Shown here in pieces: positions 1 to 64,000 of a stretch of DNA of 64,000 nt (position 1 is the first letter of the stretch; every line of letters starts with the position of its first letter). Made by a program: the position numbers and the translations under genes. The notes below the pieces were generated by a model. That model worked only from the letters and a program-made list of their open reading frames with translations. It had not been told where the DNA came from and searched no databases. Origin of the DNA: an uncultured Erysipelotrichaceae bacterium (GTDB taxonomy: Bacteria > Bacillota_I > Bacilli_A > RFN20 > CAG-826); assembly GCA_947166565.1 (NCBI GenBank), contig CAMVEL010000004.1, positions 1-64,000 of the forward strand. The letters run 5' to 3'.

Positions 1-652
1 CTTCCCCATCCACTCTTTCATGATGATATAAGATCCAGTCCGCAATATAATCAAAGGATTTAATAGGTCTTAATAATCTAACGCCAATTTGAGGATGGGT
101 ACGCATTATTTGTTGTTGCTCTTCGGTTAGATTACCTTCGTTATTTAATATTTCTATTGGTAATTCCAATTTACCAATATCATGGAATAAGGCCGCATAT
201 TCTAAAGAGATTAGATTGTAATCACCTTTATAATGGCGTGGTAAATGTTTATAAAAGACCGTCATTAAATTTTTAACATGTAAACTATGTCCTTGGAGAT
301 TAGGTGCTCTTGAATCAATAACACTAATTAATATCTGAGCAATCTCAAGCGATCTTTGTTTTGATGTTTTGATTAAACGATTTAATAAAATAATGGCAAG
401 CGTTACAAATAAACTGCCAAAGAATAAGATAAAGGCGGTGACCAAACTAGGATCAGCGTATATTGCAACATAGATATATCCGAGCAAAAAGAAGATGATA
501 AGAATTAGTCCGATGATAAGCATCGCACTATCTCTTTTAACCCCACCGGAAATAACATCTTTCATCCTGAATGCAAAGATAATATAAAAAACAATATTCG
601 CTACCATGTTAATAGCGCCAAGCCAAATTAAGGTTAAAATCAATGCTTCCAT
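1..652 (-). CDS. HD-GYP domain membrane protein, C-terminus cut by window edge
   Basis: The minus strand reads 217 codons from ATG at 652 to the window edge. Three hydrophobic segments come first (about residues 3-28, 43-66 and 70-92), followed by a cytoplasmic HD domain with the metal-binding FHDIGK motif and the HHERVDGK motif that begins the GYP signature. Family knowledge: HD-GYP proteins usually hydrolyse cyclic di-GMP, though many membrane members are uncharacterised. A -10 box TATAAT lies at 679-674 and an AGGA lies just before the ATG. The gene is about one-third G+C, much lower than everything after position 900, so it may be foreign or joined by misassembly. The domain call is firm; the substrate is inferred. 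Confidence 0.85.
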   Translation of the reverse strand, partial: MEALILTLIWLGAINMVANIVFYIIFAFRMKDVISGGVKRDSAMLIIGLILIIFFLLGYIYVAIYADPSLVTAFILFFGSLFVTLAIILLNRLIKTSKQRSLEIAQILISVIDSRAPNLQGHSLHVKNLMTVFYKHLPRHYKGDYNLISLEYAALFHDIGKLELPIEILNNEGNLTEEQQQIMRTHPQIGVRLLRPIKSFDYIADWILYHHERVDGE

Positions 653-794
653 ACCAATGTCCTATTGCCAATTATTATAAGCGTATTTTAGAAAACATTT
701 ATCTTTTTTTCATAAAATGAAAATCAAAACTATGATAAATAGGACTTTTGATAGGAATATTGGTTTAAAAACTTAGGTGATATACTCCCACCAC

Positions 795-875
795 TTATAC
801 TTTAGCTGGTGTTTCAACACGCTCTTTTTTCGGTTTAGTTTTTTCTTCAATATTTAAAATAACGGATATGGTGTT
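795..875 (-). pseudogene. C-terminal remnant of an unidentified protein
   Basis: Minus-strand open frame of 26 codons ending in TAA at 797-795 and closed upstream by TAA at 878-876, with no usable start. The tail is lysine- and glutamate-rich (EEKTKPKKERVETPAKV) and looks like a real protein C-terminus. It stops close to where the AT-rich composition gives way to normal G+C, so it may be the truncated edge of a gene at a recombination or assembly junction. It may also be chance. Confidence 0.35.
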
Positions 876-919
876 TTACTTGTCACAAAACAATAAGACT
901 ATATGGCACGGGTTGTCTA

Positions 920-948
920 TTGACAAGCGCCCTTCTTAAGAGGATAGT
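920..948 (+). promoter_or_regulatory. Promoter of rpmG-secE-nusG
   Basis: TTGACA at 920-925, a 17-nt spacer, then GATAGT at 943-948 (four of six consensus bases). It lies 24 nt before the rpmG start. The -35 sits inside a small inverted repeat, TTGTCtatTGACAA. Confidence 0.65.
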
Positions 949-972
949 TTGTAGGCTGAAAGTAGATGAACA

Positions 973-1122
973 ATGGCAAGGGAAAGGGTTTTTTTGATTT
1001 GCACTGAGTGCCTCGGACGGAATTACTCTGTCATGAGGAGAAAAGACGACCCACGTCGAGTCGAACTCAGCAAGTATTGCCCACATTGTGGGAAGCATAC
1101 TTTGCATAAACAAAGCAAATAA
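973..1122 (+). CDS. rpmG: 50S ribosomal protein L33 (bL33)
   Basis: A 49-residue basic protein with two CxxC pairs (CTEC near residue 10, CPHC near residue 36), the zinc-binding form of bL33. Length and position fit: bL33 lies directly before secE and nusG in many Firmicutes. It is the first gene of a three-gene operon, 15 nt before secE. The Shine-Dalgarno is weak (GAAAG/GAT upstream). No anomaly beyond its closeness to the compositional junction at about 880. Confidence 0.92.
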   Translation: MARERVFLICTECLGRNYSVMRRKDDPRRVELSKYCPHCGKHTLHKQSK

Positions 1123-1137
1123 GCGAAAGGAGATTTC

Positions 1138-1332
1138 ATGGGACCAATCAAGTACACCAAAGAAGTCGTTAAAGAGGGAAGGCGCATTCGCTGGCCGAAG
1201 CGCGAGGACCTCGTTAAAACCGTTATTGTTGTCGTTATCATCGCGGCTTTTGCCGCTTTGTTCCTCTCGTTAGAGGATTTGACCGCTGGAAGTTTGATTT
1301 CCCAGCTCCGCAACGCGTTTGGAGGTAAATAA
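1138..1332 (+). CDS. secE: Preprotein translocase subunit SecE
   Basis: 64 residues: a short cytoplasmic amphipathic part with the conserved basic RRIRWPKRED stretch, then a single membrane helix (about residues 27-45). This is the one-helix SecE of Gram-positive bacteria, which clamps SecY in the translocon. A clean AAAGGAG lies 8 nt before the ATG. It sits between rpmG and nusG, as expected, with only 2 nt to nusG. Confidence 0.92.
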   Translation: MGPIKYTKEVVKEGRRIRWPKREDLVKTVIVVVIIAAFAALFLSLEDLTAGSLISQLRNAFGGK

Positions 1333-1334
1333 CA

Positions 1335-1889
1335 ATGGCTGATCAATATGGCGAAAAGCAGTGGTACATCGTTACCACCTACTCAATGCACGAATCAAAA
1401 ACCGCTGAGAACCTAAAGAAACGCATTCAAACCATGGGCATGGAAAACCTCATCCTCCGTGTCTTGGTCGCCGAGCAGGAAGTCGATGTCATCAAAGATG
1501 GCGTCCCTACGGGCAAGAAGAAGGTCGTCAACCTCTTCCCTGGTTATATCTTCGTCGAGATGATCATGACTGATGATTCCTGGTATATCGTCCGTAACAC
1601 TCCGGGCGTTACGGGTATCGCGGGTTCTTCCGGCGGAGGTCAAAAACCGACCCCCGTCACCCGTGAGGAAATCGAACCGGTCCTTAAGAGAATGGGCGAA
1701 ATCGATGAATCGATGTATGACCGTTACAAAGTTGGTGACTTTGTCAAAGTCATCCACGGACCTCTTGAAGGAACCGAAGGTAAGATTCTCTCCATCGACA
1801 AAGAATCCGGCGTCTGCCGCGTCGAAACCATGTTCTTCGGACGTTCGACCCCAGTCGATGTCGACTTTGCCGAAATCGAAAAGATCTAA
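1335..1889 (+). CDS. nusG: Transcription termination/antitermination factor NusG
   Basis: 184 residues with an N-terminal NGN domain (WYIVTTYSMHE start; PGYIFVEM near 75) and a C-terminal KOW domain (VGDFVKVIHGPLEGTEGKI near 130-155). NusG binds the RNA polymerase clamp and couples to ribosomal protein S10 or Rho. GGAGG lies about 10 nt upstream of the ATG, partly inside the end of secE. The gene ends just before a strong bidirectional hairpin. Length and order are typical. Confidence 0.95.
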   Translation: MADQYGEKQWYIVTTYSMHESKTAENLKKRIQTMGMENLILRVLVAEQEVDVIKDGVPTGKKKVVNLFPGYIFVEMIMTDDSWYIVRNTPGVTGIAGSSGGGQKPTPVTREEIEPVLKRMGEIDESMYDRYKVGDFVKVIHGPLEGTEGKILSIDKESGVCRVETMFFGRSTPVDVDFAEIEKI

Positions 1890-1893
1890 GAAG

Positions 1894-1933
1894 AAAGGGC
1901 ATTCGGATGAAACGTTCCGAATGCCCTTTTCGT
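1894..1933. terminator. Bidirectional terminator between nusG and the convergent gene
   Basis: Perfect 14-bp stem (1894-1907 with 1916-1929), 8-nt loop, with a T run on the plus side and an A run before the stem that serves the minus strand. It ends the rpmG-secE-nusG operon and the convergent gene. Confidence 0.93.
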
Positions 1934-1938
1934 TTACC

Positions 1939-2532
1939 TTAATCGCCGATTTCCGCGCGGATTCTCTCGAATTCCTCACTTACGTCTTGGAAGAATGGAA
2001 GGGAGGCGAGCTTAAGGTATTTCTCTTTTAGACTTACCTTAAGGCATTGGGCGAAGGCATCGACCATGTTGAGGAAGATGATCTCCGCAATGCGGAGCTT
2101 TTCGATTTCGGGGTGCTCAACCGCCATAAGGGTGACGAGTTGGTCGATATAGACAAGAGCCAAACGTCCTGCCTTGTCCTTAAAGGCCTCGAGGACCTCT
2201 TCCTTTTCTTCGGCAATCCAAGCGACATAATCCCTTAATGGCGATCTGCCTTTGGCGAATTCGTCACCTTCAAGAAGGGCGTATATCTCCTTGGCTTTCT
2301 CACTTAGCTTTTTCGCCTCGAATGTCGAGCCGATATCTTCCGCGGCCAACTTAGTTATGGCTTCGCCGGCTTTCTCCTTGATGAAGATATTATCCAAAAG
2401 GAAGGCCGCGGAGGCGTGCATCAATATAGCCTCGTTTTCGCTTCCTTCCGCTAAATCGCTCCTCAACCAGCTTTTGACCGAATAGGAGAAGGCGTCTTTT
2501 AATATTTCGTAATTGTTCTTCGCGAGTTTCAT
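1939..2532 (-). CDS. Hypothetical all-helical protein
   Basis: 197 residues from ATG at 2532; an in-frame GTG two codons earlier (2538) is possible but less likely. The protein is predicted helical, acidic and soluble, with no signal peptide, membrane segment or motif I recognise. TATTAT at 2545-2540 lies 7 nt before the ATG with no Shine-Dalgarno, which suggests a leaderless transcript. It diverges from the phosphoesterase gene at 2569 and converges on the nusG terminator. Function unknown. Confidence 0.75.
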   Translation of the reverse strand: MKLAKNNYEILKDAFSYSVKSWLRSDLAEGSENEAILMHASAAFLLDNIFIKEKAGEAITKLAAEDIGSTFEAKKLSEKAKEIYALLEGDEFAKGRSPLRDYVAWIAEEKEEVLEAFKDKAGRLALVYIDQLVTLMAVEHPEIEKLRIAEIIFLNMVDAFAQCLKVSLKEKYLKLASLPFFQDVSEEFERIRAEIGD

Positions 2533-2539
2533 GAGCACA

Positions 2540-2562
2540 ATAATACATTAATTTTCTATAAT
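2540..2562. promoter_or_regulatory. Divergent -10 boxes placed for leaderless starts
   Basis: Minus strand: TATTAT 2545-2540, 7 nt before ATG 2532. Plus strand: TATAAT 2557-2562, 6 nt before ATG 2569. Neither start has a Shine-Dalgarno motif. The -35 elements are poor (three of six at best), so the call rests on the -10 boxes and spacing. Confidence 0.55.
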
Positions 2563-2568
2563 TGGGGC

Positions 2569-3081
2569 ATGCGTTATCTAATCATCTCCGATATCCATGG
2601 CTCCGTTTCGGGGGCCAATAGGACCAAAGACCTTGTAATAAGAGAGAATCCCGATGTTTTGATAATCCTTGGGGATATACTCCATGGGGCAAGGGACGAA
2701 GACGATTTTTATGTAGCGTCCACCCTTCTTTCCCTTCCCTGCGGCCTTCTTTTGGTGAAGGGGAATTGCGATTATTCATCTGATGAGGATCTATTAAAAA
2801 CGAATCTTCCCACTTCGAGGCGTTTGGATTTCGGCTTACATTCCGTCTATTTGATGCACCGTCCCCCATATGTCTCCTTTCCCATAAATGATTTAGTGAT
2901 GCACGGACATACACACGTAAAGAGGTTAGAGAAAGTCGAAGGCGTTTATTATTTCAACCCCGGCTCAATATCTTTGCCTAGGGATGATGGTCCAGGATAT
3001 GGCTTATTCGATGGGAAAAGAATCTCCCTTTACGATGCCTTAACATACGAACTAATTGCCTCAGAAGCCTTGAATAATTAA
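2569..3081 (+). CDS. YfcE/MJ0936-type metallophosphoesterase
   Basis: 170 residues with the calcineurin-like metal-binding signature in order: SDIHG (8-12), LGDILHG (34-40), GNCD (near 66), and GHTH (near 112). These bind two divalent metals in phosphodiesterases of the YfcE family, whose natural substrate is not settled. It has no membrane segment and is probably cytosolic. The start at 2569 lies 6 nt after a TATAAT and lacks a Shine-Dalgarno, so it is likely leaderless. A small hairpin follows the stop (3083-3099). Confidence 0.85.
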   Translation: MRYLIISDIHGSVSGANRTKDLVIRENPDVLIILGDILHGARDEDDFYVASTLLSLPCGLLLVKGNCDYSSDEDLLKTNLPTSRRLDFGLHSVYLMHRPPYVSFPINDLVMHGHTHVKRLEKVEGVYYFNPGSISLPRDDGPGYGLFDGKRISLYDALTYELIASEALNN

Positions 3082-3117
3082 ATTTCTTCAAAGAAGAAAA
3101 AAAGATATAAAAAGCCC

Positions 3118-3175
3118 TTGAAATATGAATGGGTATTCATATAATTATGGCATAAATATGAATGACTGTTCATAT
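3118..3175 (+). promoter_or_regulatory. Metal-responsive promoter with two ArsR-type operators
   Basis: TTGAAA at 3118-3123, 16-nt spacer, TATAAT at 3140-3145. Operator 1 is ATATGAAT-N4-ATTCATAT at 3123-3142, filling the spacer and overlapping the -10. Operator 2 is ATATGAAT-N4-GTTCATAT at 3156-3175 (one mismatch), just downstream of the expected start site. The two are 33 bp apart, about three helical turns. The sequences resemble SmtB/CzrA operators, so the ArsR product encoded next would repress its own operon. Confidence 0.85.
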
Positions 3176-3187
3176 TAGGAGGCTCTT

Positions 3188-3487
3188 ATGGCAAAAATCC
3201 CGAACGAAGAAACGATCGACCGCATGGAAGAGACGCTCAATATCGCAAGCGATTCCACCAGATTGAAGATACTCTATACCCTTATCGGAGAAGAGAAGTC
3301 GGTCTCTGAAATCGTGGACGCCGTCGAAGCCTCCCAATCATTGGTCTCACATCAACTTCAGATCCTCCGCAAGTCGGATCTTGTGAGCTTTAGGAAAGAA
3401 GGGACTTCGGTTATCTATTCTTTGGCAGACGAACACGTCGAAGCCCTTCTTTCAGTTGTTTATGAACACGTTAAGGAAAAGATGTAG
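3188..3487 (+). CDS. ArsR/SmtB-family metal sensor repressor (zinc/cobalt type)
   Basis: 99-residue winged-helix repressor; the DNA-reading helix is around VEASQSLVSHQLQIL (46-60). The last helix carries D81, H83, H94 and E97, the D-x-H-x10-H-x2-[HE] pattern of the alpha-5 site used by SmtB/CzrA for Zn(II) or Co(II). The CxC motif of cadmium/lead sensors (CadC) is absent. AGGAGG lies 7 nt before the ATG. It is followed at 4 nt by a P1B ATPase, and two matching palindromes precede it, so metal binding should release the promoter and induce efflux. Confidence 0.9.
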   Translation: MAKIPNEETIDRMEETLNIASDSTRLKILYTLIGEEKSVSEIVDAVEASQSLVSHQLQILRKSDLVSFRKEGTSVIYSLADEHVEALLSVVYEHVKEKM

Positions 3488-3491
3488 TTTT

Positions 3492-5408
3492 ATGGAAGAC
3501 GAGGAGAAAAAAGAAAAACTTCATTTCCTAATTCTTGGAATCCGTATTGTCGTTTCCTTGACGCTTGCCCTACTTGGCTTTCTTCTTTTCAACGAAGAAT
3601 CCTATGAGTTATGGGTAAACCTCATTTTCATGGGGATGGCTTATCTAATCATTTCCTATGATCTCTATATCGAGATGGTCGAGGAGATGAAGGAAGGCCA
3701 TATCTTTAACGAAGCAACTTTGATGATCGTCGCCTCTTTAGGAGCGTTCGCCCTTCGCTTTTTTGGGAAGGAACATAATGAATTCCTTGAAGCGTATCTT
3801 GTGATTCTTCTTTTCCAAGTCGGGGAGGTTTTCCAAGATCTCGCGGAAGACAAATCCCGTAAAGCCATCTTGAAATCCATTGATTTGCGCGAGGAATTGG
3901 CCTCCGTTTCAAGTGGTGAAGAAATAATAAGAAGGAAACCGGAAGAAGTGCATGTGGGCGATATCGTCATCGTTTCTACAGGCGAAAAGGTCCTTTGTGA
4001 TGGCAGGGTCATAGATGGGAACGCCGAGATAGACGAATCCTCCTTAAGCGGCGAATCCGCCCTTATCGCCAAACAAAAAGGCGACCCCGTGTATTCGGGA
4101 ACGCTTCTTTCTTCTGGTTCCATTAAAGTTGAGGTAACCAAAGAATATTCCGATTCGACCGTCGCCAAATTGATGGAAGCTATCGAAGAAGGGGCAAACG
4201 GGAAATCTCGTTCGGAGAAATTCATCAGAAGGTTCTCCAAATGGTATACCCCAATCGTTATGCTCATCGCTTTGTTTGTTGCGGTCCTCCCTCCTTTGTT
4301 CTTAGGGGCTAGTCAAGCTCAAAACTGGTCAAAATGGATATATGTCTCGCTTAGTTTCCTCGTAGTCTCCTGCCCTTGCGCGATCGTTATCTCCGTTCCG
4401 TTAGCCTATTTCTCAGGTCTAGGCTTAGCTTCCAAAAACGGGATTTTGGTCAAAGGAGCCGTCTATTTTGACGCCTTGAATTCCTTAAAGGCCGTCTATA
4501 GCGATAAGACGGGTACCATTACCGAAGGCAAACCAACCCTTTCCGGCTTACGCGTTTTTGGAGTCAGCGAAGTCGAACTTGAGCAAACCCTCACCCTCAT
4601 TGAATGCCGTAGCCACCATCCTCTTGCAGAATCCTTATATCGTTCTTTCAATAGACCTAACATCGATTTCGAATCCTATGATGAGATCCCTGGTTATGGA
4701 ATCAAGGCTTCTTTTGAAGGCCATACTTATTTGGCAGGCCGCAAAAACCTGCTTGAGAAGGAAAACGTCGTTATCAAGGGAGAAGAAAAAGGGACCGCGA
4801 TTTACATCGCGAAAGACGGGGAACATATCGGAAACGCCCTCTTTGTCGATAAAGCCAAACGCCATTCCGCCCATCTTGTTTCCTATCTCCACGAAAAAGA
4901 CATAACTGTATCCTTGCTTTCTGGGGACGCCGAGGATTCCGTCAAGGATATTGCCACATCCCTCCAAATGGATTCCTATCGCTCATCCCTTCTTCCTGAA
5001 GAGAAGATAGCGGCCTTGAAGGAAGAAAAAGCGAGAATAAACGGAACCATTGCCTATTTAGGCGATGGAATAAACGACGCCCCAAGCCTCGCCTTTAGCG
5101 ATGTTGGCGTCGCAATGGGCGGGCTAGGTTCCGATTTATCGGTCATGAATGCTGACTGTGTTATCCTTAATGATGATCCCCTTGCCTTTAGAAAACTCCA
5201 TAAGATTGCTAAAGCAACTAGGAATAGGGCCATCTTCAACATCGTCTTTTCCCTAACGGTTAAATTCGTAATCGTTTTCCTAGCTATCCTTTCTACCGTG
5301 ATGGGCAGTTGGGAACTTCCGTTATGGGTTTCCGTAGCAGGGGATTCCGGTTTGGCTTTGCTTGCGATAATCTCCTCTTTATTGCTTCAATTTAAGAAAA
5401 TCGACTGA
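3492..5408 (+). CDS. P1B-type heavy-metal ATPase, probably Zn/Cd/Co exporter
   Basis: 638 residues. The actuator SGES motif is at 186-189, the transmembrane CPC metal site at 294-296, the phosphorylated aspartate in DKTGT at 338-342, then the HP motif (SHHPLAES) and GDGINDAP. A late helix has an aspartate (VAGDSGLALL), as in P1B-2 zinc/cadmium pumps. There is no N-terminal metal-binding domain or His-rich tail, so it is short for the family. An earlier in-frame ATG at 3456 lies inside the regulator gene; ATG 3492, with AAGGAAAAG upstream and 4 nt after the regulator stop, is preferred. It is co-transcribed with the ArsR gene. Confidence 0.92.
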   Translation: MEDEEKKEKLHFLILGIRIVVSLTLALLGFLLFNEESYELWVNLIFMGMAYLIISYDLYIEMVEEMKEGHIFNEATLMIVASLGAFALRFFGKEHNEFLEAYLVILLFQVGEVFQDLAEDKSRKAILKSIDLREELASVSSGEEIIRRKPEEVHVGDIVIVSTGEKVLCDGRVIDGNAEIDESSLSGESALIAKQKGDPVYSGTLLSSGSIKVEVTKEYSDSTVAKLMEAIEEGANGKSRSEKFIRRFSKWYTPIVMLIALFVAVLPPLFLGASQAQNWSKWIYVSLSFLVVSCPCAIVISVPLAYFSGLGLASKNGILVKGAVYFDALNSLKAVYSDKTGTITEGKPTLSGLRVFGVSEVELEQTLTLIECRSHHPLAESLYRSFNRPNIDFESYDEIPGYGIKASFEGHTYLAGRKNLLEKENVVIKGEEKGTAIYIAKDGEHIGNALFVDKAKRHSAHLVSYLHEKDITVSLLSGDAEDSVKDIATSLQMDSYRSSLLPEEKIAALKEEKARINGTIAYLGDGINDAPSLAFSDVGVAMGGLGSDLSVMNADCVILNDDPLAFRKLHKIAKATRNRAIFNIVFSLTVKFVIVFLAILSTVMGSWELPLWVSVAGDSGLALLAIISSLLLQFKKID

Positions 5409-5429
5409 TTTTTTCAAAGATTTAACCTC

Positions 5430-5456
5430 GTTTTTCGGAAAAACCGGTCGTTTTTT
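5430..5456 (+). terminator. Weak terminator after the P1B ATPase
   Basis: A 6-bp A/T-rich stem (5430-5435 with 5439-5444, loop CGG) with T6 at 5451-5456. The stem is weak and separated from the T run by 6 nt. Confidence 0.35.
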
Positions 5457-5519
5457 CTTCAAAAATCATAAAAATCTATCTTTTTATTAAAGATATTGCC
5501 CCAAATACATATAAAGAAG

Positions 5520-5550
5520 TGCTATCATTTAGGCATCTCGCCAAAAGGAG
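5520..5550 (+). promoter_or_regulatory. eno extended -10 promoter and ribosome binding site
   Basis: TGC-TATCAT (5520-5528) forms an extended -10; no -35 at correct spacing is seen. AAAGGAG at 5544-5550 is the ribosome binding site, 9 nt before the eno ATG. Confidence 0.5.
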
Positions 5551-5559
5551 AAATAATAA

Positions 5560-6858
<1,299 letters not shown>

Positions 6859-6877
6859 GTTTCAACAATTAGCAATT

Positions 6878-6905
6878 AGGGCCGCTGACTTTGGCGGTCC
6901 TTTTT
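6878..6905 (+). terminator. eno terminator
   Basis: Stem 6878-6886 with 6893-6901 (one wobble pair and one mismatch near the loop) followed by T5-T6. Positioned 20 nt after the eno stop. Confidence 0.85.
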
Positions 6906-6994
6906 GTGTGCGGTGTAGTCACTAGAACAATACTTTAAAACGCTTTTTGATTCTAGAAAACATTGCTTACTGGTTACATAGAGTTGGGGTGAAG

Positions 6995-7023
6995 TTGACT
7001 TTTATTACTGACAGGCTTTTAAT
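6995..7023 (+). promoter_or_regulatory. Promoter placing the start of the FtsX-like gene at the mRNA 5' end
   Basis: TTGACT at 6995-7000, 17-nt spacer, TTTAAT at 7018-7023. The ATG at 7029 follows after 5 nt with no Shine-Dalgarno, consistent with a leaderless mRNA. Confidence 0.65.
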
Positions 7024-7028
7024 ACTTA

Positions 7029-8399
7029 ATGTTGGGGCCATTGATTTTGTTTGGGAAAGCCCTGAAGCCAATGAAGAATCTCTTTCACTTTAGAAATCTA
7101 TTCAAATCCAAGGTTTCGATTGTTCTCTTGCTGATATCGCTGTTTTTTCTATCATTCGCTACAGGGATAAACTATTCCGATAATAGACAATCCTATCTAT
7201 GCGATGGTTTTTTCTACCATAACCAAGAAATCGTTTGGACGAACACCAAACGAGAGGCTGGAATCATTATGGGTGTTTTTCATCCCGGAACTATGTCTTT
7301 GCCTTGTATAAACAGGTTTATTACTGGTCTTGGAACCAAGAGCGAAACCACCGTCGACTTTAGCGATAAACAATTGAAAATAATTTGCGAGAACGCAAAC
7401 GCGCTTCCCGCCGAGAGAAACTCTTTTGATTTAACTGAGGTTCTTGATTCTCCTTTGGCAAAGGATTTAAAGAAAGCTGGCAAATACGGTGAATTCAATC
7501 TTGTAATCAACGAAAACACAAAAGGGGCTTCGACTTTTATATCGATAAGCAACGAAGGCCAAGGCGGAAGACTCCCTAAATCATCTGAAGAAATAGCGAT
7601 ATCTGACGCAAATGCGGCTTTGTTGGTGGCTAATGGGTATAAGAATGATTTGGGGGAAACAATTAAGCCATCCACCGTTTCCGAACTCCTCGGAATAGAT
7701 TTGCTTGGAAGAAAAATCGTTGGCATATTCAAAACGCAGTTCCTCGGCTCTTCTTTTGAAAACGCATCTATGTCTTTAACTGATTTGAATTCAGAAGGAC
7801 GACTTGAGCAATATAAAGATTTCGTTCAAGCCAACAAAAAGATAGCCTCGTTTGTTGTTTTTAAAGAGAACGTTGCAACCTCTTCCTTCTTCCTAAAAAC
7901 AAAGGGTAATCTCTTTGGGGATTTGCTGTTTTTACTTGTTTTAGGAAGCGATGCCCCGTTTCACGATAAAACGCTTTATGGACCAGCGATTACTATGTCA
8001 TGGTCAATTTCCATCGCCATCTTTTATACTTTAGCCTTGTTATTTGCTATTCTCTCAATCGTTATTGGTCACGTTTCTTTTTCCAAGTCATTGTCTAAGG
8101 AAGAGATATCCATTTATATCGAGAATCCACCCCAAAAACATAAGATTTTTGGATGGGTTTATTCCAAAATGATTGCGGTACATTTGCTTTTTGGAGGCGC
8201 GGCCATCCTCGCGAGCCAAATATCGTTTGCGATAATCAATTCCATTGCGGGAGAATTCCTTTTTTCACATTTCGCAATTAGCGCTGCCATCGTTTTGGCC
8301 TTAATCGCTTTGGTTGATCTTCTAGTTGCGGCTTCAAAAACAAAGCAGATTTTAAGAAAACTCAATGGAATTACCGATAATAATGTCGAAAAACATTAA
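7029..8399 (+). CDS. FtsX/MacB-like permease protein without a partner ATPase
   Basis: 456 residues: one membrane helix near 30-50, a large outside domain (to about 310), then three helices (about 320-350, 380-405, 415-440). The outside domain has a GRLPKSSEEIAIS block typical of MacB/FtsX periplasmic domains, and the topology matches one FtsX-type unit. Such proteins normally pair with an ABC ATPase to drive extracellular work or export; none is encoded nearby, so the partner would be elsewhere. ATG 7029 is favoured by promoter position; a second Met (residue 15, nt 7071) would also keep the first helix. Third and later helices and family are inferred from pattern only. Confidence 0.65.
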   Translation: MLGPLILFGKALKPMKNLFHFRNLFKSKVSIVLLLISLFFLSFATGINYSDNRQSYLCDGFFYHNQEIVWTNTKREAGIIMGVFHPGTMSLPCINRFITGLGTKSETTVDFSDKQLKIICENANALPAERNSFDLTEVLDSPLAKDLKKAGKYGEFNLVINENTKGASTFISISNEGQGGRLPKSSEEIAISDANAALLVANGYKNDLGETIKPSTVSELLGIDLLGRKIVGIFKTQFLGSSFENASMSLTDLNSEGRLEQYKDFVQANKKIASFVVFKENVATSSFFLKTKGNLFGDLLFLLVLGSDAPFHDKTLYGPAITMSWSISIAIFYTLALLFAILSIVIGHVSFSKSLSKEEISIYIENPPQKHKIFGWVYSKMIAVHLLFGGAAILASQISFAIINSIAGEFLFSHFAISAAIVLALIALVDLLVAASKTKQILRKLNGITDNNVEKH

Positions 8400-8442
8400 G
8401 CTTTAGCAAACCGTTCTTGCCTCGTATTCAACGGTCTAAACA

Positions 8443-8451
8443 TGTTATAAT
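8443..8451 (+). promoter_or_regulatory. Extended -10 promoter of preTA
   Basis: TGT-TATAAT at 8443-8451 with AAAGG before the preT start at 8476. No -35 at normal spacing. Confidence 0.6.
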
Positions 8452-8475
8452 CTAGAAAACAACGAAAGGTTTTCT

Positions 8476-9681
8476 ATGAGCAAGACACATTTTTCAGAAG
8501 AGAGTGTGGGATTTAGCCCAACCTTGGCAATGGAGGAGGCTGCACGTTGCCTTCTTTGCCATGACGCCCCGTGCAGCAAGGCTTGCCCCGCCATGACCGA
8601 CCCAGCGAAATTCATTCGCTCGATCCGCTTTAAAAACACAAAAGGAGCAGCCCGTACCATTAGGATTAATAATCCTTTGGGCGGTATCTGCGCTCGTGTT
8701 TGCCCAACGGAGAAATACTGCCAATTAGGCTGTTCCCGCTCAGGCATCGATCGTCCAATCGAAATCGCCAAATTGCAACGTTTCGCAACCGATGTCGAAT
8801 CCTGCTTAGGAATGGAATTCCAAGAAAGAAAAGAAAATAACGGCAGGCGTGTAGCGATTATTGGTTCAGGCCCAGCCGGCTTAACTGCCGCGGCTATGTT
8901 AGCTAGAGAAGGAACCGCCGTCGATTTATATGAAAGAAAACCCAAACTCGGCGGATATCTCCGTTATGGCATTCCTTCCTATCGCTTAAGCGAAGATGTC
9001 CTCGACAAAGAAATCAGCCATATTCTTAAATTGGGGGTTAACCCAATCGTTAACAACGAAGTTAAGTCAATCAAGGAATTAGAGGGCAAATACGATGCCG
9101 TCATCGTGGCAATTGGCTATTCCGCAGGCAAAATGCTTCCATTATTCGAAGGCAACAAGAGAGCCATGACTGCGGTAGATTTCTTAGCTAAAGCCAAGAG
9201 AAAAGGATACCACGTTAAGGATAACGTTCTCGTTATCGGCGGAGGTGACGTTGCAATGGATGCAGCGACTACCTCCAAAAAACTTGGTGCTAAACAAGTC
9301 ACCGTCATCGCTTATGAAACCAATGAGGAATTTAGGGCAAGCCGTGATGAATTGGCTTTGACCCGCGAAATGAAGGCCTCGATATATGATGGTTTCGTTC
9401 CAACGAAGGTGCTTCGTGGGGGAATGGTCATTTTCGAACATCGCTATGTGCCGACATCCATCAAGATCAAGGCGGATCAAATCATTCTTGCCGTCGGCCA
9501 AGAAATAGATCATGGGTCACTTGAACTTGAAAAAGGCAAGGCTGAATTCATTCATCAAAAAGGAAGCAAAGTCTATTATGCTGGAGACATTGCTCCGTTA
9601 GATAAAACCGTTGTCTATGCCGTTAGGAAAGGCAAAGACGTCGCTAATGAAGTTCTAAAGGATTTGGAGGTAAAAAGATGA
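8476..9681 (+). CDS. preT: NAD-dependent dihydropyrimidine dehydrogenase subunit PreT
   Basis: 401 residues. The N-terminus has the cysteine cluster [14 protein letters not shown] and a second set ([15 protein letters not shown]), the Fer4_20 iron-sulfur region. Then come an FAD-binding GSGPAGL motif and an NAD(P)-binding GGGDVAMD motif, as in the small subunit of glutamate synthase and in PreT. With PreA it reduces uracil and thymine using NADH. It overlaps preA by 4 nt (ATGA), so the two are translationally coupled. No dihydropyrimidinase gene is nearby, so the pathway is incomplete in this window. Confidence 0.93.
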
Positions 9682-10946
9682 AAGACCTTTCGATAACCTT
9701 CATGGGGGTTAAGTTCCCCAATCCATTCTGCCTATCTTCGTCTCCAGTTGGAAATTGCTATGACATGTGCGCCAAAGCCTATGAATCAGGCTGGGGTGGT
9801 GTTGTTTTCAAGACAATTGGGCCAGCCCATTACCTAATTGATGAGGTTTCCCCGCGCTTTGACGCCTTGGCAAAAGAAGGGGAACCATTCGTCGGTTTTA
9901 AGAACATGGAACAAATCGCCGAGCATTCCCTTGAAGAGAATCTCGCCGATTTAAGAAAGTTAAAGAAGAACTACCCCGATAAAGTCCTTATCGCCTCCAT
10001 CATGGGGAGTAACGAAAAGGATTGGGAAGAGCTTGCTAGACTCGTCACCGAGGCCGGCGCGGATATGATCGAACTTAATTTCTCCTGCCCGCAGATGACA
10101 AGCCACGCGATGGGAAGCGACGTTGGTTCAAATCCTGAGTTATGTAAGAAGTATTGCGAGGCCGTTAGGCGTTCGACCAAACTTCCGTTCATGGCCAAGA
10201 TGACCCCAAACGTCACCGATATGTGTGTTCCTGCCCTTGCTTCTTTAGAAGGTGGGGCTGATGGAATCTCCGCGATCAACACCATTAAATCAATCATCAA
10301 TCTTGATCTTAACCAGAAGGTTGGCCTTCCAATCATCGATGGGAAGTCCTCTATTTCCGGTTATTCAGGCAAAGCCGTGAAACCTGTTGCGTTGCGCTTC
10401 ATCGCCCAAATGGCCAATAACCCCAAGATGAAGGGTGTCCAGATTTCTGGAATCGGCGGAATCGAAACCTGGGAGGATGCCGCGGAATTCATTCTCCTTG
10501 GAGCCAGGAACCTTCAGGTTACCACCGCCATTATGCAATACGGCTATCGCATCGTCGAAGACCTATGCGAGGGCCTAAGCTTCTACATGGAAGAACAAGG
10601 TGTTGATTCCTTGGAAGAACTTGTTGGTTTAGCCAATAAAAACATCATTCCGGCGGAAGAATTGAACCGCGATTACATAGTCTACCCAGAAATCGATAAC
10701 GATAAGTGCGTCGGCTGTGGAAGATGTGTCATCTCCTGCTATGATGGAGCCCATCAAGCCATGGAATGGAATGAGGAGACCCGTAGGCCTAATTGCAACC
10801 ACGACAAGTGTGTCGGTTGCCTCCTCTGCGGCCTAGTCTGCCCAGTCCATGCGATCAACCTTGGTGAGAGAAAACTTAAAAAAGGAAGGAAACCCCTTGA
10901 TTTCAAGAAGGTGAAAGTCCAAAAGAGTTTTGACAAGATTTCCTAA
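9678..10946 (+). CDS. preA: NAD-dependent dihydropyrimidine dehydrogenase subunit PreA
   Basis: 422 residues: a dihydroorotate-dehydrogenase-like FMN barrel followed by two [4Fe-4S] motifs ([11 protein letters not shown] and [12 protein letters not shown] near 340-395). The NFSCPQM and SHAMGSDVG blocks and the [16 protein letters not shown] stretch closely match what I recall of E. coli PreA, which argues against a plain dihydroorotate dehydrogenase. It forms the catalytic partner of PreT; the complex reduces uracil/thymine, and homologues in gut bacteria also inactivate 5-fluorouracil. Followed by a long-stem terminator. Confidence 0.94.
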
Positions 10947-10966
10947 AATCCGTTGAAGACATACAT

Positions 10967-11038
10967 GCGTTTTCACTTAACGTTAAGCCCTGAAGTAATA
11001 ATTTTGCGCGGGCATAGCGTAAGTGTAAACGCTTTTTT
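10967..11038 (+). terminator. Long-stem terminator of preTA
   Basis: A 13-bp stem with one mismatch (10967-10979 with 11020-11032) encloses about 40 nt and is followed by T6 at 11033-11038. Its loop begins with the second half of a 12-bp palindrome, CTTAACGTTAAG (10976-10987), which could fold alternatively. Confidence 0.75.
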
Positions 11039-11039
11039 C

Positions 11040-11067
11040 TTGTATTGCTTTTCCTTAAGCCTACAAT
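11040..11067 (+). promoter_or_regulatory. Promoter of the MATE gene
   Basis: TTGTAT 11040-11045, 16-nt spacer, TACAAT 11062-11067; the ATG follows after 9 nt without a Shine-Dalgarno, so any leader is at most about 3 nt. Confidence 0.6.
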
Positions 11068-11076
11068 TACGCCGCT

Positions 11077-12522
11077 ATGGAAAAAGAAGGCGGCAAAAAG
11101 CGATTCTCCCTGTTTGAATCAGTTGATATGACAACTGGTAATCTTTTCCTCAAAATCGGCCTTTTTGCCTTGCCGATTGCTTTGACGGTCGTCATGCAAT
11201 TGCTTTATACAACCGTCGACCTCATCACCGTCCATTATGGGGATTCCGCGGAATCCATGGGGGCCATTGCCTCAAATACGGCTTTGATAAACCTCATCGT
11301 CGTTGTCTTTACCAATATCTCCTTGGGGGCTAACGTCGTTTTAGCTCAGGCTAGGGGAGCAGGGGAAAAGGATAAAGCGGAAAAGGTGATGCACACCTCG
11401 ATTATTTTTGCTTTGATTTCAGGAATTGCGGTAGGCGTGTTAGGGTTTTTCATTTCTGATGACCTTTTGCGAATGATGGGAACTGAGGCCCATTACTTAG
11501 AAAAGGCCACCCTTTATCTTAAACTTTACTTCACGGGTCTCCCCTTTTTGATGCTTTATAACTATGAAGCCCAACTTCTAAGGGCCCAAGGCGATTCCCA
11601 AACCCCGTTCTTTGTTTTGATGATCGCCGGTATTATCAACGTCGGTTTCGATTGTTTGTTCGTTTTTTCTCTCCATATGGGTGTTGCCGGAGTAGCGGTT
11701 GCCACCGTTATCTCCCAAGGGGTCTCCGCTGTTCTTTGCTTTCTTTCCCTACTGCTATCAAAAAAGCACTACGTTTCCCTATGTTTTAGGAAATTCCGTA
11801 TCGATGGAAAAATTCTTGGGGAAGTAGTTAAAGTCGGATTACCTGCTGGTTTACAGGGCTTTTTCTTCTCTTTGCCTAACGTTTTCATCCAATCTAGCCT
11901 TTACACGATTGATCCCGGAAACGAACAACTAGAAAACGGGGCCATCGCCTCAAGTAACATTGAAGGGTACATCTATGCAGGTGTTGAGGGCCTTACCAGC
12001 GCGGTTATGAGCTTTATCTCCCAAAACTATGGCGCCAAGAAACCCGAGAACATAAAAAAGACCCTTTGGTACGGCTTGATATGGGTAACCATGTATTGGG
12101 GTTTAGCCTGTTTGGTCACCGTTTTTAGCTATAGGGGTCTATTAAGTTTGTTCGTTGATACCGAAGAAGCCATTGAGGCTGGACGCCAACGACTGTTCCT
12201 TATGGCGTTCACTTACGTCCTTGATGGAACGATGATTATCACGGGTGGGGCATTGCGAGGTATGCGACATTCGACCTTCCCAATGCTTACGACTTTGGTT
12301 TTCTGCACTCTTTTCAGGATTATCTTCCTAAGGACGCTTTTCCGAGTCGATATGTTCCATACCTTGTTTTGGCTTTATGCCTGCTTCCCGATCTCATGGG
12401 TTTTAGCAACAATCTCGAACGCTATCGCCTTGATATATTTTATGCCTAGAGAATGCAAAAAACTTGAACAGACTACGATAGAAGCAGAGACTGCAGACTC
12501 GAACTCCTCCGAAGCCAACTGA
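11077..12522 (+). CDS. MATE-family efflux transporter
   Basis: 481 residues with about twelve hydrophobic segments and the internal twofold layout of MATE exporters. The first half opens with a GNLFLKIGLFALPIALTVV segment and contains GAIASNTALI; the second half has a matching segment near KVGLPAGLQGFFFSLPN. The family exports cationic drugs or metabolites by Na+ or H+ antiport; the substrate cannot be told here. The tail is short and acidic. The start is 9 nt after a -10 box with no Shine-Dalgarno. Confidence 0.92.
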   Translation: MEKEGGKKRFSLFESVDMTTGNLFLKIGLFALPIALTVVMQLLYTTVDLITVHYGDSAESMGAIASNTALINLIVVVFTNISLGANVVLAQARGAGEKDKAEKVMHTSIIFALISGIAVGVLGFFISDDLLRMMGTEAHYLEKATLYLKLYFTGLPFLMLYNYEAQLLRAQGDSQTPFFVLMIAGIINVGFDCLFVFSLHMGVAGVAVATVISQGVSAVLCFLSLLLSKKHYVSLCFRKFRIDGKILGEVVKVGLPAGLQGFFFSLPNVFIQSSLYTIDPGNEQLENGAIASSNIEGYIYAGVEGLTSAVMSFISQNYGAKKPENIKKTLWYGLIWVTMYWGLACLVTVFSYRGLLSLFVDTEEAIEAGRQRLFLMAFTYVLDGTMIITGGALRGMRHSTFPMLTTLVFCTLFRIIFLRTLFRVDMFHTLFWLYACFPISWVLATISNAIALIYFMPRECKKLEQTTIEAETADSNSSEAN

Positions 12523-12561
12523 TTTAGGAAAACAATACGCCGGTGTCCGGCCATAGCCCCC

Positions 12562-12631
12562 TTGAAAGGGTCCGGTCCTTGACGTATAGTTTAGATGAGC
12601 TTTTTGGACCGGTTATTCACCGGCCCTTTTT
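12562..12631 (+). promoter_or_regulatory. Promoter-like and switchable hairpin element after the MATE gene
   Basis: TTGAAA 12562-12567, 17-nt spacer, TATAGT 12585-12590. A terminator-like hairpin follows: stem 12606-12613 with 12619-12626 (one mismatch), loop of 5, then T5 at 12627-12631. CCGGTCC at 12572-12578 is the exact complement of GGACCGG at 12606-12612, so an RNA coming from upstream could form either of two exclusive stems, as in an attenuator. The simplest reading is the terminator of the MATE transcript. Confidence 0.5.
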
Positions 12632-12858
12632 CTCACCTACGGGGGAAGAGCGTTCCTAAGATAAGGAGGGCCGCGAGCAGGATCCTTAGCGCCGCTTTCG
12701 CGAGCGCCTTGGCCCTTACTTTCGACCCGTGTCTTTTGGACACGCCGCCTTCCTCCTTTCCTCCCGCGCCTAGGGTACGTTTCCCAGGGGGCTTCGCGCG
12801 GATTGATGAAGATAGAGGGAATCCAAAGGATAACCATTTGGTTTTTTCCTCCTACTAA
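12595..12858. other. GC-rich structured segment with overlapping open frames
   Basis: This part of the 575-nt gap between the MATE gene and rplK is much richer in G+C than its surroundings. The plus strand has an 87-codon frame starting 4 nt after TATAGT. The minus strand has a 66-codon frame from ATG 12837 with AGGAGG 10 nt upstream, plus the 36-codon frame above. On the minus strand a hairpin closed by a GAAA tetraloop (about 12711-12693) and a perfect 6-bp CGTGTC/GACACG hairpin (12744-12728) suggest structured RNA. I do not recognise RNase P, SRP, tmRNA or 6S signatures. Between 12860 and 12960 I see only AT-rich sequence. Confidence 0.4.
12633..12743 (-). CDS. Possible 36-residue basic membrane peptide
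   Basis: Minus strand GTG at 12743 to TGA at 12635-12633. AAAGGAGG lies 8 nt before the GTG. The product has a lysine/arginine-rich N-terminal half and a leucine/alanine-rich hydrophobic C-terminal half ending in two arginines, which looks like a small membrane-associated peptide. The DNA is GC-rich, and other frames on both strands are open, so coding is uncertain. Confidence 0.3.
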   Translation of the reverse strand: MSKRHGSKVRAKALAKAALRILLAALLILGTLFPRR

Positions 12859-12966
12859 CTAATAGTGATTTTTTCTTGAATTTGGCTCAGATTTTTGAAA
12901 AATATTTTTCCAAAACGGCTTTTTTGCATTACCAACCTTTAGGTTGAAGTTTTTGATAAAAAATCC

Positions 12967-12995
12967 TTGCGTAGCCCCTTATATACGCGTATCAT
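12967..12995 (+). promoter_or_regulatory. Promoter of rplK-rplA
   Basis: TTGCGT 12967-12972, 17-nt spacer, TATCAT 12990-12995. The spacer and -10 resemble the rpsL promoter at 25552-25580 (same TATCAT preceded by CGCG). About 100 nt of leader follow. Confidence 0.75.
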
Positions 12996-13029
12996 ATGCA
13001 ACGCTTGCGAAAATTGCGTAAGCATTATG

Positions 13030-13057
13030 CGTGGGAGGGCCTAGGTGAAGGCCCACG
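13030..13057 (+). ncRNA. L1-type autoregulatory site in the rplK leader
   Basis: A hairpin with outer stem CGTGGG (13030-13035) and CCCACG (13052-13057), an asymmetric internal loop and a short inner stem. Its GTGGGAGG ... GGTGAAGG pattern matches the mRNA site by which ribosomal protein L1 represses the L11-L1 operon in other bacteria. It lies about 40 nt before the rplK start. Confidence 0.6.
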
Positions 13058-13097
13058 AACACCACTGCATGATCTTCAACCGAAAGGAGAAACCATC

Positions 13098-13505
13098 ATG
13101 AGAAAGAAAATCACCAAAGTCGTCAAGATGGAGTTGCCAGGCGGCAACGCCCATCCGGGACCAAAGCTAGCTTCCGCTGGCGTCAACATGGCTAAGTTCT
13201 GCACCGATTTCAATGCTCAAACCGGCGACAGGAAAGGCCAGACCGTTCCCGTCATCATCACCGCCTACGAAGACAAGTCCTACGACTTCGTCATCAAGAC
13301 CTCCCCGGTCGCTGAGTTGATCCTCAAGGCCGCCGGTCTACCAAAAGGCAGCGGCAGCGCCAAGCAGGTCGTCGGTTCCATCACCGATGCCCAGCTCACC
13401 GAAATCGCGACCTACAAGCTTCCGGACCTCAACACCGATGATGTTGATGCCGCCAAGAAGATCGTCGCCGGAACCTGCCGTCAAATGGGTATCGCCATCA
13501 AGTAA
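13098..13505 (+). CDS. rplK: 50S ribosomal protein L11 (uL11)
   Basis: 135 residues from ATG 13098, which follows CGAAAGGAG; a longer upstream frame (from 12996) runs through the leader hairpin and is not used. The N-terminal domain has the proline-rich PGPKLASAGVNMAKFC switch region; the C-terminal rRNA-binding domain has TSPVAELILKAAGLPKGSG and ends in the conserved GTCRQMGI block. Part of the ribosomal stalk base. Starts the rplK-rplA operon. Confidence 0.96.
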   Translation: MRKKITKVVKMELPGGNAHPGPKLASAGVNMAKFCTDFNAQTGDRKGQTVPVIITAYEDKSYDFVIKTSPVAELILKAAGLPKGSGSAKQVVGSITDAQLTEIATYKLPDLNTDDVDAAKKIVAGTCRQMGIAIK

Positions 13506-13519
13506 TCGAGGAAACCACC

Positions 13520-14212
13520 ATGAAGAAGTACAGCAAGAAATATCAGGCGGCCCTCGCCAAAGTCGATGCCGACAAAATCTATAGCCTCGAAGAAGCGGCC
13601 AAGCTCGTCAAAGAGACCTCCGTCACTTCCTTCGATGCCTCCGTTGACGTTAGCTTCCACCTCAACGTCAACCCAACCCTCGCCGATCAATTGATTCGCG
13701 GCACCCTCTCCCTCCCTCACGGAAACGGAAAGGAAAAGAGAATCCTCGTCGTTACCAACGCCAAACAGGAAGAAGCCAAAGCCGCCGGAGCCGATTTCGT
13801 CGGTGGCAAGGAAATCCTCGAGAAAATCCAAACCCAGAACTGGTTTGACTTCGATATCATCGTCGCCACTCCGGATATGATGGGCGAACTCGGAAAAATG
13901 GGCCGTGTCCTCGGTCCAAAAGGCTTGATGCCAAACCCCAAGAGCGGCACCGTTACGATGGATGTCGCGACCGCCGTCCACGAGATCAAGAAAGGTAAGA
14001 TCGCTTACCGTGTCGATAAGCATGGCAACCTCGCTATGTCGATTGCCAAGGTCTCCTTCACGGAAGAGAAGCTTCTCGATAACCTCAAGGCTGTCACCGA
14101 AGCCATCCAAAAGGCCCGCCCAAGCTCAGTCAAGGGCACCTACATCGTCTCGGCCACCATCTCCACCACGATGGGTCCGGCCGTCAAATTCACCTTCCCA
14201 GGCCGCAACTAA
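13520..14212 (+). CDS. rplA: 50S ribosomal protein L1 (uL1)
   Basis: 230 residues, standard length. Recognisable blocks are SFHLNVNPTLADQLIRG, VLGPKGLMPNPKSGTVT and the C-terminal GPAVKFTF. L1 binds the 23S rRNA stalk and commonly represses its own operon by binding the leader; a matching hairpin precedes rplK. Separated from rplK by 14 nt with a weak GAGGAAA site, suggesting coupled translation. Confidence 0.96.
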   Translation: MKKYSKKYQAALAKVDADKIYSLEEAAKLVKETSVTSFDASVDVSFHLNVNPTLADQLIRGTLSLPHGNGKEKRILVVTNAKQEEAKAAGADFVGGKEILEKIQTQNWFDFDIIVATPDMMGELGKMGRVLGPKGLMPNPKSGTVTMDVATAVHEIKKGKIAYRVDKHGNLAMSIAKVSFTEEKLLDNLKAVTEAIQKARPSSVKGTYIVSATISTTMGPAVKFTFPGRN

Positions 14213-14214
14213 TC

Positions 14215-14345
14215 GCGCCTAGGGAACTCCCAAATTTGGTGAAACGCTCACTATACCTAAGATAGCCGGGGGCACGTGCCTTAAAAACAACACCCTGCTG
14301 AGGCTAGCGGAAAACGCTCACAACTCACTAGTTATAATGCAGCTT
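14215..14345 (+). ncRNA. L10 leader (rplJ-rplL autoregulation)
   Basis: The 165-nt gap between rplA and rplJ contains CACCCTGCTGAGGCTAGCGG (14292-14311), which matches the conserved CCUGCYGAGG core of the L10 leader RNA. A short AGCG-GAAAA-CGCT hairpin follows. The complex of L10 with L7/L12 would bind here. A TATAAT at 14333-14338 lacks a -35 and may be fortuitous. The boundaries are approximate. Confidence 0.65.
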
Positions 14346-14377
14346 CACAATATATCGCAAAGAAAGGAGGTAGAAAC

Positions 14378-14887
14378 ATGAATCAAAAGATTCTCGAGAG
14401 CAAAAAGAACACCGTTGCCGAAATCACCAAAGCCTTCGAAGACGCTGGTTCGTTCACCGTCGTTTCCTACCAGGGACTCACCGTTGCCGAACTCCAGGAA
14501 CTCCGCAAGAGCCTCGATAAGGCCGGTTCGACATTCACCGTCTACAAGAACACGATGGTTCGTCGTGCCCTCGCCGAAGCCAACCAGCCGGCGATCGATG
14601 ACGTTCTCAACGGTCCGAACGCGTTTGTCTTCTCCAAAGAGCTCGGTGCTGGCCCAAAAGCCCTCATCAAGTTCGCCCGTCGCCACGAAAACCTTGTCGT
14701 CAAAGCGGGTATTGCCGAAGGAAAAGTGCTCGATGCCGCTGGAGTCAAGACCATCTCGAACCTACCAGACAAGAATGGCATGATCTCCATGTTCCTATCG
14801 TGCTTGAATGCACCAATTCAGAAATTTGCCGCCACGGTCAAAGCCTTGGCCGACAAAGGAGCTCCTGCAGAAGGGGCAAACGCCTAA
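14378..14887 (+). CDS. rplJ: 50S ribosomal protein L10 (uL10)
   Basis: 169 residues. The N-terminal rRNA-binding part has SFTVVSYQGLTVAELQELRKSL-type sequence (near 27-48) and a TVYKNTMVRRAL block; the C-terminal helix that binds L7/L12 dimers ends the protein. AAAGGAGG lies 8 nt before the ATG. First gene of rplJ-rplL, preceded by its regulatory leader. Confidence 0.95.
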   Translation: MNQKILESKKNTVAEITKAFEDAGSFTVVSYQGLTVAELQELRKSLDKAGSTFTVYKNTMVRRALAEANQPAIDDVLNGPNAFVFSKELGAGPKALIKFARRHENLVVKAGIAEGKVLDAAGVKTISNLPDKNGMISMFLSCLNAPIQKFAATVKALADKGAPAEGANA

Positions 14888-14905
14888 TATTAGGAGGATC
14901 ACACA

Positions 14906-15283
14906 ATGAAACTTACCAACGAAGAGATCATCTCCGCTCTTAAGGAGATGTCCGTCCTCGAGCTCAACGAGCTCGTCAAAGCGGTCGAAGCCGAATTCGG
15001 TGTCACCGCTGCCGTCGCCGTCGGTGGCCCAGCCCCCGTCGAAGAAGAAGCCGTCGAGGCCAAGGGACCAGCTGAGGTCTCCCTCGTTCTCAAAGGCCTT
15101 GGCACCGGTTCCAAAGTCGCCATCATCAAAGCCGTCCAGACCATCACCGGTCTTGGCTTGATGGATGCCAAGAAGCTCGTCGACGCTCTCCCAGCCCCAA
15201 TCAAGGAGCACATCTCCCCAGTCGAGGCCGAAGGTCACAAGAAGACCCTCGTCGACGCCGGCGCCGAAGTCGAAATCAAGTAA
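14906..15283 (+). CDS. rplL: 50S ribosomal protein L7/L12 (bL12)
   Basis: 125 residues: N-terminal dimerisation helices, an alanine/valine/glutamate-rich hinge (about 33-52), and the C-terminal factor-binding domain (EVSLVLKGLGTGSKVAIIKAVQ; GLMDAKKLVDALP). It recruits the GTPases EF-Tu and EF-G encoded later in the window. TTAGGAGG lies 7 nt before the start. Confidence 0.96.
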   Translation: MKLTNEEIISALKEMSVLELNELVKAVEAEFGVTAAVAVGGPAPVEEEAVEAKGPAEVSLVLKGLGTGSKVAIIKAVQTITGLGLMDAKKLVDALPAPIKEHISPVEAEGHKKTLVDAGAEVEIK

Positions 15284-15317
15284 TTTCGCTTCACCCTCAT
15301 CAACACTTTCACAAACA

Positions 15318-15347
15318 CCCGCTTGGAGGACGTTCCCTCTAGGCGGG
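15318..15347 (+). terminator. Partial terminator/attenuator between rplL and the rpoB genes
   Basis: Stem 15318-15329 with 15335-15347 (one or two imperfect pairs), a small loop, then a T-rich but broken tail. As at many rplL-rpoB borders this probably trims, rather than stops, transcription into rpoBC. Confidence 0.6.
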
Positions 15348-15378
15348 GTTTGTGCGCTTTTAGGAGGAATATGGACCC

Positions 15379-15975
15379 ATGCCGCAATACTTCGATAACA
15401 TCGACACTTTGAAGCATGAAGATCTTAGTTATTCCTTCTCTCTCCTCGGAGAGGAGTACACCTTCAAAAGCGATTTAGGGGTCTTCTGCAAAGATGGCCT
15501 TGACGATGGTAGCAGACTGCTGCTTGAAACCATCGCCAAGACCGATCTTGGGAAGAACATACTGGATCTTGGGGCGGGAGTCGGACCAATCGGACTAATC
15601 CTGGCTCACCTCGACCCTAATCGTTCCGTCACTTTGGCGGATGTCAACGATAGGGCCCTGGACTGCTGTCGAAAAAACGCCGCATCCCTCGGCGTCGAAG
15701 CACAAGTTCAGATAATCCATAGCGACGTCTACTCCAACATTAACTCCACATACCAGACGATCGTTACCAACCCGCCGATACGGGCTGGGAAGCGCGTCAC
15801 CTATGCGATGTACGCGGGCGCACCTTCCTATTTATCTAATGGGGGGCGACTGATCATTGTCATTCGCAAACAGCAGGGGGCCGAATCGGCTGAAAAATAC
15901 CTGCGAACCCTATTCCCAAAGGTCGAGCGTATCGCCCAAAGGAAAAGCTACCGCGTCATAGTCGCGACAAAATAA
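15379..15975 (+). CDS. RsmC/YbxB-type class I methyltransferase
   Basis: 198 residues with the SAM-binding DLGAGVGPIGL motif (near 57-67) and the NPPIRAGK catalytic motif near 133-140, typical of guanine-N2 RNA methylases of the RsmC group. Its place between rplL and rpoB is that of B. subtilis ybxB. A likely role is 16S rRNA methylation. AGGAGG lies about 10 nt before ATG 15379. Twelve nt separate it from rpoB. Confidence 0.88.
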   Translation: MPQYFDNIDTLKHEDLSYSFSLLGEEYTFKSDLGVFCKDGLDDGSRLLLETIAKTDLGKNILDLGAGVGPIGLILAHLDPNRSVTLADVNDRALDCCRKNAASLGVEAQVQIIHSDVYSNINSTYQTIVTNPPIRAGKRVTYAMYAGAPSYLSNGGRLIIVIRKQQGAESAEKYLRTLFPKVERIAQRKSYRVIVATK

Positions 15976-15987
15976 GGAGAGAATTAC

Positions 15988-18900
15988 ATGCAAGAAGACA
16001 AATTCACCCCGATGACCGAATTCAAGGATTACCCGGTCGGCATCAATGGACGTATAGATTTCTCTAAGATTTCCGGACGTTTGCCCTTGCCCTATCTATG
16101 CGAAATCCAAGTGGATTCCTATCGTTGGTTCCTTGAGAAGGGAATCGACGACGTCCTCCGCGAGGTCTTCCCGATCTCGAACTACACGGGGACCCTTTCA
16201 ATTGACTATTATTCCTGCCGCCTCGAGGAGCCGAAATACACCCCCCTCGAATGCAAAGCGGGAGACATGACTTATTCAAGCAAGCTCAAAGTCAAATTGT
16301 TCCTCAAATTCAAGAGCACCGGCGAAATCAAGCAAGCCGAGGTCTACATGGGTGAAATCCCCTTAATGACCGAATCCGGCACCTTCATCGTCAACGGTGC
16401 CGAACGCGTTATCGTCTCGCAGATCGTCCGTTCCCCTGGCGCTTACGTCCAGGATACCGTCGATAAGAACGGCACCCATCTCTATAATGGCGAGATCATC
16501 CCAACCCACGGTACTTGGCTACAGTTCGAGACCGACGCCAAGAACGTTTCCTACGTCCGTATCGACCGTCAAAGGAAGATGCCTTCCGTCATCCTTTTCA
16601 AGGCCCTTGGCATCGATGACGTCGATAAAATCCGTGAATTGTTCGGCGATAACGAACATATCAACAACACCTTAAGGAAAGATGAAGACAACAAGAACCA
16701 AATCCAGGCCCTTGGCGACATCTTCTCCAAATTGAAACCGGGCGAACCGATCACCGAAGAAGGCCTCCGCACCTTCCTCATCCAGAAATTCTTCGATGAG
16801 AAGCGTTATGACCTCGGCCGTGCCGGACGTTATAAATACCTCCAAAAACTCGGCATCTATAACCGTCTCCCCGGCCGCGTCCTCGCTGAGCCACTCGTCT
16901 CCGCGGAAGGCGAAATCCTCTTCCCCGAAGGCCATAAGCTCACCAAGGAGGAAGTCAATGGCCTCCGCGACGCCGAAGTCTTTGAGAAAGGCGCCCACAC
17001 CGAGACCCTTAAAGTCGACACGAAGATCGATGACAATTCGACCGTCAATGTCCTTAAGGTCTATGCCCATGATAAGCAGGGTGGAGACGTCGTCCGCATC
17101 GTCGGTACCAACCTCAACTGCGGACTCCACCGCGTCACTATTTCCGACATGGTCGCTTGCTTCTCGTATTTCTGCAACATTATGGATGGCATCGGAAATA
17201 CCGATGATATCGACCATCTTGGCAACCGTCGCGTCCGCTGCGTCGGAGAGCTCCTCCAGACCCAGTTCCGCCTCGGCCTCAACAAGATGAGCAAGACCGT
17301 CCAGCAGAAGATGTCCATCTCCGACCTCGAATCGGTCACCTTGCAACAGCTTATCAACATCCGTCCACTCACGACCTCCGTCCGTGGATTCTTCGCCTCT
17401 TCCCAGCTCTCGCAGTTCATGGATCAGACGAACCCCCTCGCCGAACTTACCAATAAACGCCGTATCTCGGCTTTAGGTCCTGGTGGACTTACCCGTGATC
17501 GCGCTTCCATGGAAGTCCGCGACGTCCATTACACCCATTACGGCCGTATCTGCCCAATCGAATCTCCAGAAGGTCAGAACATCGGTCTTATCAACAACCT
17601 TTCCACCTATGCGAAGATCAACCGTTATGGCTTCATCGAGACTCCATACCGTTCCATCTTCCATGATCCGAAGACCGGTCGAGCCTTCGTCGCCGAAGAA
17701 AAGACCGAATACCTCTCCGCCGATGGCGAAAGGGGCCTATACATCGCCGAAGCCAACATCAAACTCGGCGAGGCCTGCAAATTGAAGGAAGTCTGGAAAG
17801 GCTGCCCGAAGGGCGAAGGCGACCTCCTCGTTAGGGAAATCATCGACTCCGAAGTCGTCGTCCGTCATGACGAAGACAACCTCTCCGTCGACCGTTCCCT
17901 CGTCGATTTCGTCGACGTCTCGCCGAAGCAGATCGTTTCGATCGCCGCGGCTTGCATCCCCTTCCTCAACCACGACGACGCGACCCGTGCCCTCATGGGC
18001 GCGAACATGCAACGTCAGGCCTTGCCTCTCCTCCGTCCGTCCATCCCGTATGTCGGAACCGGTATGGAGCATGTCATTGCCAAAGACTCCGGCTTAGCCG
18101 TCGTCGCCGTCAATGACGGAACCGTCAAATATGTCGATTCCAGGACCATTGTCGTCCGCGAAGGCAAGGAAAACCGCACCTATCAATTGCAGAAATTCGA
18201 CCGTTCCAACAACGGTACCTGCATCAACCAAACCCCAATTGTCAACGTTGGCGATAAGGTCAAGAAAGACCAGATCATCGCGGATGGCCCAGCCATGCGC
18301 AATGGCGAACTCGCCCTTGGCCAAAACATCCTCATCGCCTATATGACATGGAACGGCTACAACTACGAAGACGCCGTCATCATGAGCGAGAGGATGGTTA
18401 AGGAAGATACCTTCACCACCATCCACATCGAGAAATTCGAGTGCGAATGCCGCGACACCAAGCTTGGTGCCGAGACCATCACCCGCGATATTCCAAACGT
18501 CGGTGACGAAGCCAAGAAATGGCTCGATGAAGACGGCATCATCATCGAAGGTGCCGAGGTCAAGGAAGGCGATATCCTCGTCGGTAAAGTCACCCCGAAG
18601 GGCCAGACCGAACCGACCCCAGAGGAAAAGCTCCTCATGGCCATCTTCGCCGAGAAGACGAAGGAAGGAAAGGACTCCTCCCTCCGCGTTCCTCACGGCG
18701 GAGCCGGTATCATCCATTCCGTCAAGATCTTCTCCCGCGAGAAGAAGGACCCACTCCCCCCAGGAGTCACCAAGGTCGTACGCGTCTATATCGTTCAGAA
18801 GAGGAAGATCTCCGAAGGCGATAAGATGTCCGGCCGCCACGGCAACAAGGGCGTTATCTCCAAGATCCTCCCGGTCGAGGATATGCCGTTCCTAGCCGAT

Positions 18901-19716
18901 GGCACCCCAATCGACATCCTCCTCTCCCCGATGGGCGTTCCTTCCCGTATGAACATCGGTCAGATCTTCGAGATCCACTTGGGCCTCGCCTGCAGCAAGC
19001 TCCATATGCGCGTTGCGACCCCGGCCTTCGATGGCGTCTCCAACGAGGAAGTCTTCGAAATCATGCAGAAAGCCGGTATTTCCAAAGACGGAAAGACCGT
19101 CCTCTACGATGGTCGCACCGGTGAGCCGTTCGCCGAACGTATCGCCGTCGGCGTGCAATACATGATCAAACTCGTCCACATGGTCGACGACAAATTGCAC
19201 GCCCGTGCCACCGGCCCATATTCGCTCGTCACCCAGCAGCCTTTGGGCGGTAAAGCCCAAAACGGCGGCCAGCGTTTCGGCGAAATGGAAGTCTGGGCCC
19301 TCGAGGCTTATGGCGCCGCCCATACCCTCCAGGAAATGCTCACCATCAAATCCGATGACCGCGTCGGACGCCGCAAGACCTACGAAGCGATCATCAAACA
19401 AAACGAGATTCCAAAGCCCGGCATCCCCGAAGCCTTCAAGGTCTTCACCAAGGAACTCAAGGGCCTTTGCATGAACGTCACCCTCTTCAACCAAGACGGC
19501 GAGGAAATCGACACCGACGCCCTCGCGAAGATGTCCCTCATCGAGGAAAGGAAGGTCAATTCCTCCATCCGTTCCGCGATGGCGCCTCGCGATAATGGCG
19601 AAGGCAGCGACGGACCTAACTTCGATGAACCGGCCGTCACGGTCGCCGAAGACCTAGCCGCCGAAGAAGGCCTCTCGGTTGGATTCAACCCCAGTGGTCT
19701 CAACTCTGATGATTAA
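15988..19716 (+). CDS. rpoB: DNA-directed RNA polymerase subunit beta
   Basis: 1242 residues, normal for Firmicutes. The rifampicin-binding region is present (SSQLSQFMDQTNPLAELTNKRR; then GPGGL.RDRA). Also seen are GQN(I) and EDAVIMSERMV, the KMSGRHGNKGV block, and the C-terminal GGQRFGEMEVWALEAYGA switch region. AAGGAGAG lies 8 nt before the ATG. Rich use of TTC/ATC/CTC codons marks high expression. The C-terminal 40 residues are acidic and low in complexity. Confidence 0.97.
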   Translation: MQEDKFTPMTEFKDYPVGINGRIDFSKISGRLPLPYLCEIQVDSYRWFLEKGIDDVLREVFPISNYTGTLSIDYYSCRLEEPKYTPLECKAGDMTYSSKLKVKLFLKFKSTGEIKQAEVYMGEIPLMTESGTFIVNGAERVIVSQIVRSPGAYVQDTVDKNGTHLYNGEIIPTHGTWLQFETDAKNVSYVRIDRQRKMPSVILFKALGIDDVDKIRELFGDNEHINNTLRKDEDNKNQIQALGDIFSKLKPGEPITEEGLRTFLIQKFFDEKRYDLGRAGRYKYLQKLGIYNRLPGRVLAEPLVSAEGEILFPEGHKLTKEEVNGLRDAEVFEKGAHTETLKVDTKIDDNSTVNVLKVYAHDKQGGDVVRIVGTNLNCGLHRVTISDMVACFSYFCNIMDGIGNTDDIDHLGNRRVRCVGELLQTQFRLGLNKMSKTVQQKMSISDLESVTLQQLINIRPLTTSVRGFFASSQLSQFMDQTNPLAELTNKRRISALGPGGLTRDRASMEVRDVHYTHYGRICPIESPEGQNIGLINNLSTYAKINRYGFIETPYRSIFHDPKTGRAFVAEEKTEYLSADGERGLYIAEANIKLGEACKLKEVWKGCPKGEGDLLVREIIDSEVVVRHDEDNLSVDRSLVDFVDVSPKQIVSIAAACIPFLNHDDATRALMGANMQRQALPLLRPSIPYVGTGMEHVIAKDSGLAVVAVNDGTVKYVDSRTIVVREGKENRTYQLQKFDRSNNGTCINQTPIVNVGDKVKKDQIIADGPAMRNGELALGQNILIAYMTWNGYNYEDAVIMSERMVKEDTFTTIHIEKFECECRDTKLGAETITRDIPNVGDEAKKWLDEDGIIIEGAEVKEGDILVGKVTPKGQTEPTPEEKLLMAIFAEKTKEGKDSSLRVPHGGAGIIHSVKIFSREKKDPLPPGVTKVVRVYIVQKRKISEGDKMSGRHGNKGVISKILPVEDMPFLADGTPIDILLSPMGVPSRMNIGQIFEIHLGLACSKLHMRVATPAFDGVSNEEVFEIMQKAGISKDGKTVLYDGRTGEPFAERIAVGVQYMIKLVHMVDDKLHARATGPYSLVTQQPLGGKAQNGGQRFGEMEVWALEAYGAAHTLQEMLTIKSDDRVGRRKTYEAIIKQNEIPKPGIPEAFKVFTKELKGLCMNVTLFNQDGEEIDTDALAKMSLIEERKVNSSIRSAMAPRDNGEGSDGPNFDEPAVTVAEDLAAEEGLSVGFNPSGLNSDD

Positions 19717-19734
19717 GGAAAGGAGAACGCAACA

Positions 19735-22700
19735 ATGGCAGATATCAATCTTACCCTAGAAGCGACTTCCGCGATGGAAGAAGCGCCCCGTCGTCGTGAA
19801 CCCCGTTCCTCCAATGGAAAAGAGACCTTCGACATCAATAACCTTTCGGCGGTCCAAGTCGGCTTAGCCTCCCCGGAAACCATCCGTTCCTGGTCCAAAG
19901 GCGAAGTCACCCGTGCCGAAACCATCAACTACCGTAGCCAAAAACCGGAAATGGGAGGTCTCTTCTGCGAAAAGATCTTCGGTCCGGCCAAAGACTACGA
20001 ATGCCACTGTGGCAAATACAAGAAGATCAGATACCAAGGCATCACCTGCGAGAAGTGCGGCGTTGAGGTCATCTCCAAGGAATGGAGACGCGAGAGGATG
20101 GGCCATATCGAGCTCGTCTCCCCTTGCTCCCATATCTGGTACCTCAAATCCATCCCTTCCCGTATGGGTCTTATCCTCGATATCTCCCCGAAACAACTCG
20201 AGGAAGTCATCTATTTCGCCGCCCACATCGTCTTGAACAAAGGCAATGCGGACAAACTCAAATACAAGCAATACATCTCCGAGGCCGTTGGCCGTGAGGT
20301 CTTCCCGGATGTCCTCCGCGACATCCTCGCTTCCGGCACACCAGCCAAGGATACCCTCGATTACGAGCGCGCCTCCCACCTCATTGAGAGCTTGGAAAAG
20401 AAGAACGAGGCCGGTACTTATACCGAAGCCTACGACATCCTTTCCGTCACGAGCTTCATCAACAAATATACCGGAGCCGAATTCGGCCAGGGTGCCGCGG
20501 CCATCAAGAGGCTTCTCCACGAAGTCGATCTCGATAAGGAATTCAACGAACTCAAAGCCGAACTCCTCAAAGATAGCGAGGACAAGACCTCGGCCCAGAA
20601 GAAGCTCAAAGACGCCAAGCGCCTCGAGGTCATCTCCGCTTTCCGCGATTCCGGACAGAAACCGGAATGGATGGTCCTCGACGTCATCCCCGTCATCCCA
20701 CCGGATCTCCGTCCGATGCTTCAACTCGACGGCGGACGTTTCGCCGCGAGTGACCTCAACGACCTCTATCGCCGCGTCATCTCCCGTAACACCCGTTTGA
20801 AGAAGCTCATCGACATGAAGGCCCCATACGTCATCATGATGAATGAGAAGCGTATGTTACAGGAAGCCGTCGACGCCCTCATCGATAACGGTCGCCGCAC
20901 GAAGGCCATCACCGGTCCCAACGGCCGCCCGTTAAAGTCCCTCTCCGCCGGATTAAAGGGCAAGCCCGGTCGTTTCCGTCAGAACCTCCTCGGCAAACGT
21001 GTCGACTATTCCGGACGTTCCGTCATCGCGGTCGGACCGGACCTAAAGATGTATCAATGCGGCATCCCAAGAGAGATGGCGATCCAACTTCTCCGTCCCT
21101 TCATCGCCGCGATCCTTATCAAGGAGCAGAAGGTCAACGCCCATAAGGCGGCCGATAAGATCATCGATCGTTACGACCCAATCGTCTTCGATATCGTCGA
21201 ACGCATCATCTCCGATCACCCCGTCCTCCTTAACCGTGCCCCGACCCTTCACAGGCTTTCCATCCAGGCCTTCCAGCCAAAGCTCGTCGATGGCCGTGCG
21301 ATCCGTTTGCACCCCCTCGTCTGCCCTGGCTTCAACGCCGACTTCGATGGTGACCAGATGGCCGTCCACGTCCCATTAGGGAAAGCGGCCCAACAGGAAG
21401 CCGTCAAATTGATGCTCGCCTCCAACAACATCCTTGGTCCTAAGGATGGTAAGGCCATCGTCGTTCCTGGACAGGACATGATCCTTGGCAACTGGCACCT
21501 CACCACCGAGGAAACCGCGGATGACTTCCTTGCCCGCGCCAAAGCCCTCCGTGCCATCGAAGAGTCCGAGGAGAAGGACGGCACCGCCGCACTTGAACGT
21601 GCCGAAATCCTCCGCATGGCCGAAAAGGACGAGGAATTCGCCGCTAACGAAGCCAAGGTCTTCGCTAATGTCGACGAAGTCTTCCTCGCCTATAACGCCA
21701 ATGCCGTTTCCCTCCATTCCCGTATCGCTATCCCCGCCTCCAAAATCCATAAGGACGAAGGCAAGGGTATGCCAAGGGGCGTGATGGGCAAATACCTCAT
21801 CACCACCGTCGGTAAGATCATCTTCAACGAAGTCTTCCCCGACGACTTCCCCTATATCAACGACGCCATCAAGGGCGATTCCACCCTCACCCTTCTCGCC
21901 AAACTCAAAGGCGACTTCGTCTCCCCTGCCGATATCGAAGGCAAGGTGAAGGAAGAAGAGGGCAAATCCCCACTTGCTTCCTACGTCGCTTCCCGTCCTC
22001 TGAAGAACGCTATCGGCAAGGTCTCCCTCGGCTTGCTCATCGACCTCCTTTTCAAGGAATACGGTACTTCCAAGACCTCCGCGGTCCTCGATAAGATCAA
22101 AGACCAAGGCTTCAAGTACTCGATGATCTCCGCGGTCACCGTCTCCATCAGCGACATCAAGGACGTCGACAAGAAGTACGACCTCGTCGCCGAAGGACAA
22201 GCCAAAGTCGATCAGATCGAAAAGGCCTATCGCCATGGCTTCCTCACCGTCGAAGAACGTCATAAGCAAATCGTCGCCATCTGGACCGATATCACCAATC
22301 GCGTCAAAGGCCTCGTCGCCAAACAGATGCAAAACGACAAGCGCAACCCGCTCGTCATCATGGCCGACTCCAAGTCTCGTGGCTCCGTCGATAACTTCAA
22401 GCAGCTCATCGGTATGAAAGGCCTTGTCGCTAACCCGAAGAACGAGGAAATCGAACTTCCAATCATCTCCTCTTACCTCGAAGGTATGAAGGTCAGCGAG
22501 TTCTTCATCAACACCCACGGCGCCCGTAAGGGTTCCGCCGATACCGCCCTTAAGACCGCGGACTCCGGCTATCTCACCAGGCGTCTAGTCGACGTCTCCC
22601 AGGACGTCGTCGTCCGCGAGGATGACTGCCATACCGACCATGGCTTCAAGGTCCGCGAAATCCGCGATACCTCCCAAGACACGGTCATCCGTTCCCTCCA

Positions 22701-23874
22701 AGAACGTATCATCGGCCGTTATTCGATGCGCGACGTCGTCAATTCCGACGGCATCGTCCTCGTCAGGGCCAACGAGCTCATCACCGAGGACATCGCCGAA
22801 GCGATCGTCAACGCGGGCATCAAGGAAGTCGAGATCCGTTCCGTCTTCACCTGCCAAACCAAAGATGGCGTCTGCCGTCATTGCTATGGCCTTAACATGG
22901 CGACCGGCCAACTCGTCGAAAAAGGCGAGGCGGTTGGTATCATGGCCGCCCAATCCATCGGCGAACCTGGTACCCAGCTCACCATGCGAGTCTTCCATAC
23001 TGGTGGTATGGCCGGTACCGACATCACCCAGGGTCTTCCCCGTGTCCAAGAGCTCGTCGAAGCCCGTAACCCGAAAGGCGAAGCCCTTATCTCCAAAATC
23101 GATGGCTATGTCTATAGCGTCGAACCGAAGAACGAATGCTACACGGTCGTCATCCGCAAATATCGTAACGGTGACCCAACCGACAATTCTCCGGAGAACA
23201 TCCTCGACGAGAAGACGGAAGAAACCCCATACGGTGCCCGTCTCCGCATCTCCGCGAAGGTTGATCCCGCGCATCCTCAGCACGTTGAAGCCGGCGCGAA
23301 GATCACCGAAGGCGCCATCTCGCCAAAGACCCTCCTTAGCTATGCGGGTGTCGAGAAACTCGAGATCTACATGATTAAGGAAATCCAGAAGGTCTATCAC
23401 TCTCAGGGTATCGGCATTTCCGATAAGCACCTTGAGATCATCATCCGTCAGATGCTCCGCAAGGTGCAGATCAACGATGGTGGCGATACCTCCTTGCTCC
23501 CTGGCACGAGGGTCTCGGTCACGAAATTCACCGAAGAGAACGCGAAAGCCCTTCTCGAAGGCAAGCGCCCGGCCGTCTGCAGCCCACTCGTCCTCGGCAT
23601 CACCAAAGCCGCCCTCGAGACCGAATCCTTCCTCTCCGCCGCCTCCTTCCAGGAGACGACCCGCGTCCTCACCGACGCCGCCATCAAAGCCAAGAAGGAC
23701 TACCTCCATGGCTTGAAGGAAAACGTCATCACGGGCAAACTCATCCCAGCTGGCACTGGCTTACGCACCCCTGAAGAAGAGGAAGAGGCCCTTGCCGGAT
23801 TCACCGTCGCCTCCGCGATGGATGAGGTCAAGGACAAATACATCGAGAAGCATGACCGCCGTCATCACGCCTAA
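19735..23874 (+). CDS. rpoC: DNA-directed RNA polymerase subunit beta'
   Basis: 1379 residues. The N-terminal zinc site is CHCGKYKKIRYQGITCEKCG, the catalytic magnesium loop is NADFDGDQM, and the second zinc site includes CHTDHG and CRHCYGLN. About 30 extra residues precede the usual start of conserved sequence (EATSAMEEAPRRREPRSS), a modest N-terminal extension. GGAAAGGAG lies 8-9 nt before the ATG. Followed by a terminator, closing the rplJL-rpoBC operon. Confidence 0.97.
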   Translation: MADINLTLEATSAMEEAPRRREPRSSNGKETFDINNLSAVQVGLASPETIRSWSKGEVTRAETINYRSQKPEMGGLFCEKIFGPAKDYECHCGKYKKIRYQGITCEKCGVEVISKEWRRERMGHIELVSPCSHIWYLKSIPSRMGLILDISPKQLEEVIYFAAHIVLNKGNADKLKYKQYISEAVGREVFPDVLRDILASGTPAKDTLDYERASHLIESLEKKNEAGTYTEAYDILSVTSFINKYTGAEFGQGAAAIKRLLHEVDLDKEFNELKAELLKDSEDKTSAQKKLKDAKRLEVISAFRDSGQKPEWMVLDVIPVIPPDLRPMLQLDGGRFAASDLNDLYRRVISRNTRLKKLIDMKAPYVIMMNEKRMLQEAVDALIDNGRRTKAITGPNGRPLKSLSAGLKGKPGRFRQNLLGKRVDYSGRSVIAVGPDLKMYQCGIPREMAIQLLRPFIAAILIKEQKVNAHKAADKIIDRYDPIVFDIVERIISDHPVLLNRAPTLHRLSIQAFQPKLVDGRAIRLHPLVCPGFNADFDGDQMAVHVPLGKAAQQEAVKLMLASNNILGPKDGKAIVVPGQDMILGNWHLTTEETADDFLARAKALRAIEESEEKDGTAALERAEILRMAEKDEEFAANEAKVFANVDEVFLAYNANAVSLHSRIAIPASKIHKDEGKGMPRGVMGKYLITTVGKIIFNEVFPDDFPYINDAIKGDSTLTLLAKLKGDFVSPADIEGKVKEEEGKSPLASYVASRPLKNAIGKVSLGLLIDLLFKEYGTSKTSAVLDKIKDQGFKYSMISAVTVSISDIKDVDKKYDLVAEGQAKVDQIEKAYRHGFLTVEERHKQIVAIWTDITNRVKGLVAKQMQNDKRNPLVIMADSKSRGSVDNFKQLIGMKGLVANPKNEEIELPIISSYLEGMKVSEFFINTHGARKGSADTALKTADSGYLTRRLVDVSQDVVVREDDCHTDHGFKVREIRDTSQDTVIRSLQERIIGRYSMRDVVNSDGIVLVRANELITEDIAEAIVNAGIKEVEIRSVFTCQTKDGVCRHCYGLNMATGQLVEKGEAVGIMAAQSIGEPGTQLTMRVFHTGGMAGTDITQGLPRVQELVEARNPKGEALISKIDGYVYSVEPKNECYTVVIRKYRNGDPTDNSPENILDEKTEETPYGARLRISAKVDPAHPQHVEAGAKITEGAISPKTLLSYAGVEKLEIYMIKEIQKVYHSQGIGISDKHLEIIIRQMLRKVQINDGGDTSLLPGTRVSVTKFTEENAKALLEGKRPAVCSPLVLGITKAALETESFLSAASFQETTRVLTDAAIKAKKDYLHGLKENVITGKLIPAGTGLRTPEEEEEALAGFTVASAMDEVKDKYIEKHDRRHHA

Positions 23875-23900
23875 TCTTCTCGTTAATTGACCTATTCATT

Positions 23901-23927
23901 GGGGCAATCCATCCGGGTTGCCCCTTT
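23901..23927 (+). terminator. rpoBC terminator
   Basis: GGGGCAA (23901-23907) pairs with TTGCCCC (23918-23924) across a 10-nt loop, followed by a T-rich tail. Confidence 0.88.
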
Positions 23928-23953
23928 AATTTGTCTTCCTTTTAAGGGAAAAT

Positions 23954-25495
23954 ATGGCCGTTATGCGAAAGAATGCCGTTTTTATAATCTCGCTTCTAGG
24001 ACTCGCCCTCCCTTCCTGCGCGAATCCTATATATGGGGATTATGTTTATTCTCCCTTGAACAACGATCCTTTCGTCGAGATTCAAAAAGACGGTTTTTAC
24101 AGGATTGGGGATTACGATTCCTATGAATCGAACGGCCATGAGATAAATATGGATTTTTCCTCCATTTACCAACTAGGCAACGTGAGGTTCAATATGCCGA
24201 CCGTTGGGGAAGTGCCATTGCTAGTCATCCCCATCGATTTTGAGGATTCGGTGGGGAATACCTCCTCCATCAAGAACATCGAATCCGCCTTCAAAGGGGA
24301 TAATGGCACCAACCAATACGTCTCGGTCGCCGAATATTATGATCGTTGCTCCTTGGGTAGGCTCCATCTTCTCCCCCATGTGAGTGATAGGTTCTTCCGT
24401 TCATCGACATATCCAAAGAAAAGCGACCTTGCCTCCTTGACGGGCTCAGGGGCCGTTTCGACCTTGACGCGTCTATATAACGAGGCTTTGGCCTGGTTTG
24501 GTGAGACCTATCCTTCGATACCGTTGGACGATTATTCCTTCTTGGCCAAGAACGGGAGCAAGAAGATCCCTCTTTATTTCATCTATAATGCCCCATATTC
24601 CGGGGAAGCCGATGGAAGCAGCAACCGCGATTCGATGTTTTGGGCCTTCACGATCAATTCCCCTGCCCCAATCTCCTGGAGCAGCATCGACATGATGCAC
24701 CTTTCCTCCAATAAGGTGGACGCGCATACGTATATCCATGAAACGGGCCATCTGCTTGGACTAGAGGATTATTACGATACCTTCTCCACGAACATCCTTT
24801 CCAAAGTCTCCCCTTTAGGGAGGATGGACATGATGGATTGCTCCTTAGGAGATCAAAACGCCTTTTCGAAGATGCTCCTTGGCTGGGAAAGGCCCTTTGT
24901 CCCAACCTCTGACTGCGAGATCACCATCCATCAGTCATCCTTGAATAACGAATGCATCCTCCTCTCCCCTTCTTGGAACAAGACTTTGTTCGACCAATAC
25001 GTCTTGCTCGAATTCTATACCCCGACCGGCTTAAACAAAGTCGATGCCCTCTATAGGAACGATCCCTCGATGAGGCTCATGAGGCGTCCTGGGGTCAAGG
25101 CCTATTTGGTTAGGGGAAACCTAAAGTTATATAACGGGAACGTCCAAACGGGCGAATACCTCACCCCCAACAATTACAATGGGGGCCGTCTATATTTCGG
25201 AAGGAACAACAATTCCAAGGATAACCCCCTCATCCAAACGTTGAACAAATACGGGAATAAGGTAGCTTTACCCGATTATTTCGTCGCTTCCGACCATGAG
25301 GAGGACGTTTCCTTCATCCAAAACGGGGAAGTGATGTCCATCCATCTTTCGGAATCCTTGTTCTTCCAAAACGACGGCATCGACAATGAGCATTTCTCCG
25401 ATCTGAGGATAAACGGGAATAAACTCGGATGTTCCTTCAAGGTCTCAGAACTCACTTCCTCCTACGCGAAGATAAAAATCACCTTCGATAAGTGA
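23954..25495 (+). CDS. M6-family metalloprotease, lipoprotein
   Basis: 513 residues. A signal sequence ends in a lipobox (LALPSC, cysteine near 23), so the enzyme should be anchored outside. The zinc site is H262-E-T-G-H266 followed by LGLEDYYD, the extended HExxHxxGxxD form of M6 (immune inhibitor A-like) peptidases, and the downstream MMD...GDQNAFSKMLLGW block is typical of the family. ATG 23954 has AAGGGA only 5 nt upstream; ATG 23963 is an alternative that still leaves the signal intact. It stands alone between rpoC and rpsL, a place usually held by ribosomal genes. Confidence 0.88.
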   Translation: MAVMRKNAVFIISLLGLALPSCANPIYGDYVYSPLNNDPFVEIQKDGFYRIGDYDSYESNGHEINMDFSSIYQLGNVRFNMPTVGEVPLLVIPIDFEDSVGNTSSIKNIESAFKGDNGTNQYVSVAEYYDRCSLGRLHLLPHVSDRFFRSSTYPKKSDLASLTGSGAVSTLTRLYNEALAWFGETYPSIPLDDYSFLAKNGSKKIPLYFIYNAPYSGEADGSSNRDSMFWAFTINSPAPISWSSIDMMHLSSNKVDAHTYIHETGHLLGLEDYYDTFSTNILSKVSPLGRMDMMDCSLGDQNAFSKMLLGWERPFVPTSDCEITIHQSSLNNECILLSPSWNKTLFDQYVLLEFYTPTGLNKVDALYRNDPSMRLMRRPGVKAYLVRGNLKLYNGNVQTGEYLTPNNYNGGRLYFGRNNNSKDNPLIQTLNKYGNKVALPDYFVASDHEEDVSFIQNGEVMSIHLSESLFFQNDGIDNEHFSDLRINGNKLGCSFKVSELTSSYAKIKITFDK

Positions 25496-25551
25496 TAAAC
25501 CCCATGTTTTTTGTCCAAGATAAAAAACTCTTAATATAATTAAAAATCTTG

Positions 25552-25580
25552 TTGACTTACCACATAGCCCCGCGTATCAT
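25552..25580 (+). promoter_or_regulatory. Promoter of rpsL-rpsG-fusA
   Basis: TTGACT 25552-25557, 17-nt spacer, TATCAT 25575-25580. The leader to rpsL is about 95 nt. Confidence 0.85.
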
Positions 25581-25585
25581 CTCCC

Positions 25586-25647
25586 ACGGACGAAAGATTA
25601 CGGTTTTGTCCGTTTTATTTTCCCTGGGTGTTGATACACCGGGGAAA
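25586..25647 (+). ncRNA. Two-hairpin leader of the rpsL operon
   Basis: Hairpin 1: ACGGAC (25586-25591) with GTCCGT (25608-25613), followed by TTTTATTTT, looks like a weak intrinsic terminator. Hairpin 2: 25619-25631 with 25636-25647, a nearly perfect long stem with a TTGA(T) loop. The arrangement suggests attenuation or repression by a ribosomal protein, but I do not recognise a described family. Confidence 0.55.
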
Positions 25648-25681
25648 GTGTGTTCAAAAAAAGAAAGAAAGGAACGAGAAA

Positions 25682-26101
25682 ATGCCAACAATTAACCAAT
25701 TAGTCAGGCAAGGCCGCCACAGCGCGGTCAAGAAATCGAAGAGCCCGGCTCTCGGCAAAAGATGGAACTCCTTGACCAAGAAGAACCTCAATCAGGCCTC
25801 TTCCCAGAAGCGTGGTGTCTGCACCCGTGTCGGAACGATGACCCCGAAGAAACCGAACTCCGCTCTCCGCAAATACGCCCGTGTCCGTTTAAGCAACGGC
25901 TACGAAGTCACCGCCTATATCGGTGGTGAAGGACACAACCTCCAGGAGCACTCCACCGTCATGATCCGTGGCGGCCGTGTCAAAGACCTCCCAGGTGTCC
26001 GTTACCACATCATCCGTGGCACCCTTGATTGCGCCGGTATCGAAGCCCGTCGCCAAGGCCGCTCCCTCTACGGCACCAAGAAGCCGAAGGAAGCCAAATA
26101 A
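25682..26101 (+). CDS. rpsL: 30S ribosomal protein S12 (uS12)
   Basis: 139 residues from ATG 25682, which follows GAAAGGAAC; an upstream in-frame GTG at 25628 lies inside the leader hairpin and is rejected. Conserved blocks are [32 protein letters not shown] and [18 protein letters not shown]12 lies at the decoding centre; the TPKKPNS loop carries the lysine usually altered in streptomycin resistance, here unaltered. First gene of the str operon. Confidence 0.96.
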
Positions 26102-26119
26102 GGAAAGGAGAACTAGACA

Positions 26120-26590
26120 ATGCCAAGAAAAGGTTCAGTCGAGAAACGTGACGTCCTTCCCGATCCAGTATATAACTCAAAATTAGTCACCCGCCTCATC
26201 AACCGCGTCATGTACGATGGAAAGAGGGGCACCGCCCAGGCCATCATCTACAAGGCCTTCAAGAAGATCGAAGAGAAGACTGGCAAACCAGCGATCGACG
26301 TCTTCGCGACCGCCGTCGGAAACATCATGCCTGAGGTCGAACTCAAGGTCCGCCGCATCGGCGCCGCTAACTATCAGGTCCCAGTCGAAGTTTCCCCAGA
26401 AAGGAAGCAGACCCTCGGACTCCGCTGGCTCGTCACCTATTCCCGTCTCCGCGGCGAGAAGACCATGGAAGACAAGCTCGCCAACGAAATCATCGATGCC
26501 GCCAACGGCACCGGCGCTTCCATCAAGAAGAAGGAAGACGTCCACAAGATGGCCGAAGCCAACAAAGCTTACGCCCACTATCGTTGGTAA
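26120..26590 (+). CDS. rpsG: 30S ribosomal protein S7 (uS7)
   Basis: 156 residues, the normal length, starting [20 protein letters not shown] and containing [20 protein letters not shown] and [15 protein letters not shown]7 starts assembly of the 30S head. It has GGAAAGGAG upstream and lies 18 nt after rpsL and 18 nt before fusA, so it is in the same operon. Confidence 0.96.
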
Positions 26591-26608
26591 TTCAGGAAGG
26601 AGTTTACC

Positions 26609-28705
26609 ATGGCTGATAACGAGTTAGAGATCAAAGAATCCGCAACTTACGACCTTCCCCATACCCGCAACATCGGCATCATGGCCCATATCGACGCAGG
26701 TAAGACCACCACTAGCGAACGTATTCTCTATTACACTGGCCGCACCCACAAAATCGGCGAGGTCCACGAAGGGGCCGCGACGATGGACTGGATGGCACAG
26801 GAACAGGAAAGAGGTATCACCATCACCTCTTCCGCGACTACCTGCTTCTGGAAGGGTCATCGCTTCAATATCATCGACACCCCGGGGCACGTCGACTTCA
26901 CCGTTGAGGTCGAGCGTTCCCTCCGCGTCCTTGATGGTGCGATTACGGTCCTCGACTCCAAAAACGGCGTCGAGCCCCAAACCGAAACCGTCTGGCGTCA
27001 GGGCACCAAGTATGGAGTACCCCGTATCGTCTTCTGCAACAAGATGGACGCGACGGGCGCTGACTTCGATTTGTGCCTCAACACCTTGAAAGACCGCCTC
27101 GGCGCTAACGCCGCCCCAATTCAATGCCCAATCGGCAGGGAAGGCAGCTTCAAGGGTTGCGTCGATATCATCGAGCGCAAAGCCTATGTCTATGGCAGCG
27201 ACAAAGACGATGCCCCAACGATCACCGACGTTCCCGAAGAACTCGTCGATCGCGTCGAGGAGTACCGCAGCATTCTCTTAGAGAAGCTCGCCGCATTCGA
27301 CGATGACCTCATGATGATGGTCCTAGAAGGCGAGGAAGTCCCCGTCGACCTCATCAAGGCCACCATCCGCAAAGCCGTCATCTCCGGTGAATTCTTCCCG
27401 GTCCTCTGCGGCACCGCCTACAAGAACAAATGCATCCAGCCGCTCCTTGACGCTGTTGTCGATTACCTCCCATCCCCACTTGATATCCCAGGTGAGAAGG
27501 GAACCCTCAATGGTGAACCATTCGTTTGCGAAGCCACCGACAACAAACCATTCGTCGGTCTTGCCTTCAAGATCGCGACGGACCCATTCGTCGGACGTCT
27601 AGCCTATGTCCGCGTCTACCAAGGCGTCCTCAAATCCGGTTCCTATGTCCTTAATAGCTCCAGCGGTTCCAAAGAGCGTATCGCCCGTTTGGTCCTTATG
27701 CACGCTAACCACCGTCAGGAGGTCGAAGTCCTCCATGCCGGTGAAATCGGTGCCGTCGTCGGACTTAAGTCCACGACCACCGGTGATACCCTCACCGATC
27801 CAAACCTTCCAGTGGTTCTCGAAGCCCTCGAATTCCCCGAGCCAGTCCTTGAGGAAGCCGTCGAGCCAAGAAGCAAAGGCGACTTGGAGAAGATGGGAAT
27901 CGCCCTCCAAAAACTCGCCGAGGAAGATCCAACCTTCCGCGTCCGTACCGATGCGGAAACCGGCCAGACCATCATCGCCGGTGTTGGTGAGCTCCAACTC
28001 GACATCCTCGTCGACCGTATGAAGAGGGAATTCAAAGTCGACGTCAACGTCGGTGCCCCGCAGGTCAATTACCGCGAGACCTTCCGCAAGGCGGGCGAGG
28101 CCCAGGGCCGCTATGTCAAGCAGTCCGGTGGCCACGGCCAATATGGTGACGTCCACATCCGCTTTGAACCGAACCCCGGCAAAGGCTTCGAATTCGTCGA
28201 TGCCATCGTCGGTGGTGTCGTTCCAAAGGAATTCATCAAACCGACCCAGCAAGGTCTAGAAGACGCCCTCTCCCGCGGTGTCCTCGCTGGCTTCCCCCTC
28301 ATCGACATCAAGGCGACCCTCTTCGACGGTTCCTACCACGATGTCGACTCTTCCGAAGCAGCCTATAAGATCGCTGCCTCCATGGCCCTCAAGGCCGCGG
28401 CCCCGAAATGCGACGCCGTCCTCCTTGAACCGATCATGAAGGTCGAGGTCACCGCTCCAGAAGAATACTATGGTGATGTCATGGGTGACATCCTCCGCCG
28501 TCGCGGCAACATGACCGGCGAAATCCAACGCGGCAACGCGAAGGAAATCGACGCCGAGATCCCATTAGCCCAGATGTTCGGCTATGTCACAGACCTCCGC
28601 TCCCTCACCCAGGGCCGCGGAAACTTCACGATGACCTTCGACCATTACGGCGAATGCCCGAAATCGGTCCAGGACGAAGTCATCCGTAAAGCGCAGGGAA
28701 AATAA
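26609..28705 (+). CDS. fusA: Elongation factor G
   Basis: 698 residues. GTPase motifs: [15 protein letters not shown] (G1), DTPGHVDF (G3), [10 protein letters not shown] (G4). Domain IV has the [15 protein letters not shown] block. EF-G moves tRNAs through the ribosome. AAGGAG lies 9 nt before the ATG. About 15 residues precede the usual start of conserved sequence ([13 protein letters not shown]), slightly more than normal. Confidence 0.97.
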
Positions 28706-28765
28706 GCGCATCCCCGCGAATATAAAATAATTCGATAAGATAAGGGCGAAAGGGTGCAATTCTTA

Positions 28766-28794
28766 TTGTAAAACCCTTCCCCTTGTCCTAGAAT
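28766..28794 (+). promoter_or_regulatory. Separate promoter of tuf
   Basis: TTGTAA 28766-28771, 17-nt spacer, TAGAAT 28789-28794, within the 137-nt fusA-tuf gap. Gives a leader of about 40 nt with TAGGAGG before the ATG. Confidence 0.75.
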
Positions 28795-28842
28795 TATCGC
28801 GCCTAAAAAGAAAAACCCATTTCCAATAGGAGGAAAATCAAA

Positions 28843-30042
28843 ATGGCAAAAGAAAAATTCAACCGCGACCGCGTCCATCTTAACGTTGGTACCATCGGTC
28901 ACGTCGACCACGGCAAGACCACCCTTACCGCGGCCATCACCCACGTTCTCCACCTCATTAATCCAAAGGTTAAGGATATGGCTTATGCCAATATCGATGC
29001 TACCCCAGAAGAGAGGAAGCGTGGTATCACCATCAACTCCGCTCACATCGAGTACGAGACCGAAAAGCGTCACTACGCTCACGTCGACTGCCCGGGGCAC
29101 GCCGACTACATCAAGAACATGATCACCGGCGCCGCTCAGATGGACGCCGCGATCCTTGTCGTCGCCGCTTCTGAAGGTGTTATGCCTCAGACCCGTGAGC
29201 ACGTCCTTCTCGCCCGTCAGGTCGGTGTTCCTCAGATCATCGTCTTCCTTAACAAGTGCGACCAGGTCGACAACGACGAAGAACTCATCGAGCTCGTCGA
29301 GATGGATGTCCGTGAGCTTCTCAACAAATACGAATTCCCTGGTGACGAAGTCCCAGTCATTCGTGGCTCCGCCCTTCTCGCTGGTCAGGTCACCGATGCC
29401 AACGATCCAAACGCCAAATGCATCATCGACCTTCTCAACGCTCTCGACACCTATATCCCTGATCCAGAGCGCAACATGGACAAGCCATTCCTTCTCCCGA
29501 TCGAAGACGTCATGACCATCTCTGGTCGTGGTACCGTCGTCACCGGCCGTGTCGAGCGTGGCACCATCAAACTCAACGACGCTGCTGAAATCGTTGGTAT
29601 CCGTCCAACCCAGAGCACCGTCGTCACCGGTCTTGAAATGTTCCGTAAGACCCTTGAATCCGCCTTCGGCGGCGACAACATCGGCGCTCTTCTCCGTGGT
29701 ATCACCCATGACCAGGTCGAGCGTGGACAAGTCCTTGCCAAGCCAGGATCCATCGTCCCACACGACAAATTCACTGCCACCACCTATATCCTTAAGAAAG
29801 AAGAAGGCGGACGTCATACCCACTTCCTTAACGGCTATCGTCCACAATTCTTCTTCCACACCACCGACATCACCGGCACGATCACCCTTCCTGCCGGAGT
29901 CGATATGGTTATGCCTGGCGACCACGTCACCTTCAACGTTGAGTTGATCCACCCGATCGCCATGGAAAAGGGAACCCAGTTCTCCATCCGTGAAGGCGGC
30001 CGCACCGTTGGTGCCGGCACCGTCGCCGAAGTTCTTCATTGA
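28843..30042 (+). CDS. tuf: Elongation factor Tu
   Basis: 399 residues with [14 protein letters not shown] (G1), DCPGHADY (G3), NKCDQVD (G4), and the C-terminal barrel ending [12 protein letters not shown]-like. It delivers aminoacyl-tRNA to the ribosome. Strong AGGAGG, its own promoter, and a strong terminator. Dense use of optimal codons (ATC, CTC, GTC, CGT) shows the expression bias of this genome. Confidence 0.98.
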
Positions 30043-30074
30043 TCTTCGTCCGTAACGGGCATAAGCTGAATTCC

Positions 30075-30100
30075 AAAGCCCCGTGAAAGCGGGGCTTTTT
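30075..30100 (+). terminator. tuf terminator
   Basis: AAAGCCCCG (30075-30083), loop TGAAAG, CGGGGCTTT (30090-30098) followed by more T. Confidence 0.95.
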
Positions 30101-30190
30101 CCGTTTTTATGAATCTATCGACCAAGCGACTATTGCGTTAAAAAAAAGATATATAATAAAAACGCGAATCGGAGGAGTTAAATTGTATTT

Positions 30191-30715
30191 ATGAAGAAAT
30201 ATGCTTTTTTGCTCTTACTCCCGTTATTTCTATCTTCCTGCGGATCCTCTAGCGAGATAACAACGGAAGACATCTCACCCGTCACGGGCACCTTTTGCTT
30301 AGGAAGGACCGACTCGAATTCATTGAAACTTGATTCCTCTGCGACATTAACGATCAAAGATGATAAGACCTATACCCTCAAGGTGGACGATAAAACCTAT
30401 GGGAGTTATTTCCATATCGCCAAAGTGAAGCAGGCCTATATAGATGAAGGCAACAACGCGGAGCCCATCAAGGAGAAAGAAGGGGTCATGGAAATCAATT
30501 CCATCTCCTTTTCAAGCTGCGCGGAGAATCTTCCTGATCCCTTAGGAAAATCCTTCTCCGAGAACGCGGCCATAAACCAATGCCTATTCCATTACCTTAA
30601 CGGCCATCATGATTCCGTGGGATATGATTGCTCCATCGTCCGTTATGGAAGAAGCAACACGACTAACGAAGGACCTCATATCGAGGAGGGAATGGCCTTT
30701 TATCGGATTGATTAG
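30191..30715 (+). CDS. Small lipoprotein of unknown function
   Basis: 174 residues. The signal sequence ends in FLSSC (cysteine near 17), a lipobox. The mature part is short and beta-rich with two further cysteines and no domain I recognise. GGAGGAG sits 13 nt before the ATG, somewhat far. A TATAAT (30152-30157) lies upstream without a well-spaced -35. Single gene between tuf and the first subtilase cassette. Confidence 0.72.
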   Translation: MKKYAFLLLLPLFLSSCGSSSEITTEDISPVTGTFCLGRTDSNSLKLDSSATLTIKDDKTYTLKVDDKTYGSYFHIAKVKQAYIDEGNNAEPIKEKEGVMEINSISFSSCAENLPDPLGKSFSENAAINQCLFHYLNGHHDSVGYDCSIVRYGRSNTTNEGPHIEEGMAFYRID

Positions 30716-30856
30716 ACTTAACGTCCGTTTGGCAAATCGCGGACATCCCATTTCTTTTACTGATGCAAATTGAAAAGGTTAACAAGGCTTTTCCAAAGAG
30801 ATTTCGTGGTGCCCAGTAAATAACATTTAGTAAGAGGTTTTTTATTATTCCTACGC

Positions 30857-30885
30857 TTGTTTGGCCCAAGGTTTCTTACTATTAT
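30857..30885 (+). promoter_or_regulatory. Leaderless promoter of subtilase cassette 1
   Basis: TTGTTT 30857-30862, 17-nt spacer, TATTAT 30880-30885, then exactly 6 nt to the ATG at 30892. No Shine-Dalgarno. Confidence 0.75.
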
Positions 30886-30891
30886 TTAGTT

Positions 30892-33204
30892 ATGAATAAA
30901 AAACTTTCCCGTTGGTTTGTAGCGATGTCGTTTGTCTTTGCTTTTTTCTTATGTTTTTCACCATCAACCAACACAAAGAACGTATCTCTAAATAGCGTTG
31001 ACGAGAGAAGTTGTTCTTTTGCTCATGAAGGAGAGGTCAAGAGAGAAGTTCTTCCCGAAGATTTGTTTTCGATAGGAAATGCTTGGGGGATGGTTGGCTA
31101 TAATAGGTCTGTTCCGGCTACCGGAGCCGGGATTAAAGTAGGCGTCATTGAAAATGCGATTGTCGGAGCCTCGGGATCGTTTGCTGATTTCTCGTGTCAT
31201 GGGCAATATTTTTCGTATCCATATTCAGAAGCGGAAGCAAATGAGGTAAATCATGCGTGGAAAGTACTGTCTATACTTGGTGGAAATAAAGGAATAGCAG
31301 AAGACATTTCTTTGTCGCTGGTTTCGCGTTCCTCTTACAGCTTTGAAGATTGCATTGATTGGTTAATTAACGTTGAACAAGTCGATATCATTTCATCGTC
31401 CACTGGTTCTAATCAATATTCTGGAGAATACTCAACCGCTAGATCAAATTATTTGGATAGAATCGTTAGGGAAAGCGGTGTATTGATAGTTGAAGCCATA
31501 GGAAACACGAATGAAGTTTCGCTTGCCACGATGGATTCCCTTGCCCACAACGTCCTGTCCGTCGGGGCCTGCGACAAAGAAGGGAATTCTTGTGACAATT
31601 TCAATGCATATGGAACACATCCTGCATACGACGACAAGGTCTTCGGTGTCAAACTCCTCGCTCCAGGAGAATCGCTATATGGGATACCAGGGCTGTTAGA
31701 TGATCAACTCCTCTATCCTGACGAAATCAAAGACGCTGAAAAGAAGATTTCCGGTACGAGCTTCGCCACCCCGATGGTGGCCGGGATAGCCGCTTTGCTC
31801 ATGCAGGAATTCCCGTCGCTGAGGGGCCATCCCGAACTCATGATCCCGTTGCTTTGCAACACCGCGAGGCCCGCCGCAAACCAAACAACTGTCCCATCTT
31901 ATAGACAGGGTTTCGGCATAGTCGACTACCAAAGGGCCAGGTCGGCCGCCGCGGCGCTCTACTCGTCGCAGGTCGATGGGCAGAGCGAGCAGGGGGACGT
32001 GCTATATTCCGGGAGCGTGTCGCTCTCGCCGGGGGAGACGCTAAAGGCGGTGGCCGCGACCCAGTCCAACATGCCGGCCACGGTCGGCGAGGCCATGGAG
32101 CCGGCGGACATGGATTTCGCCAGGGCATCGATAAGGCTCCTCGATTCGTCCGGCCAGACGATCGCCCAGTCGACGTCGAAGGCGAACTCATCGTCCCTCT
32201 CCTACACGAACGGGCAGTCGTTCGCCTTCCTTTCCGTCGAGGTGTCCCTTTCCCACGCTTCGTCCTACGGCAGGCCCGAGAAGGTGGGGATCAGCGTATG
32301 GAAGGAGTCGGATCCCCCCGGCTCCATCTCGATAACGTCAGGGAACCAGCTAGACGGCCTTCCCGTCTTCTCCGTCTCCTTCCCCGAATACCTTGACAGC
32401 CCTACGTCCAACCTGAGGCTCGTCATAACCGACTACCATTCGGTCCCCGTCGCGACGAGGCAGTACCTGCACCACACGGACACGGTCCAGCTGACCGCGG
32501 CTGAATGGGCGGCGGTCATAGACCTCCTGGGCCGCGAATACTACGCCTACCTCTTCTGGAGCCAGCCCTCGGGATCAGGGCTCCCCAATTTCCTTTTCAG
32601 CAGGCAGGTGGTGCTCTACGAGCCTACCACGTTCTCATCCGCCGTGCAGCTGACGCCGTCCTCGTTCGGATTCGAGGAGCAGTATTTCTTCTACCAAAAG
32701 AACAAGACTCTCACGGTCGGCGGCCTCCAGATACAGACAAGCAGGCTCCGCTGCGGATACATTCAGGAACAGTACGTCAACCTGTCGCCGAAGAGGCAGG
32801 GGGCGGGCAGCGCCTTCCTTGAGCTGACGTTCGACGCGACAATCTATAGGTGGATGGTGGGGTTCACCATCTGGAAGGATCTGGAACTAACCGTTAGCGC
32901 CGGCGACACCGCGACGCTGTCGTACCTTTCGACCAACAACGTCTGGACGCCGTACCTCGACCTGCTTTCCGACGTTACCCTCCCCGAGAGGAGGTCGGAG
33001 GTCATCAGGATACAAAGCGGGACGCCGATCAGGGGGCTAAGGATCCAGGCCACATCCACCCAGGCCCCGACGAGGAACCTTGGCAGGCTCTGCGTCGACG
33101 ACATCGTCCTCTCGACCGACCAGAACGCCGGCGTCTTCATCACGGGAGACTACTATCCCGTGGTGGTCAGGGAGACTTTTAAAGCGGAGGTAAACCCATG
33201 GTAA
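30892..33204 (+). CDS. Secreted S8 (subtilisin-like) serine protease, copy 1
   Basis: 770 residues: signal peptide (about 1-25), a conserved pro-like stretch (REVLPEDLFSIGNAWGMVGYN), then an S8 fold. Catalytic histidine H121 (NHAWKV), oxyanion asparagine N205 (EAIGN) and serine S290 (GTSFATPMVAG) are present. The position of the usual aspartate reads VGVIE with E87. From about residue 292 to 747 the gene is GC-rich and identical in nucleotide sequence to copy 2; this part looks like beta-rich domains. The catalytic half is AT-richer and diverged from copy 2. Its stop overlaps the start of a lipoprotein gene. Confidence 0.88.
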   Translation: MNKKLSRWFVAMSFVFAFFLCFSPSTNTKNVSLNSVDERSCSFAHEGEVKREVLPEDLFSIGNAWGMVGYNRSVPATGAGIKVGVIENAIVGASGSFADFSCHGQYFSYPYSEAEANEVNHAWKVLSILGGNKGIAEDISLSLVSRSSYSFEDCIDWLINVEQVDIISSSTGSNQYSGEYSTARSNYLDRIVRESGVLIVEAIGNTNEVSLATMDSLAHNVLSVGACDKEGNSCDNFNAYGTHPAYDDKVFGVKLLAPGESLYGIPGLLDDQLLYPDEIKDAEKKISGTSFATPMVAGIAALLMQEFPSLRGHPELMIPLLCNTARPAANQTTVPSYRQGFGIVDYQRARSAAAALYSSQVDGQSEQGDVLYSGSVSLSPGETLKAVAATQSNMPATVGEAMEPADMDFARASIRLLDSSGQTIAQSTSKANSSSLSYTNGQSFAFLSVEVSLSHASSYGRPEKVGISVWKESDPPGSISITSGNQLDGLPVFSVSFPEYLDSPTSNLRLVITDYHSVPVATRQYLHHTDTVQLTAAEWAAVIDLLGREYYAYLFWSQPSGSGLPNFLFSRQVVLYEPTTFSSAVQLTPSSFGFEEQYFFYQKNKTLTVGGLQIQTSRLRCGYIQEQYVNLSPKRQGAGSAFLELTFDATIYRWMVGFTIWKDLELTVSAGDTATLSYLSTNNVWTPYLDLLSDVTLPERRSEVIRIQSGTPIRGLRIQATSTQAPTRNLGRLCVDDIVLSTDQNAGVFITGDYYPVVVRETFKAEVNPW
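31766..33133 (+). repeat. 1,368-bp direct repeat, copy 1
   Basis: Every position I compared matches 38379-39746 at a constant offset of 6,613 bp, and the encoded residues are identical. It covers the end of the catalytic domain and nearly all of the C-terminal region of the subtilase. G+C is clearly above the flanks. Sequence just outside is similar but diverged, so the edges look like those of a gene-conversion tract. Confidence 0.93.
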
Positions 33205-34118
33205 TAAAAAGGATTCTTATCCTTTCATCGATTCTATTCTTTTCCTGCTCTACCAATGTAGGGAGTGTTGAATCTACGTCTTCCGTTGTCTCACTTCCAA
33301 GCGATTCCGATCTTTCTTCTTCGACGTCAAGCGAGTCATCCTACGATTATTCCATTGATCATTTTGGCGCGGAGATATGTTTAGGCCATGGTCAAAAGAA
33401 AATCTCCTACATCCCTTTGGGGGTTACCGTTCAAATTACGTTTACTTCTTATAACAAGGACGGAAGGCGCGTTGATGTTTATTTAGACAAACTAAATACC
33501 ATATATGATGAAAACGAACTCGAAGTCGTTTCCCTTTCCGAACATTACATCGATCCTCGAGAAGAACAAAAAACCTATGAACTTATCTATACGTTGAAGA
33601 CGAAGGCGAAAACCGATAAGGCCTCTATAACCCTTTCCTATTCGGATTATTTTAGGGAGAAATACGATTTTAAGGTAATCGACGTTACTGCTGGGGTCTC
33701 CTTTTGCTCATTGATGGCCACGGAAAAATATTACGATAGAACCTTTTATGGCACCCATTACGATTATCCAAGCGACCTCTTTGTGGAAAAGGCTAACGAT
33801 TTAACCGAACTTAAGGCTATTGCGCGAAAATGGTTGTCGATTTCGCCACCAACGCTTCCTGATGGCTTTTTTAACGATAATTACATGGCGGTTATGTTCC
33901 TTTTCCATGCAGATTACGAAATCTTCTTAGACGGAGTATTCGAGGATGGCCAAGCAGTCGCGGTCTCGTTCATTCAAAAGGTCCATTCGAAGTTTTTCTG
34001 GGCTCCTTTGTTTCATTACGACCTCTATCACCATGGCGTTTTGTTTTTAGGGCTTCGCAGAGGCCTTGGTTATGCCGAATATGAGAATTTCTACGTTTAC
34101 CAGCCGATTGATCAATGA
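33198..34118 (+). CDS. Lipoprotein paired with subtilase copy 1
   Basis: 306 residues. The signal ends at FFSC (cysteine near 17), then a serine-rich linker (about 20-50) and a globular domain. The start ATG overlaps the subtilase stop (CCATGGTAA), with GGAGG about 7 nt upstream, so translation is coupled. It is a diverged paralogue of the lipoprotein at 39811: both share DYP-x2-[LF]FVE+AN, a KW-containing IARKW block and DNY-x-AV-x-FL. Function unknown; constant pairing suggests it binds substrate, tethers or restrains the protease. Confidence 0.82.
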   Translation: MVIKRILILSSILFFSCSTNVGSVESTSSVVSLPSDSDLSSSTSSESSYDYSIDHFGAEICLGHGQKKISYIPLGVTVQITFTSYNKDGRRVDVYLDKLNTIYDENELEVVSLSEHYIDPREEQKTYELIYTLKTKAKTDKASITLSYSDYFREKYDFKVIDVTAGVSFCSLMATEKYYDRTFYGTHYDYPSDLFVEKANDLTELKAIARKWLSISPPTLPDGFFNDNYMAVMFLFHADYEIFLDGVFEDGQAVAVSFIQKVHSKFFWAPLFHYDLYHHGVLFLGLRRGLGYAEYENFYVYQPIDQ

Positions 34119-34183
34119 AAATGGTATTTTAAACAGACATATTTAGTCGAATTAAATCTCGTTTTGTCTTACAATTCTTCCGT

Positions 34184-35368
34184 ATGGAAGAAAAAGAAGA
34201 GAAAAAACTATTGAACAACGCCCCCTTATCGAAGGTGATGATCGGCTATTTCGTCGATTTCCTGTTTTCCTTCGCGGTGATGACGATCTGCAGCATGACC
34301 GCGGCCCCGAAGATCGCTGATAGCTTCGGACTCCAAAACGAGGTCGATAAGCTGGAAGCCTTCGTCGATAACGCCCATTTCGCGAGGGTAAGCAGGGAGA
34401 ATGGATCCTTTAAGGCCGATCTCTATTATTATTCGCTTGATAACGAGGCAATCGACGCGGAAGGGAAGATCAGCAAATCCCTTGGGAAGGACGACGAGGC
34501 CTATATCGGGCTTTATCCCTTCCAAGCCTATTCCGACCTCGTCTATAGCCTCTATAGCAATTTCTATTACGAGAACGATGAGGCCGTGATCCTCACGATC
34601 GAAGGACAGAAGAAGCAGAAAAGCGAATTCGCCGATAAGAACGAATACCTCAAATTCGTCGGCGAGGAAGTCTTCCAGATAACCGAGGCCAAGACTTCGA
34701 TTTATTCCTTCGCGGTCAAAGACGATTCAAGCCCCGATTATTCCAAAAAGCCGGTTCTAAATCAGAATAACGAAACCGTGAAGAACCTCGAATCCGAGGA
34801 TGCTGCCAAGAAGAAAGAAGCGCTTGCCGCGATCAATTCGTTCTGGGTTGGCGAGAGCATGTCCGCCGCGGGGAATGGAATCTATGGGAAGGTCTTCTCA
34901 TCATTCTTCTATAATCAGCCCGTTTATCAGGAGGTCCTGGCGAAGGCGAACAATTACATCTATATGTCTAACCTCATCTTCAGGTTCGCCTCCCCCTTCA
35001 TTTTCTTCTTCCTGATCCCTCTTTTAATCCCTGAAGGAAGATCCATAGGAAGGTTGCTAGCAAAGACCAAGGTCCTTTCAAAAGACGGGGAGAAGGCTCC
35101 TAAGTGGCGCGTAGCGATCCATCAAGGCGTTATCCTTGCCTTCTGGCTCTCCGGCTTTATCCCGAACACCTATTTGTTCTATAGCCTCCTTGGATTGCTC
35201 TCATTCGCGGACGGCATGGTCATGATGGGATCGAAGGAAAACCGCACGGTCCACGAAAAGCTCGCGGGTACCACGACCGTTGAGCTTGAGCCGACCCTAG
35301 GCAAAAGGAAGATTGATAACAAAGACGTCATCGAAAACGAAGAAGCAGCAGAAGGCGACCCAAAATAA
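34184..35368 (+). CDS. RDD-like membrane protein with a large outside domain
   Basis: 394 residues. The first helix (about 17-42) contains GYFVDFLF, then about 220 residues rich in Y, N, D and K predicted outside, then helices near 260-285 and 305-345. The C-terminal part has GRSIGRLLAKTKVLSKDGEK and NRTVHEKLAGTTTV, which fit the RDD family pattern; RDD proteins normally lack the long insertion. Some RDD proteins are Na+/H+ antiporters, but most are unknown. A TACAAT (34170-34175) lies 8 nt before the ATG with no Shine-Dalgarno, probably leaderless. Confidence 0.72.
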   Translation: MEEKEEKKLLNNAPLSKVMIGYFVDFLFSFAVMTICSMTAAPKIADSFGLQNEVDKLEAFVDNAHFARVSRENGSFKADLYYYSLDNEAIDAEGKISKSLGKDDEAYIGLYPFQAYSDLVYSLYSNFYYENDEAVILTIEGQKKQKSEFADKNEYLKFVGEEVFQITEAKTSIYSFAVKDDSSPDYSKKPVLNQNNETVKNLESEDAAKKKEALAAINSFWVGESMSAAGNGIYGKVFSSFFYNQPVYQEVLAKANNYIYMSNLIFRFASPFIFFFLIPLLIPEGRSIGRLLAKTKVLSKDGEKAPKWRVAIHQGVILAFWLSGFIPNTYLFYSLLGLLSFADGMVMMGSKENRTVHEKLAGTTTVELEPTLGKRKIDNKDVIENEEAAEGDPK

Positions 35369-35388
35369 AAAAGACGCGTACGCGCGTC
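35367..35388 (-). terminator. Minus-strand terminator of the substrate-binding protein operon
   Basis: On the minus strand GACGCG-CGTA-CGCGTC (35388-35373) is followed by T6 (35372-35367). Confidence 0.85.
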
Positions 35389-35401
35389 AAAGACAATTAT
35401 T

Positions 35402-35428
35402 AACGAGAGACCTCATTCTCTCGTTTTA
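35402..35428 (+). terminator. Terminator of the RDD-like gene
   Basis: AACGAGAGA (35402-35410) pairs with TCTCTCGTT (35417-35425), followed by TTAATTT. It overlaps the last codons of the convergent gene. Confidence 0.75.
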
Positions 35429-35781
35429 ATTTGCTTGATGGCCTTATTATGGAGAATGAACCTGATTCCTCCAAAAACAAGGAAGAAGGCCCCTAGGGCA
35501 AAGCAAATCATCGAGACGATGAAGGCAAAGGAGAGGGGGTTAACAACGCCCTCTATCTTGTTGACCGAGACAAAGATGAAGGCGACCCCCAAAACAAGGA
35601 GGATCGGGGAGACCACCAAAAAGACGAGGTCATCGTCTTTCTTGGACTTAAGGGCGGAAAGGGCCTGACGCTTTTCCTCGTCTTGCTCATTTTCCCTGAC
35701 CTTCGTTGCAAAAGAAGTCCGCCCGGATTGCTCCGAGACGGACTCCTTAATGTTGTTTTTCCTTTCCTCGTTACCTTCCAT
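35413..35781 (-). CDS. Small two-helix membrane protein coupled to a substrate-binding protein
   Basis: 122 residues: a charged cytoplasmic N-terminal half (about 1-50, many E/K/R), two hydrophobic helices (about 53-72 and 83-107) and a short basic tail. No family recognised. Its ATG overlaps the stop of the upstream lipoprotein (TAATG), so the two are translationally coupled. It may be a membrane anchor or accessory for that transporter component. Confidence 0.72.
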   Translation of the reverse strand: MEGNEERKNNIKESVSEQSGRTSFATKVRENEQDEEKRQALSALKSKKDDDLVFLVVSPILLVLGVAFIFVSVNKIEGVVNPLSFAFIVSMICFALGAFFLVFGGIRFILHNKAIKQIKTRE

Positions 35782-37316
35782 TATTCGAGGATGTATTTCT
35801 TCGCGGCGGCGAATTGATCGTCGACGAGCTTCTTGATCTGCTCATCGGTGGTCGCGTTCACGTCATCGAAGAGGGCGGTGATCATGTTGTTGGCCGCGGT
35901 CCTTGCCTTATCGGAAAGGGAGAAGACGGGGCTCATGAAGTAGTTGCCGTTTTTGTTGTAGGCTTCGTCGAGATCGAAGACCTTGCCGCCATAGGCGTTC
36001 TTCTTGTCGGCATAGGAGGTCTCGTAGGTGATTTCCTTCTTCGCGGCTTCCCTGAGTTCCTTGACGGATTCGTCTTCAAGCGCGGACTTACGGACGGGGA
36101 AGTAGTTGGTCTTCACGGCCAAAGAAGCCGTATTGGCCTTGTTCGTGAGGAAATCGTAGAACTTAAGGCTCGCGGCCAATTCGTTCTTGTCTTTCTTGTT
36201 GAAGAAGGCGAGGGACGGTCCTTGGGAAATGACCTTCTTGGAAGAGGAGGCATCGAACTTAGGAACCTCGTTCCAGGAAACGGAATAGCCGTCTCCGGCC
36301 ATCCATGGGGCACCGGTCGTGGAGGCGATGATCGCAAAGCATTTGCCTTCCGCGAAGAGGTTGGACGGATAATCATGATATTGTCCGGACATGCGGAGGT
36401 TGTTCTTCGTGGCCAAAAGCCCTTCGTGGTTCCATTTGGTGAGTTGGACGGCGAGGTCCTTGGCCTTCTGATCGTTAACGAACTTAAGCGCGTTCACGGG
36501 ATTCTCGTCGTTGGTGACGAAGGGGATGCCCTTGGATTCGAGGAGGGTGATGAACATGTTCGCGGCATCCTCATAGATGACGGGGACGGCCTCGAAATTG
36601 CCGTCTTTCTTCTGACTCGCGAAGACTTCCGGATAATCTGTCTTCATGGTCTTGGCCAAATCCATAAGGCCTTCGAAGGAATCGACGTTAGCGTAGGCTT
36701 TCTTGGAGGCTCCGGCAACGGGGGCCACGTATTTGCCCGCATCGGCCCCGGCGGCTTCCCTAGCGCCCGCTTTCATGACCTCGGCGTTAAGCATGAGGGC
36801 TTCGGCAGATTTGGAATATGGAAGCGAATAGTATTTGTTGCCGTATTGGTTGATTTCGCTATCGAGGTAGCCTTTGTTGTAATCGCTATCGGCCTTGAGT
36901 GTCTCGGCATGGGCGGAGACATCGGCGATCGCGCCATCCTTGGCCCAACCATAGACATAGGTGCCGTAGGTCGTGACCATATTGGGGACGTCACCCGTCG
37001 GGATGCCTTTGGCAACCTCTTGGGAAACGCCATAATAATCGTTTTGCTTGGAGCCTTTGAAGACGAGTTTGACCTTGATCTTCGGGTTGGCCTTCATGAA
37101 TTCGTCGGCGACGCCTTTTGCATAATAATAAAGAGCGTAGTTCTTATTGTCGGAATCATCGTCAGGGGTCGGATCTTCCTGGTAGGTGTGCCACCAGGTG
37201 ATGGAACCTTCCCAATTCTCGTCCAATTCAACGTCTTTGTTTCCACCGCCGCAGGAAGCCAAAGAGGCGACCATGAGGAGGGACAAAGCGCATACTGTGG
37301 TTTTAAGTCCTTTCAT
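35781..37316 (-). CDS. ABC transporter substrate-binding lipoprotein (carbohydrate type)
   Basis: 511 residues. The lipobox is ASLASC (cysteine near 22) followed by glycines. The mature part starts ITWWHTYQED and continues in the pattern of family 1 solute-binding proteins; insertions of 20-40 residues (for example around a GAREAAGADAGK stretch) make it longer than usual. AAAGGAAG lies about 12 nt before the ATG. It is 3.5 kb away from the minus-strand permease-ATPase genes, which lack an adjacent binding protein; the second subtilase cassette lies between, as if it had been inserted there. Confidence 0.85.
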   Translation of the reverse strand: MKGLKTTVCALSLLMVASLASCGGGNKDVELDENWEGSITWWHTYQEDPTPDDDSDNKNYALYYYAKGVADEFMKANPKIKVKLVFKGSKQNDYYGVSQEVAKGIPTGDVPNMVTTYGTYVYGWAKDGAIADVSAHAETLKADSDYNKGYLDSEINQYGNKYYSLPYSKSAEALMLNAEVMKAGAREAAGADAGKYVAPVAGASKKAYANVDSFEGLMDLAKTMKTDYPEVFASQKKDGNFEAVPVIYEDAANMFITLLESKGIPFVTNDENPVNALKFVNDQKAKDLAVQLTKWNHEGLLATKNNLRMSGQYHDYPSNLFAEGKCFAIIASTTGAPWMAGDGYSVSWNEVPKFDASSSKKVISQGPSLAFFNKKDKNELAASLKFYDFLTNKANTASLAVKTNYFPVRKSALEDESVKELREAAKKEITYETSYADKKNAYGGKVFDLDEAYNKNGNYFMSPVFSLSDKARTAANNMITALFDDVNATTDEQIKKLVDDQFAAAKKYILE

Positions 37317-37347
37317 TTTGGGTTTCTTCCTTTCTTGAAACTAAGTA

Positions 37348-37390
37348 ATTGTAGCACTTTCAGGAATAAGGGTATCACCCTTTTATTCCT
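37348..37390 (-). promoter_or_regulatory. Promoter and operator-like repeat before the binding-protein gene
   Basis: Extended -10 TGC-TACAAT on the minus strand (37356-37348). Directly upstream, in place of a -35, is an inverted repeat AGGAATAAGGGT / ACCCttTTATTCCT (37362-37373 with 37377-37390, a 2-nt bulge). Such a position fits a repressor or activator site. Confidence 0.55.
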
Positions 37391-37445
37391 GTTTGTGGCG
37401 AAGAGGAGTAATAGGGAAGAAACGCGTTTATTGCATATAGCGATA

Positions 37446-37474
37446 TTGCCGAGATTTAGGCGTCTTTCTATAAT
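37446..37474 (+). promoter_or_regulatory. Leaderless promoter of subtilase cassette 2
   Basis: TTGCCG 37446-37451, 17-nt spacer, TATAAT 37469-37474, then 6 nt to ATG 37481. Same geometry as cassette 1. Confidence 0.8.
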
Positions 37475-37480
37475 GAAGGC

Positions 37481-39817
37481 ATGAATTCCTTTAAAGACAT
37501 GCTGTTAATTTGCATAGCCTGCTTGTGCTCCGCTTTTTTTCTTGGAAAAGATGGGGTTTCAAACAACGGCGATGCGGAAATAGTCGATCGAATAGATAAT
37601 TCCGATGCGGATATAGCCTTTGCATATGAAGGCCAAGTCAAGCGCGAAGTCCTCCCAGAGGATTTGTTTTCCATTGGGAACGCTTGGGGTATGGTCGGCT
37701 ACAATAGGTCTGTCCCGGCTACCGGCGCCGGCATCAAGGTCGGGATAATAGAAGGTGGAATCGTAGACCTTTCATCCTCGTTCAATGATTTTTCGTATTA
37801 CGGTCAGCCGTTCTCCTATCCGTATACCACCGAAGAGGCGAAATCGATGGAACACGCCCATAAAGTCGCGTCTATCTTGGGGGGCACGAAAGGGATAGCC
37901 CAAGACATATCGCTTGTTTTGGCGCGCCAAACAGATGGAAGCACAGGTTTTTTCGACTGCGTCTCCTATTTGATTGAGCAAGAACACGTCGATATCATTT
38001 CGTGCTCTTCTGGCTCTGATGTTAATTCGGGCGAATATTCATCACAGCGGTCTTGGGCTTTGGATAAAAAAATAAGAGAAAGCGGAGTTTTGTTTGTTCA
38101 GGCGATAGGGAATCATAAATCCACCGAAGTTAACTACGCAATATGCCAATCTTTAGCACACAATGTCCTTTCAGTCGGGGCCTGCGACAAAGAAGGGAAT
38201 TCTTGCGATGATTTCAACCGGTATGGAATAAAACCCGAATACGACGACAAGGTCCTCGGTGTCAAACTCCTCGCTCCGGGGAAGTCGTTATATGGGATAC
38301 CAGGGATACTAGATGATCAGCTCATTTATCATAGCGAGATTACAAACATTGAAGAAAAAATTAACGGAACGAGCTTCTCCACCCCGATGGTGGCCGGGAT
38401 AGCCGCTTTGCTCATGCAGGAATTCCCGTCGCTGAGGGGCCATCCCGAACTCATGATCCCGTTGCTTTGCAACACCGCGAGGCCCGCCGCAAACCAAACA
38501 ACTGTCCCATCTTATAGACAGGGTTTCGGCATAGTCGACTACCAAAGGGCCAGGTCGGCCGCCGCGGCGCTCTACTCGTCGCAGGTCGATGGGCAGAGCG
38601 AGCAGGGGGACGTGCTATATTCCGGGAGCGTGTCGCTCTCGCCGGGGGAGACGCTAAAGGCGGTGGCCGCGACCCAGTCCAACATGCCGGCCACGGTCGG
38701 CGAGGCCATGGAGCCGGCGGACATGGATTTCGCCAGGGCATCGATAAGGCTCCTCGATTCGTCCGGCCAGACGATCGCCCAGTCGACGTCGAAGGCGAAC
38801 TCATCGTCCCTCTCCTACACGAACGGGCAGTCGTTCGCCTTCCTTTCCGTCGAGGTGTCCCTTTCCCACGCTTCGTCCTACGGCAGGCCCGAGAAGGTGG
38901 GGATCAGCGTATGGAAGGAGTCGGATCCCCCCGGCTCCATCTCGATAACGTCAGGGAACCAGCTAGACGGCCTTCCCGTCTTCTCCGTCTCCTTCCCCGA
39001 ATACCTTGACAGCCCTACGTCCAACCTGAGGCTCGTCATAACCGACTACCATTCGGTCCCCGTCGCGACGAGGCAGTACCTGCACCACACGGACACGGTC
39101 CAGCTGACCGCGGCTGAATGGGCGGCGGTCATAGACCTCCTGGGCCGCGAATACTACGCCTACCTCTTCTGGAGCCAGCCCTCGGGATCAGGGCTCCCCA
39201 ATTTCCTTTTCAGCAGGCAGGTGGTGCTCTACGAGCCTACCACGTTCTCATCCGCCGTGCAGCTGACGCCGTCCTCGTTCGGATTCGAGGAGCAGTATTT
39301 CTTCTACCAAAAGAACAAGACTCTCACGGTCGGCGGCCTCCAGATACAGACAAGCAGGCTCCGCTGCGGATACATTCAGGAACAGTACGTCAACCTGTCG
39401 CCGAAGAGGCAGGGGGCGGGCAGCGCCTTCCTTGAGCTGACGTTCGACGCGACAATCTATAGGTGGATGGTGGGGTTCACCATCTGGAAGGATCTGGAAC
39501 TAACCGTTAGCGCCGGCGACACCGCGACGCTGTCGTACCTTTCGACCAACAACGTCTGGACGCCGTACCTCGACCTGCTTTCCGACGTTACCCTCCCCGA
39601 GAGGAGGTCGGAGGTCATCAGGATACAAAGCGGGACGCCGATCAGGGGGCTAAGGATCCAGGCCACATCCACCCAGGCCCCGACGAGGAACCTTGGCAGG
39701 CTCTGCGTCGACGACATCGTCCTCTCGACCGACCAGAACGCCGGCGCCTTCATCACGGGAGGCTACTATCCAGTTGTGGTCAGGGAATCTTTCAGAGCGG
39801 AGGTAAACCCATGGTAA
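37481..39817 (+). CDS. Secreted S8 (subtilisin-like) serine protease, copy 2
   Basis: 778 residues with the same layout as copy 1: signal peptide (about 1-22), REVLPEDLFSIGNAWGMVGYN, then catalytic H125 (EHAHKV), N211 (QAIGN) and S298 (GTSFSTPMVAG). The usual catalytic aspartate position again reads a glutamate (VGIIE, E91). From about residue 300 the sequence is identical to copy 1 down to the nucleotide until residue about 755; the N-terminal half differs at many sites, including synonymous ones. Overlaps the following lipoprotein gene by 7 nt. Confidence 0.88.
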   Translation: MNSFKDMLLICIACLCSAFFLGKDGVSNNGDAEIVDRIDNSDADIAFAYEGQVKREVLPEDLFSIGNAWGMVGYNRSVPATGAGIKVGIIEGGIVDLSSSFNDFSYYGQPFSYPYTTEEAKSMEHAHKVASILGGTKGIAQDISLVLARQTDGSTGFFDCVSYLIEQEHVDIISCSSGSDVNSGEYSSQRSWALDKKIRESGVLFVQAIGNHKSTEVNYAICQSLAHNVLSVGACDKEGNSCDDFNRYGIKPEYDDKVLGVKLLAPGKSLYGIPGILDDQLIYHSEITNIEEKINGTSFSTPMVAGIAALLMQEFPSLRGHPELMIPLLCNTARPAANQTTVPSYRQGFGIVDYQRARSAAAALYSSQVDGQSEQGDVLYSGSVSLSPGETLKAVAATQSNMPATVGEAMEPADMDFARASIRLLDSSGQTIAQSTSKANSSSLSYTNGQSFAFLSVEVSLSHASSYGRPEKVGISVWKESDPPGSISITSGNQLDGLPVFSVSFPEYLDSPTSNLRLVITDYHSVPVATRQYLHHTDTVQLTAAEWAAVIDLLGREYYAYLFWSQPSGSGLPNFLFSRQVVLYEPTTFSSAVQLTPSSFGFEEQYFFYQKNKTLTVGGLQIQTSRLRCGYIQEQYVNLSPKRQGAGSAFLELTFDATIYRWMVGFTIWKDLELTVSAGDTATLSYLSTNNVWTPYLDLLSDVTLPERRSEVIRIQSGTPIRGLRIQATSTQAPTRNLGRLCVDDIVLSTDQNAGAFITGGYYPVVVRESFRAEVNPW
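38379..39746 (+). repeat. 1,368-bp direct repeat, copy 2
   Basis: Matches 31766-33133 at every position compared. Both copies lie in the same orientation, 5.2 kb apart, so recombination between them would delete or duplicate the intervening genes (lipoprotein, RDD-like protein, two-helix protein, binding protein). Confidence 0.93.
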
Positions 39818-40743
39818 TGAAAAGAGTTGCGTATTTTAGTTTTGCGTTGTTATTGGCGTGTTTTTCCTGCAATCCATCCACGACAGAGGCGCCTTCCGAA
39901 TATCATTCCACCGAGGGAAGCGAGATAGATGTTACTTCGTCCGATCCAGACCTCTTTTTGAAGATACCGAGTGGTTTTGAAGTCGCCATCGAGCCCTACC
40001 GCGAACACCCCCTCGGCTTCCTTCCGCTTGGTGCGACCGTCGATGTCGAAGTCAGGCCGTTTCTGACCGAGAACGGCCGTACGAGACATTATCTTGCCTT
40101 CTATGAGTTTTTCAGGATCGACTTTGGGCCGGAGACGACGGTCGTAAAAGACACCAACGACATCATAGCCACCGTCTTCAGCCCACAATACAAATACCAC
40201 GACGTCTCTCACTTTTCGTATTCCATCAAGGTTGAGAAAAAGGTCAGTTCCATCAAGGCCCACATAAGCTACATCGAGCCGTTCGAGTGGGATATCGAGA
40301 TACCTGTCTGTGATGTGGCTTCCAGCATGACCTCCTATTATTTGGACAAGGACGCGAGATATTCTCCACTCAATACAGGCGTTGATTATCCAAGGAACTT
40401 CTTCGTCGAGAGAGCCAACAGCCGTTCGGAACTAATTGACATCGCGCGCAAATGGTGCGTCAGTAAACTGCCGAAGTTCGATGATTCCGTCTTCGAGGAC
40501 AATTACGTAGCCGTGGCTTTCCTCTACGTGGACCCGGACCGCAGCCTACGCTTCGATTCGTCCTACGATTATGATGGGGCCTTCAACGCGGTCTTCATAC
40601 AAGAAATTCCGCCAAGCTATTTTATTGACGAACTTATGATTATGAGATCAAGAAACATCGGCATCTGCTATTTCACGATTAGAAGGGACCTTGGGTACAA
40701 CGAATACCTCTTTAAATGTATTGAGGTCCCCCTTCCGGAATAA
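39811..40743 (+). CDS. Lipoprotein paired with subtilase copy 2
   Basis: 310 residues. The signal sequence ends near ACFSC (cysteine about 20), followed by a short S/T/E-rich linker. Paralogue of the 33198 lipoprotein with weak overall identity but shared DYP...FFVERAN, IARKW, EDNYVAVAFLY and a final RRDLGYNEY block. Start overlaps the subtilase stop with a conserved GGAGGTAAACCC upstream. Unlike the protease C-termini, the two lipoproteins have not been homogenised, so they probably diversify with the variable catalytic halves. Confidence 0.82.
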   Translation: MVMKRVAYFSFALLLACFSCNPSTTEAPSEYHSTEGSEIDVTSSDPDLFLKIPSGFEVAIEPYREHPLGFLPLGATVDVEVRPFLTENGRTRHYLAFYEFFRIDFGPETTVVKDTNDIIATVFSPQYKYHDVSHFSYSIKVEKKVSSIKAHISYIEPFEWDIEIPVCDVASSMTSYYLDKDARYSPLNTGVDYPRNFFVERANSRSELIDIARKWCVSKLPKFDDSVFEDNYVAVAFLYVDPDRSLRFDSSYDYDGAFNAVFIQEIPPSYFIDELMIMRSRNIGICYFTIRRDLGYNEYLFKCIEVPLPE

Positions 40744-40860
40744 CAAACCAATTGATCGTACTATCCATATATTGTTTATGGATTTGTGGAAGAGCAAGAA
40801 GCAAAACAAAAGTCGATTGCGGTTTTATGATGTCCAAAAAGCGTTTTCGCTATGATGCCC

Positions 40861-41820
40861 CTATCCTTTTATGCCGGCTCGGCCCGTTCCGCGCATGATG
40901 TGCTTACGGAAGATGACGTAGATGATTAGGAATGGCACGACGGTCAGAACCGAGGCGGTCATCTGCCAGCTATATTGGGTGATGTAATTCCCGTCAGGCC
41001 CTTGCATCGTTAGGGCTCCCTTACGGATGATGACCGATATCAAGGTATCGGAATTGTTATAGACGACCAAAGAAGGCCATATGTATCCGTTCCATGAGGA
41101 GATGAAGGAGAGGATGGTGATCGTTATGAGGGTCGGGGAGGCAAGAGGGACCATGACCTTCCATAGGTATCCCCAGTCGGTTTTGCCGTCAATCTTTGCA
41201 GCAAGATAGAGTTCGTTTGGAATCTGAAGGAAGCTTTGCCTAAGCAAATAGATATAGAAGGAGCTTGCGATAAGAGGGATTATCATCGCGATAATCGCCT
41301 GGAATGTGGTTTGTTCCAAACCTGTCAAACCCAAATTCGATAGGGTAACATAATTGGAAATCGCGAGCAGTTCGCCTGGAATCATCATGGTGGCCAAGAA
41401 GGCGATGAAGAGGACGTCCCTTCCTTTGAAGGTAAGCCTAGCGAAGGCAAAGGCCGCGAGGATTGTCGTCAATAACTGCAAAACGGTGATTGAAGTAGCG
41501 ACCAACAAAGTTATGGCTACATGATGGAAATAGTTGAGACGTGTAAACGTTTCCGAATAGTTGTAAGCGATATTCTCCGCCAAAGAAGCGAATTCAGGGA
41601 TCATCCTTCCATTAAGGATTGAGCTTTCGTCCATGAACGAAGCAGCGATCATGTAATAGAAGGGGAAGAAAGCTAAGGCCGCGGCAAGGAAAAGGAAAAC
41701 ATAGGTAATGACTAGACCGACGATTTTCAATACACGGTCTCTCTTTCCTTGCTTGACGCTGTCCTTATCCCTATTAGGAATCACGAGGACTAGTTTGGTA
41801 TCGATAACATCTTTTCTCAT
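40861..41820 (-). CDS. ABC sugar-type permease (MalG/UgpE-like)
   Basis: 319 residues from ATG 41820; an earlier in-frame ATG at 41913 lies inside the preceding gene. Six hydrophobic segments and the cytoplasmic EAA loop (ELYLAAKIDGKTDWGYLWKVMVPLASPTL) that docks on the ATPase. The C-terminus GTGRAGIKG is shared with the homologue at 52328. It starts 1 nt after the stop of the partner permease. Followed by a tiny hairpin with T5 (AGCG-AAAA-CGCT, about 40842-40825). Confidence 0.9.
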   Translation of the reverse strand: MRKDVIDTKLVLVIPNRDKDSVKQGKRDRVLKIVGLVITYVFLFLAAALAFFPFYYMIAASFMDESSILNGRMIPEFASLAENIAYNYSETFTRLNYFHHVAITLLVATSITVLQLLTTILAAFAFARLTFKGRDVLFIAFLATMMIPGELLAISNYVTLSNLGLTGLEQTTFQAIIAMIIPLIASSFYIYLLRQSFLQIPNELYLAAKIDGKTDWGYLWKVMVPLASPTLITITILSFISSWNGYIWPSLVVYNNSDTLISVIIRKGALTMQGPDGNYITQYSWQMTASVLTVVPFLIIYVIFRKHIMRGTGRAGIKG

Positions 41821-41821
41821 A

Positions 41822-42772
41822 TCAATACACCACCAATCTCTTGGATATCCTAAGTTCCACAATGGTAAAACCAAGGATGACGAGCAAGAGGATGACTGCC
41901 GCCGCCGAAGCAAATTGCGAGGAAGTCGTCCAATTGGTTCCCTGCATCATATCGTAGATATAATAGACAATCGTATATAAATCGTTGGAGGAAGCGACCG
42001 CGGTTGAGGAATAGGAACGGTTGAGCAAACCGATGATGGAACTATATTCCTTGAAGGCGGTGATGAAACTCGTTACGGAGATATAGAGGATCTGCGGGGA
42101 AAGGAGGGGGATGATAATCCTTCTGCTGGCTTTGCCTTTGCTCGCCCCATCTACTCTAGCCGCGTCGAAATATTGTTGGTCTATGTTTTGGAGTCCCGAG
42201 AGGAAAATCAGAATCTTATAGGGAAGTGCGGTCCAAATGATATAGATGCATAAGACGGTCATACAGCTTCCCCACGTGGCATAAACCGGGTTTATCCAAG
42301 GGATATTGAGGTGGAAGATTGTGTTGAAGACGCCCCCGTTAGCGAAAATTACCGCGAATACCATGCCGATTGCGATGACGTTCGTGACATAGGGCATGAA
42401 GAAAACGGTTTGGAAAAATTTCTTTAAGGCTTTGATGTTATGGATTGCTAAGGCGATCAACAAGGCGATGATAACGGAAATCGGAACCGTCACGAAGGTG
42501 ATGAACATCGTATTCCAAAAAGCGCTTGGCCCCGAGAAGGAGAAGAAAGTCGTGTTATAAACACCGCTCCCTTCATAACGTTCCGCTAAACCTAGGATAT
42601 AGGCATAGTTATAAAAGGTGAAACCCTTATGGACGCCCGTTGAGACGTTGTAGTCTTTCAAAAACGAAACATAGACCGTATTAAGGATTGGGAAAAAGGT
42701 AAAAATCCCCATCAAGATGAGGACGGGGGCAAGATAGAACCACGCTTTGTAATTATTCCGTTTCTCGTCCAT
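41822..42772 (-). CDS. ABC sugar-type permease (MalF/UgpA-like)
   Basis: 316 residues with six hydrophobic segments (first at about 12-32) and an EAA loop near QQYFDAARVDGASKGKASRR. It should pair with the MalG-like permease next to it. Its start is 1 nt from the stop of the ATPase gene, so the three genes form a tight operon. Substrate not known; the family covers sugars, polyols and glycerophosphodiesters. Confidence 0.9.
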   Translation of the reverse strand: MDEKRNNYKAWFYLAPVLILMGIFTFFPILNTVYVSFLKDYNVSTGVHKGFTFYNYAYILGLAERYEGSGVYNTTFFSFSGPSAFWNTMFITFVTVPISVIIALLIALAIHNIKALKKFFQTVFFMPYVTNVIAIGMVFAVIFANGGVFNTIFHLNIPWINPVYATWGSCMTVLCIYIIWTALPYKILIFLSGLQNIDQQYFDAARVDGASKGKASRRIIIPLLSPQILYISVTSFITAFKEYSSIIGLLNRSYSSTAVASSNDLYTIVYYIYDMMQGTNWTTSSQFASAAAVILLLVILGFTIVELRISKRLVVY

Positions 42773-42773
42773 C

Positions 42774-44222
42774 CTAAATCTCTATTCTTTCTCCACTGAC
42801 GCTATCGAAGACATAGATTTTGTTTTTCCTTAGGGCGAATTTGATGGTCCCGGTTTTCGCTTCGATATCGGAATCGACGATCAATTTGATGGTCCCCTCC
42901 TCGGAATAAGGAGAAGTGCAATAAAGCTGAAGGTCCCTTCCTTGGGTGAGGACATTCGTGCATTCAAGGGTCAAAACCTTTTCCTTTCCTTCGGCCTCTT
43001 CCGCCATCAAAAAGCCTTCTGGTCTAATTCCCACCATGACTTTTTGATAAGGAATCGTTGGAGGGACATTCATGATTTTTTCTTCACCGATGAAAAGTCC
43101 GCCTTCTTTTATTTCGCCATAGAAGACGTTTATCGGGGGCGTGCCTAGGAATTTGGCGACGAAAAGGCAATTGGGGTTACGGTAGACTTCCTGTGGATGG
43201 CCGACTTGACGGACGAATCCTTTTTCCATGACGACGATTTGATCACAGATGGACATGGCCTCTTCTTGGTCATGGGTGACGAAGATCGTAGTAATGCCGG
43301 TTTCCTGCTGAATGCGGCGGATTTCCTCCCTTGTTTGGATACGGAGTCTAGCATCGAGGTTTGATAGCGGCTCATCGAGAAGGAGGACGCTTGGACGTTT
43401 GACAAGGGCACGGGCAATCGCGACGCGTTGTTGTTGTCCGCCTGAGAGTTCACTTGGCTTGCGATTGAGGAGGTTTTCGATTTGAACGAGTTTCGAAACC
43501 GCCCTAATTCGTGCGTCTTTCTCGGGTTTTGTTAGACTGCGTTCAATCTCCCTTGGGGAACCGTTGCGAAGGATTTCATAGGATTCGTTGACCGTTAAAC
43601 CCTTCATGGCCAGCTTATCGGTTTCCAGCTTCGATTTTTCTTCACTCCTTTTGATGGCTTCCTTGATTCTTTCCAGTCCGTTCTCACCATCTGGATCAAT
43701 CGAGATGATTTCCTTAGCCATATAGATGGAGGTCTCGAATTTCTCCGCGATGGCCCTTAATAAGGAAGTCAAAGTGTAGTCTTCTTTTCGTTTTTCGTTT
43801 TGGATAAGCGGCAATAAACCCCTGGAGGAAAGAATCTCCCTCCTTTTGGCCTCGCTTTCAAGGATAAGGTCCTTTTCGTTTTCCTTAACCTTGAGGTTAT
43901 CGAGAGGGAATTGGACGTTTTGGTAAACCGTTAGATGAGGGTAAAGCGCATAATTTTGGAAAACCAAACCAATCCCGCGTTTTTCCGGGGCCAAATCGGT
44001 GATGTTCTCATCGTTGAAATAGATGGAGCCGCTTGTTGGGGCCTTCAAGCCGGAAATGAGATAAAGGGTCGTGGATTTACCGCATCCCGATGGCCCAAGA
44101 AGGCCGATGAGTTCTCCGGAAGCAATCGTCAAATCCATATTGTTGACCGCGATTGTTTCGCTAACTTCTTTGCCTTTGACGTTTTTGAAGGACTTCGTTA
44201 ATTTGACTAGATTGATTTCCAT
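42774..44222 (-). CDS. ABC ATPase (MsmK/UgpC type) with ~120-residue insertion
   Basis: 482 residues. Walker [10 protein letters not shown] at 43-51, Q-loop FQNYALYPH near 88-96, signature LSGGQQQ at 259-265, Walker B and the VTHDQEEA switch follow, then a C-terminal regulatory (TOBE) domain. About 120 extra, charged, helical residues (about 113-232) separate the Q-loop and the signature, in the helical subdomain that contacts the permeases. Homologues in most bacteria lack this; mycoplasma UgpC-like ATPases have insertions at the same place. AGGA before the ATG; TATAAT at 44246-44241. Confidence 0.9.
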
Positions 44223-44240
44223 GGACTTTTCCTAAAAGGA

Positions 44241-44276
44241 ATTATATAGCAAATAATCTTTCAGCGCGCGCGAAAG
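44241..44276 (-). promoter_or_regulatory. Promoter and operator-like palindrome of the minus-strand ABC operon
   Basis: Minus-strand TATAAT at 44246-44241 with 18 nt to the ATG. Upstream, CTTTC-N9-GAAAG (44258-44276) with a GC-only centre forms a palindrome over the -35 region. The arms match the GAAAG...CTTTC half-sites of LacI/CcpA-type operators, in inverted order. Confidence 0.45.
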
Positions 44277-44296
44277 TATCGAGAAACAAACAACCT

Positions 44297-45205
44297 TTAA
44301 CGGGTGCCCGTTTTCCTTAGAAGCTCATCTTGGCTTTCGAATATCTCGTCTTGTTTGCCGTGCACTTCGTATAAACCGAAGATGAATTCGACGAGGCTTT
44401 GCCTCTCCTCTCTAACCGCGATTAACGTTATCGATACGAAATAAGGAACGAGAAGAAGCGGGACGGCAAGAAGGAACATCAACAAATACCTAACGAAGGC
44501 AAAAAGCAAATATCGACCCCATGTAGGCGAAATTCCCTTTACGTTAAGCAAATACATGTGGTTTAACTTCATTCCGATCGTTTGCTTTCCTTTATGGAAG
44601 ACCAACGGGAAGGCCACATAAAAGAAGAGATATGAGACCGTTAAGGCCACGACGATCGCGGAGGTTTGGACGATGATTAGGTTTCGTCTAGCTTCGTTAT
44701 ACCCGTTATTTGTCGATAGATATCCAGGGGCCTTATTCAGGGCTACGTCTTTATAGAAGGAGAGGTATTCCACATCGTAATCCGCGTTGGCCAATGACCT
44801 TATTCCGTCCTTGAACATGTTTTGACCATCCTTGGATTTGGCCGCGGCTTTGATTTTGCCATAATGGTCCTCACCTTTTACGAAATCGTTGAAAAAATAG
44901 GTAAGGGCACCATCGATCCTTGAGGATTTATCGTTCATGGGGATGCTTAGCTTATCCGTGATTTCCGCGATATTCGATAACGCCTCCCCCTCTTTTTGAT
45001 AGAGATGGGAAGAAAGAAGTATCTCGTCTCTTTTCGCGGATGATTCCACCGCTAGGGGGCTCATCCTCAATAAGGGGGTAAAGGCAAAGGAAAGAAGAAC
45101 GCCGAGCAAGGCGAACAAAAGGAAATCGAAAAAATGGGAGGAAAATAGGCGGAACCTCGTCGGTGATTCCCTCTCGATCGTTATTTGGGAACGGGCCTCA
45201 TCCAT
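44297..45205 (-). CDS. RDD-like membrane protein B with outside domain
   Basis: 302 residues from ATG 45205 (an earlier ATG at 45220 lies inside the upstream gene). First helix about 28-48, then about 110 residues outside, then helices near 165-190 and 225-260. GKQTIGMKLNHMYLLN resembles the RDD GxxLxGxKVVD segment, and RQSLVEFIFGLYEV near the end resembles its HDxLAGT segment. Its ATG overlaps the stop of the upstream RDD-like gene (ATGGATGA), so the two are coupled and probably form a complex. Confidence 0.65.
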   Translation of the reverse strand: MDEARSQITIERESPTRFRLFSSHFFDFLLFALLGVLLSFAFTPLLRMSPLAVESSAKRDEILLSSHLYQKEGEALSNIAEITDKLSIPMNDKSSRIDGALTYFFNDFVKGEDHYGKIKAAAKSKDGQNMFKDGIRSLANADYDVEYLSFYKDVALNKAPGYLSTNNGYNEARRNLIIVQTSAIVVALTVSYLFFYVAFPLVFHKGKQTIGMKLNHMYLLNVKGISPTWGRYLLFAFVRYLLMFLLAVPLLLVPYFVSITLIAVREERQSLVEFIFGLYEVHGKQDEIFESQDELLRKTGTR

Positions 45206-46343
45206 TGAAAAGCCCCCCATCCACCTGAACCATCTGCGCGGCTAGTTCCGAAATCGTTTGTTTTTGGCCGCGGGTTAAGAAAGTAAAGACATAGGAAACA
45301 AGCATCAATAGACCTGATATCGCCGCTAACATAAATAACGGCATGCCCCCTAGTATTGGGTATGAGAGGACATCGACGGATTTGGAACCATAGGCGAAAA
45401 GAAGGGCGATTATCGGAATGCCACATTGGATAAGCAGACAAATCGGGGTTCTGATAAGCAAAGAAACGACGGATATTTCTTTTCCTTTGTTGCTTCTAAA
45501 CGGCCGCTTAAGCATCTTTTCCACCACCGTTTGACCGTTTTTAAGGAAAAGAGGTAAAACGAAATAGTGGATTATGGTCACGAACAAATAGGCAAGGAAG
45601 GCTTCGCCGATCTTTTTCCCTTGGACCGATTTATAGGCTTGCTCATATTCCTTGAAGGTTGTCTGATATGGCAAATAATCCGTTTCCACTTCGCGAATCG
45701 CCTTTTCCAACAAATTAGCATACCTCGCTTGGAGCTTGTTTCTTAAGTCCGCCCCCTCTTTAAAGGAAGGGTTTCTGAATGCCTCATCTATTTTTTCCGC
45801 GGCCTCATTCAATAAATACGGGTATCCGTTATTTTCGAAGACGTTATCAAAACCATTACATAAAATAGCGGTATATGTCGATCCGTCTTTGATTTCATAG
45901 TCTTTTTGGGCGTATTCTGATATATGGGTCGGCTTAAATTGCTCATAGTAGGAGTAGAGCATATCGGTCTCTGGAGTTATTGGATTAACACTTCCGTAAA
46001 CCGTTTTGGAAAGCGAATCCTCGCTATGCCCGTTTTTCAATAGGGACGCATACGTCAAAGAGATGACATAGGAATTCGCGTTCTCGTCTACCGTGAGCAA
46101 AACCCCATTACGGTTTTTCCTTCCGAGGTTCGTCGTTTCTATGTAACCTTTGAGATCGGCTTCCTTATTCTGCAAAGTGGTTTGGTCTTCTTTGAAGGCC
46201 CCGGCGGAGGAAGCTATGGCGTCGACCCCAAAGAAAAGGATCGTCGAAACGATGCCAATCGTGAGGACGTTCAGCAGGAGACTTACAAGTTTTTGCCCCC
46301 TTTTTATGATCGGGGCGTCTGCATAGAGGGATACGCTTTTCAT
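45198..46343 (-). CDS. RDD-like membrane protein A with large outside domain
   Basis: 381 residues from ATG 46343. An in-frame GTG at 46367 lies in the spacer between -35 and -10 of its promoter, so it cannot be on the mRNA. First helix about 20-42, about 185 residues outside (YSYYEQF, YTAILCNGFD), then three or four helices. NGQTVVEKMLKRPFR and the end QTISELAAQMVQVDG fit the RDD pattern at the same positions as in its neighbour. First gene of a two-gene operon. Confidence 0.65.
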   Translation of the reverse strand: MKSVSLYADAPIIKRGQKLVSLLLNVLTIGIVSTILFFGVDAIASSAGAFKEDQTTLQNKEADLKGYIETTNLGRKNRNGVLLTVDENANSYVISLTYASLLKNGHSEDSLSKTVYGSVNPITPETDMLYSYYEQFKPTHISEYAQKDYEIKDGSTYTAILCNGFDNVFENNGYPYLLNEAAEKIDEAFRNPSFKEGADLRNKLQARYANLLEKAIREVETDYLPYQTTFKEYEQAYKSVQGKKIGEAFLAYLFVTIIHYFVLPLFLKNGQTVVEKMLKRPFRSNKGKEISVVSLLIRTPICLLIQCGIPIIALLFAYGSKSVDVLSYPILGGMPLFMLAAISGLLMLVSYVFTFLTRGQKQTISELAAQMVQVDGGLFNG

Positions 46344-46356
46344 GGCTCGATAAGAA

Positions 46357-46385
46357 ATGATATGCACACCCCTGTTTTATGTCAA
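46357..46385 (-). promoter_or_regulatory. Promoter of the two RDD-like genes
   Basis: Minus strand TTGACA (46385-46380), 17-nt spacer, TATCAT (46362-46357). The ATG at 46343 follows 13 nt after the -10, leaving a leader of about 6 nt. Confidence 0.88.
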
Positions 46386-46526
46386 AATGATTAACCCGTT
46401 TTTCCGTTTTTCGCATAGTCCAATCAAGGGATTTCTAGGGTGCTTAAAGAAGGCGAATTTTTGTCTATGAACGAGGCTTTTTCCTAGCCTTTTAAAGCTT
46501 TTGCGAAAACCTCTATTATTTTGCCC

Positions 46527-46541
46527 ATGAAAGCGCTTTCT
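46527..46541. promoter_or_regulatory. cre-like palindrome in the divergent intergenic region
   Basis: ATGAAAGCGCTTTCT contains the 12-bp perfect palindrome GAAAGCGCTTTC (46529-46540) and fits the CcpA cre consensus except for the last base. It lies in the 425-nt gap between the RDD-like operon and the 46768 operon, about 140 nt from one promoter and 190 nt from the other. The rest of the gap is AT-rich with no other clear signal besides the two promoters. Confidence 0.55.
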
Positions 46542-46732
46542 AAAAGGCTTATAAACTTGTTTATTCTTATTAAAAAGAAGGATAGGAAAAAGCAATAAAA
46601 ATAGGATTCATCGAATGGAAATCGATCAAAGCGTTTTTTTCTCTTGGCGGTTTTTTAACCATATATTAAAGCAAGGTGGAAGAAGGACTTCAATACCCAT
46701 TTTCCAAGGCCTTTATAAAGCCTTCGGTTTGA

Positions 46733-46761
46733 TTGCAAGGGGTCTCATTCTAGTATAGAAT
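46733..46761 (+). promoter_or_regulatory. Leaderless promoter of the nuclease-ABC operon
   Basis: TTGCAA 46733-46738, 17-nt spacer, TAGAAT 46756-46761, then 6 nt to ATG 46768. No Shine-Dalgarno. Confidence 0.8.
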
Positions 46762-46767
46762 AATCCC

Positions 46768-48951
46768 ATGCTAAACAGACATGGAAAAAGGAATCAAACC
46801 CTTCGAACCAAAGCCTCTTTCTTTGGTTTTACTTTCGCTCTCTTTGCTATGGTTTTGGCGGCTGGATCGGCCGCACTTTTTGACAGAGGGGCAAGGAAGG
46901 TCGACGCCGAACCGGTGACCTCGTATACGTTCGATAACGAAGATCCGGAATACATGAGCGCCGATGACCTCGCGGCTTCCATCAAAAAGGTCTCGATCAC
47001 CGATACCTCCCAATCCATCAGCGTTACCTTCTCGTCTTCGGTTCGCATTTACAACAACGGCCGTTATAACAACGTCTATGTCCGCGTCGATGATGAGAAA
47101 TTCTCGGAAAATGGCGCTCTTGCAGCTTCCGACGCCGCCAAGGAGGCGGCTTTGGATCCAACCAGCGAATTCTTCCGCAATTATCAGGTTCCCGAATATA
47201 ACGCGACAGTCTTCAAAATCGCTTATGCCAATGCCGGTGGTAATAAGAGCCCAACCGACATTGTTATCCCTGAATACATCAATTTCCTTAAGCAAAGCAT
47301 TGAATATCCAGCCGAGGAAGAAGGCGGAGCACCCGAAGAAGTCTCCATCTTTACCTACCGTTTACGCATTACAACCATCACTAGCGGAGTTCCTTTCACC
47401 AATAACTCCACCCTCGAAACCGATTGGGGGAAGATCAAATCCGTTACGATTCCTTCTTCCGTCGAGACGATTGAACCAGACGCTTTCCCAAATGCCGCTG
47501 AAGCCGACATCAATTTCTATTGCGTAGATTCCAAAGAGGAAATCGAAGAAAAGAATTGGTCTGACGATTGGACTAACGTCCCTGAAGCAAACATCCATTA
47601 TGAGGCAACCTTCAAAGAAGAAACCAAATACGAGGATTTGGGCGATCTTTACGTTTCTCCAACCAACACCAACTATCAGGATATCGGTAAAGGCGATAAC
47701 TACATCCTTTCCTGCTATCCAAACAAAGAAGGATTTGAACAGTTCCGTAAACCCCTTGTCATCGAATACAGCATGATGGACGGCGGACCAGAACGTTATT
47801 TCTATGAAGTCCCATTAGTCAGCTCGACCACTTATTATGATGGCGTTGGTTCCTCAATCGGCGCCATGTCATTGACCATCAACGTCGACCTTCCTAAGAA
47901 AGCCGATCAAGAGATTTCGTTCAATTCGATTCTCTTCCACAATATCCATCACGCGGTCAAAAACGAAGCGATCGGCAATACCTTCGTGCCGGATTTAGAT
48001 AGACCAAGTCGCATTATTTCTCCCAAAGTTTTCGTTACGGAAGCAGATTACTTCTCTGACATCATCGCCGATTTCAAGACCACGGGTATCTCCACTTGGG
48101 CTGATTTCACCCTCTTGAAAGTCCGCTTCGATTTCAATGAAGATGCTTTCAAGACCTTCAATCACAACAGCTACATCGCCCATGAAAAGGAAATCCAAAA
48201 TGGAACCCTCGTCATCCGCTATCAGCTCAATTCCATCGCTTCGGCCAAATACGTTGTCAAATATTTAGGAGAAGGCAATACGGAAAAGACCTCAATTGTC
48301 CAAATTTCGACGCCGATGAGTGCCGTTTCCTTACGTAATGGCGCGGAATTCGGTTTCATGCTCACCAACGGATCCGTCGGTGCCGACTTCAAACCGGAGA
48401 ACCTCATTGAAGTCGAACTATCCGGCTTCAGCCTCCACCTCGACCTCTATAACACCGCGAAGAACAACGTGGCTAACAACTCCAAAGTCAACGTCCGTTT
48501 CGCTTCTTTGCGTATTTATGATAAGGAAAGCATGACTGTTGCCATGTTCTCCATTCCTCTAGCTTTCATCATCGGTTACGCGATTTATATCGTTGCCTTC
48601 CTCGCTATTGCCTTTGGCTTATATTTCTATAGAAAGAACCGCTTCAAAAACGATGAATTCCGCCGCGTCAACAAGAAGAAATACATTATCGAATCCGCCA
48701 AGAATTTCGTCGGTTTCGCTATCGTTCTCGCCGCCGTGCTTTGCATAATCGGACGCTGGGGATGGCTAAATAACGGAGTCGTCGTCTTCAACCCGCTCGA
48801 CCCAGGCGTCATTATCTTCACTGTCCTCGGCGGCATTTTCATCGGTTTCACGATCCGCAACATCGTCGTCTCGATCAAACTCATCCGTGAACGTCAAAAG
48901 AAATTACGTCTCAAACTCGACTCTGATGTCGTTGAAGACGGTACCAACTAA
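46768..48951 (+). CDS. Large two-sided membrane protein, first gene of the ABC operon
   Basis: 727 residues: an N-terminal helix (about 15-38), about 550 residues outside, then three hydrophobic helices (about 592-616, 648-668, 675-700) and a basic tail. Near residue 215 a single VTIPSSVETIEPDAF segment resembles one BspA-type leucine-rich repeat. I do not recognise the remainder. It precedes the ATPase gene by 21 nt with AAGGAG between, so it is co-expressed with the transporter and may be an accessory receptor or scaffold. It has no counterpart in classical sugar ABC operons. Confidence 0.75.
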   Translation: MLNRHGKRNQTLRTKASFFGFTFALFAMVLAAGSAALFDRGARKVDAEPVTSYTFDNEDPEYMSADDLAASIKKVSITDTSQSISVTFSSSVRIYNNGRYNNVYVRVDDEKFSENGALAASDAAKEAALDPTSEFFRNYQVPEYNATVFKIAYANAGGNKSPTDIVIPEYINFLKQSIEYPAEEEGGAPEEVSIFTYRLRITTITSGVPFTNNSTLETDWGKIKSVTIPSSVETIEPDAFPNAAEADINFYCVDSKEEIEEKNWSDDWTNVPEANIHYEATFKEETKYEDLGDLYVSPTNTNYQDIGKGDNYILSCYPNKEGFEQFRKPLVIEYSMMDGGPERYFYEVPLVSSTTYYDGVGSSIGAMSLTINVDLPKKADQEISFNSILFHNIHHAVKNEAIGNTFVPDLDRPSRIISPKVFVTEADYFSDIIADFKTTGISTWADFTLLKVRFDFNEDAFKTFNHNSYIAHEKEIQNGTLVIRYQLNSIASAKYVVKYLGEGNTEKTSIVQISTPMSAVSLRNGAEFGFMLTNGSVGADFKPENLIEVELSGFSLHLDLYNTAKNNVANNSKVNVRFASLRIYDKESMTVAMFSIPLAFIIGYAIYIVAFLAIAFGLYFYRKNRFKNDEFRRVNKKKYIIESAKNFVGFAIVLAAVLCIIGRWGWLNNGVVVFNPLDPGVIIFTVLGGIFIGFTIRNIVVSIKLIRERQKKLRLKLDSDVVEDGTN

Positions 48952-48972
48952 ATCTAATGAAGGAGAATAGAC

Positions 48973-50883
48973 ATGGAAATTCGCATTAGAGACCTTACAA
49001 AAATCTTCCCGGGCGACCCGAAGAAGAACATCCGTGACACCATTGCCGTCAAGGACATGAGCTTCACGGTTCCAGATGGCAAACTCGTTGGTTTGCTAGG
49101 ACCTTCGGGATGTGGTAAATCCACGACTCTTTACATGATCTCGGGCCTTCAGGTACCGACTTCCGGTGAAGTTTGGTTCGGCGACCAGGAAGTCACGAAC
49201 CTTTCTCCTGAAAAGCGCGGCATCGGCTTGGTTTTCCAAAACTACGCCCTTTACCCGCACATGACGATTTACAAGAACATCGAATTCCCCTTAACCAACC
49301 TTAAGGTCGAAGTTCCTCTCGTCACCTTCTACGATTACACCTTTACCTATCAATATGCCCTTACACCGAAAGATGATGTACAGGGTATCGTAACCGCGAC
49401 CAAATATCTTGGTGGCAAACTCGGTGTTCCTGCCAAGAGATTCATCACTGAAGCAGTGGTTGAAGGGAACAACCTCAAACTTACCGTCAAGATTCTCGAA
49501 GTCGCCCCAGCCTTACGCGATTCCTTCGTTGAGAACTTCCAAAAGATCATCAAAGCGGAACTCGTCAACGAAGAATCCAAACAGGCTACCGACGCCCTCT
49601 TTGATACCATGGTCAGGGCCAGCGTTGGCAAAATCGGCGAGAAGCAGACCGTCAAAATCGCCTTCTCCGGCGTTTTGCCAAAGGATTTCACCTCCGCCCA
49701 TATCGATGACACCATCAACGCCTTCACCGAAGCCGTAAAGAAATATGCGGTTCCCGCGGGCGTGGCCATCACGCGTACGGCGGTCGGCTATGAAATGCTT
49801 GCCAACATCATTAGGGTTCCACGCGCCAAATTGGATGACCTCCTCAAAGAGATTGAAGGAGCGGTCGCTTTTGCGAAGAGCAACCACTCGATTGCCAGGG
49901 TTGACGATAAGGAACTCGCGGTCGAAATCAAGAAATACCTCAAAGAACGCAAAGTCGGATGCAGCGATCTTAAGATCTATGCCGTTGGAGCAACCACCAA
50001 ACTATTTGTCAAACTCGTTCGTATCAATGAGCAAAAAGCCGCCGAGGTCATGAAAGACCTTGAGGCCCAACTCCAATTGTCCGATCTCGAAATCAAGACC
50101 AGACAAGCCATTGCCCATCGTCGCCTTACAAAAGAGGAGAGGCGTGACATCGTTTACGAAACCGCAAAGCTCGTCCAAGTCGACGAATACCTCCAAAGAA
50201 AACCAAACCAACTCTCCGGTGGTCAACAGCAGCGTGTCGCTATTGCCCGTGCCCTTGTCAAGAAGCCTCGCGTCCTTTTGTTGGATGAACCTCTTTCCAA
50301 CCTCGACGCCCGTCTTCGTTTGCAAACCCGTGAGGAAATCCGCCGCATCCAGCAGGAAACCGGCATCACCACCGTCTTCGTCACCCACGACCAAGAAGAA
50401 GCAATGTCCATTTCCGACCAGATCGTCGTTATGAAACTCGGCGTCATGCAGCAAATCGACGCCCCACAGGAAGTCTATAACAATCCGGCGAACCTCTTCG
50501 TCGCCCAATTCCTTGGCACCCCGCCAATCAACGTCTTCAAAGGCCGCATCGAAGGTAAGAAGGTCCTTATCGGCGATGATGTCGTTTTGGAAGTCGAAAA
50601 AGAAGTGGGTGACCGCAACGTTTATGTTGCCATCCGTCCAGAAGGCTTCCTCCTTTCCAAGGATCAAAAAGGCGTTCTCCACGCTGAATCCGAAATGGTT
50701 CAAATCCTTGGCCGTGATATTTCCATCGTCGCCAAGAATCCAAATTGCACCAAGGAAACCTTCAAGGTTATCGTCTCCGCCGAGGAAGCCTCCTCTTCAG
50801 TCGGTACCTTGAGTCTAAAGATCAAACCGAACAAGATTTTCGTTTTCGACGGCGAGAACGAGGAAAGGATCCGCTTCGAATAA
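48973..50883 (+). CDS. ABC ATPase (UgpC type) with ~270-residue insertion
   Basis: 636 residues. Walker [10 protein letters not shown] at 43-51, Q-loop near 88-96, signature LSGGQQQ at 414-420, Walker B VLLLDEP at 434-440, switch histidine H472, then a TOBE domain. Between Q-loop and signature (about 113-383) lies a soluble, mixed alpha/beta insertion unlike the one in the paralogue at 42774. Mycoplasma homologues (MG187/MPN134, near 585 residues) also carry an insertion at this point. AAGGAG lies 8-9 nt before the ATG. Energises the permeases encoded next. Confidence 0.9.
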   Translation: MEIRIRDLTKIFPGDPKKNIRDTIAVKDMSFTVPDGKLVGLLGPSGCGKSTTLYMISGLQVPTSGEVWFGDQEVTNLSPEKRGIGLVFQNYALYPHMTIYKNIEFPLTNLKVEVPLVTFYDYTFTYQYALTPKDDVQGIVTATKYLGGKLGVPAKRFITEAVVEGNNLKLTVKILEVAPALRDSFVENFQKIIKAELVNEESKQATDALFDTMVRASVGKIGEKQTVKIAFSGVLPKDFTSAHIDDTINAFTEAVKKYAVPAGVAITRTAVGYEMLANIIRVPRAKLDDLLKEIEGAVAFAKSNHSIARVDDKELAVEIKKYLKERKVGCSDLKIYAVGATTKLFVKLVRINEQKAAEVMKDLEAQLQLSDLEIKTRQAIAHRRLTKEERRDIVYETAKLVQVDEYLQRKPNQLSGGQQQRVAIARALVKKPRVLLLDEPLSNLDARLRLQTREEIRRIQQETGITTVFVTHDQEEAMSISDQIVVMKLGVMQQIDAPQEVYNNPANLFVAQFLGTPPINVFKGRIEGKKVLIGDDVVLEVEKEVGDRNVYVAIRPEGFLLSKDQKGVLHAESEMVQILGRDISIVAKNPNCTKETFKVIVSAEEASSSVGTLSLKIKPNKIFVFDGENEERIRFE

Positions 50884-50896
50884 GCGGTGAGGGCTT

Positions 50897-52315
50897 ATGA
50901 AAAGAAACATTAGAATTTGCTCTCTAATCGACCTCATCAAGAACATCGCTTATTGCGTTGCTGGCGCCGTCCTCCTTTTCATCGGCGCCCTTCGCCTAAT
51001 GGAAGAGACCCCTGGTGAGATTGAATCCGGACAAAAACTCGGGGAATTTGGCCTTGCCTTCCTCGGCGTTATCCTCATCGTCATCGGACTATTCGGTTTC
51101 TATTGGCTTGGAGCTTTGAAAAGAGAAGCCGCCAAAACCGAAGGCTACGATGCCGACTTAGTCAGAAAATACGGTATTTTGGCCACGGTATTCGCCCAAA
51201 TGCCTACTGGCGTCGTTTCCTTGATGGACCGCGCCGAAAGGAAGAAGAACGGCGAACTCACCAAACGTGGCGTCGCCTCCAACGAACTTTTCGCGGAAAC
51301 CCGTCCAGAATATAAGGAAGGGTATGACGCGGAAAATAACGCGGTCATCCGTCTTGTTTCGCCAAGGAACAACGGCAAAGCCTACCAGACCCGCGGAATC
51401 GAGGATATCGGTTCGAAGAACAATTGGAAGGGTTGGTTATACCTAGCCCCTGTCATCATTCTCGTCTCGATCTTCCTTATCTATCCTCTTGTTAACACCA
51501 TCTTTATCTCCTTTACCCAGGATTACCTTTATGCGACAGGCGAATTCCAAGGTATGACCCTTACGAATTTCACTTACATCCTCGGTTTGACAAATAGGGC
51601 TAACGGCGCGCATGAATCCTATTTCGTTTCGTACGCGATTCCAAATACCATCATCTGCGTTATCGTTACCGTTCCTGTTTCAACAATCCTCGCCCTCCTC
51701 ATCTCCGTCGCCCTTAATTCCATCAAATGGTTCCAGAAGATCCTCCAGACCATCTTCTTCCTTCCATATGTCACTAACGGCATCGCGGTCGGTATGGTCT
51801 TCTCGGTCATCTTCGCCGATAAGGGCGTCATCAACTTCCTCTTCAATACGCCAGACAAGGTTTGGATTTATGGTGCCGAACGCTGGACCGCCATGATTCC
51901 TCTTTGTTTCTACATCGTTTGGAGTTCCATCCCATTCAAGATCCTTATCTTCCTTTCCGGTTTGCAAGGTATTGATAAGCAGTACTACCAAGCCGCCCAA
52001 ATCGACTCCGCCTCCAAAGCCAAAGTCCTTTGGAGAATCACCGTTCCATTACTTTCGCCACAGATCCTATATATCCTTATCACTTCCTTTATCGGGGCGT
52101 GGAAGGAATATACGGCCGTCGTCGGTTTGTTCAACGGTCCTGGTACGCTTGGAAAAGCGGGCGACCCGAACATGGAAACGATCGTCTTCTACATCTACGA
52201 AAACCTCTCGACCCAGACCTCTTATGCTGCGGCCGCGGCGGTCTTCCTCTTCGTCATCATCCTTCTCTTCACGGCCTTGCAATTCGCGGTCAGTAAGAAG
52301 AGAGTGCATTATTAA
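50897..52315 (+). CDS. ABC permease (MalF/UgpA-like) with two-helix N-terminal extension
   Basis: 472 residues. The C-terminal 300 form a standard six-helix permease with the EAA loop KQYYQAAQIDSASKAKVLWR. The first 170 are extra: two helices (about 13-32 and 48-70), then about 90 charged residues predicted cytoplasmic. The minus-strand homologue at 41822 lacks this part. The extension could be a fused small membrane protein that meets the ATPase insertion. GGTGAGGG precedes the ATG. Confidence 0.88.
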   Translation: MKRNIRICSLIDLIKNIAYCVAGAVLLFIGALRLMEETPGEIESGQKLGEFGLAFLGVILIVIGLFGFYWLGALKREAAKTEGYDADLVRKYGILATVFAQMPTGVVSLMDRAERKKNGELTKRGVASNELFAETRPEYKEGYDAENNAVIRLVSPRNNGKAYQTRGIEDIGSKNNWKGWLYLAPVIILVSIFLIYPLVNTIFISFTQDYLYATGEFQGMTLTNFTYILGLTNRANGAHESYFVSYAIPNTIICVIVTVPVSTILALLISVALNSIKWFQKILQTIFFLPYVTNGIAVGMVFSVIFADKGVINFLFNTPDKVWIYGAERWTAMIPLCFYIVWSSIPFKILIFLSGLQGIDKQYYQAAQIDSASKAKVLWRITVPLLSPQILYILITSFIGAWKEYTAVVGLFNGPGTLGKAGDPNMETIVFYIYENLSTQTSYAAAAAVFLFVIILLFTALQFAVSKKRVHY

Positions 52316-52327
52316 GGAGGCAAAACA

Positions 52328-53323
52328 ATGGCTAACGAACAGACAAACCTTGAAAACGTCTCCCGCGAGAAGTACATCGATTTCCGTTATGTGAAAGTCA
52401 ATAACGAAATCGTCCTTTCCCTTGATGAAGCCGGAAAAACCGTCGATGCCATCAAGAGGGCCGAGAAAGTCTCCCATATCATCGTCACGGTTTTCACCTA
52501 CATCTTCATTCTTCTTCTTGCCCTCGTCGTGGTCTTCCCATTCTACTGGATGATCATCACCTCGCTTAAGCAAAACGAGGAAATCAACGGGGCCGTGCAG
52601 ACATTCTTCCCGACCATCGTCATGTGGAGCAACTACGTCCACGTATTCCAGGTCTTCGACTTCGGAACCTATATGTTCAACACCATCGTCGTCGCGATCT
52701 TCTCGACTTTGGGAACCTTGCTTACGACCATCCTCGCCGCGTTTGCCTTTGCAAGGCTTCGCTTCAAAGGGCGCGACGCGGTCTTCGCCATCTTCCTTAT
52801 GACGATGATGATCCCGGGCGAAATGATGGTTATCTCGAACTACATCACCGTCGCTTCCTTCGGCTGGATCGGCGAAGGGCAAACCATCTTCGACGCCTAT
52901 CTTTCGATGATCGTCCCGTTCTGGACCTCCGTCTTCTATATCTATTTATTAAGGCAGAACTTCAAGCAGATCCCGAACGAACTCTATCTTGCGGCCAAGG
53001 TCGATGGCAAATCCGACTGGAGCTTCCTTTGGAAGGTCATGGTCCCTCTTGCCTCCCCGACCCTTATCTCCATCACCATCCTCAAATTCATGGGTACATG
53101 GAATTCCTACGTTTGGCCAAACCTCGTCACCTCCAAGAGGGAATACCGCCTCATCTCCAACGGTCTTCGTTCTTCGGCCTTCGTCGATATCGACGCCGGC
53201 ATAACCGCCTATGGTTATCAGATGGCCGCGACCGTTTTGGTCACCGTCCCGTTATTCCTCCTCTTCATATTCTTCCGTAAATACATCATGAAAGGCGTTG
53301 GCCGCGCCGGTATCAAAGGATAA
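52328..53323 (+). CDS. ABC permease (MalG/UgpE-like)
   Basis: 331 residues, six helices after a charged N-terminal stretch of about 45. EAA loop at ELYLAAKVDGKSDWSFLWKV. Closely similar to the 40861 permease, including the end VGRAGIKG, so the two transporters are paralogous. AAGGAGG lies 8 nt before the ATG; 12 nt after the partner permease. Confidence 0.92.
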   Translation: MANEQTNLENVSREKYIDFRYVKVNNEIVLSLDEAGKTVDAIKRAEKVSHIIVTVFTYIFILLLALVVVFPFYWMIITSLKQNEEINGAVQTFFPTIVMWSNYVHVFQVFDFGTYMFNTIVVAIFSTLGTLLTTILAAFAFARLRFKGRDAVFAIFLMTMMIPGEMMVISNYITVASFGWIGEGQTIFDAYLSMIVPFWTSVFYIYLLRQNFKQIPNELYLAAKVDGKSDWSFLWKVMVPLASPTLISITILKFMGTWNSYVWPNLVTSKREYRLISNGLRSSAFVDIDAGITAYGYQMAATVLVTVPLFLLFIFFRKYIMKGVGRAGIKG

Positions 53324-53391
53324 GGCCATTAAATTCGATTTAAGAAGCGTATGCTCTTAGATAAAACCAAAAAGAAAGAAGGTATCTAATC

Positions 53392-55023
53392 ATGAAATTC
53401 AACAAAGCGATATTCGTTCTAGCCAGTGCGATGCTCCTCGCTTCCTGCGGAGGCGGCAATTCCTCCACTCCAAGCACCAGCAGTGCCACTACCCCAGTGG
53501 AATCCTCTTCATCCACCCAATCCGAACCGGCTCAAACCAGTGAAGAATCGACCGAACCCGCCCAAAGCGAAACGAGCGAAGGTGGCGAATCCACCCCTGT
53601 CGTTCCTTCATCCTCCTCTTCCGAACCTGCGCCCCATGAAGGCCCCTATTTCCCAGAGGACCACAAAGTCAAAATTGAATTCATGTCCAACTCCTCTTAT
53701 GGAGATAACATCGATAGTTATATCAAGGCTTTCAACCAGATCGAACCTGGTATCGAAATCGTCAACACCAAGGAATCCGCTTCATATCAAGGCGTTATCG
53801 ACAAAGTTATCGAAGGCATCCCAGTCAATAATTATCCAGACATCGTCATGGGCTATCCTGACGCCATCGAGCAGATCATGGAAGTCGGCAAAGTCCTAAA
53901 ACTTGATGACTATATCAACAACAAGGATTATGGCTGGAGCGAAGACGATTTAGCCGACATCATCGAAACCTATATGGAAGAAGGACGTTCCTATCCACGT
54001 AAAGGTACCTGGTCCGTCCCGTTCTCCAAATCAACCGAGGCGATGTTCTATAACAAGGACGTCCTCGTCGGCCTTGATTTATCCGATGTAGCCCCAACCC
54101 TTAATGGCAATGGCATCGTCACCGTCCCATATATCGAAAACCTAACTTGGGAAGAACTATTTGGCAAACTTGCCCCAGCGATCGTTGCCCATAACGACCT
54201 TCTCCCAGCCGAAAAGAAGATCCTCAAGGATAGCGATAAATACACGAAGGCTGTCTTCGGATATGATTCCGACGATAATCTCTTCATCACCCTTGCCGAG
54301 CAATATGGCTATGGTTACACCTCCATCGACGAATACGGCGAAGGCAAACTCGATTTCGTCAACGAAGGCATGAAGGGTCTTATGAAAACCTTCAACAAAG
54401 CCAAGAACGATGGCTACCTAATCACCAAAGCCACCTCCAACGGCGGTAACTACACCAACTATTCCTTCACCGCTGAAGCCGCTTTGTTCACCATCGGTTC
54501 CACCGGCGGTATGAAATATCAGGTCTGCGACAAATTCGAAACCGCGGTCGCCCCAATCCCACAGGCGGCCGGAAAGGATAGGAAGGTTATCAACCAAGGA
54601 CCATCCCTCGCCCTTCTTAACCATTCCGATAGCGATCGCGCCCTCGCTTCCTGGCTCTTCACCAAATTCCTTCTTAACGAAGAGAATTCCCTCGACTGGG
54701 CCGTCAACACCGGTTACCTCCCAATTCGTTATTCCGTCGCGGAATCCAAGAGGTATCAGGATGTCATCAAGGAAGGTCTTGATGAAGACGTCCATTCCCT
54801 TGGCCATCTCCAGGCCCTTGCTTCCCAATACATTGGCAACTCCACCTATGTTGGTGACGCCCTCTTCGCTTCCCCAGTCTTCAAAGGCTCCGCGGAAGCC
54901 CGCACCCAGGTCGGTAGCTTAGTTACCACCATCCTTGGTCTTGAAACGAGCAAGTGCACCGACGAGGCCATCGACGCCGCTTTCCAGACCGCTTACGATA
55001 ACACTCTCAAACAAATGAAATAA
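53392..55023 (+). CDS. ABC substrate-binding lipoprotein 1
   Basis: 543 residues. Lipobox LLASC (cysteine near 20), then a linker of about 60 residues made almost only of S, T, P, E (20-85), then a family 1 solute-binding domain. The linker would hold the receptor away from the membrane. ATG preceded by AAGAAGG. Part of the plus-strand ABC operon, 68 nt after the permease. Confidence 0.88.
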   Translation: MKFNKAIFVLASAMLLASCGGGNSSTPSTSSATTPVESSSSTQSEPAQTSEESTEPAQSETSEGGESTPVVPSSSSSEPAPHEGPYFPEDHKVKIEFMSNSSYGDNIDSYIKAFNQIEPGIEIVNTKESASYQGVIDKVIEGIPVNNYPDIVMGYPDAIEQIMEVGKVLKLDDYINNKDYGWSEDDLADIIETYMEEGRSYPRKGTWSVPFSKSTEAMFYNKDVLVGLDLSDVAPTLNGNGIVTVPYIENLTWEELFGKLAPAIVAHNDLLPAEKKILKDSDKYTKAVFGYDSDDNLFITLAEQYGYGYTSIDEYGEGKLDFVNEGMKGLMKTFNKAKNDGYLITKATSNGGNYTNYSFTAEAALFTIGSTGGMKYQVCDKFETAVAPIPQAAGKDRKVINQGPSLALLNHSDSDRALASWLFTKFLLNEENSLDWAVNTGYLPIRYSVAESKRYQDVIKEGLDEDVHSLGHLQALASQYIGNSTYVGDALFASPVFKGSAEARTQVGSLVTTILGLETSKCTDEAIDAAFQTAYDNTLKQMK

Positions 55024-55059
55024 CATTTCGCCCTATCGGCGAAGAAAGGAGACAATCCT

Positions 55060-56655
55060 ATGTCAATGCGCAAAATCTTCCTTCCGCTCTCCCTCGTTGC
55101 CCTTTTGGCATCCTGCGGAGGCGGAGGAAATACTTCCGAATCTACAAAAACCCCTGATTCTTCCACCAAAGAGCCAACCTCTTCGGCTTCTTCCGAACCA
55201 GGGGAGGTAACTTCCGATTCCAAGAGTGAGACCACCGCGCAATCTTCGGAAAGCGAGGCCATTCCCACTCCAAACGTCGATAAGGTCACCATCAACTTCT
55301 GGACCGCTTTCGGTCAGACCCCTCTTGAAGCGGTCACCAAAGCCGCCAAGGACTTCCATGACATCATGCTTGAGAAGACCAAGGTCGATGTCACGGTCAA
55401 CGTCACCTATGAAGGAAGCTATGATGATATCCTTAACAAAATCACCCAAGGTTTCGCTCCTGGTAACATCCCAAGCTTAGCGATCGCCTATCCTGACCAT
55501 GTCGCGAATTATCTCGGCATCGGCAAGGACAAGGTTTACGAACTCGGTGCCTTCATGAATGACCCGAACATCGGTTTCGGCACCCAAGACTTCCTCGGCG
55601 ATAAGAAGAGTGGAGAAGTTTACGATGAAGAAGACTTCATCGAGGCTTATCTCGACGAAGGCCGCCAATATGCCTATGAAGGTCTCTATTCCATGCCTTT
55701 GATGAAATCGTCTGAGGTCCTCTTCTATAACGCGGATGCGGTTAGGAAGATTATCGAACTCATCCCGGATACCTTCTTGCCAAAGGCCTCGCGCCTATCT
55801 CCCGAGGCTTTCATCGATTCCTTGTCATGGGACGACCTTATTGAGGTCTGCCGTTTCGCGGTTGAGAACAAGAGCAAGATCCTTGGGACTTTGAAGCAAC
55901 CTCTTTATTACGATTCAGATGGCAACCTCTTCATCTCGAAGATGTTCCAAAACGGAATCCCCTACACCACCATCGACGAGGAGCACAAAGGCCACATCGC
56001 CTTCGAAAGTGGCGATGCCCGCACCAAAGCCGAAAAGATGGTCAATGATCTAGCCAAAGCCTCTAAAGATGGACTTTTGACCCTAAGGAAAAACAACGCT
56101 GATAAATATGGCTCCACCGCCTTTGCTGACGAAGAATGCATCTTCACGGTCGGTTCTTCCGGCGGTGCCGGCTATACCCAACCAGAAGGCGAGGCCTTTG
56201 ATTATGGCGTTACCCGCGTTCCTGCGAGCAACAACAATCCTCTTTATGTCTCCCAAGGCCCTACGATGGCGATTTTGAATAATCCCACCATTTCCAAGGA
56301 AGAAAATGACGCCCGCGCCTATTATTCTTGGGAATTCGCCAAATACCTCACCAACCCCGACGTCAACGTCTATCTTTGCGCTTGGGGCTCCGAAGGTTAT
56401 GTCCCCGTTCGCTATAGCGCATATGAGACAAACACCTATCAACAATTCCTAAATGAAGGCGAACTTCTCGCCGAGACCGCCAAAGTCTTGCAAAACAAGA
56501 TCGGCGGTGACTTCCTCAACACCGATGTCTTCGTTGGCTCGGCCACGCTTCGTGACCAGGTCGGAGGTGTTTTGGTCCAGGTTTTCAATGGAACAAAGGA
56601 CACCACGAAGGCCCTTACCGACGCAATCGAATACTCCAAAAACTTCTTCAAATAA
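55060..56655 (+). CDS. ABC substrate-binding lipoprotein 2
   Basis: 531 residues. Lipobox LLASC (cysteine near 19), S/T/E-rich linker (to about 65), then a solute-binding domain starting VTINFWTAFGQTPLEAV. Paralogue of the 53392 protein, including shared SMPLMKSSEVLFYNAD-like and PVRYSAYE-like blocks. Two receptors for one permease pair suggest two related ligands. AAAGGAG lies 7 nt before the ATG. Confidence 0.88.
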   Translation: MSMRKIFLPLSLVALLASCGGGGNTSESTKTPDSSTKEPTSSASSEPGEVTSDSKSETTAQSSESEAIPTPNVDKVTINFWTAFGQTPLEAVTKAAKDFHDIMLEKTKVDVTVNVTYEGSYDDILNKITQGFAPGNIPSLAIAYPDHVANYLGIGKDKVYELGAFMNDPNIGFGTQDFLGDKKSGEVYDEEDFIEAYLDEGRQYAYEGLYSMPLMKSSEVLFYNADAVRKIIELIPDTFLPKASRLSPEAFIDSLSWDDLIEVCRFAVENKSKILGTLKQPLYYDSDGNLFISKMFQNGIPYTTIDEEHKGHIAFESGDARTKAEKMVNDLAKASKDGLLTLRKNNADKYGSTAFADEECIFTVGSSGGAGYTQPEGEAFDYGVTRVPASNNNPLYVSQGPTMAILNNPTISKEENDARAYYSWEFAKYLTNPDVNVYLCAWGSEGYVPVRYSAYETNTYQQFLNEGELLAETAKVLQNKIGGDFLNTDVFVGSATLRDQVGGVLVQVFNGTKDTTKALTDAIEYSKNFFK

Positions 56656-56676
56656 TCCTTGAAAGGAGAACGACTT

Positions 56677-58359
56677 ATGAATCCAAAGAAAAAGCTGACA
56701 TTCGCGGCATTAATCCTCCTTGCGGGTGTCCTTTCCGCTTGCGGAGGCGCCTCAGCGTCCTCGCAAAGTAGCGATGTTACCTCGGATCAATCCGCGATCA
56801 CCGCCACTGAAAGCGAAACAAAAACCTCCGAGGATAGCGACCCAGCGGAAAGTAGCAAAACAGAAGATCCGCAACATTCGGAATCCTCTGAAACCGGATC
56901 CCAAAGCGGAGAGGTCGAATCGAGCGAGACAGTTCCCGTTTCCTCTTCCGGCGACCTTGACCCATGGGTTAATTACGCCGAGGACTTCTATTGCAAACTC
57001 AAACTGGATTATAAGGATCGTTCTTTCTGGACCGATGGTATCGAAAAGGTCACCCTCCACGCGACCATCGATGGCGATACGGCGCACTTCATGACCTCCA
57101 CCGGGGCCATCCTCAAGTCCCGTTTCTATGGTATTGATACCCCAGAATCCACCGGAGCCGTTCAACCTTATGGCAAACAGGCTTCCAAATATACGAGCGA
57201 GGCCCTTGAACAGGCCGCGGAAAAAGGAACCATCGTCGTCTCCTCCGCTCAGGAAGATTACGGTCTTCCTAACGCGGACTCCACCGGTTCCCGTTACGTT
57301 TCCCTCATCTGGATCAACCCCACTGAGAAAAACGCCCCATTCGACCGTTTGATACTCCTTAACCTCATGGTCGTCGAATATGGCTATTCTTGGGTTAAGT
57401 CCGTCAATTCCATGCCTGATTATGCCCCGGTTTTCTACGCGGCCGAAAATCAGGCCAAAGCCTATAAACTCAAACTCCATTCTGGCGAAAAGGACCCACT
57501 TTACAACTATGGTGATTACGAGGATGTCTCCCTTCTTGATATTAAACAAGAAGTAGTGGCTTATCTTAAGGACAACAACCATAAGATTTCCTACGATAAC
57601 AAAAAGGTCCGCGTCCAAGGCACGGTCGCCGGTTTTGCTAACCACATCATCTATATCGAAGATTTCTGCTTCTATTACAAAAAGGAATATAACGAGGAAG
57701 GCGAACTGATCTCCCAAACCCCGATCTTCAAGAGCACGGGCGAAGAGAACGTCGACCTCCAGGTCATTCCAGGCGAAACCGGCGAATATGCTGGTTTGAA
57801 CATCTTCGCCACGATGAGCAGCATTCCTTCGAAATTCACGACGGTCGGTAACTTCATCCAAGTCTGCGGCCTTGCCGTTGATGACAAATTCGGCTTCCAG
57901 GTCACCGACTGCAAATTCAAGACGATCGCTTATGACGAAAATGACGCCCAGCTTTTGATTAAGGCCGCGGATAACACCGATATCCATGCCCTTAAGACAT
58001 TCGAATACACGGCCTCTGAGCTAAGCGAAATCTGCAAGACCAACAATTACGAGTCCCTCAATTGCCGCGTCAAGGTCACCACCCCAACCAAGATCACCTC
58101 TTCCTTCGATGCCGAAAGTGGCGCGATCTATCTCTATTCCGATGAGAGATGGTCCGTTTATTTCAACTTCACTTTCAAACCCTATCCAAATGACACTTCC
58201 GTTTCTTGGAATAGCGGCGCGAATTTCCATGGCCATAAATTCCTCTTCCAAGGCGTCTTGGCCATCCATACCACCCAAGCCGGGAAGAACCTCCTCTACA
58301 TGTATCCTGGAAAAACCAGCGATATAACCTGGGTCGATACCGACCAACCAGCCGAGTAA
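56677..58359 (+). CDS. Lipoprotein nuclease, SNase (thermonuclease) domain plus OB-like tail
   Basis: 560 residues from ATG 56677, preceded by AAAGGAG (an earlier ATG at 56659 has no such site). Lipobox LSAC (near 22), acidic S/T/E linker to about 95, then an SNase domain with all key residues: D132-G-D134-T, R149, D154, E157 and R206. These correspond to D19, D21, R35, D40, E43 and R87 of staphylococcal nuclease. Two OB-like beta segments follow. The enzyme should cut DNA/RNA at the outer face. Its place in an ABC operon matches the mycoplasma nuclease-transporter loci (MG186, Mhp379). Confidence 0.9.
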   Translation: MNPKKKLTFAALILLAGVLSACGGASASSQSSDVTSDQSAITATESETKTSEDSDPAESSKTEDPQHSESSETGSQSGEVESSETVPVSSSGDLDPWVNYAEDFYCKLKLDYKDRSFWTDGIEKVTLHATIDGDTAHFMTSTGAILKSRFYGIDTPESTGAVQPYGKQASKYTSEALEQAAEKGTIVVSSAQEDYGLPNADSTGSRYVSLIWINPTEKNAPFDRLILLNLMVVEYGYSWVKSVNSMPDYAPVFYAAENQAKAYKLKLHSGEKDPLYNYGDYEDVSLLDIKQEVVAYLKDNNHKISYDNKKVRVQGTVAGFANHIIYIEDFCFYYKKEYNEEGELISQTPIFKSTGEENVDLQVIPGETGEYAGLNIFATMSSIPSKFTTVGNFIQVCGLAVDDKFGFQVTDCKFKTIAYDENDAQLLIKAADNTDIHALKTFEYTASELSEICKTNNYESLNCRVKVTTPTKITSSFDAESGAIYLYSDERWSVYFNFTFKPYPNDTSVSWNSGANFHGHKFLFQGVLAIHTTQAGKNLLYMYPGKTSDITWVDTDQPAE

Positions 58360-58366
58360 GTAATAC

Positions 58367-58395
58367 TTAACTAAATCTTAGATTTAGACTAAAAT
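58367..58395 (+). promoter_or_regulatory. Promoter with a palindrome in its spacer
   Basis: TTAACT 58367-58372, 17-nt spacer, TAAAAT 58390-58395. The spacer holds CTAAATC-TTA-GATTTAG (58371-58387), a perfect 7-bp inverted repeat well placed for a repressor. It could restart transcription for the last three genes of the island. Confidence 0.55.
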
Positions 58396-58411
58396 ATCCA
58401 AGCAAAGCATT

Positions 58412-58885
58412 ATGTATTGTACACACTGCGCGAAACACATCGACGAAGAGAAGCTTGAACAAGCCAAGTCTTCTTTTGCCCTTGCCGAAGAAGTGAGGGA
58501 AGGGGCCAAGGTCGTTTACGTTTGCCCGCGTTGCGGACACCTCATCCATGATGGAGTTGGCGAAGAAGAAGTGAAGTCTCTTGCTAGAGCCGCCCATGCC
58601 CAAATCCAAAGGGCCAGGAATTTCCTAAGTTCCGGTTTGGGATTCGTGGCGATCGGCGCGATCCTCTTCATCATCGCCGCCCTCTTCTATTTCCTTGCTT
58701 GCAAGCCAAGCAACCAGCATCAGCTAGTGACGACATGCGCCGAATTCTACGTTTCCGTCACTTTAGGCTCAATCTCGGTTATTCTCCTCGTTGTGGGGAT
58801 TGTTCAAATAGTCCTAGGGGTTACTAGGAAAATGCAAAACGAACGCCTCCTTCGGGAAATAAACAACCAGACATTCGTTCAGTAG
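58412..58885 (+). CDS. Zinc-ribbon membrane protein
   Basis: 157 residues. Two CxxC pairs (CTHC at 3-6 and CPRC near 44-47) form a zinc ribbon at the N-terminus, then a helical linker and two membrane helices (about 75-97 and 110-135). No known family; it may sense or scaffold. There is no Shine-Dalgarno; the ATG lies 16 nt after a -10, giving a leader of about 10 nt. Surrounded by secreted proteins of the island. Confidence 0.75.
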   Translation: MYCTHCAKHIDEEKLEQAKSSFALAEEVREGAKVVYVCPRCGHLIHDGVGEEEVKSLARAAHAQIQRARNFLSSGLGFVAIGAILFIIAALFYFLACKPSNQHQLVTTCAEFYVSVTLGSISVILLVVGIVQIVLGVTRKMQNERLLREINNQTFVQ

Positions 58886-58955
58886 TCTGGAAAAAAAGGG
58901 GAACCCTCAAATGCGAGGGACTACGTTTGATAAGAACCATTCGAAAGGAGTTAAC

Positions 58956-61784
58956 ATGAAACGTAAAAACCTATTCGTTCTCGCTGCCTCAGTCCTATTG
59001 TTAGTGGCTTGCGGCGGAACACCTGCATCATCGTCGACATCGTCTTCGACGGAACATCAGACAGGCCTTACCACGGACCCGACACCAACAAGCGAATCCA
59101 CGCCTGCTCCAACAAGCGAATCCTCCGAGACTCCAGAAGAAAGCAGCAGCGAGCCAGCCGTCGAATATAGCGTTTCCATCACCAACAAGGACGAATTGAC
59201 CGCCGCTTGGTATTGCGTTGATGGCAACCGTACCCTTTCCTTCAATTTCTCCCCAGCCGGGAATAGAATGGAACTCTTCGAATCCGGTCTCCTCAAAGTC
59301 GAATCCAGCAATCCGGATGTCGTTCTTGCTCAGAACGCCCTCCTTACCCCAAAAGCCAAAGGCAAAGCCAAGATCACCATTACCTATGGCGACGCCTCCG
59401 ACTCGGTCGACGTCGAAGTCTTGGGCATCTATGATGAATCCAAGGTCACCGCGATCGAAAACATCAAATTAGAGAAGGGTGCCGATGGCAAATATGTCGA
59501 TGCCACCTTCACCACCGCTGGTGTCGTCACCGCTCCATTCAAGGGTGGCTTCTTCCTCGATAACGGCAAGGCCGCGATCGAAGTCTATGTCACCGGACTT
59601 GATGTTGCCCAAGGCGATTACATCATCGGCGGCGGTACCGTCACCGCTTATAACACCATCCTCGAATTCAAGGATTTCAAGGTTGGTACCAAACTCGATA
59701 AATCCCTCGCGCCAAAGACCACCCTCGAAAATCCAGTCGAAGTTGGCAAAACCTGGGGCGAAACCGAAACCACATTCGATGGCTTCAAGGCCATCTCCGT
59801 TTGGGGAACCATTACCACCTTCACCTCCAGCGGCACCGATTATGATGCCATCTATCCAGAAGATGAAGGCACCTATCCAGTCGAGCCTTCCTATTATCCA
59901 GGAACCCTCACCAAAGGCGATAAGGTCCACTGGGTTGGCTATGGTTGGAACAGAACCAAATATGGCTATCTTGGCATCTACATTGACCGTTTCATCGAGC
60001 ATGAAGTAGAATCCTTCACAATCGAAGCCAAAGAAGACCTCTATAAGGGCGGAACCGCCAAGATGGGACTTGCCACCTACTTGCCGAAGATCGCTACCGA
60101 AATCAAGAACGAAAACTTCAATTGGACCGTTGAGCCAACCACTCTCGCGACCATTGATGACAATGGTGTCCTCACCGGCTTAGCAGAAGGCGAAGTCACC
60201 GTTAAAGCCGCTTCCAAAGCCAACTCCACCGTCGCCGCCGAAGTCAAGGTCCAAGTCCAAGACCGTGGCGGAGCCGTCGCTGCCGTTAACCTCAGCGCGA
60301 CCGAGCTCGCCCTCAAGGTTGGTGAAGAAAGCACTCTCACCGCTGAAGTCGTCTCCGCTGACCCAGCTAACCCATCCAAACTCAATGAAATCGTTTGGAG
60401 TTCCGAAGATGAGTCCGTCCTCACCGTTGATGAAGACGGCAAGATCACAACCTTGAAAAATGGCACCACCAACGTTGTCGCCACCACTCTCAATGTCGGT
60501 GCCGATGGCAAACCAATAGTTGCCAAGTGCGCAGTCACCGTCTCCTATGCCTCCATCAAGGATTTTGCCAAGGGTTTGAAAGTTGATATCAACGTCAAGG
60601 TTATGCAGATTGGCTATAATTCGTTCACTGTTGATGATGGCACCGCCGGAACGAATGTCTATAATGCATACGACAAGGAGGCTAAAAAGAATAAATTCGA
60701 CTTCCCAGAAGTTGGTGCGGTTGTTAACGTCAAAGGTGAAGTCACCGCTTATAACGGCGGCCTCCAAATCACCCCAACCGCGATTGCTGCTGTTGACGCC
60801 GTCGTCGAACCAACGCAAGCTACCGCTTTAACCGCTGAGCTCATTGAAGAGTATTATGCCGCGGCTGCAAACGGTTTGGTTCCGCACGGATTGGTCAAAT
60901 TAACTGCGATAAAATGCTCAGAAACCGGAAATAAACCAAAATTTGAAGCTCCTGGCCGTGTCCTCCAAGGTGTTAACTATGATGCCAAAAAAGTCCCATT
61001 AGAAGCTCAAAAATTCTATGACGTTACAGGGTATGTTTACGGCAAGGATGGCAACAATCTCACTATGAACATCGTTTCTGCTGAAGAATCGAAAATTCCT
61101 ACCTTGGAAGTCGCCATTGACAAAGCGACCATCAAAGTCGGTGAGACCGCGCAAATCACCGCCACCGCCACTAACTTCGACGTCGCTCCGACCATTACCT
61201 ACGAATCTGGCGATACCTCTATCGCTACCGTCTCCGACGCTGGTGTCGTCACCGGTGTTGCCGTTGGTAAGACCGAAATCACCGTCAAAGCTGGCGATCT
61301 CCAACAGAAGGTTGCAGTTGAAATCATCGCTGCCGATGCTTCTAGCGTCACCGTTGACTTTGACCTAAAAACCTATGCTGCTGAGAATAGCATCACTAAC
61401 TCAACAAAGGTTACTTCAATCGATCTTGACAACGTCGTTACCGCGACTGCCGCTGGCTCCGATCAAAACACCGGCAAGGTTTATGTTGGTGACACGAAGA
61501 CCGAATGGAGATTCTACAAGTCCGGTTCTGCCACTTTGACTATTTCCGCCAAAGAAGGCTACGAACTTGTTAGCGTCTCTGTTGGATTGGCTAAGAGCAA
61601 TTATGGCGCTGCTACCGATACTCCAGTAGAAATTAAAGATGGCAAAGCCGTTGTTAGCTCCGTTGCTCTAAATAGCAACTTCAATGTCAACGCCATCAAA
61701 GTCACTTACAAAATCGTCGGCGAAGAGGAAGAAGAAGGCAATCCTCTCCTTCCAGTCGTCGCCGAGGGCAATGCAGGTCGTTAA
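58956..61784 (+). CDS. Long Big2/OB-fold lipoprotein (5' part of a split gene)
   Basis: 942 residues from ATG 58956 with AAAGGAG 8 nt upstream. Lipobox LLVAC (near 19), S/T/P/E linker to about 70, then alternating bacterial Ig-like (Big2) modules and OB-like modules. Big2 signatures such as ATIDDNGVLTGLAEGEVTV, LTVDEDGKITTLKNGT and IATVSDAGVVTGVAVGKTEI are clear. Proteins of this type often bind nucleic acid or glycans at the surface. Translation stops at a TAA (61782-61784), but the frame stays open for 268 more codons, so the gene looks interrupted. Confidence 0.85.
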   Translation: MKRKNLFVLAASVLLLVACGGTPASSSTSSSTEHQTGLTTDPTPTSESTPAPTSESSETPEESSSEPAVEYSVSITNKDELTAAWYCVDGNRTLSFNFSPAGNRMELFESGLLKVESSNPDVVLAQNALLTPKAKGKAKITITYGDASDSVDVEVLGIYDESKVTAIENIKLEKGADGKYVDATFTTAGVVTAPFKGGFFLDNGKAAIEVYVTGLDVAQGDYIIGGGTVTAYNTILEFKDFKVGTKLDKSLAPKTTLENPVEVGKTWGETETTFDGFKAISVWGTITTFTSSGTDYDAIYPEDEGTYPVEPSYYPGTLTKGDKVHWVGYGWNRTKYGYLGIYIDRFIEHEVESFTIEAKEDLYKGGTAKMGLATYLPKIATEIKNENFNWTVEPTTLATIDDNGVLTGLAEGEVTVKAASKANSTVAAEVKVQVQDRGGAVAAVNLSATELALKVGEESTLTAEVVSADPANPSKLNEIVWSSEDESVLTVDEDGKITTLKNGTTNVVATTLNVGADGKPIVAKCAVTVSYASIKDFAKGLKVDINVKVMQIGYNSFTVDDGTAGTNVYNAYDKEAKKNKFDFPEVGAVVNVKGEVTAYNGGLQITPTAIAAVDAVVEPTQATALTAELIEEYYAAAANGLVPHGLVKLTAIKCSETGNKPKFEAPGRVLQGVNYDAKKVPLEAQKFYDVTGYVYGKDGNNLTMNIVSAEESKIPTLEVAIDKATIKVGETAQITATATNFDVAPTITYESGDTSIATVSDAGVVTGVAVGKTEITVKAGDLQQKVAVEIIAADASSVTVDFDLKTYAAENSITNSTKVTSIDLDNVVTATAAGSDQNTGKVYVGDTKTEWRFYKSGSATLTISAKEGYELVSVSVGLAKSNYGAATDTPVEIKDGKAVVSSVALNSNFNVNAIKVTYKIVGEEEEEGNPLLPVVAEGNAGR

Positions 61785-62591
61785 ACCCACATCGAAGGTG
61801 CTGGAGCTTGGATCTATCTTGATAACAAAGACCTTGGAATCACTGGTGCTAACGCCGCTGCAGTTGTCGCCGCTTCCTCCGTCGATCTCTTAGTTTCCTA
61901 TGACGGCGACAATGAGGCTGCTAAGCCTTACGTAACTGGTGGGCCAGCTGCTGTTGTCATGAGCAGTTTCGAATTCAATGATTACGATGAGGCCAACCAC
62001 ACCGTTCGCCTTATGGTTAACATGGACAAGGGTCTTGATTCCTCTTGGGGCGTCAAGCATGCCTTCACCATCAGATTAGTCGTTGGCGACAAGACCTATG
62101 AAGGCGTTGTCAATTTTGAGGGCAACGCTCTCGTTAACGTCACCCCAATCCCAGAGGCCCTTCCAGATCCAATCGAATCCACTTGGAACGCTGCGATCAC
62201 TGATGCTTCTGCCGACCTAGACGGTGGAAAATTCAAGAAGAGCTCTACTTATAGGTTCAACTTCACCGCTGCAAAAGCCGGTAAGGTTCAACTCTATATG
62301 ACCATTAAGTGCAGCGCTGGCCATGAAGGCGCGACGTTTGGTCTAGAAAACTACAACAATAGCGGTAAAGTTATGACCTTCACCGTTGCTAATAACGGCA
62401 ATGCCGGTAAGTTCCTTGGCGAAGGCAAAACCTATACCGAATTTGGTCTTACCACCTCTTCCAAACTTCTCGCTTTCGCGGAATTTGAAGTTGTTGAAGG
62501 CAATAACGAAGTCACCATCACCACCGATGATGGCGGATTCCGCCTTACCCCAAAGGTCGAAGGCGCGATGAACCTCGTCTACGTTGCCTAA
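61785..62591 (+). pseudogene. In-frame continuation after a UAA of the Big2/OB lipoprotein
   Basis: The same frame continues without another stop for 268 codons and ends at TAA 62589-62591. The first ATG (61959) has no Shine-Dalgarno and lies 58 codons in, while coding-like sequence (IEGAGAWIYLDNKDLG) begins right after the stop. This suggests one gene of about 1,211 residues with a nonsense mutation, programmed readthrough, or a sequencing error. The region is two beta-rich domains; no family recognised. Confidence 0.7.
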
Positions 62592-62629
62592 TCAACGCGG
62601 ATCATCAACCGTCAGTTAACTGGCTATCT

Positions 62630-62660
62630 AGGCCACCCGACTCTAAATCGGGTGGCCTTT
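62630..62660 (+). terminator. Terminator of the nuclease-ABC island
   Basis: Perfect 11-bp stem AGGCCACCCGA (62630-62640) with TCGGGTGGCCT (62648-62658), 7-nt loop, T-rich tail. A 10-bp palindrome CAGTTAACTG (62613-62622) lies just before it. Confidence 0.95.
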
Positions 62661-62715
62661 TCCTTTTCATTTAAGGTTTCCTTAAAAAGGAATAAAAGTC
62701 CATAATATTAAGGCT

Positions 62716-63840
62716 ATGGACGAAGCGCGGAAAAACGAAATGGAAGAAGGGGTTAAGACAATTGATGTCACCCCGCTTAAAAAATGGAACCGTTTCCTAT
62801 CTTTTCTCGCGGACTATTTTCTTACCTTCATATTTGGTCTCTTGCTTTTCCATCTAGGTGCCTTCCCACTAGGATCGGTCGCGACCAAAGCCCCTGAGCG
62901 TTACGACCAATACCTTAGCAGCGTCAAGGAAAGGGATTATGTCCTTTATGGAAATAATCTCCTCTTCTTCGATGAGCATTCCTCAAATAAGAATCCCGAG
63001 TCCTTCACGCTCAATCTGGATTATACGTGCAAACAATATATCGGTTATTACCTTGGGGAAACGGAGGAAAACCGTGAAATATTCAAAAACTACTATACGT
63101 CCTTAGCTAAAAACAAACAGAACTACATCTCGGTTTATAAAGGATTGAAGGCCAAACTCGATTTCTTTGATATAGGGGAGACGACGTTCACCCTTAAAGA
63201 GGAATACAAAAGCGAGTTCTCCGCTTTATTCACTCCAGGCGATGAGATGTCATCAAAGGGCTACAAGGACTATGAATCGTTCCAAAATGAATTCTTCCTT
63301 CGTTCCTACACCGCGATGCTTTCCGATATCCAAAAAGACGATTTGACCTATAACGGCGTTTCCTACAAAACTAACCAAAAGATAGTAAGTGATTATAAAA
63401 GATTCGCGGATGTCCTAATTATTGCTAGCGCCCTTATATCCTATTTCATTTCCTCGATGGTTGTGAGTTTGCTTTTGCCTATAATCACCTCGCATCAAAA
63501 AACCTTAGGAAACCTCGTTCTTCGTTACGAAAGGGTTGATACCACCTCCTTAAGCATTTACCAAAAGAAGAAGGTGCCCTTGCTTTTCATTTATTATTTC
63601 GCGATGAACGCCTCCTGTATTTTGTTTATCCCTTGGGGGAATGTCGGCTTCAACGAATTGTTCTCCTTGCCGATGCTATTGCCCTTATCGGTCGTATCTT
63701 TGGCCTTATCATTAGTCTCCTTGGCCTTCCTCTTATTTGATCCATTCAACCGCGATTTGATGGATAGGCTTAGCTTTACCGTCATGGTTAGCCAATCCTC
63801 GATGGCGGACATTTATCGCGCGAAGGGGTATGATTTCTAA
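62716..63840 (+). CDS. RDD-like membrane protein with large outside domain
   Basis: 374 residues. First helix about 28-52 with RFLSFLADYFL, then about 175 residues outside (tyrosine/lysine-rich), then four helices. KTLGNLVLRYERVD and FNRDLMDRLSFTVMV occupy the two later RDD motif positions. A TAATAT lies 7 nt before the ATG and no Shine-Dalgarno is seen, so it may be leaderless. Followed after 3 nt by another RDD-like gene, mirroring the pair at 44297-46343. Confidence 0.68.
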   Translation: MDEARKNEMEEGVKTIDVTPLKKWNRFLSFLADYFLTFIFGLLLFHLGAFPLGSVATKAPERYDQYLSSVKERDYVLYGNNLLFFDEHSSNKNPESFTLNLDYTCKQYIGYYLGETEENREIFKNYYTSLAKNKQNYISVYKGLKAKLDFFDIGETTFTLKEEYKSEFSALFTPGDEMSSKGYKDYESFQNEFFLRSYTAMLSDIQKDDLTYNGVSYKTNQKIVSDYKRFADVLIIASALISYFISSMVVSLLLPIITSHQKTLGNLVLRYERVDTTSLSIYQKKKVPLLFIYYFAMNASCILFIPWGNVGFNELFSLPMLLPLSVVSLALSLVSLAFLLFDPFNRDLMDRLSFTVMVSQSSMADIYRAKGYDF

Positions 63841-63843
63841 ACC

Positions 63844-64000
63844 ATGGGAGAGGAAAATAAGAAAAACATCTCATACACCACCCCGAAATTCCATCGGAGA
63901 TGTTTTGCTAACGTCATCGACTTCCTCCTTTTCCTCGTGGTCGCTGTTTCCTTTTTCCTCGCGGCCAGGTGGATTGTCTCCCTTACCCCGTCTTTTAAAA
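63844..64000 (+). CDS. RDD-like membrane protein, cut by window edge
   Basis: The visible 52 residues have a charged start and one membrane helix with RRCFANVIDFLLFL, the RDD first-helix pattern. It begins 3 nt after the previous stop; AAGGGG lies about 15 nt upstream. Second member of a tandem pair. Confidence 0.6.
   Translation, partial: MGEENKKNISYTTPKFHRRCFANVIDFLLFLVVAVSFFLAARWIVSLTPSFK

Follow-up and report, generated by a model that had tools for sequence, protein, structure and literature searches.

Probable recent gene conversion between two paralogous subtilase-lipoprotein cassettes of an uncultured Erysipelotrichaceae bacterium

How can two neighboring genes be identical over one half and close to synonymous saturation over the other? 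This question is raised by a window of 64,000 nt (assembly GCA_947166565.1, here called G000; contig CAMVEL010000004.1, positions 1 to 64,000) from an uncultured Erysipelotrichaceae bacterium. It carries, 6.6 kb apart and in direct orientation, two cassettes that each consist of a gene for an S8 (subtilase-fold) protein overlapping a lipoprotein gene. A first-pass annotation had reported that positions 31766–33133 and 38379–39746 (both on the + strand) do not differ at all, and by direct comparison the assembled sequence indeed has 0 mismatches over these 1,368 bp (offset 6613), with mismatches at 31765 and 33134 bounding the identical block. As will be seen below, the zero holds for the assembled letters and is less trustworthy as an exact count, since short-read assembly limits it. 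In our view the best reading of the locus, with a probability of roughly 0.7, is a recent ectopic gene conversion between the two paralogous cassettes, the second of which was inserted into an ABC transporter operon.

The first protein, P1 (30892–33204, + strand, 770 aa), and its paralog P2 (37481–39817, + strand, 778 aa) are secreted and match Pfam PF00082 (Peptidase_S8) with 98 and 115 bits, respectively, at a cut-off of 21.8. The structure model of P1 (pLDDT 70) aligns with the KP-43 protease (1wmd; Z 31.7, 364 residues aligned, rmsd 3.4; VIA-align, residues 61–471), a match that takes in the jelly-roll domain, and membership in S8 is thus backed by both the profile and the subtilisin fold. 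The catalytic-site residues are E87 (at the Asp position), H121, N205 and S290 in P1 and E91, H125 and S298 in P2; His121, Asn205 and Ser290 are invariant in an alignment of seven homologues. P1 and P2 lack the canonical Asp-His-Ser triad, as the catalytic aspartate is replaced by glutamate (Glu87, 31150–31152, and Glu91, 37751–37753), which also occupies this position in 6 of the 7 homologues and in 4 of the 5 full-length relatives. Sequence and model together characterize P1 and P2 as S8-fold proteins and putative proteases. Full-length relatives are 26–34% identical to P1, some match to its back part is present in 40 of 224 genomes, and a C-terminal module of ~160 residues recurs on otherwise different proteins in the genomes of the family. 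P1 and P2 may work as proteases that are secreted or exposed on the cell surface, binding through the C-terminal half common to both and each having its own specific front and partner.

These partners would be the lipoproteins LP1 (33198–34118, + strand, 306 aa), an open reading frame with a lipobox-like N-terminus, and LP2 (39811–40743, + strand, 310 aa), whose start codons overlap the ends of P1 and P2, respectively. Five members of the LP1 family could be aligned, and a Pfam search with the lipoproteins matched no family; matches of their fold to Ig-like S-layer or adhesin domains were not trusted, the model having a pLDDT of 55. Next to four full-length relatives of P1 a small lipoprotein is encoded. 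The lipoprotein is also found without a protease, e.g. in G036 (L250:1486–2400), where the order TrxR-LP-RapZ stands at the same syntenic place as TrxR-S8-LP-RapZ in G038, and in G120 (L251:381–2232), where lipoprotein genes lie in tandem; the pairing is therefore common, not obligatory.

The block corresponds to codons 292–747 of P1 and comprises the end of the catalytic domain, the jelly-roll domain and further beta domains. Over this length the two proteins are 99.8% identical and 0% of the fourfold sites differ. In the fronts, codons 61–150 are 69% identical at the protein level with 68% of the fourfold sites different, and codons 151–217 are 58% identical with 71% different, near the 75% of random sequence. 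Codons 218–291 (78% protein identity, 27% fourfold difference) and the last 23 codons, 748–770 (83% and 22%), are intermediate, and the paired lipoproteins LP1 and LP2 share 27% identity. The first-pass annotation was thus right that front halves and lipoproteins have diverged even at synonymous sites, and the gradual rise of identity that it described before the block is real: the repeat finder gives 85% identity between 31543–31842 and its P2 counterpart, and the portion preceding the block (31543–31765 in P1 and 38156–38378 in P2, both + strand) is a partly homogenised zone. At the right edge, identity decays across 72 bp up to the start codon of the lipoprotein gene. The left edge lies at the motif GTSFxTP, which holds the catalytic serine and is conserved more strongly than any other in the fold. 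As the block begins 2 residues past this serine, P1 and P2 each have a catalytic-domain front of their own and a common remainder. A search of the whole 1.85-Mb assembly, which the annotation had recommended, found two copies of the block only. The course of fourfold divergence, from 68–71% through 27% to 0% and back to 22% in the tail, supports the gene conversion that had been suspected from the start, with synonymous sites identical inside the block and saturated outside.

The second cassette appears to be a newcomer at its place. P2-LP2 lies between the permease 2 and substrate-binding protein genes of a sugar ABC operon on the minus strand; three relatives (G012, G025 and G014; loci L268, L269 and L270) have these two genes side by side at the orthologous place, and G000 and its sister MAG RUG266 (G017) have them split by the cassette on the opposite strand, so cassette 2 is an insertion. 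From the relatives without the cassette, the inserted segment is approximately 37392–40860 (+ strand), and the binding-protein gene has retained its leader at ~37317–37391, the cassette lying just upstream. No transposase, shared flanks or terminal repeats were recognised around cassette 2. We infer the following history: the insertion would predate the split of this strain from RUG266; the catalytic fronts and lipoproteins would then have diverged to synonymous saturation; and RecA-type ectopic conversion would have repeatedly homogenised the protease's back 60%, which extends from the catalytic-serine motif as far as the gene end, with tracts ending where homology grows too poor.

How far the identity can be taken literally depends on the assemblies, as both cassette-carrying genomes are short-read MAGs. 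Several contigs of G000 (C5, C10, C13, C18, C19, C21 and C29) share exact 55-bp overlaps at their ends. Such overlaps are typical of de Bruijn graphs built with k=55, so G000 was probably assembled in this way from short reads. Both copies of the block, a direct repeat with unique sequence in between, may therefore be one graph edge passed twice, from which isolated SNPs were removed. RUG266, in which we find both cassettes in the same order, was assembled from Illumina data with idba_ud or MEGAHIT (PMC5830445). Its block copies differ at 31861, 33037, 33058 and 33059, and contigs C130, C40 and C16 end inside the block at 31960/38573 and 32938/39551; four ends at two equivalent positions are what a collapsed repeat gives. 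Each end lies 99 bp inward of the outer differences, 31861 and 33037, between which the copies are identical for 1,175 bp at k ~100 (1,368 bp in G000). The default maximum k of idba_ud is 100. These isolated differences near the block edges mean that the two copies do mutate apart. They leave gaps of 96 and 75 bp, larger than 55 and smaller than 100, so that an assembler at k=55 would erase them and one at k=100 would not; 1,368 and 1,175 bp would then be what k=55 and k=100 yield from one underlying pair. In the 391 bp of the block that are readable in both MAGs, the copies of RUG266 show 4 differences, the P2 orthologs 5 and the P1 orthologs 1, and the copies of G000 show 0, a zero which may be an assembly effect. 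A SNP at 33081 (T in both copies of G000, C in both of RUG266) had been considered proof of concerted conversion and was withdrawn in view of the k=55 evidence.

An effect of assembly could be the chief cause of the exact identity, if a near-identical repeat collapsed to one graph edge that was used twice; we give this somewhat less than even odds. The 55-bp overlaps at the contig ends, and the 96- and 75-bp gaps that reproduce the lengths of 1,368 and 1,175 bp, speak for it. However, such an effect cannot create the repeat itself: each copy has unique flanks on both sides within one contig, the independent assembly breaks at the same repeat, and collapse requires long shared k-mers and hence presumably a true identity of ~98% or more. 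The effect thus concerns the number of differences and is compatible with conversion. The safe statement is a near-identity of roughly 98% or more, not zero differences. An assembly duplicate, which would have undone the finding, is excluded as an artefact of one assembly by the presence of the repeat in an independent MAG, in which the contigs break at this very repeat. A search of genome contigs for a close donor of the block gave only RUG266 and a 32% relative, and neither a strain with two diverged back halves nor a hybrid gene was found among the genomes examined. Elsewhere in the window, positions 12520–12908 have several 76–87% identical copies in the sister genome, and 54 bp of them (12733–12786) are part of an exact repeat within G000.

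The composition of the block poses a second question. As the first-pass annotation had stated, the block is GC-richer than its surroundings (0.62, compared with 0.495 for the window), and the contrast is sharper than described there. GC3, computed along both genes as the annotation had advised, is 0.39 in the front of P1 and about 0.50 (0.49–0.50) in that of P2, and rises to 0.84 in the block (median of the genome's genes 0.57; 99th percentile 0.75). A change-point fit places this step at 31756 in P1 and at 38369 in P2; in both genes the identity edge follows 10 bp later. On the other side, GC3 remains high for ~14 codons beyond the right edge, where the copies differ. In a comparison of 967 genes, taken from 1.6 Mb of the genome, P1, P2, an LRR gene and an Rhs gene have the four strongest GC3 steps; the next-strongest fall to dLL 33 and 19. 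The LRR gene, a giant BspA-type gene with near-identical tandem repeats that runs off a contig end (L122:1–8766, contig C18), goes from 0.47 to 0.85, the latter in its last 717 codons. The Rhs/YD-repeat gene (L128:5974–11475, C1:65974–71475) has a core GC3 of 0.88 and 0.44 in its last 217 codons; this step also occurs in Rhs genes from four relatives in the genus, and between core and tip it is known for Rhs (PMC2935791). The unconverted P1 homologues of five relatives lack a comparable step (dLL 1.4–5.3 vs 81 and 49). Inside the internal repeats of other genes GC3 was higher in 3 of 3, slightly in 2 (three genes only). Two near-identical 1.3-kb gene copies in contig C3 (L140:2291–3598 and L141:192–1499), which we presume may be an insertion sequence, have a GC3 of 0.61 and no GC excess.

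Within the block, codons ending in C and codons ending in G both contribute to the excess. Purines make up a share of 0.47 at fourfold sites (0.48 and 0.42 in the fronts; 0.33 vs 0.33 in the LRR gene) and ATA is kept at 0.42 of the Ile codons, as if only A-to-G and T-to-C changes had acted. Unlike the block, ordinary genes of the genus that are GC-rich have mostly C-ending codons and hardly any ATA, and a block-like pattern is found in Rhs cores and transposase-like genes. Translational codon selection was rejected as the cause, since the block is rich in GGG, GTG, AGG and TCG, codons that are rare in the rpoB/rpoC/EF genes.

One possible source, which we favor only tentatively, is a single import of the GC-rich back half from a GC-rich relative: recombination at the catalytic-serine motif would have placed it in one cassette, from which the other received a copy. 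Such an import would account for a step that is abrupt and lies no more than 10 bp from the identity edge, for the high GC3 some 14 codons past the right edge and for a codon pattern like that of transposase-like and Rhs genes. Against it, the search of genus, family, order and class genomes gave no donor above 36% identity, the value of the nearest homologue, and the block looks unlike the usual GC-rich genes in the genus. GC-biased gene conversion, a reading of the step that comes on top of conversion itself, could instead have raised the GC3 of the homogenised half; it has been proposed for bacteria (PMC4450053) and disputed (PMC8153448), and here we regard it as unlikely. In its favor, the four strongest steps include a tandem-repeat gene and an Rhs core beside P1 and P2, the five unconverted relatives have no comparable step, and the excess extends to codons avoided by rpoB/rpoC/EF genes, with a purine share at fourfold sites equal to that of the gene's own front. 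However, GC3 is not raised in the partly homogenised neighboring zone (0.51 in P1, 0.50 in P2), the step is abrupt, the codon pattern would also suit a GC-rich mobile gene pool, the two other internal-repeat genes differ only slightly, and the relatives yielded no further mosaic S8 pair. The broader proposition that paralog conversion is GC-biased, and that protease block, LRR array and Rhs core owe their GC3 of 0.84–0.88 to this bias, is about as unlikely. We hold import or another source to be somewhat more likely than GC-biased conversion. Of the annotation's explanation for composition, the GC excess stands, and its two proposed causes, foreign origin and biased conversion, are both candidates. 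The confidences of these readings overlap because both the assembly effect and the origin of the GC step can hold together with conversion.

A true competitor of conversion is a recent duplication of the whole cassette, after which one front and lipoprotein were replaced by homologous recombination from the diverged cassette of another strain; the identity of the block would then reflect its youth and not conversion. We consider this improbable. The left junction does lie in the most conserved motif, where a replacement would join, and the order and sequence of the cassettes are already common to RUG266. Still, replacements on both sides of one block would be needed, and the gradient through the intermediate zone 31543–31765 (27% of fourfold sites) and the tail (22%) fits several conversion tracts of different age better. 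Selection for a constant scaffold, which the first-pass annotation had offered as the alternative, explains constant protein and cannot explain, any more than chance can, the synonymous identity of a block whose surroundings are saturated.

The annotation's idea that the block could allow swapping of surface proteases finds no support, as the copies are direct repeats, between which crossing over would delete or duplicate 6.6 kb and not shuffle fronts, and no hybrid was seen. An invertible, shufflon-type antigenic switch was likewise discarded: it would need inverted repeats flanking exchangeable segments, and the block copies are direct repeats, with no inverted pairs of at least 40 nt in 29000–43000.

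The kind of event is already known. Its closest precedent are babA/babB and homA/homB of Helicobacter pylori, whose 3' segments are under concerted evolution while the 5' segments diverge (PMC3960876). P1 and P2 likewise are paralogous genes, presumably for surface proteins, with a diverged part and a near-identical part, the latter probably converted within the genome. They differ in being S8-fold proteases with partner lipoproteins, known from two MAGs, and not pathogen adhesins followed in many strains; the GC3 step at the block edge further sets them apart. With Rhs genes (PMC2935791) they share a GC-rich constant and an AT-rich variable part in one gene, and recombination over the shared part. 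However, in Rhs the constant part is N-terminal and the tips are exchanged, whereas in P1 and P2 it is C-terminal; a Pfam search detected no YD/RHS repeats in them and no displaced fronts were found. The dentilisin complex PrtP-PrcA-PrcB of Treponema denticola also couples a subtilisin-like protease with lipoproteins, but identity with PrtP was rejected, as NCBIfam denti_PrtP gives 20 bits where the cut-off is 300, and the lipoproteins here are without a Pfam match. The GC excess in translation-unfavoured codons of a recombining segment resembles what was reported for GC-biased conversion in bacteria (PMC4450053), evidence that consists of a correlation between GC and recombination across genes and clades; here it concerns one paralog pair in one genome.

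For work on MAGs the locus holds a caution, namely that exact repeat identity in short-read assemblies depends on the k-mer size of the assembler. The GC3 step at a tract edge offers a cheap test of whether bacterial gene conversion favors G and C, and if the GC-bias reading were true, this disputed process would be directly visible inside single bacterial genes. The finding would bring a rumen Erysipelotrichaceae-type bacterium and its protease-lipoprotein pairs into the set of known examples in which gene conversion keeps paralogous surface genes alike at one end.
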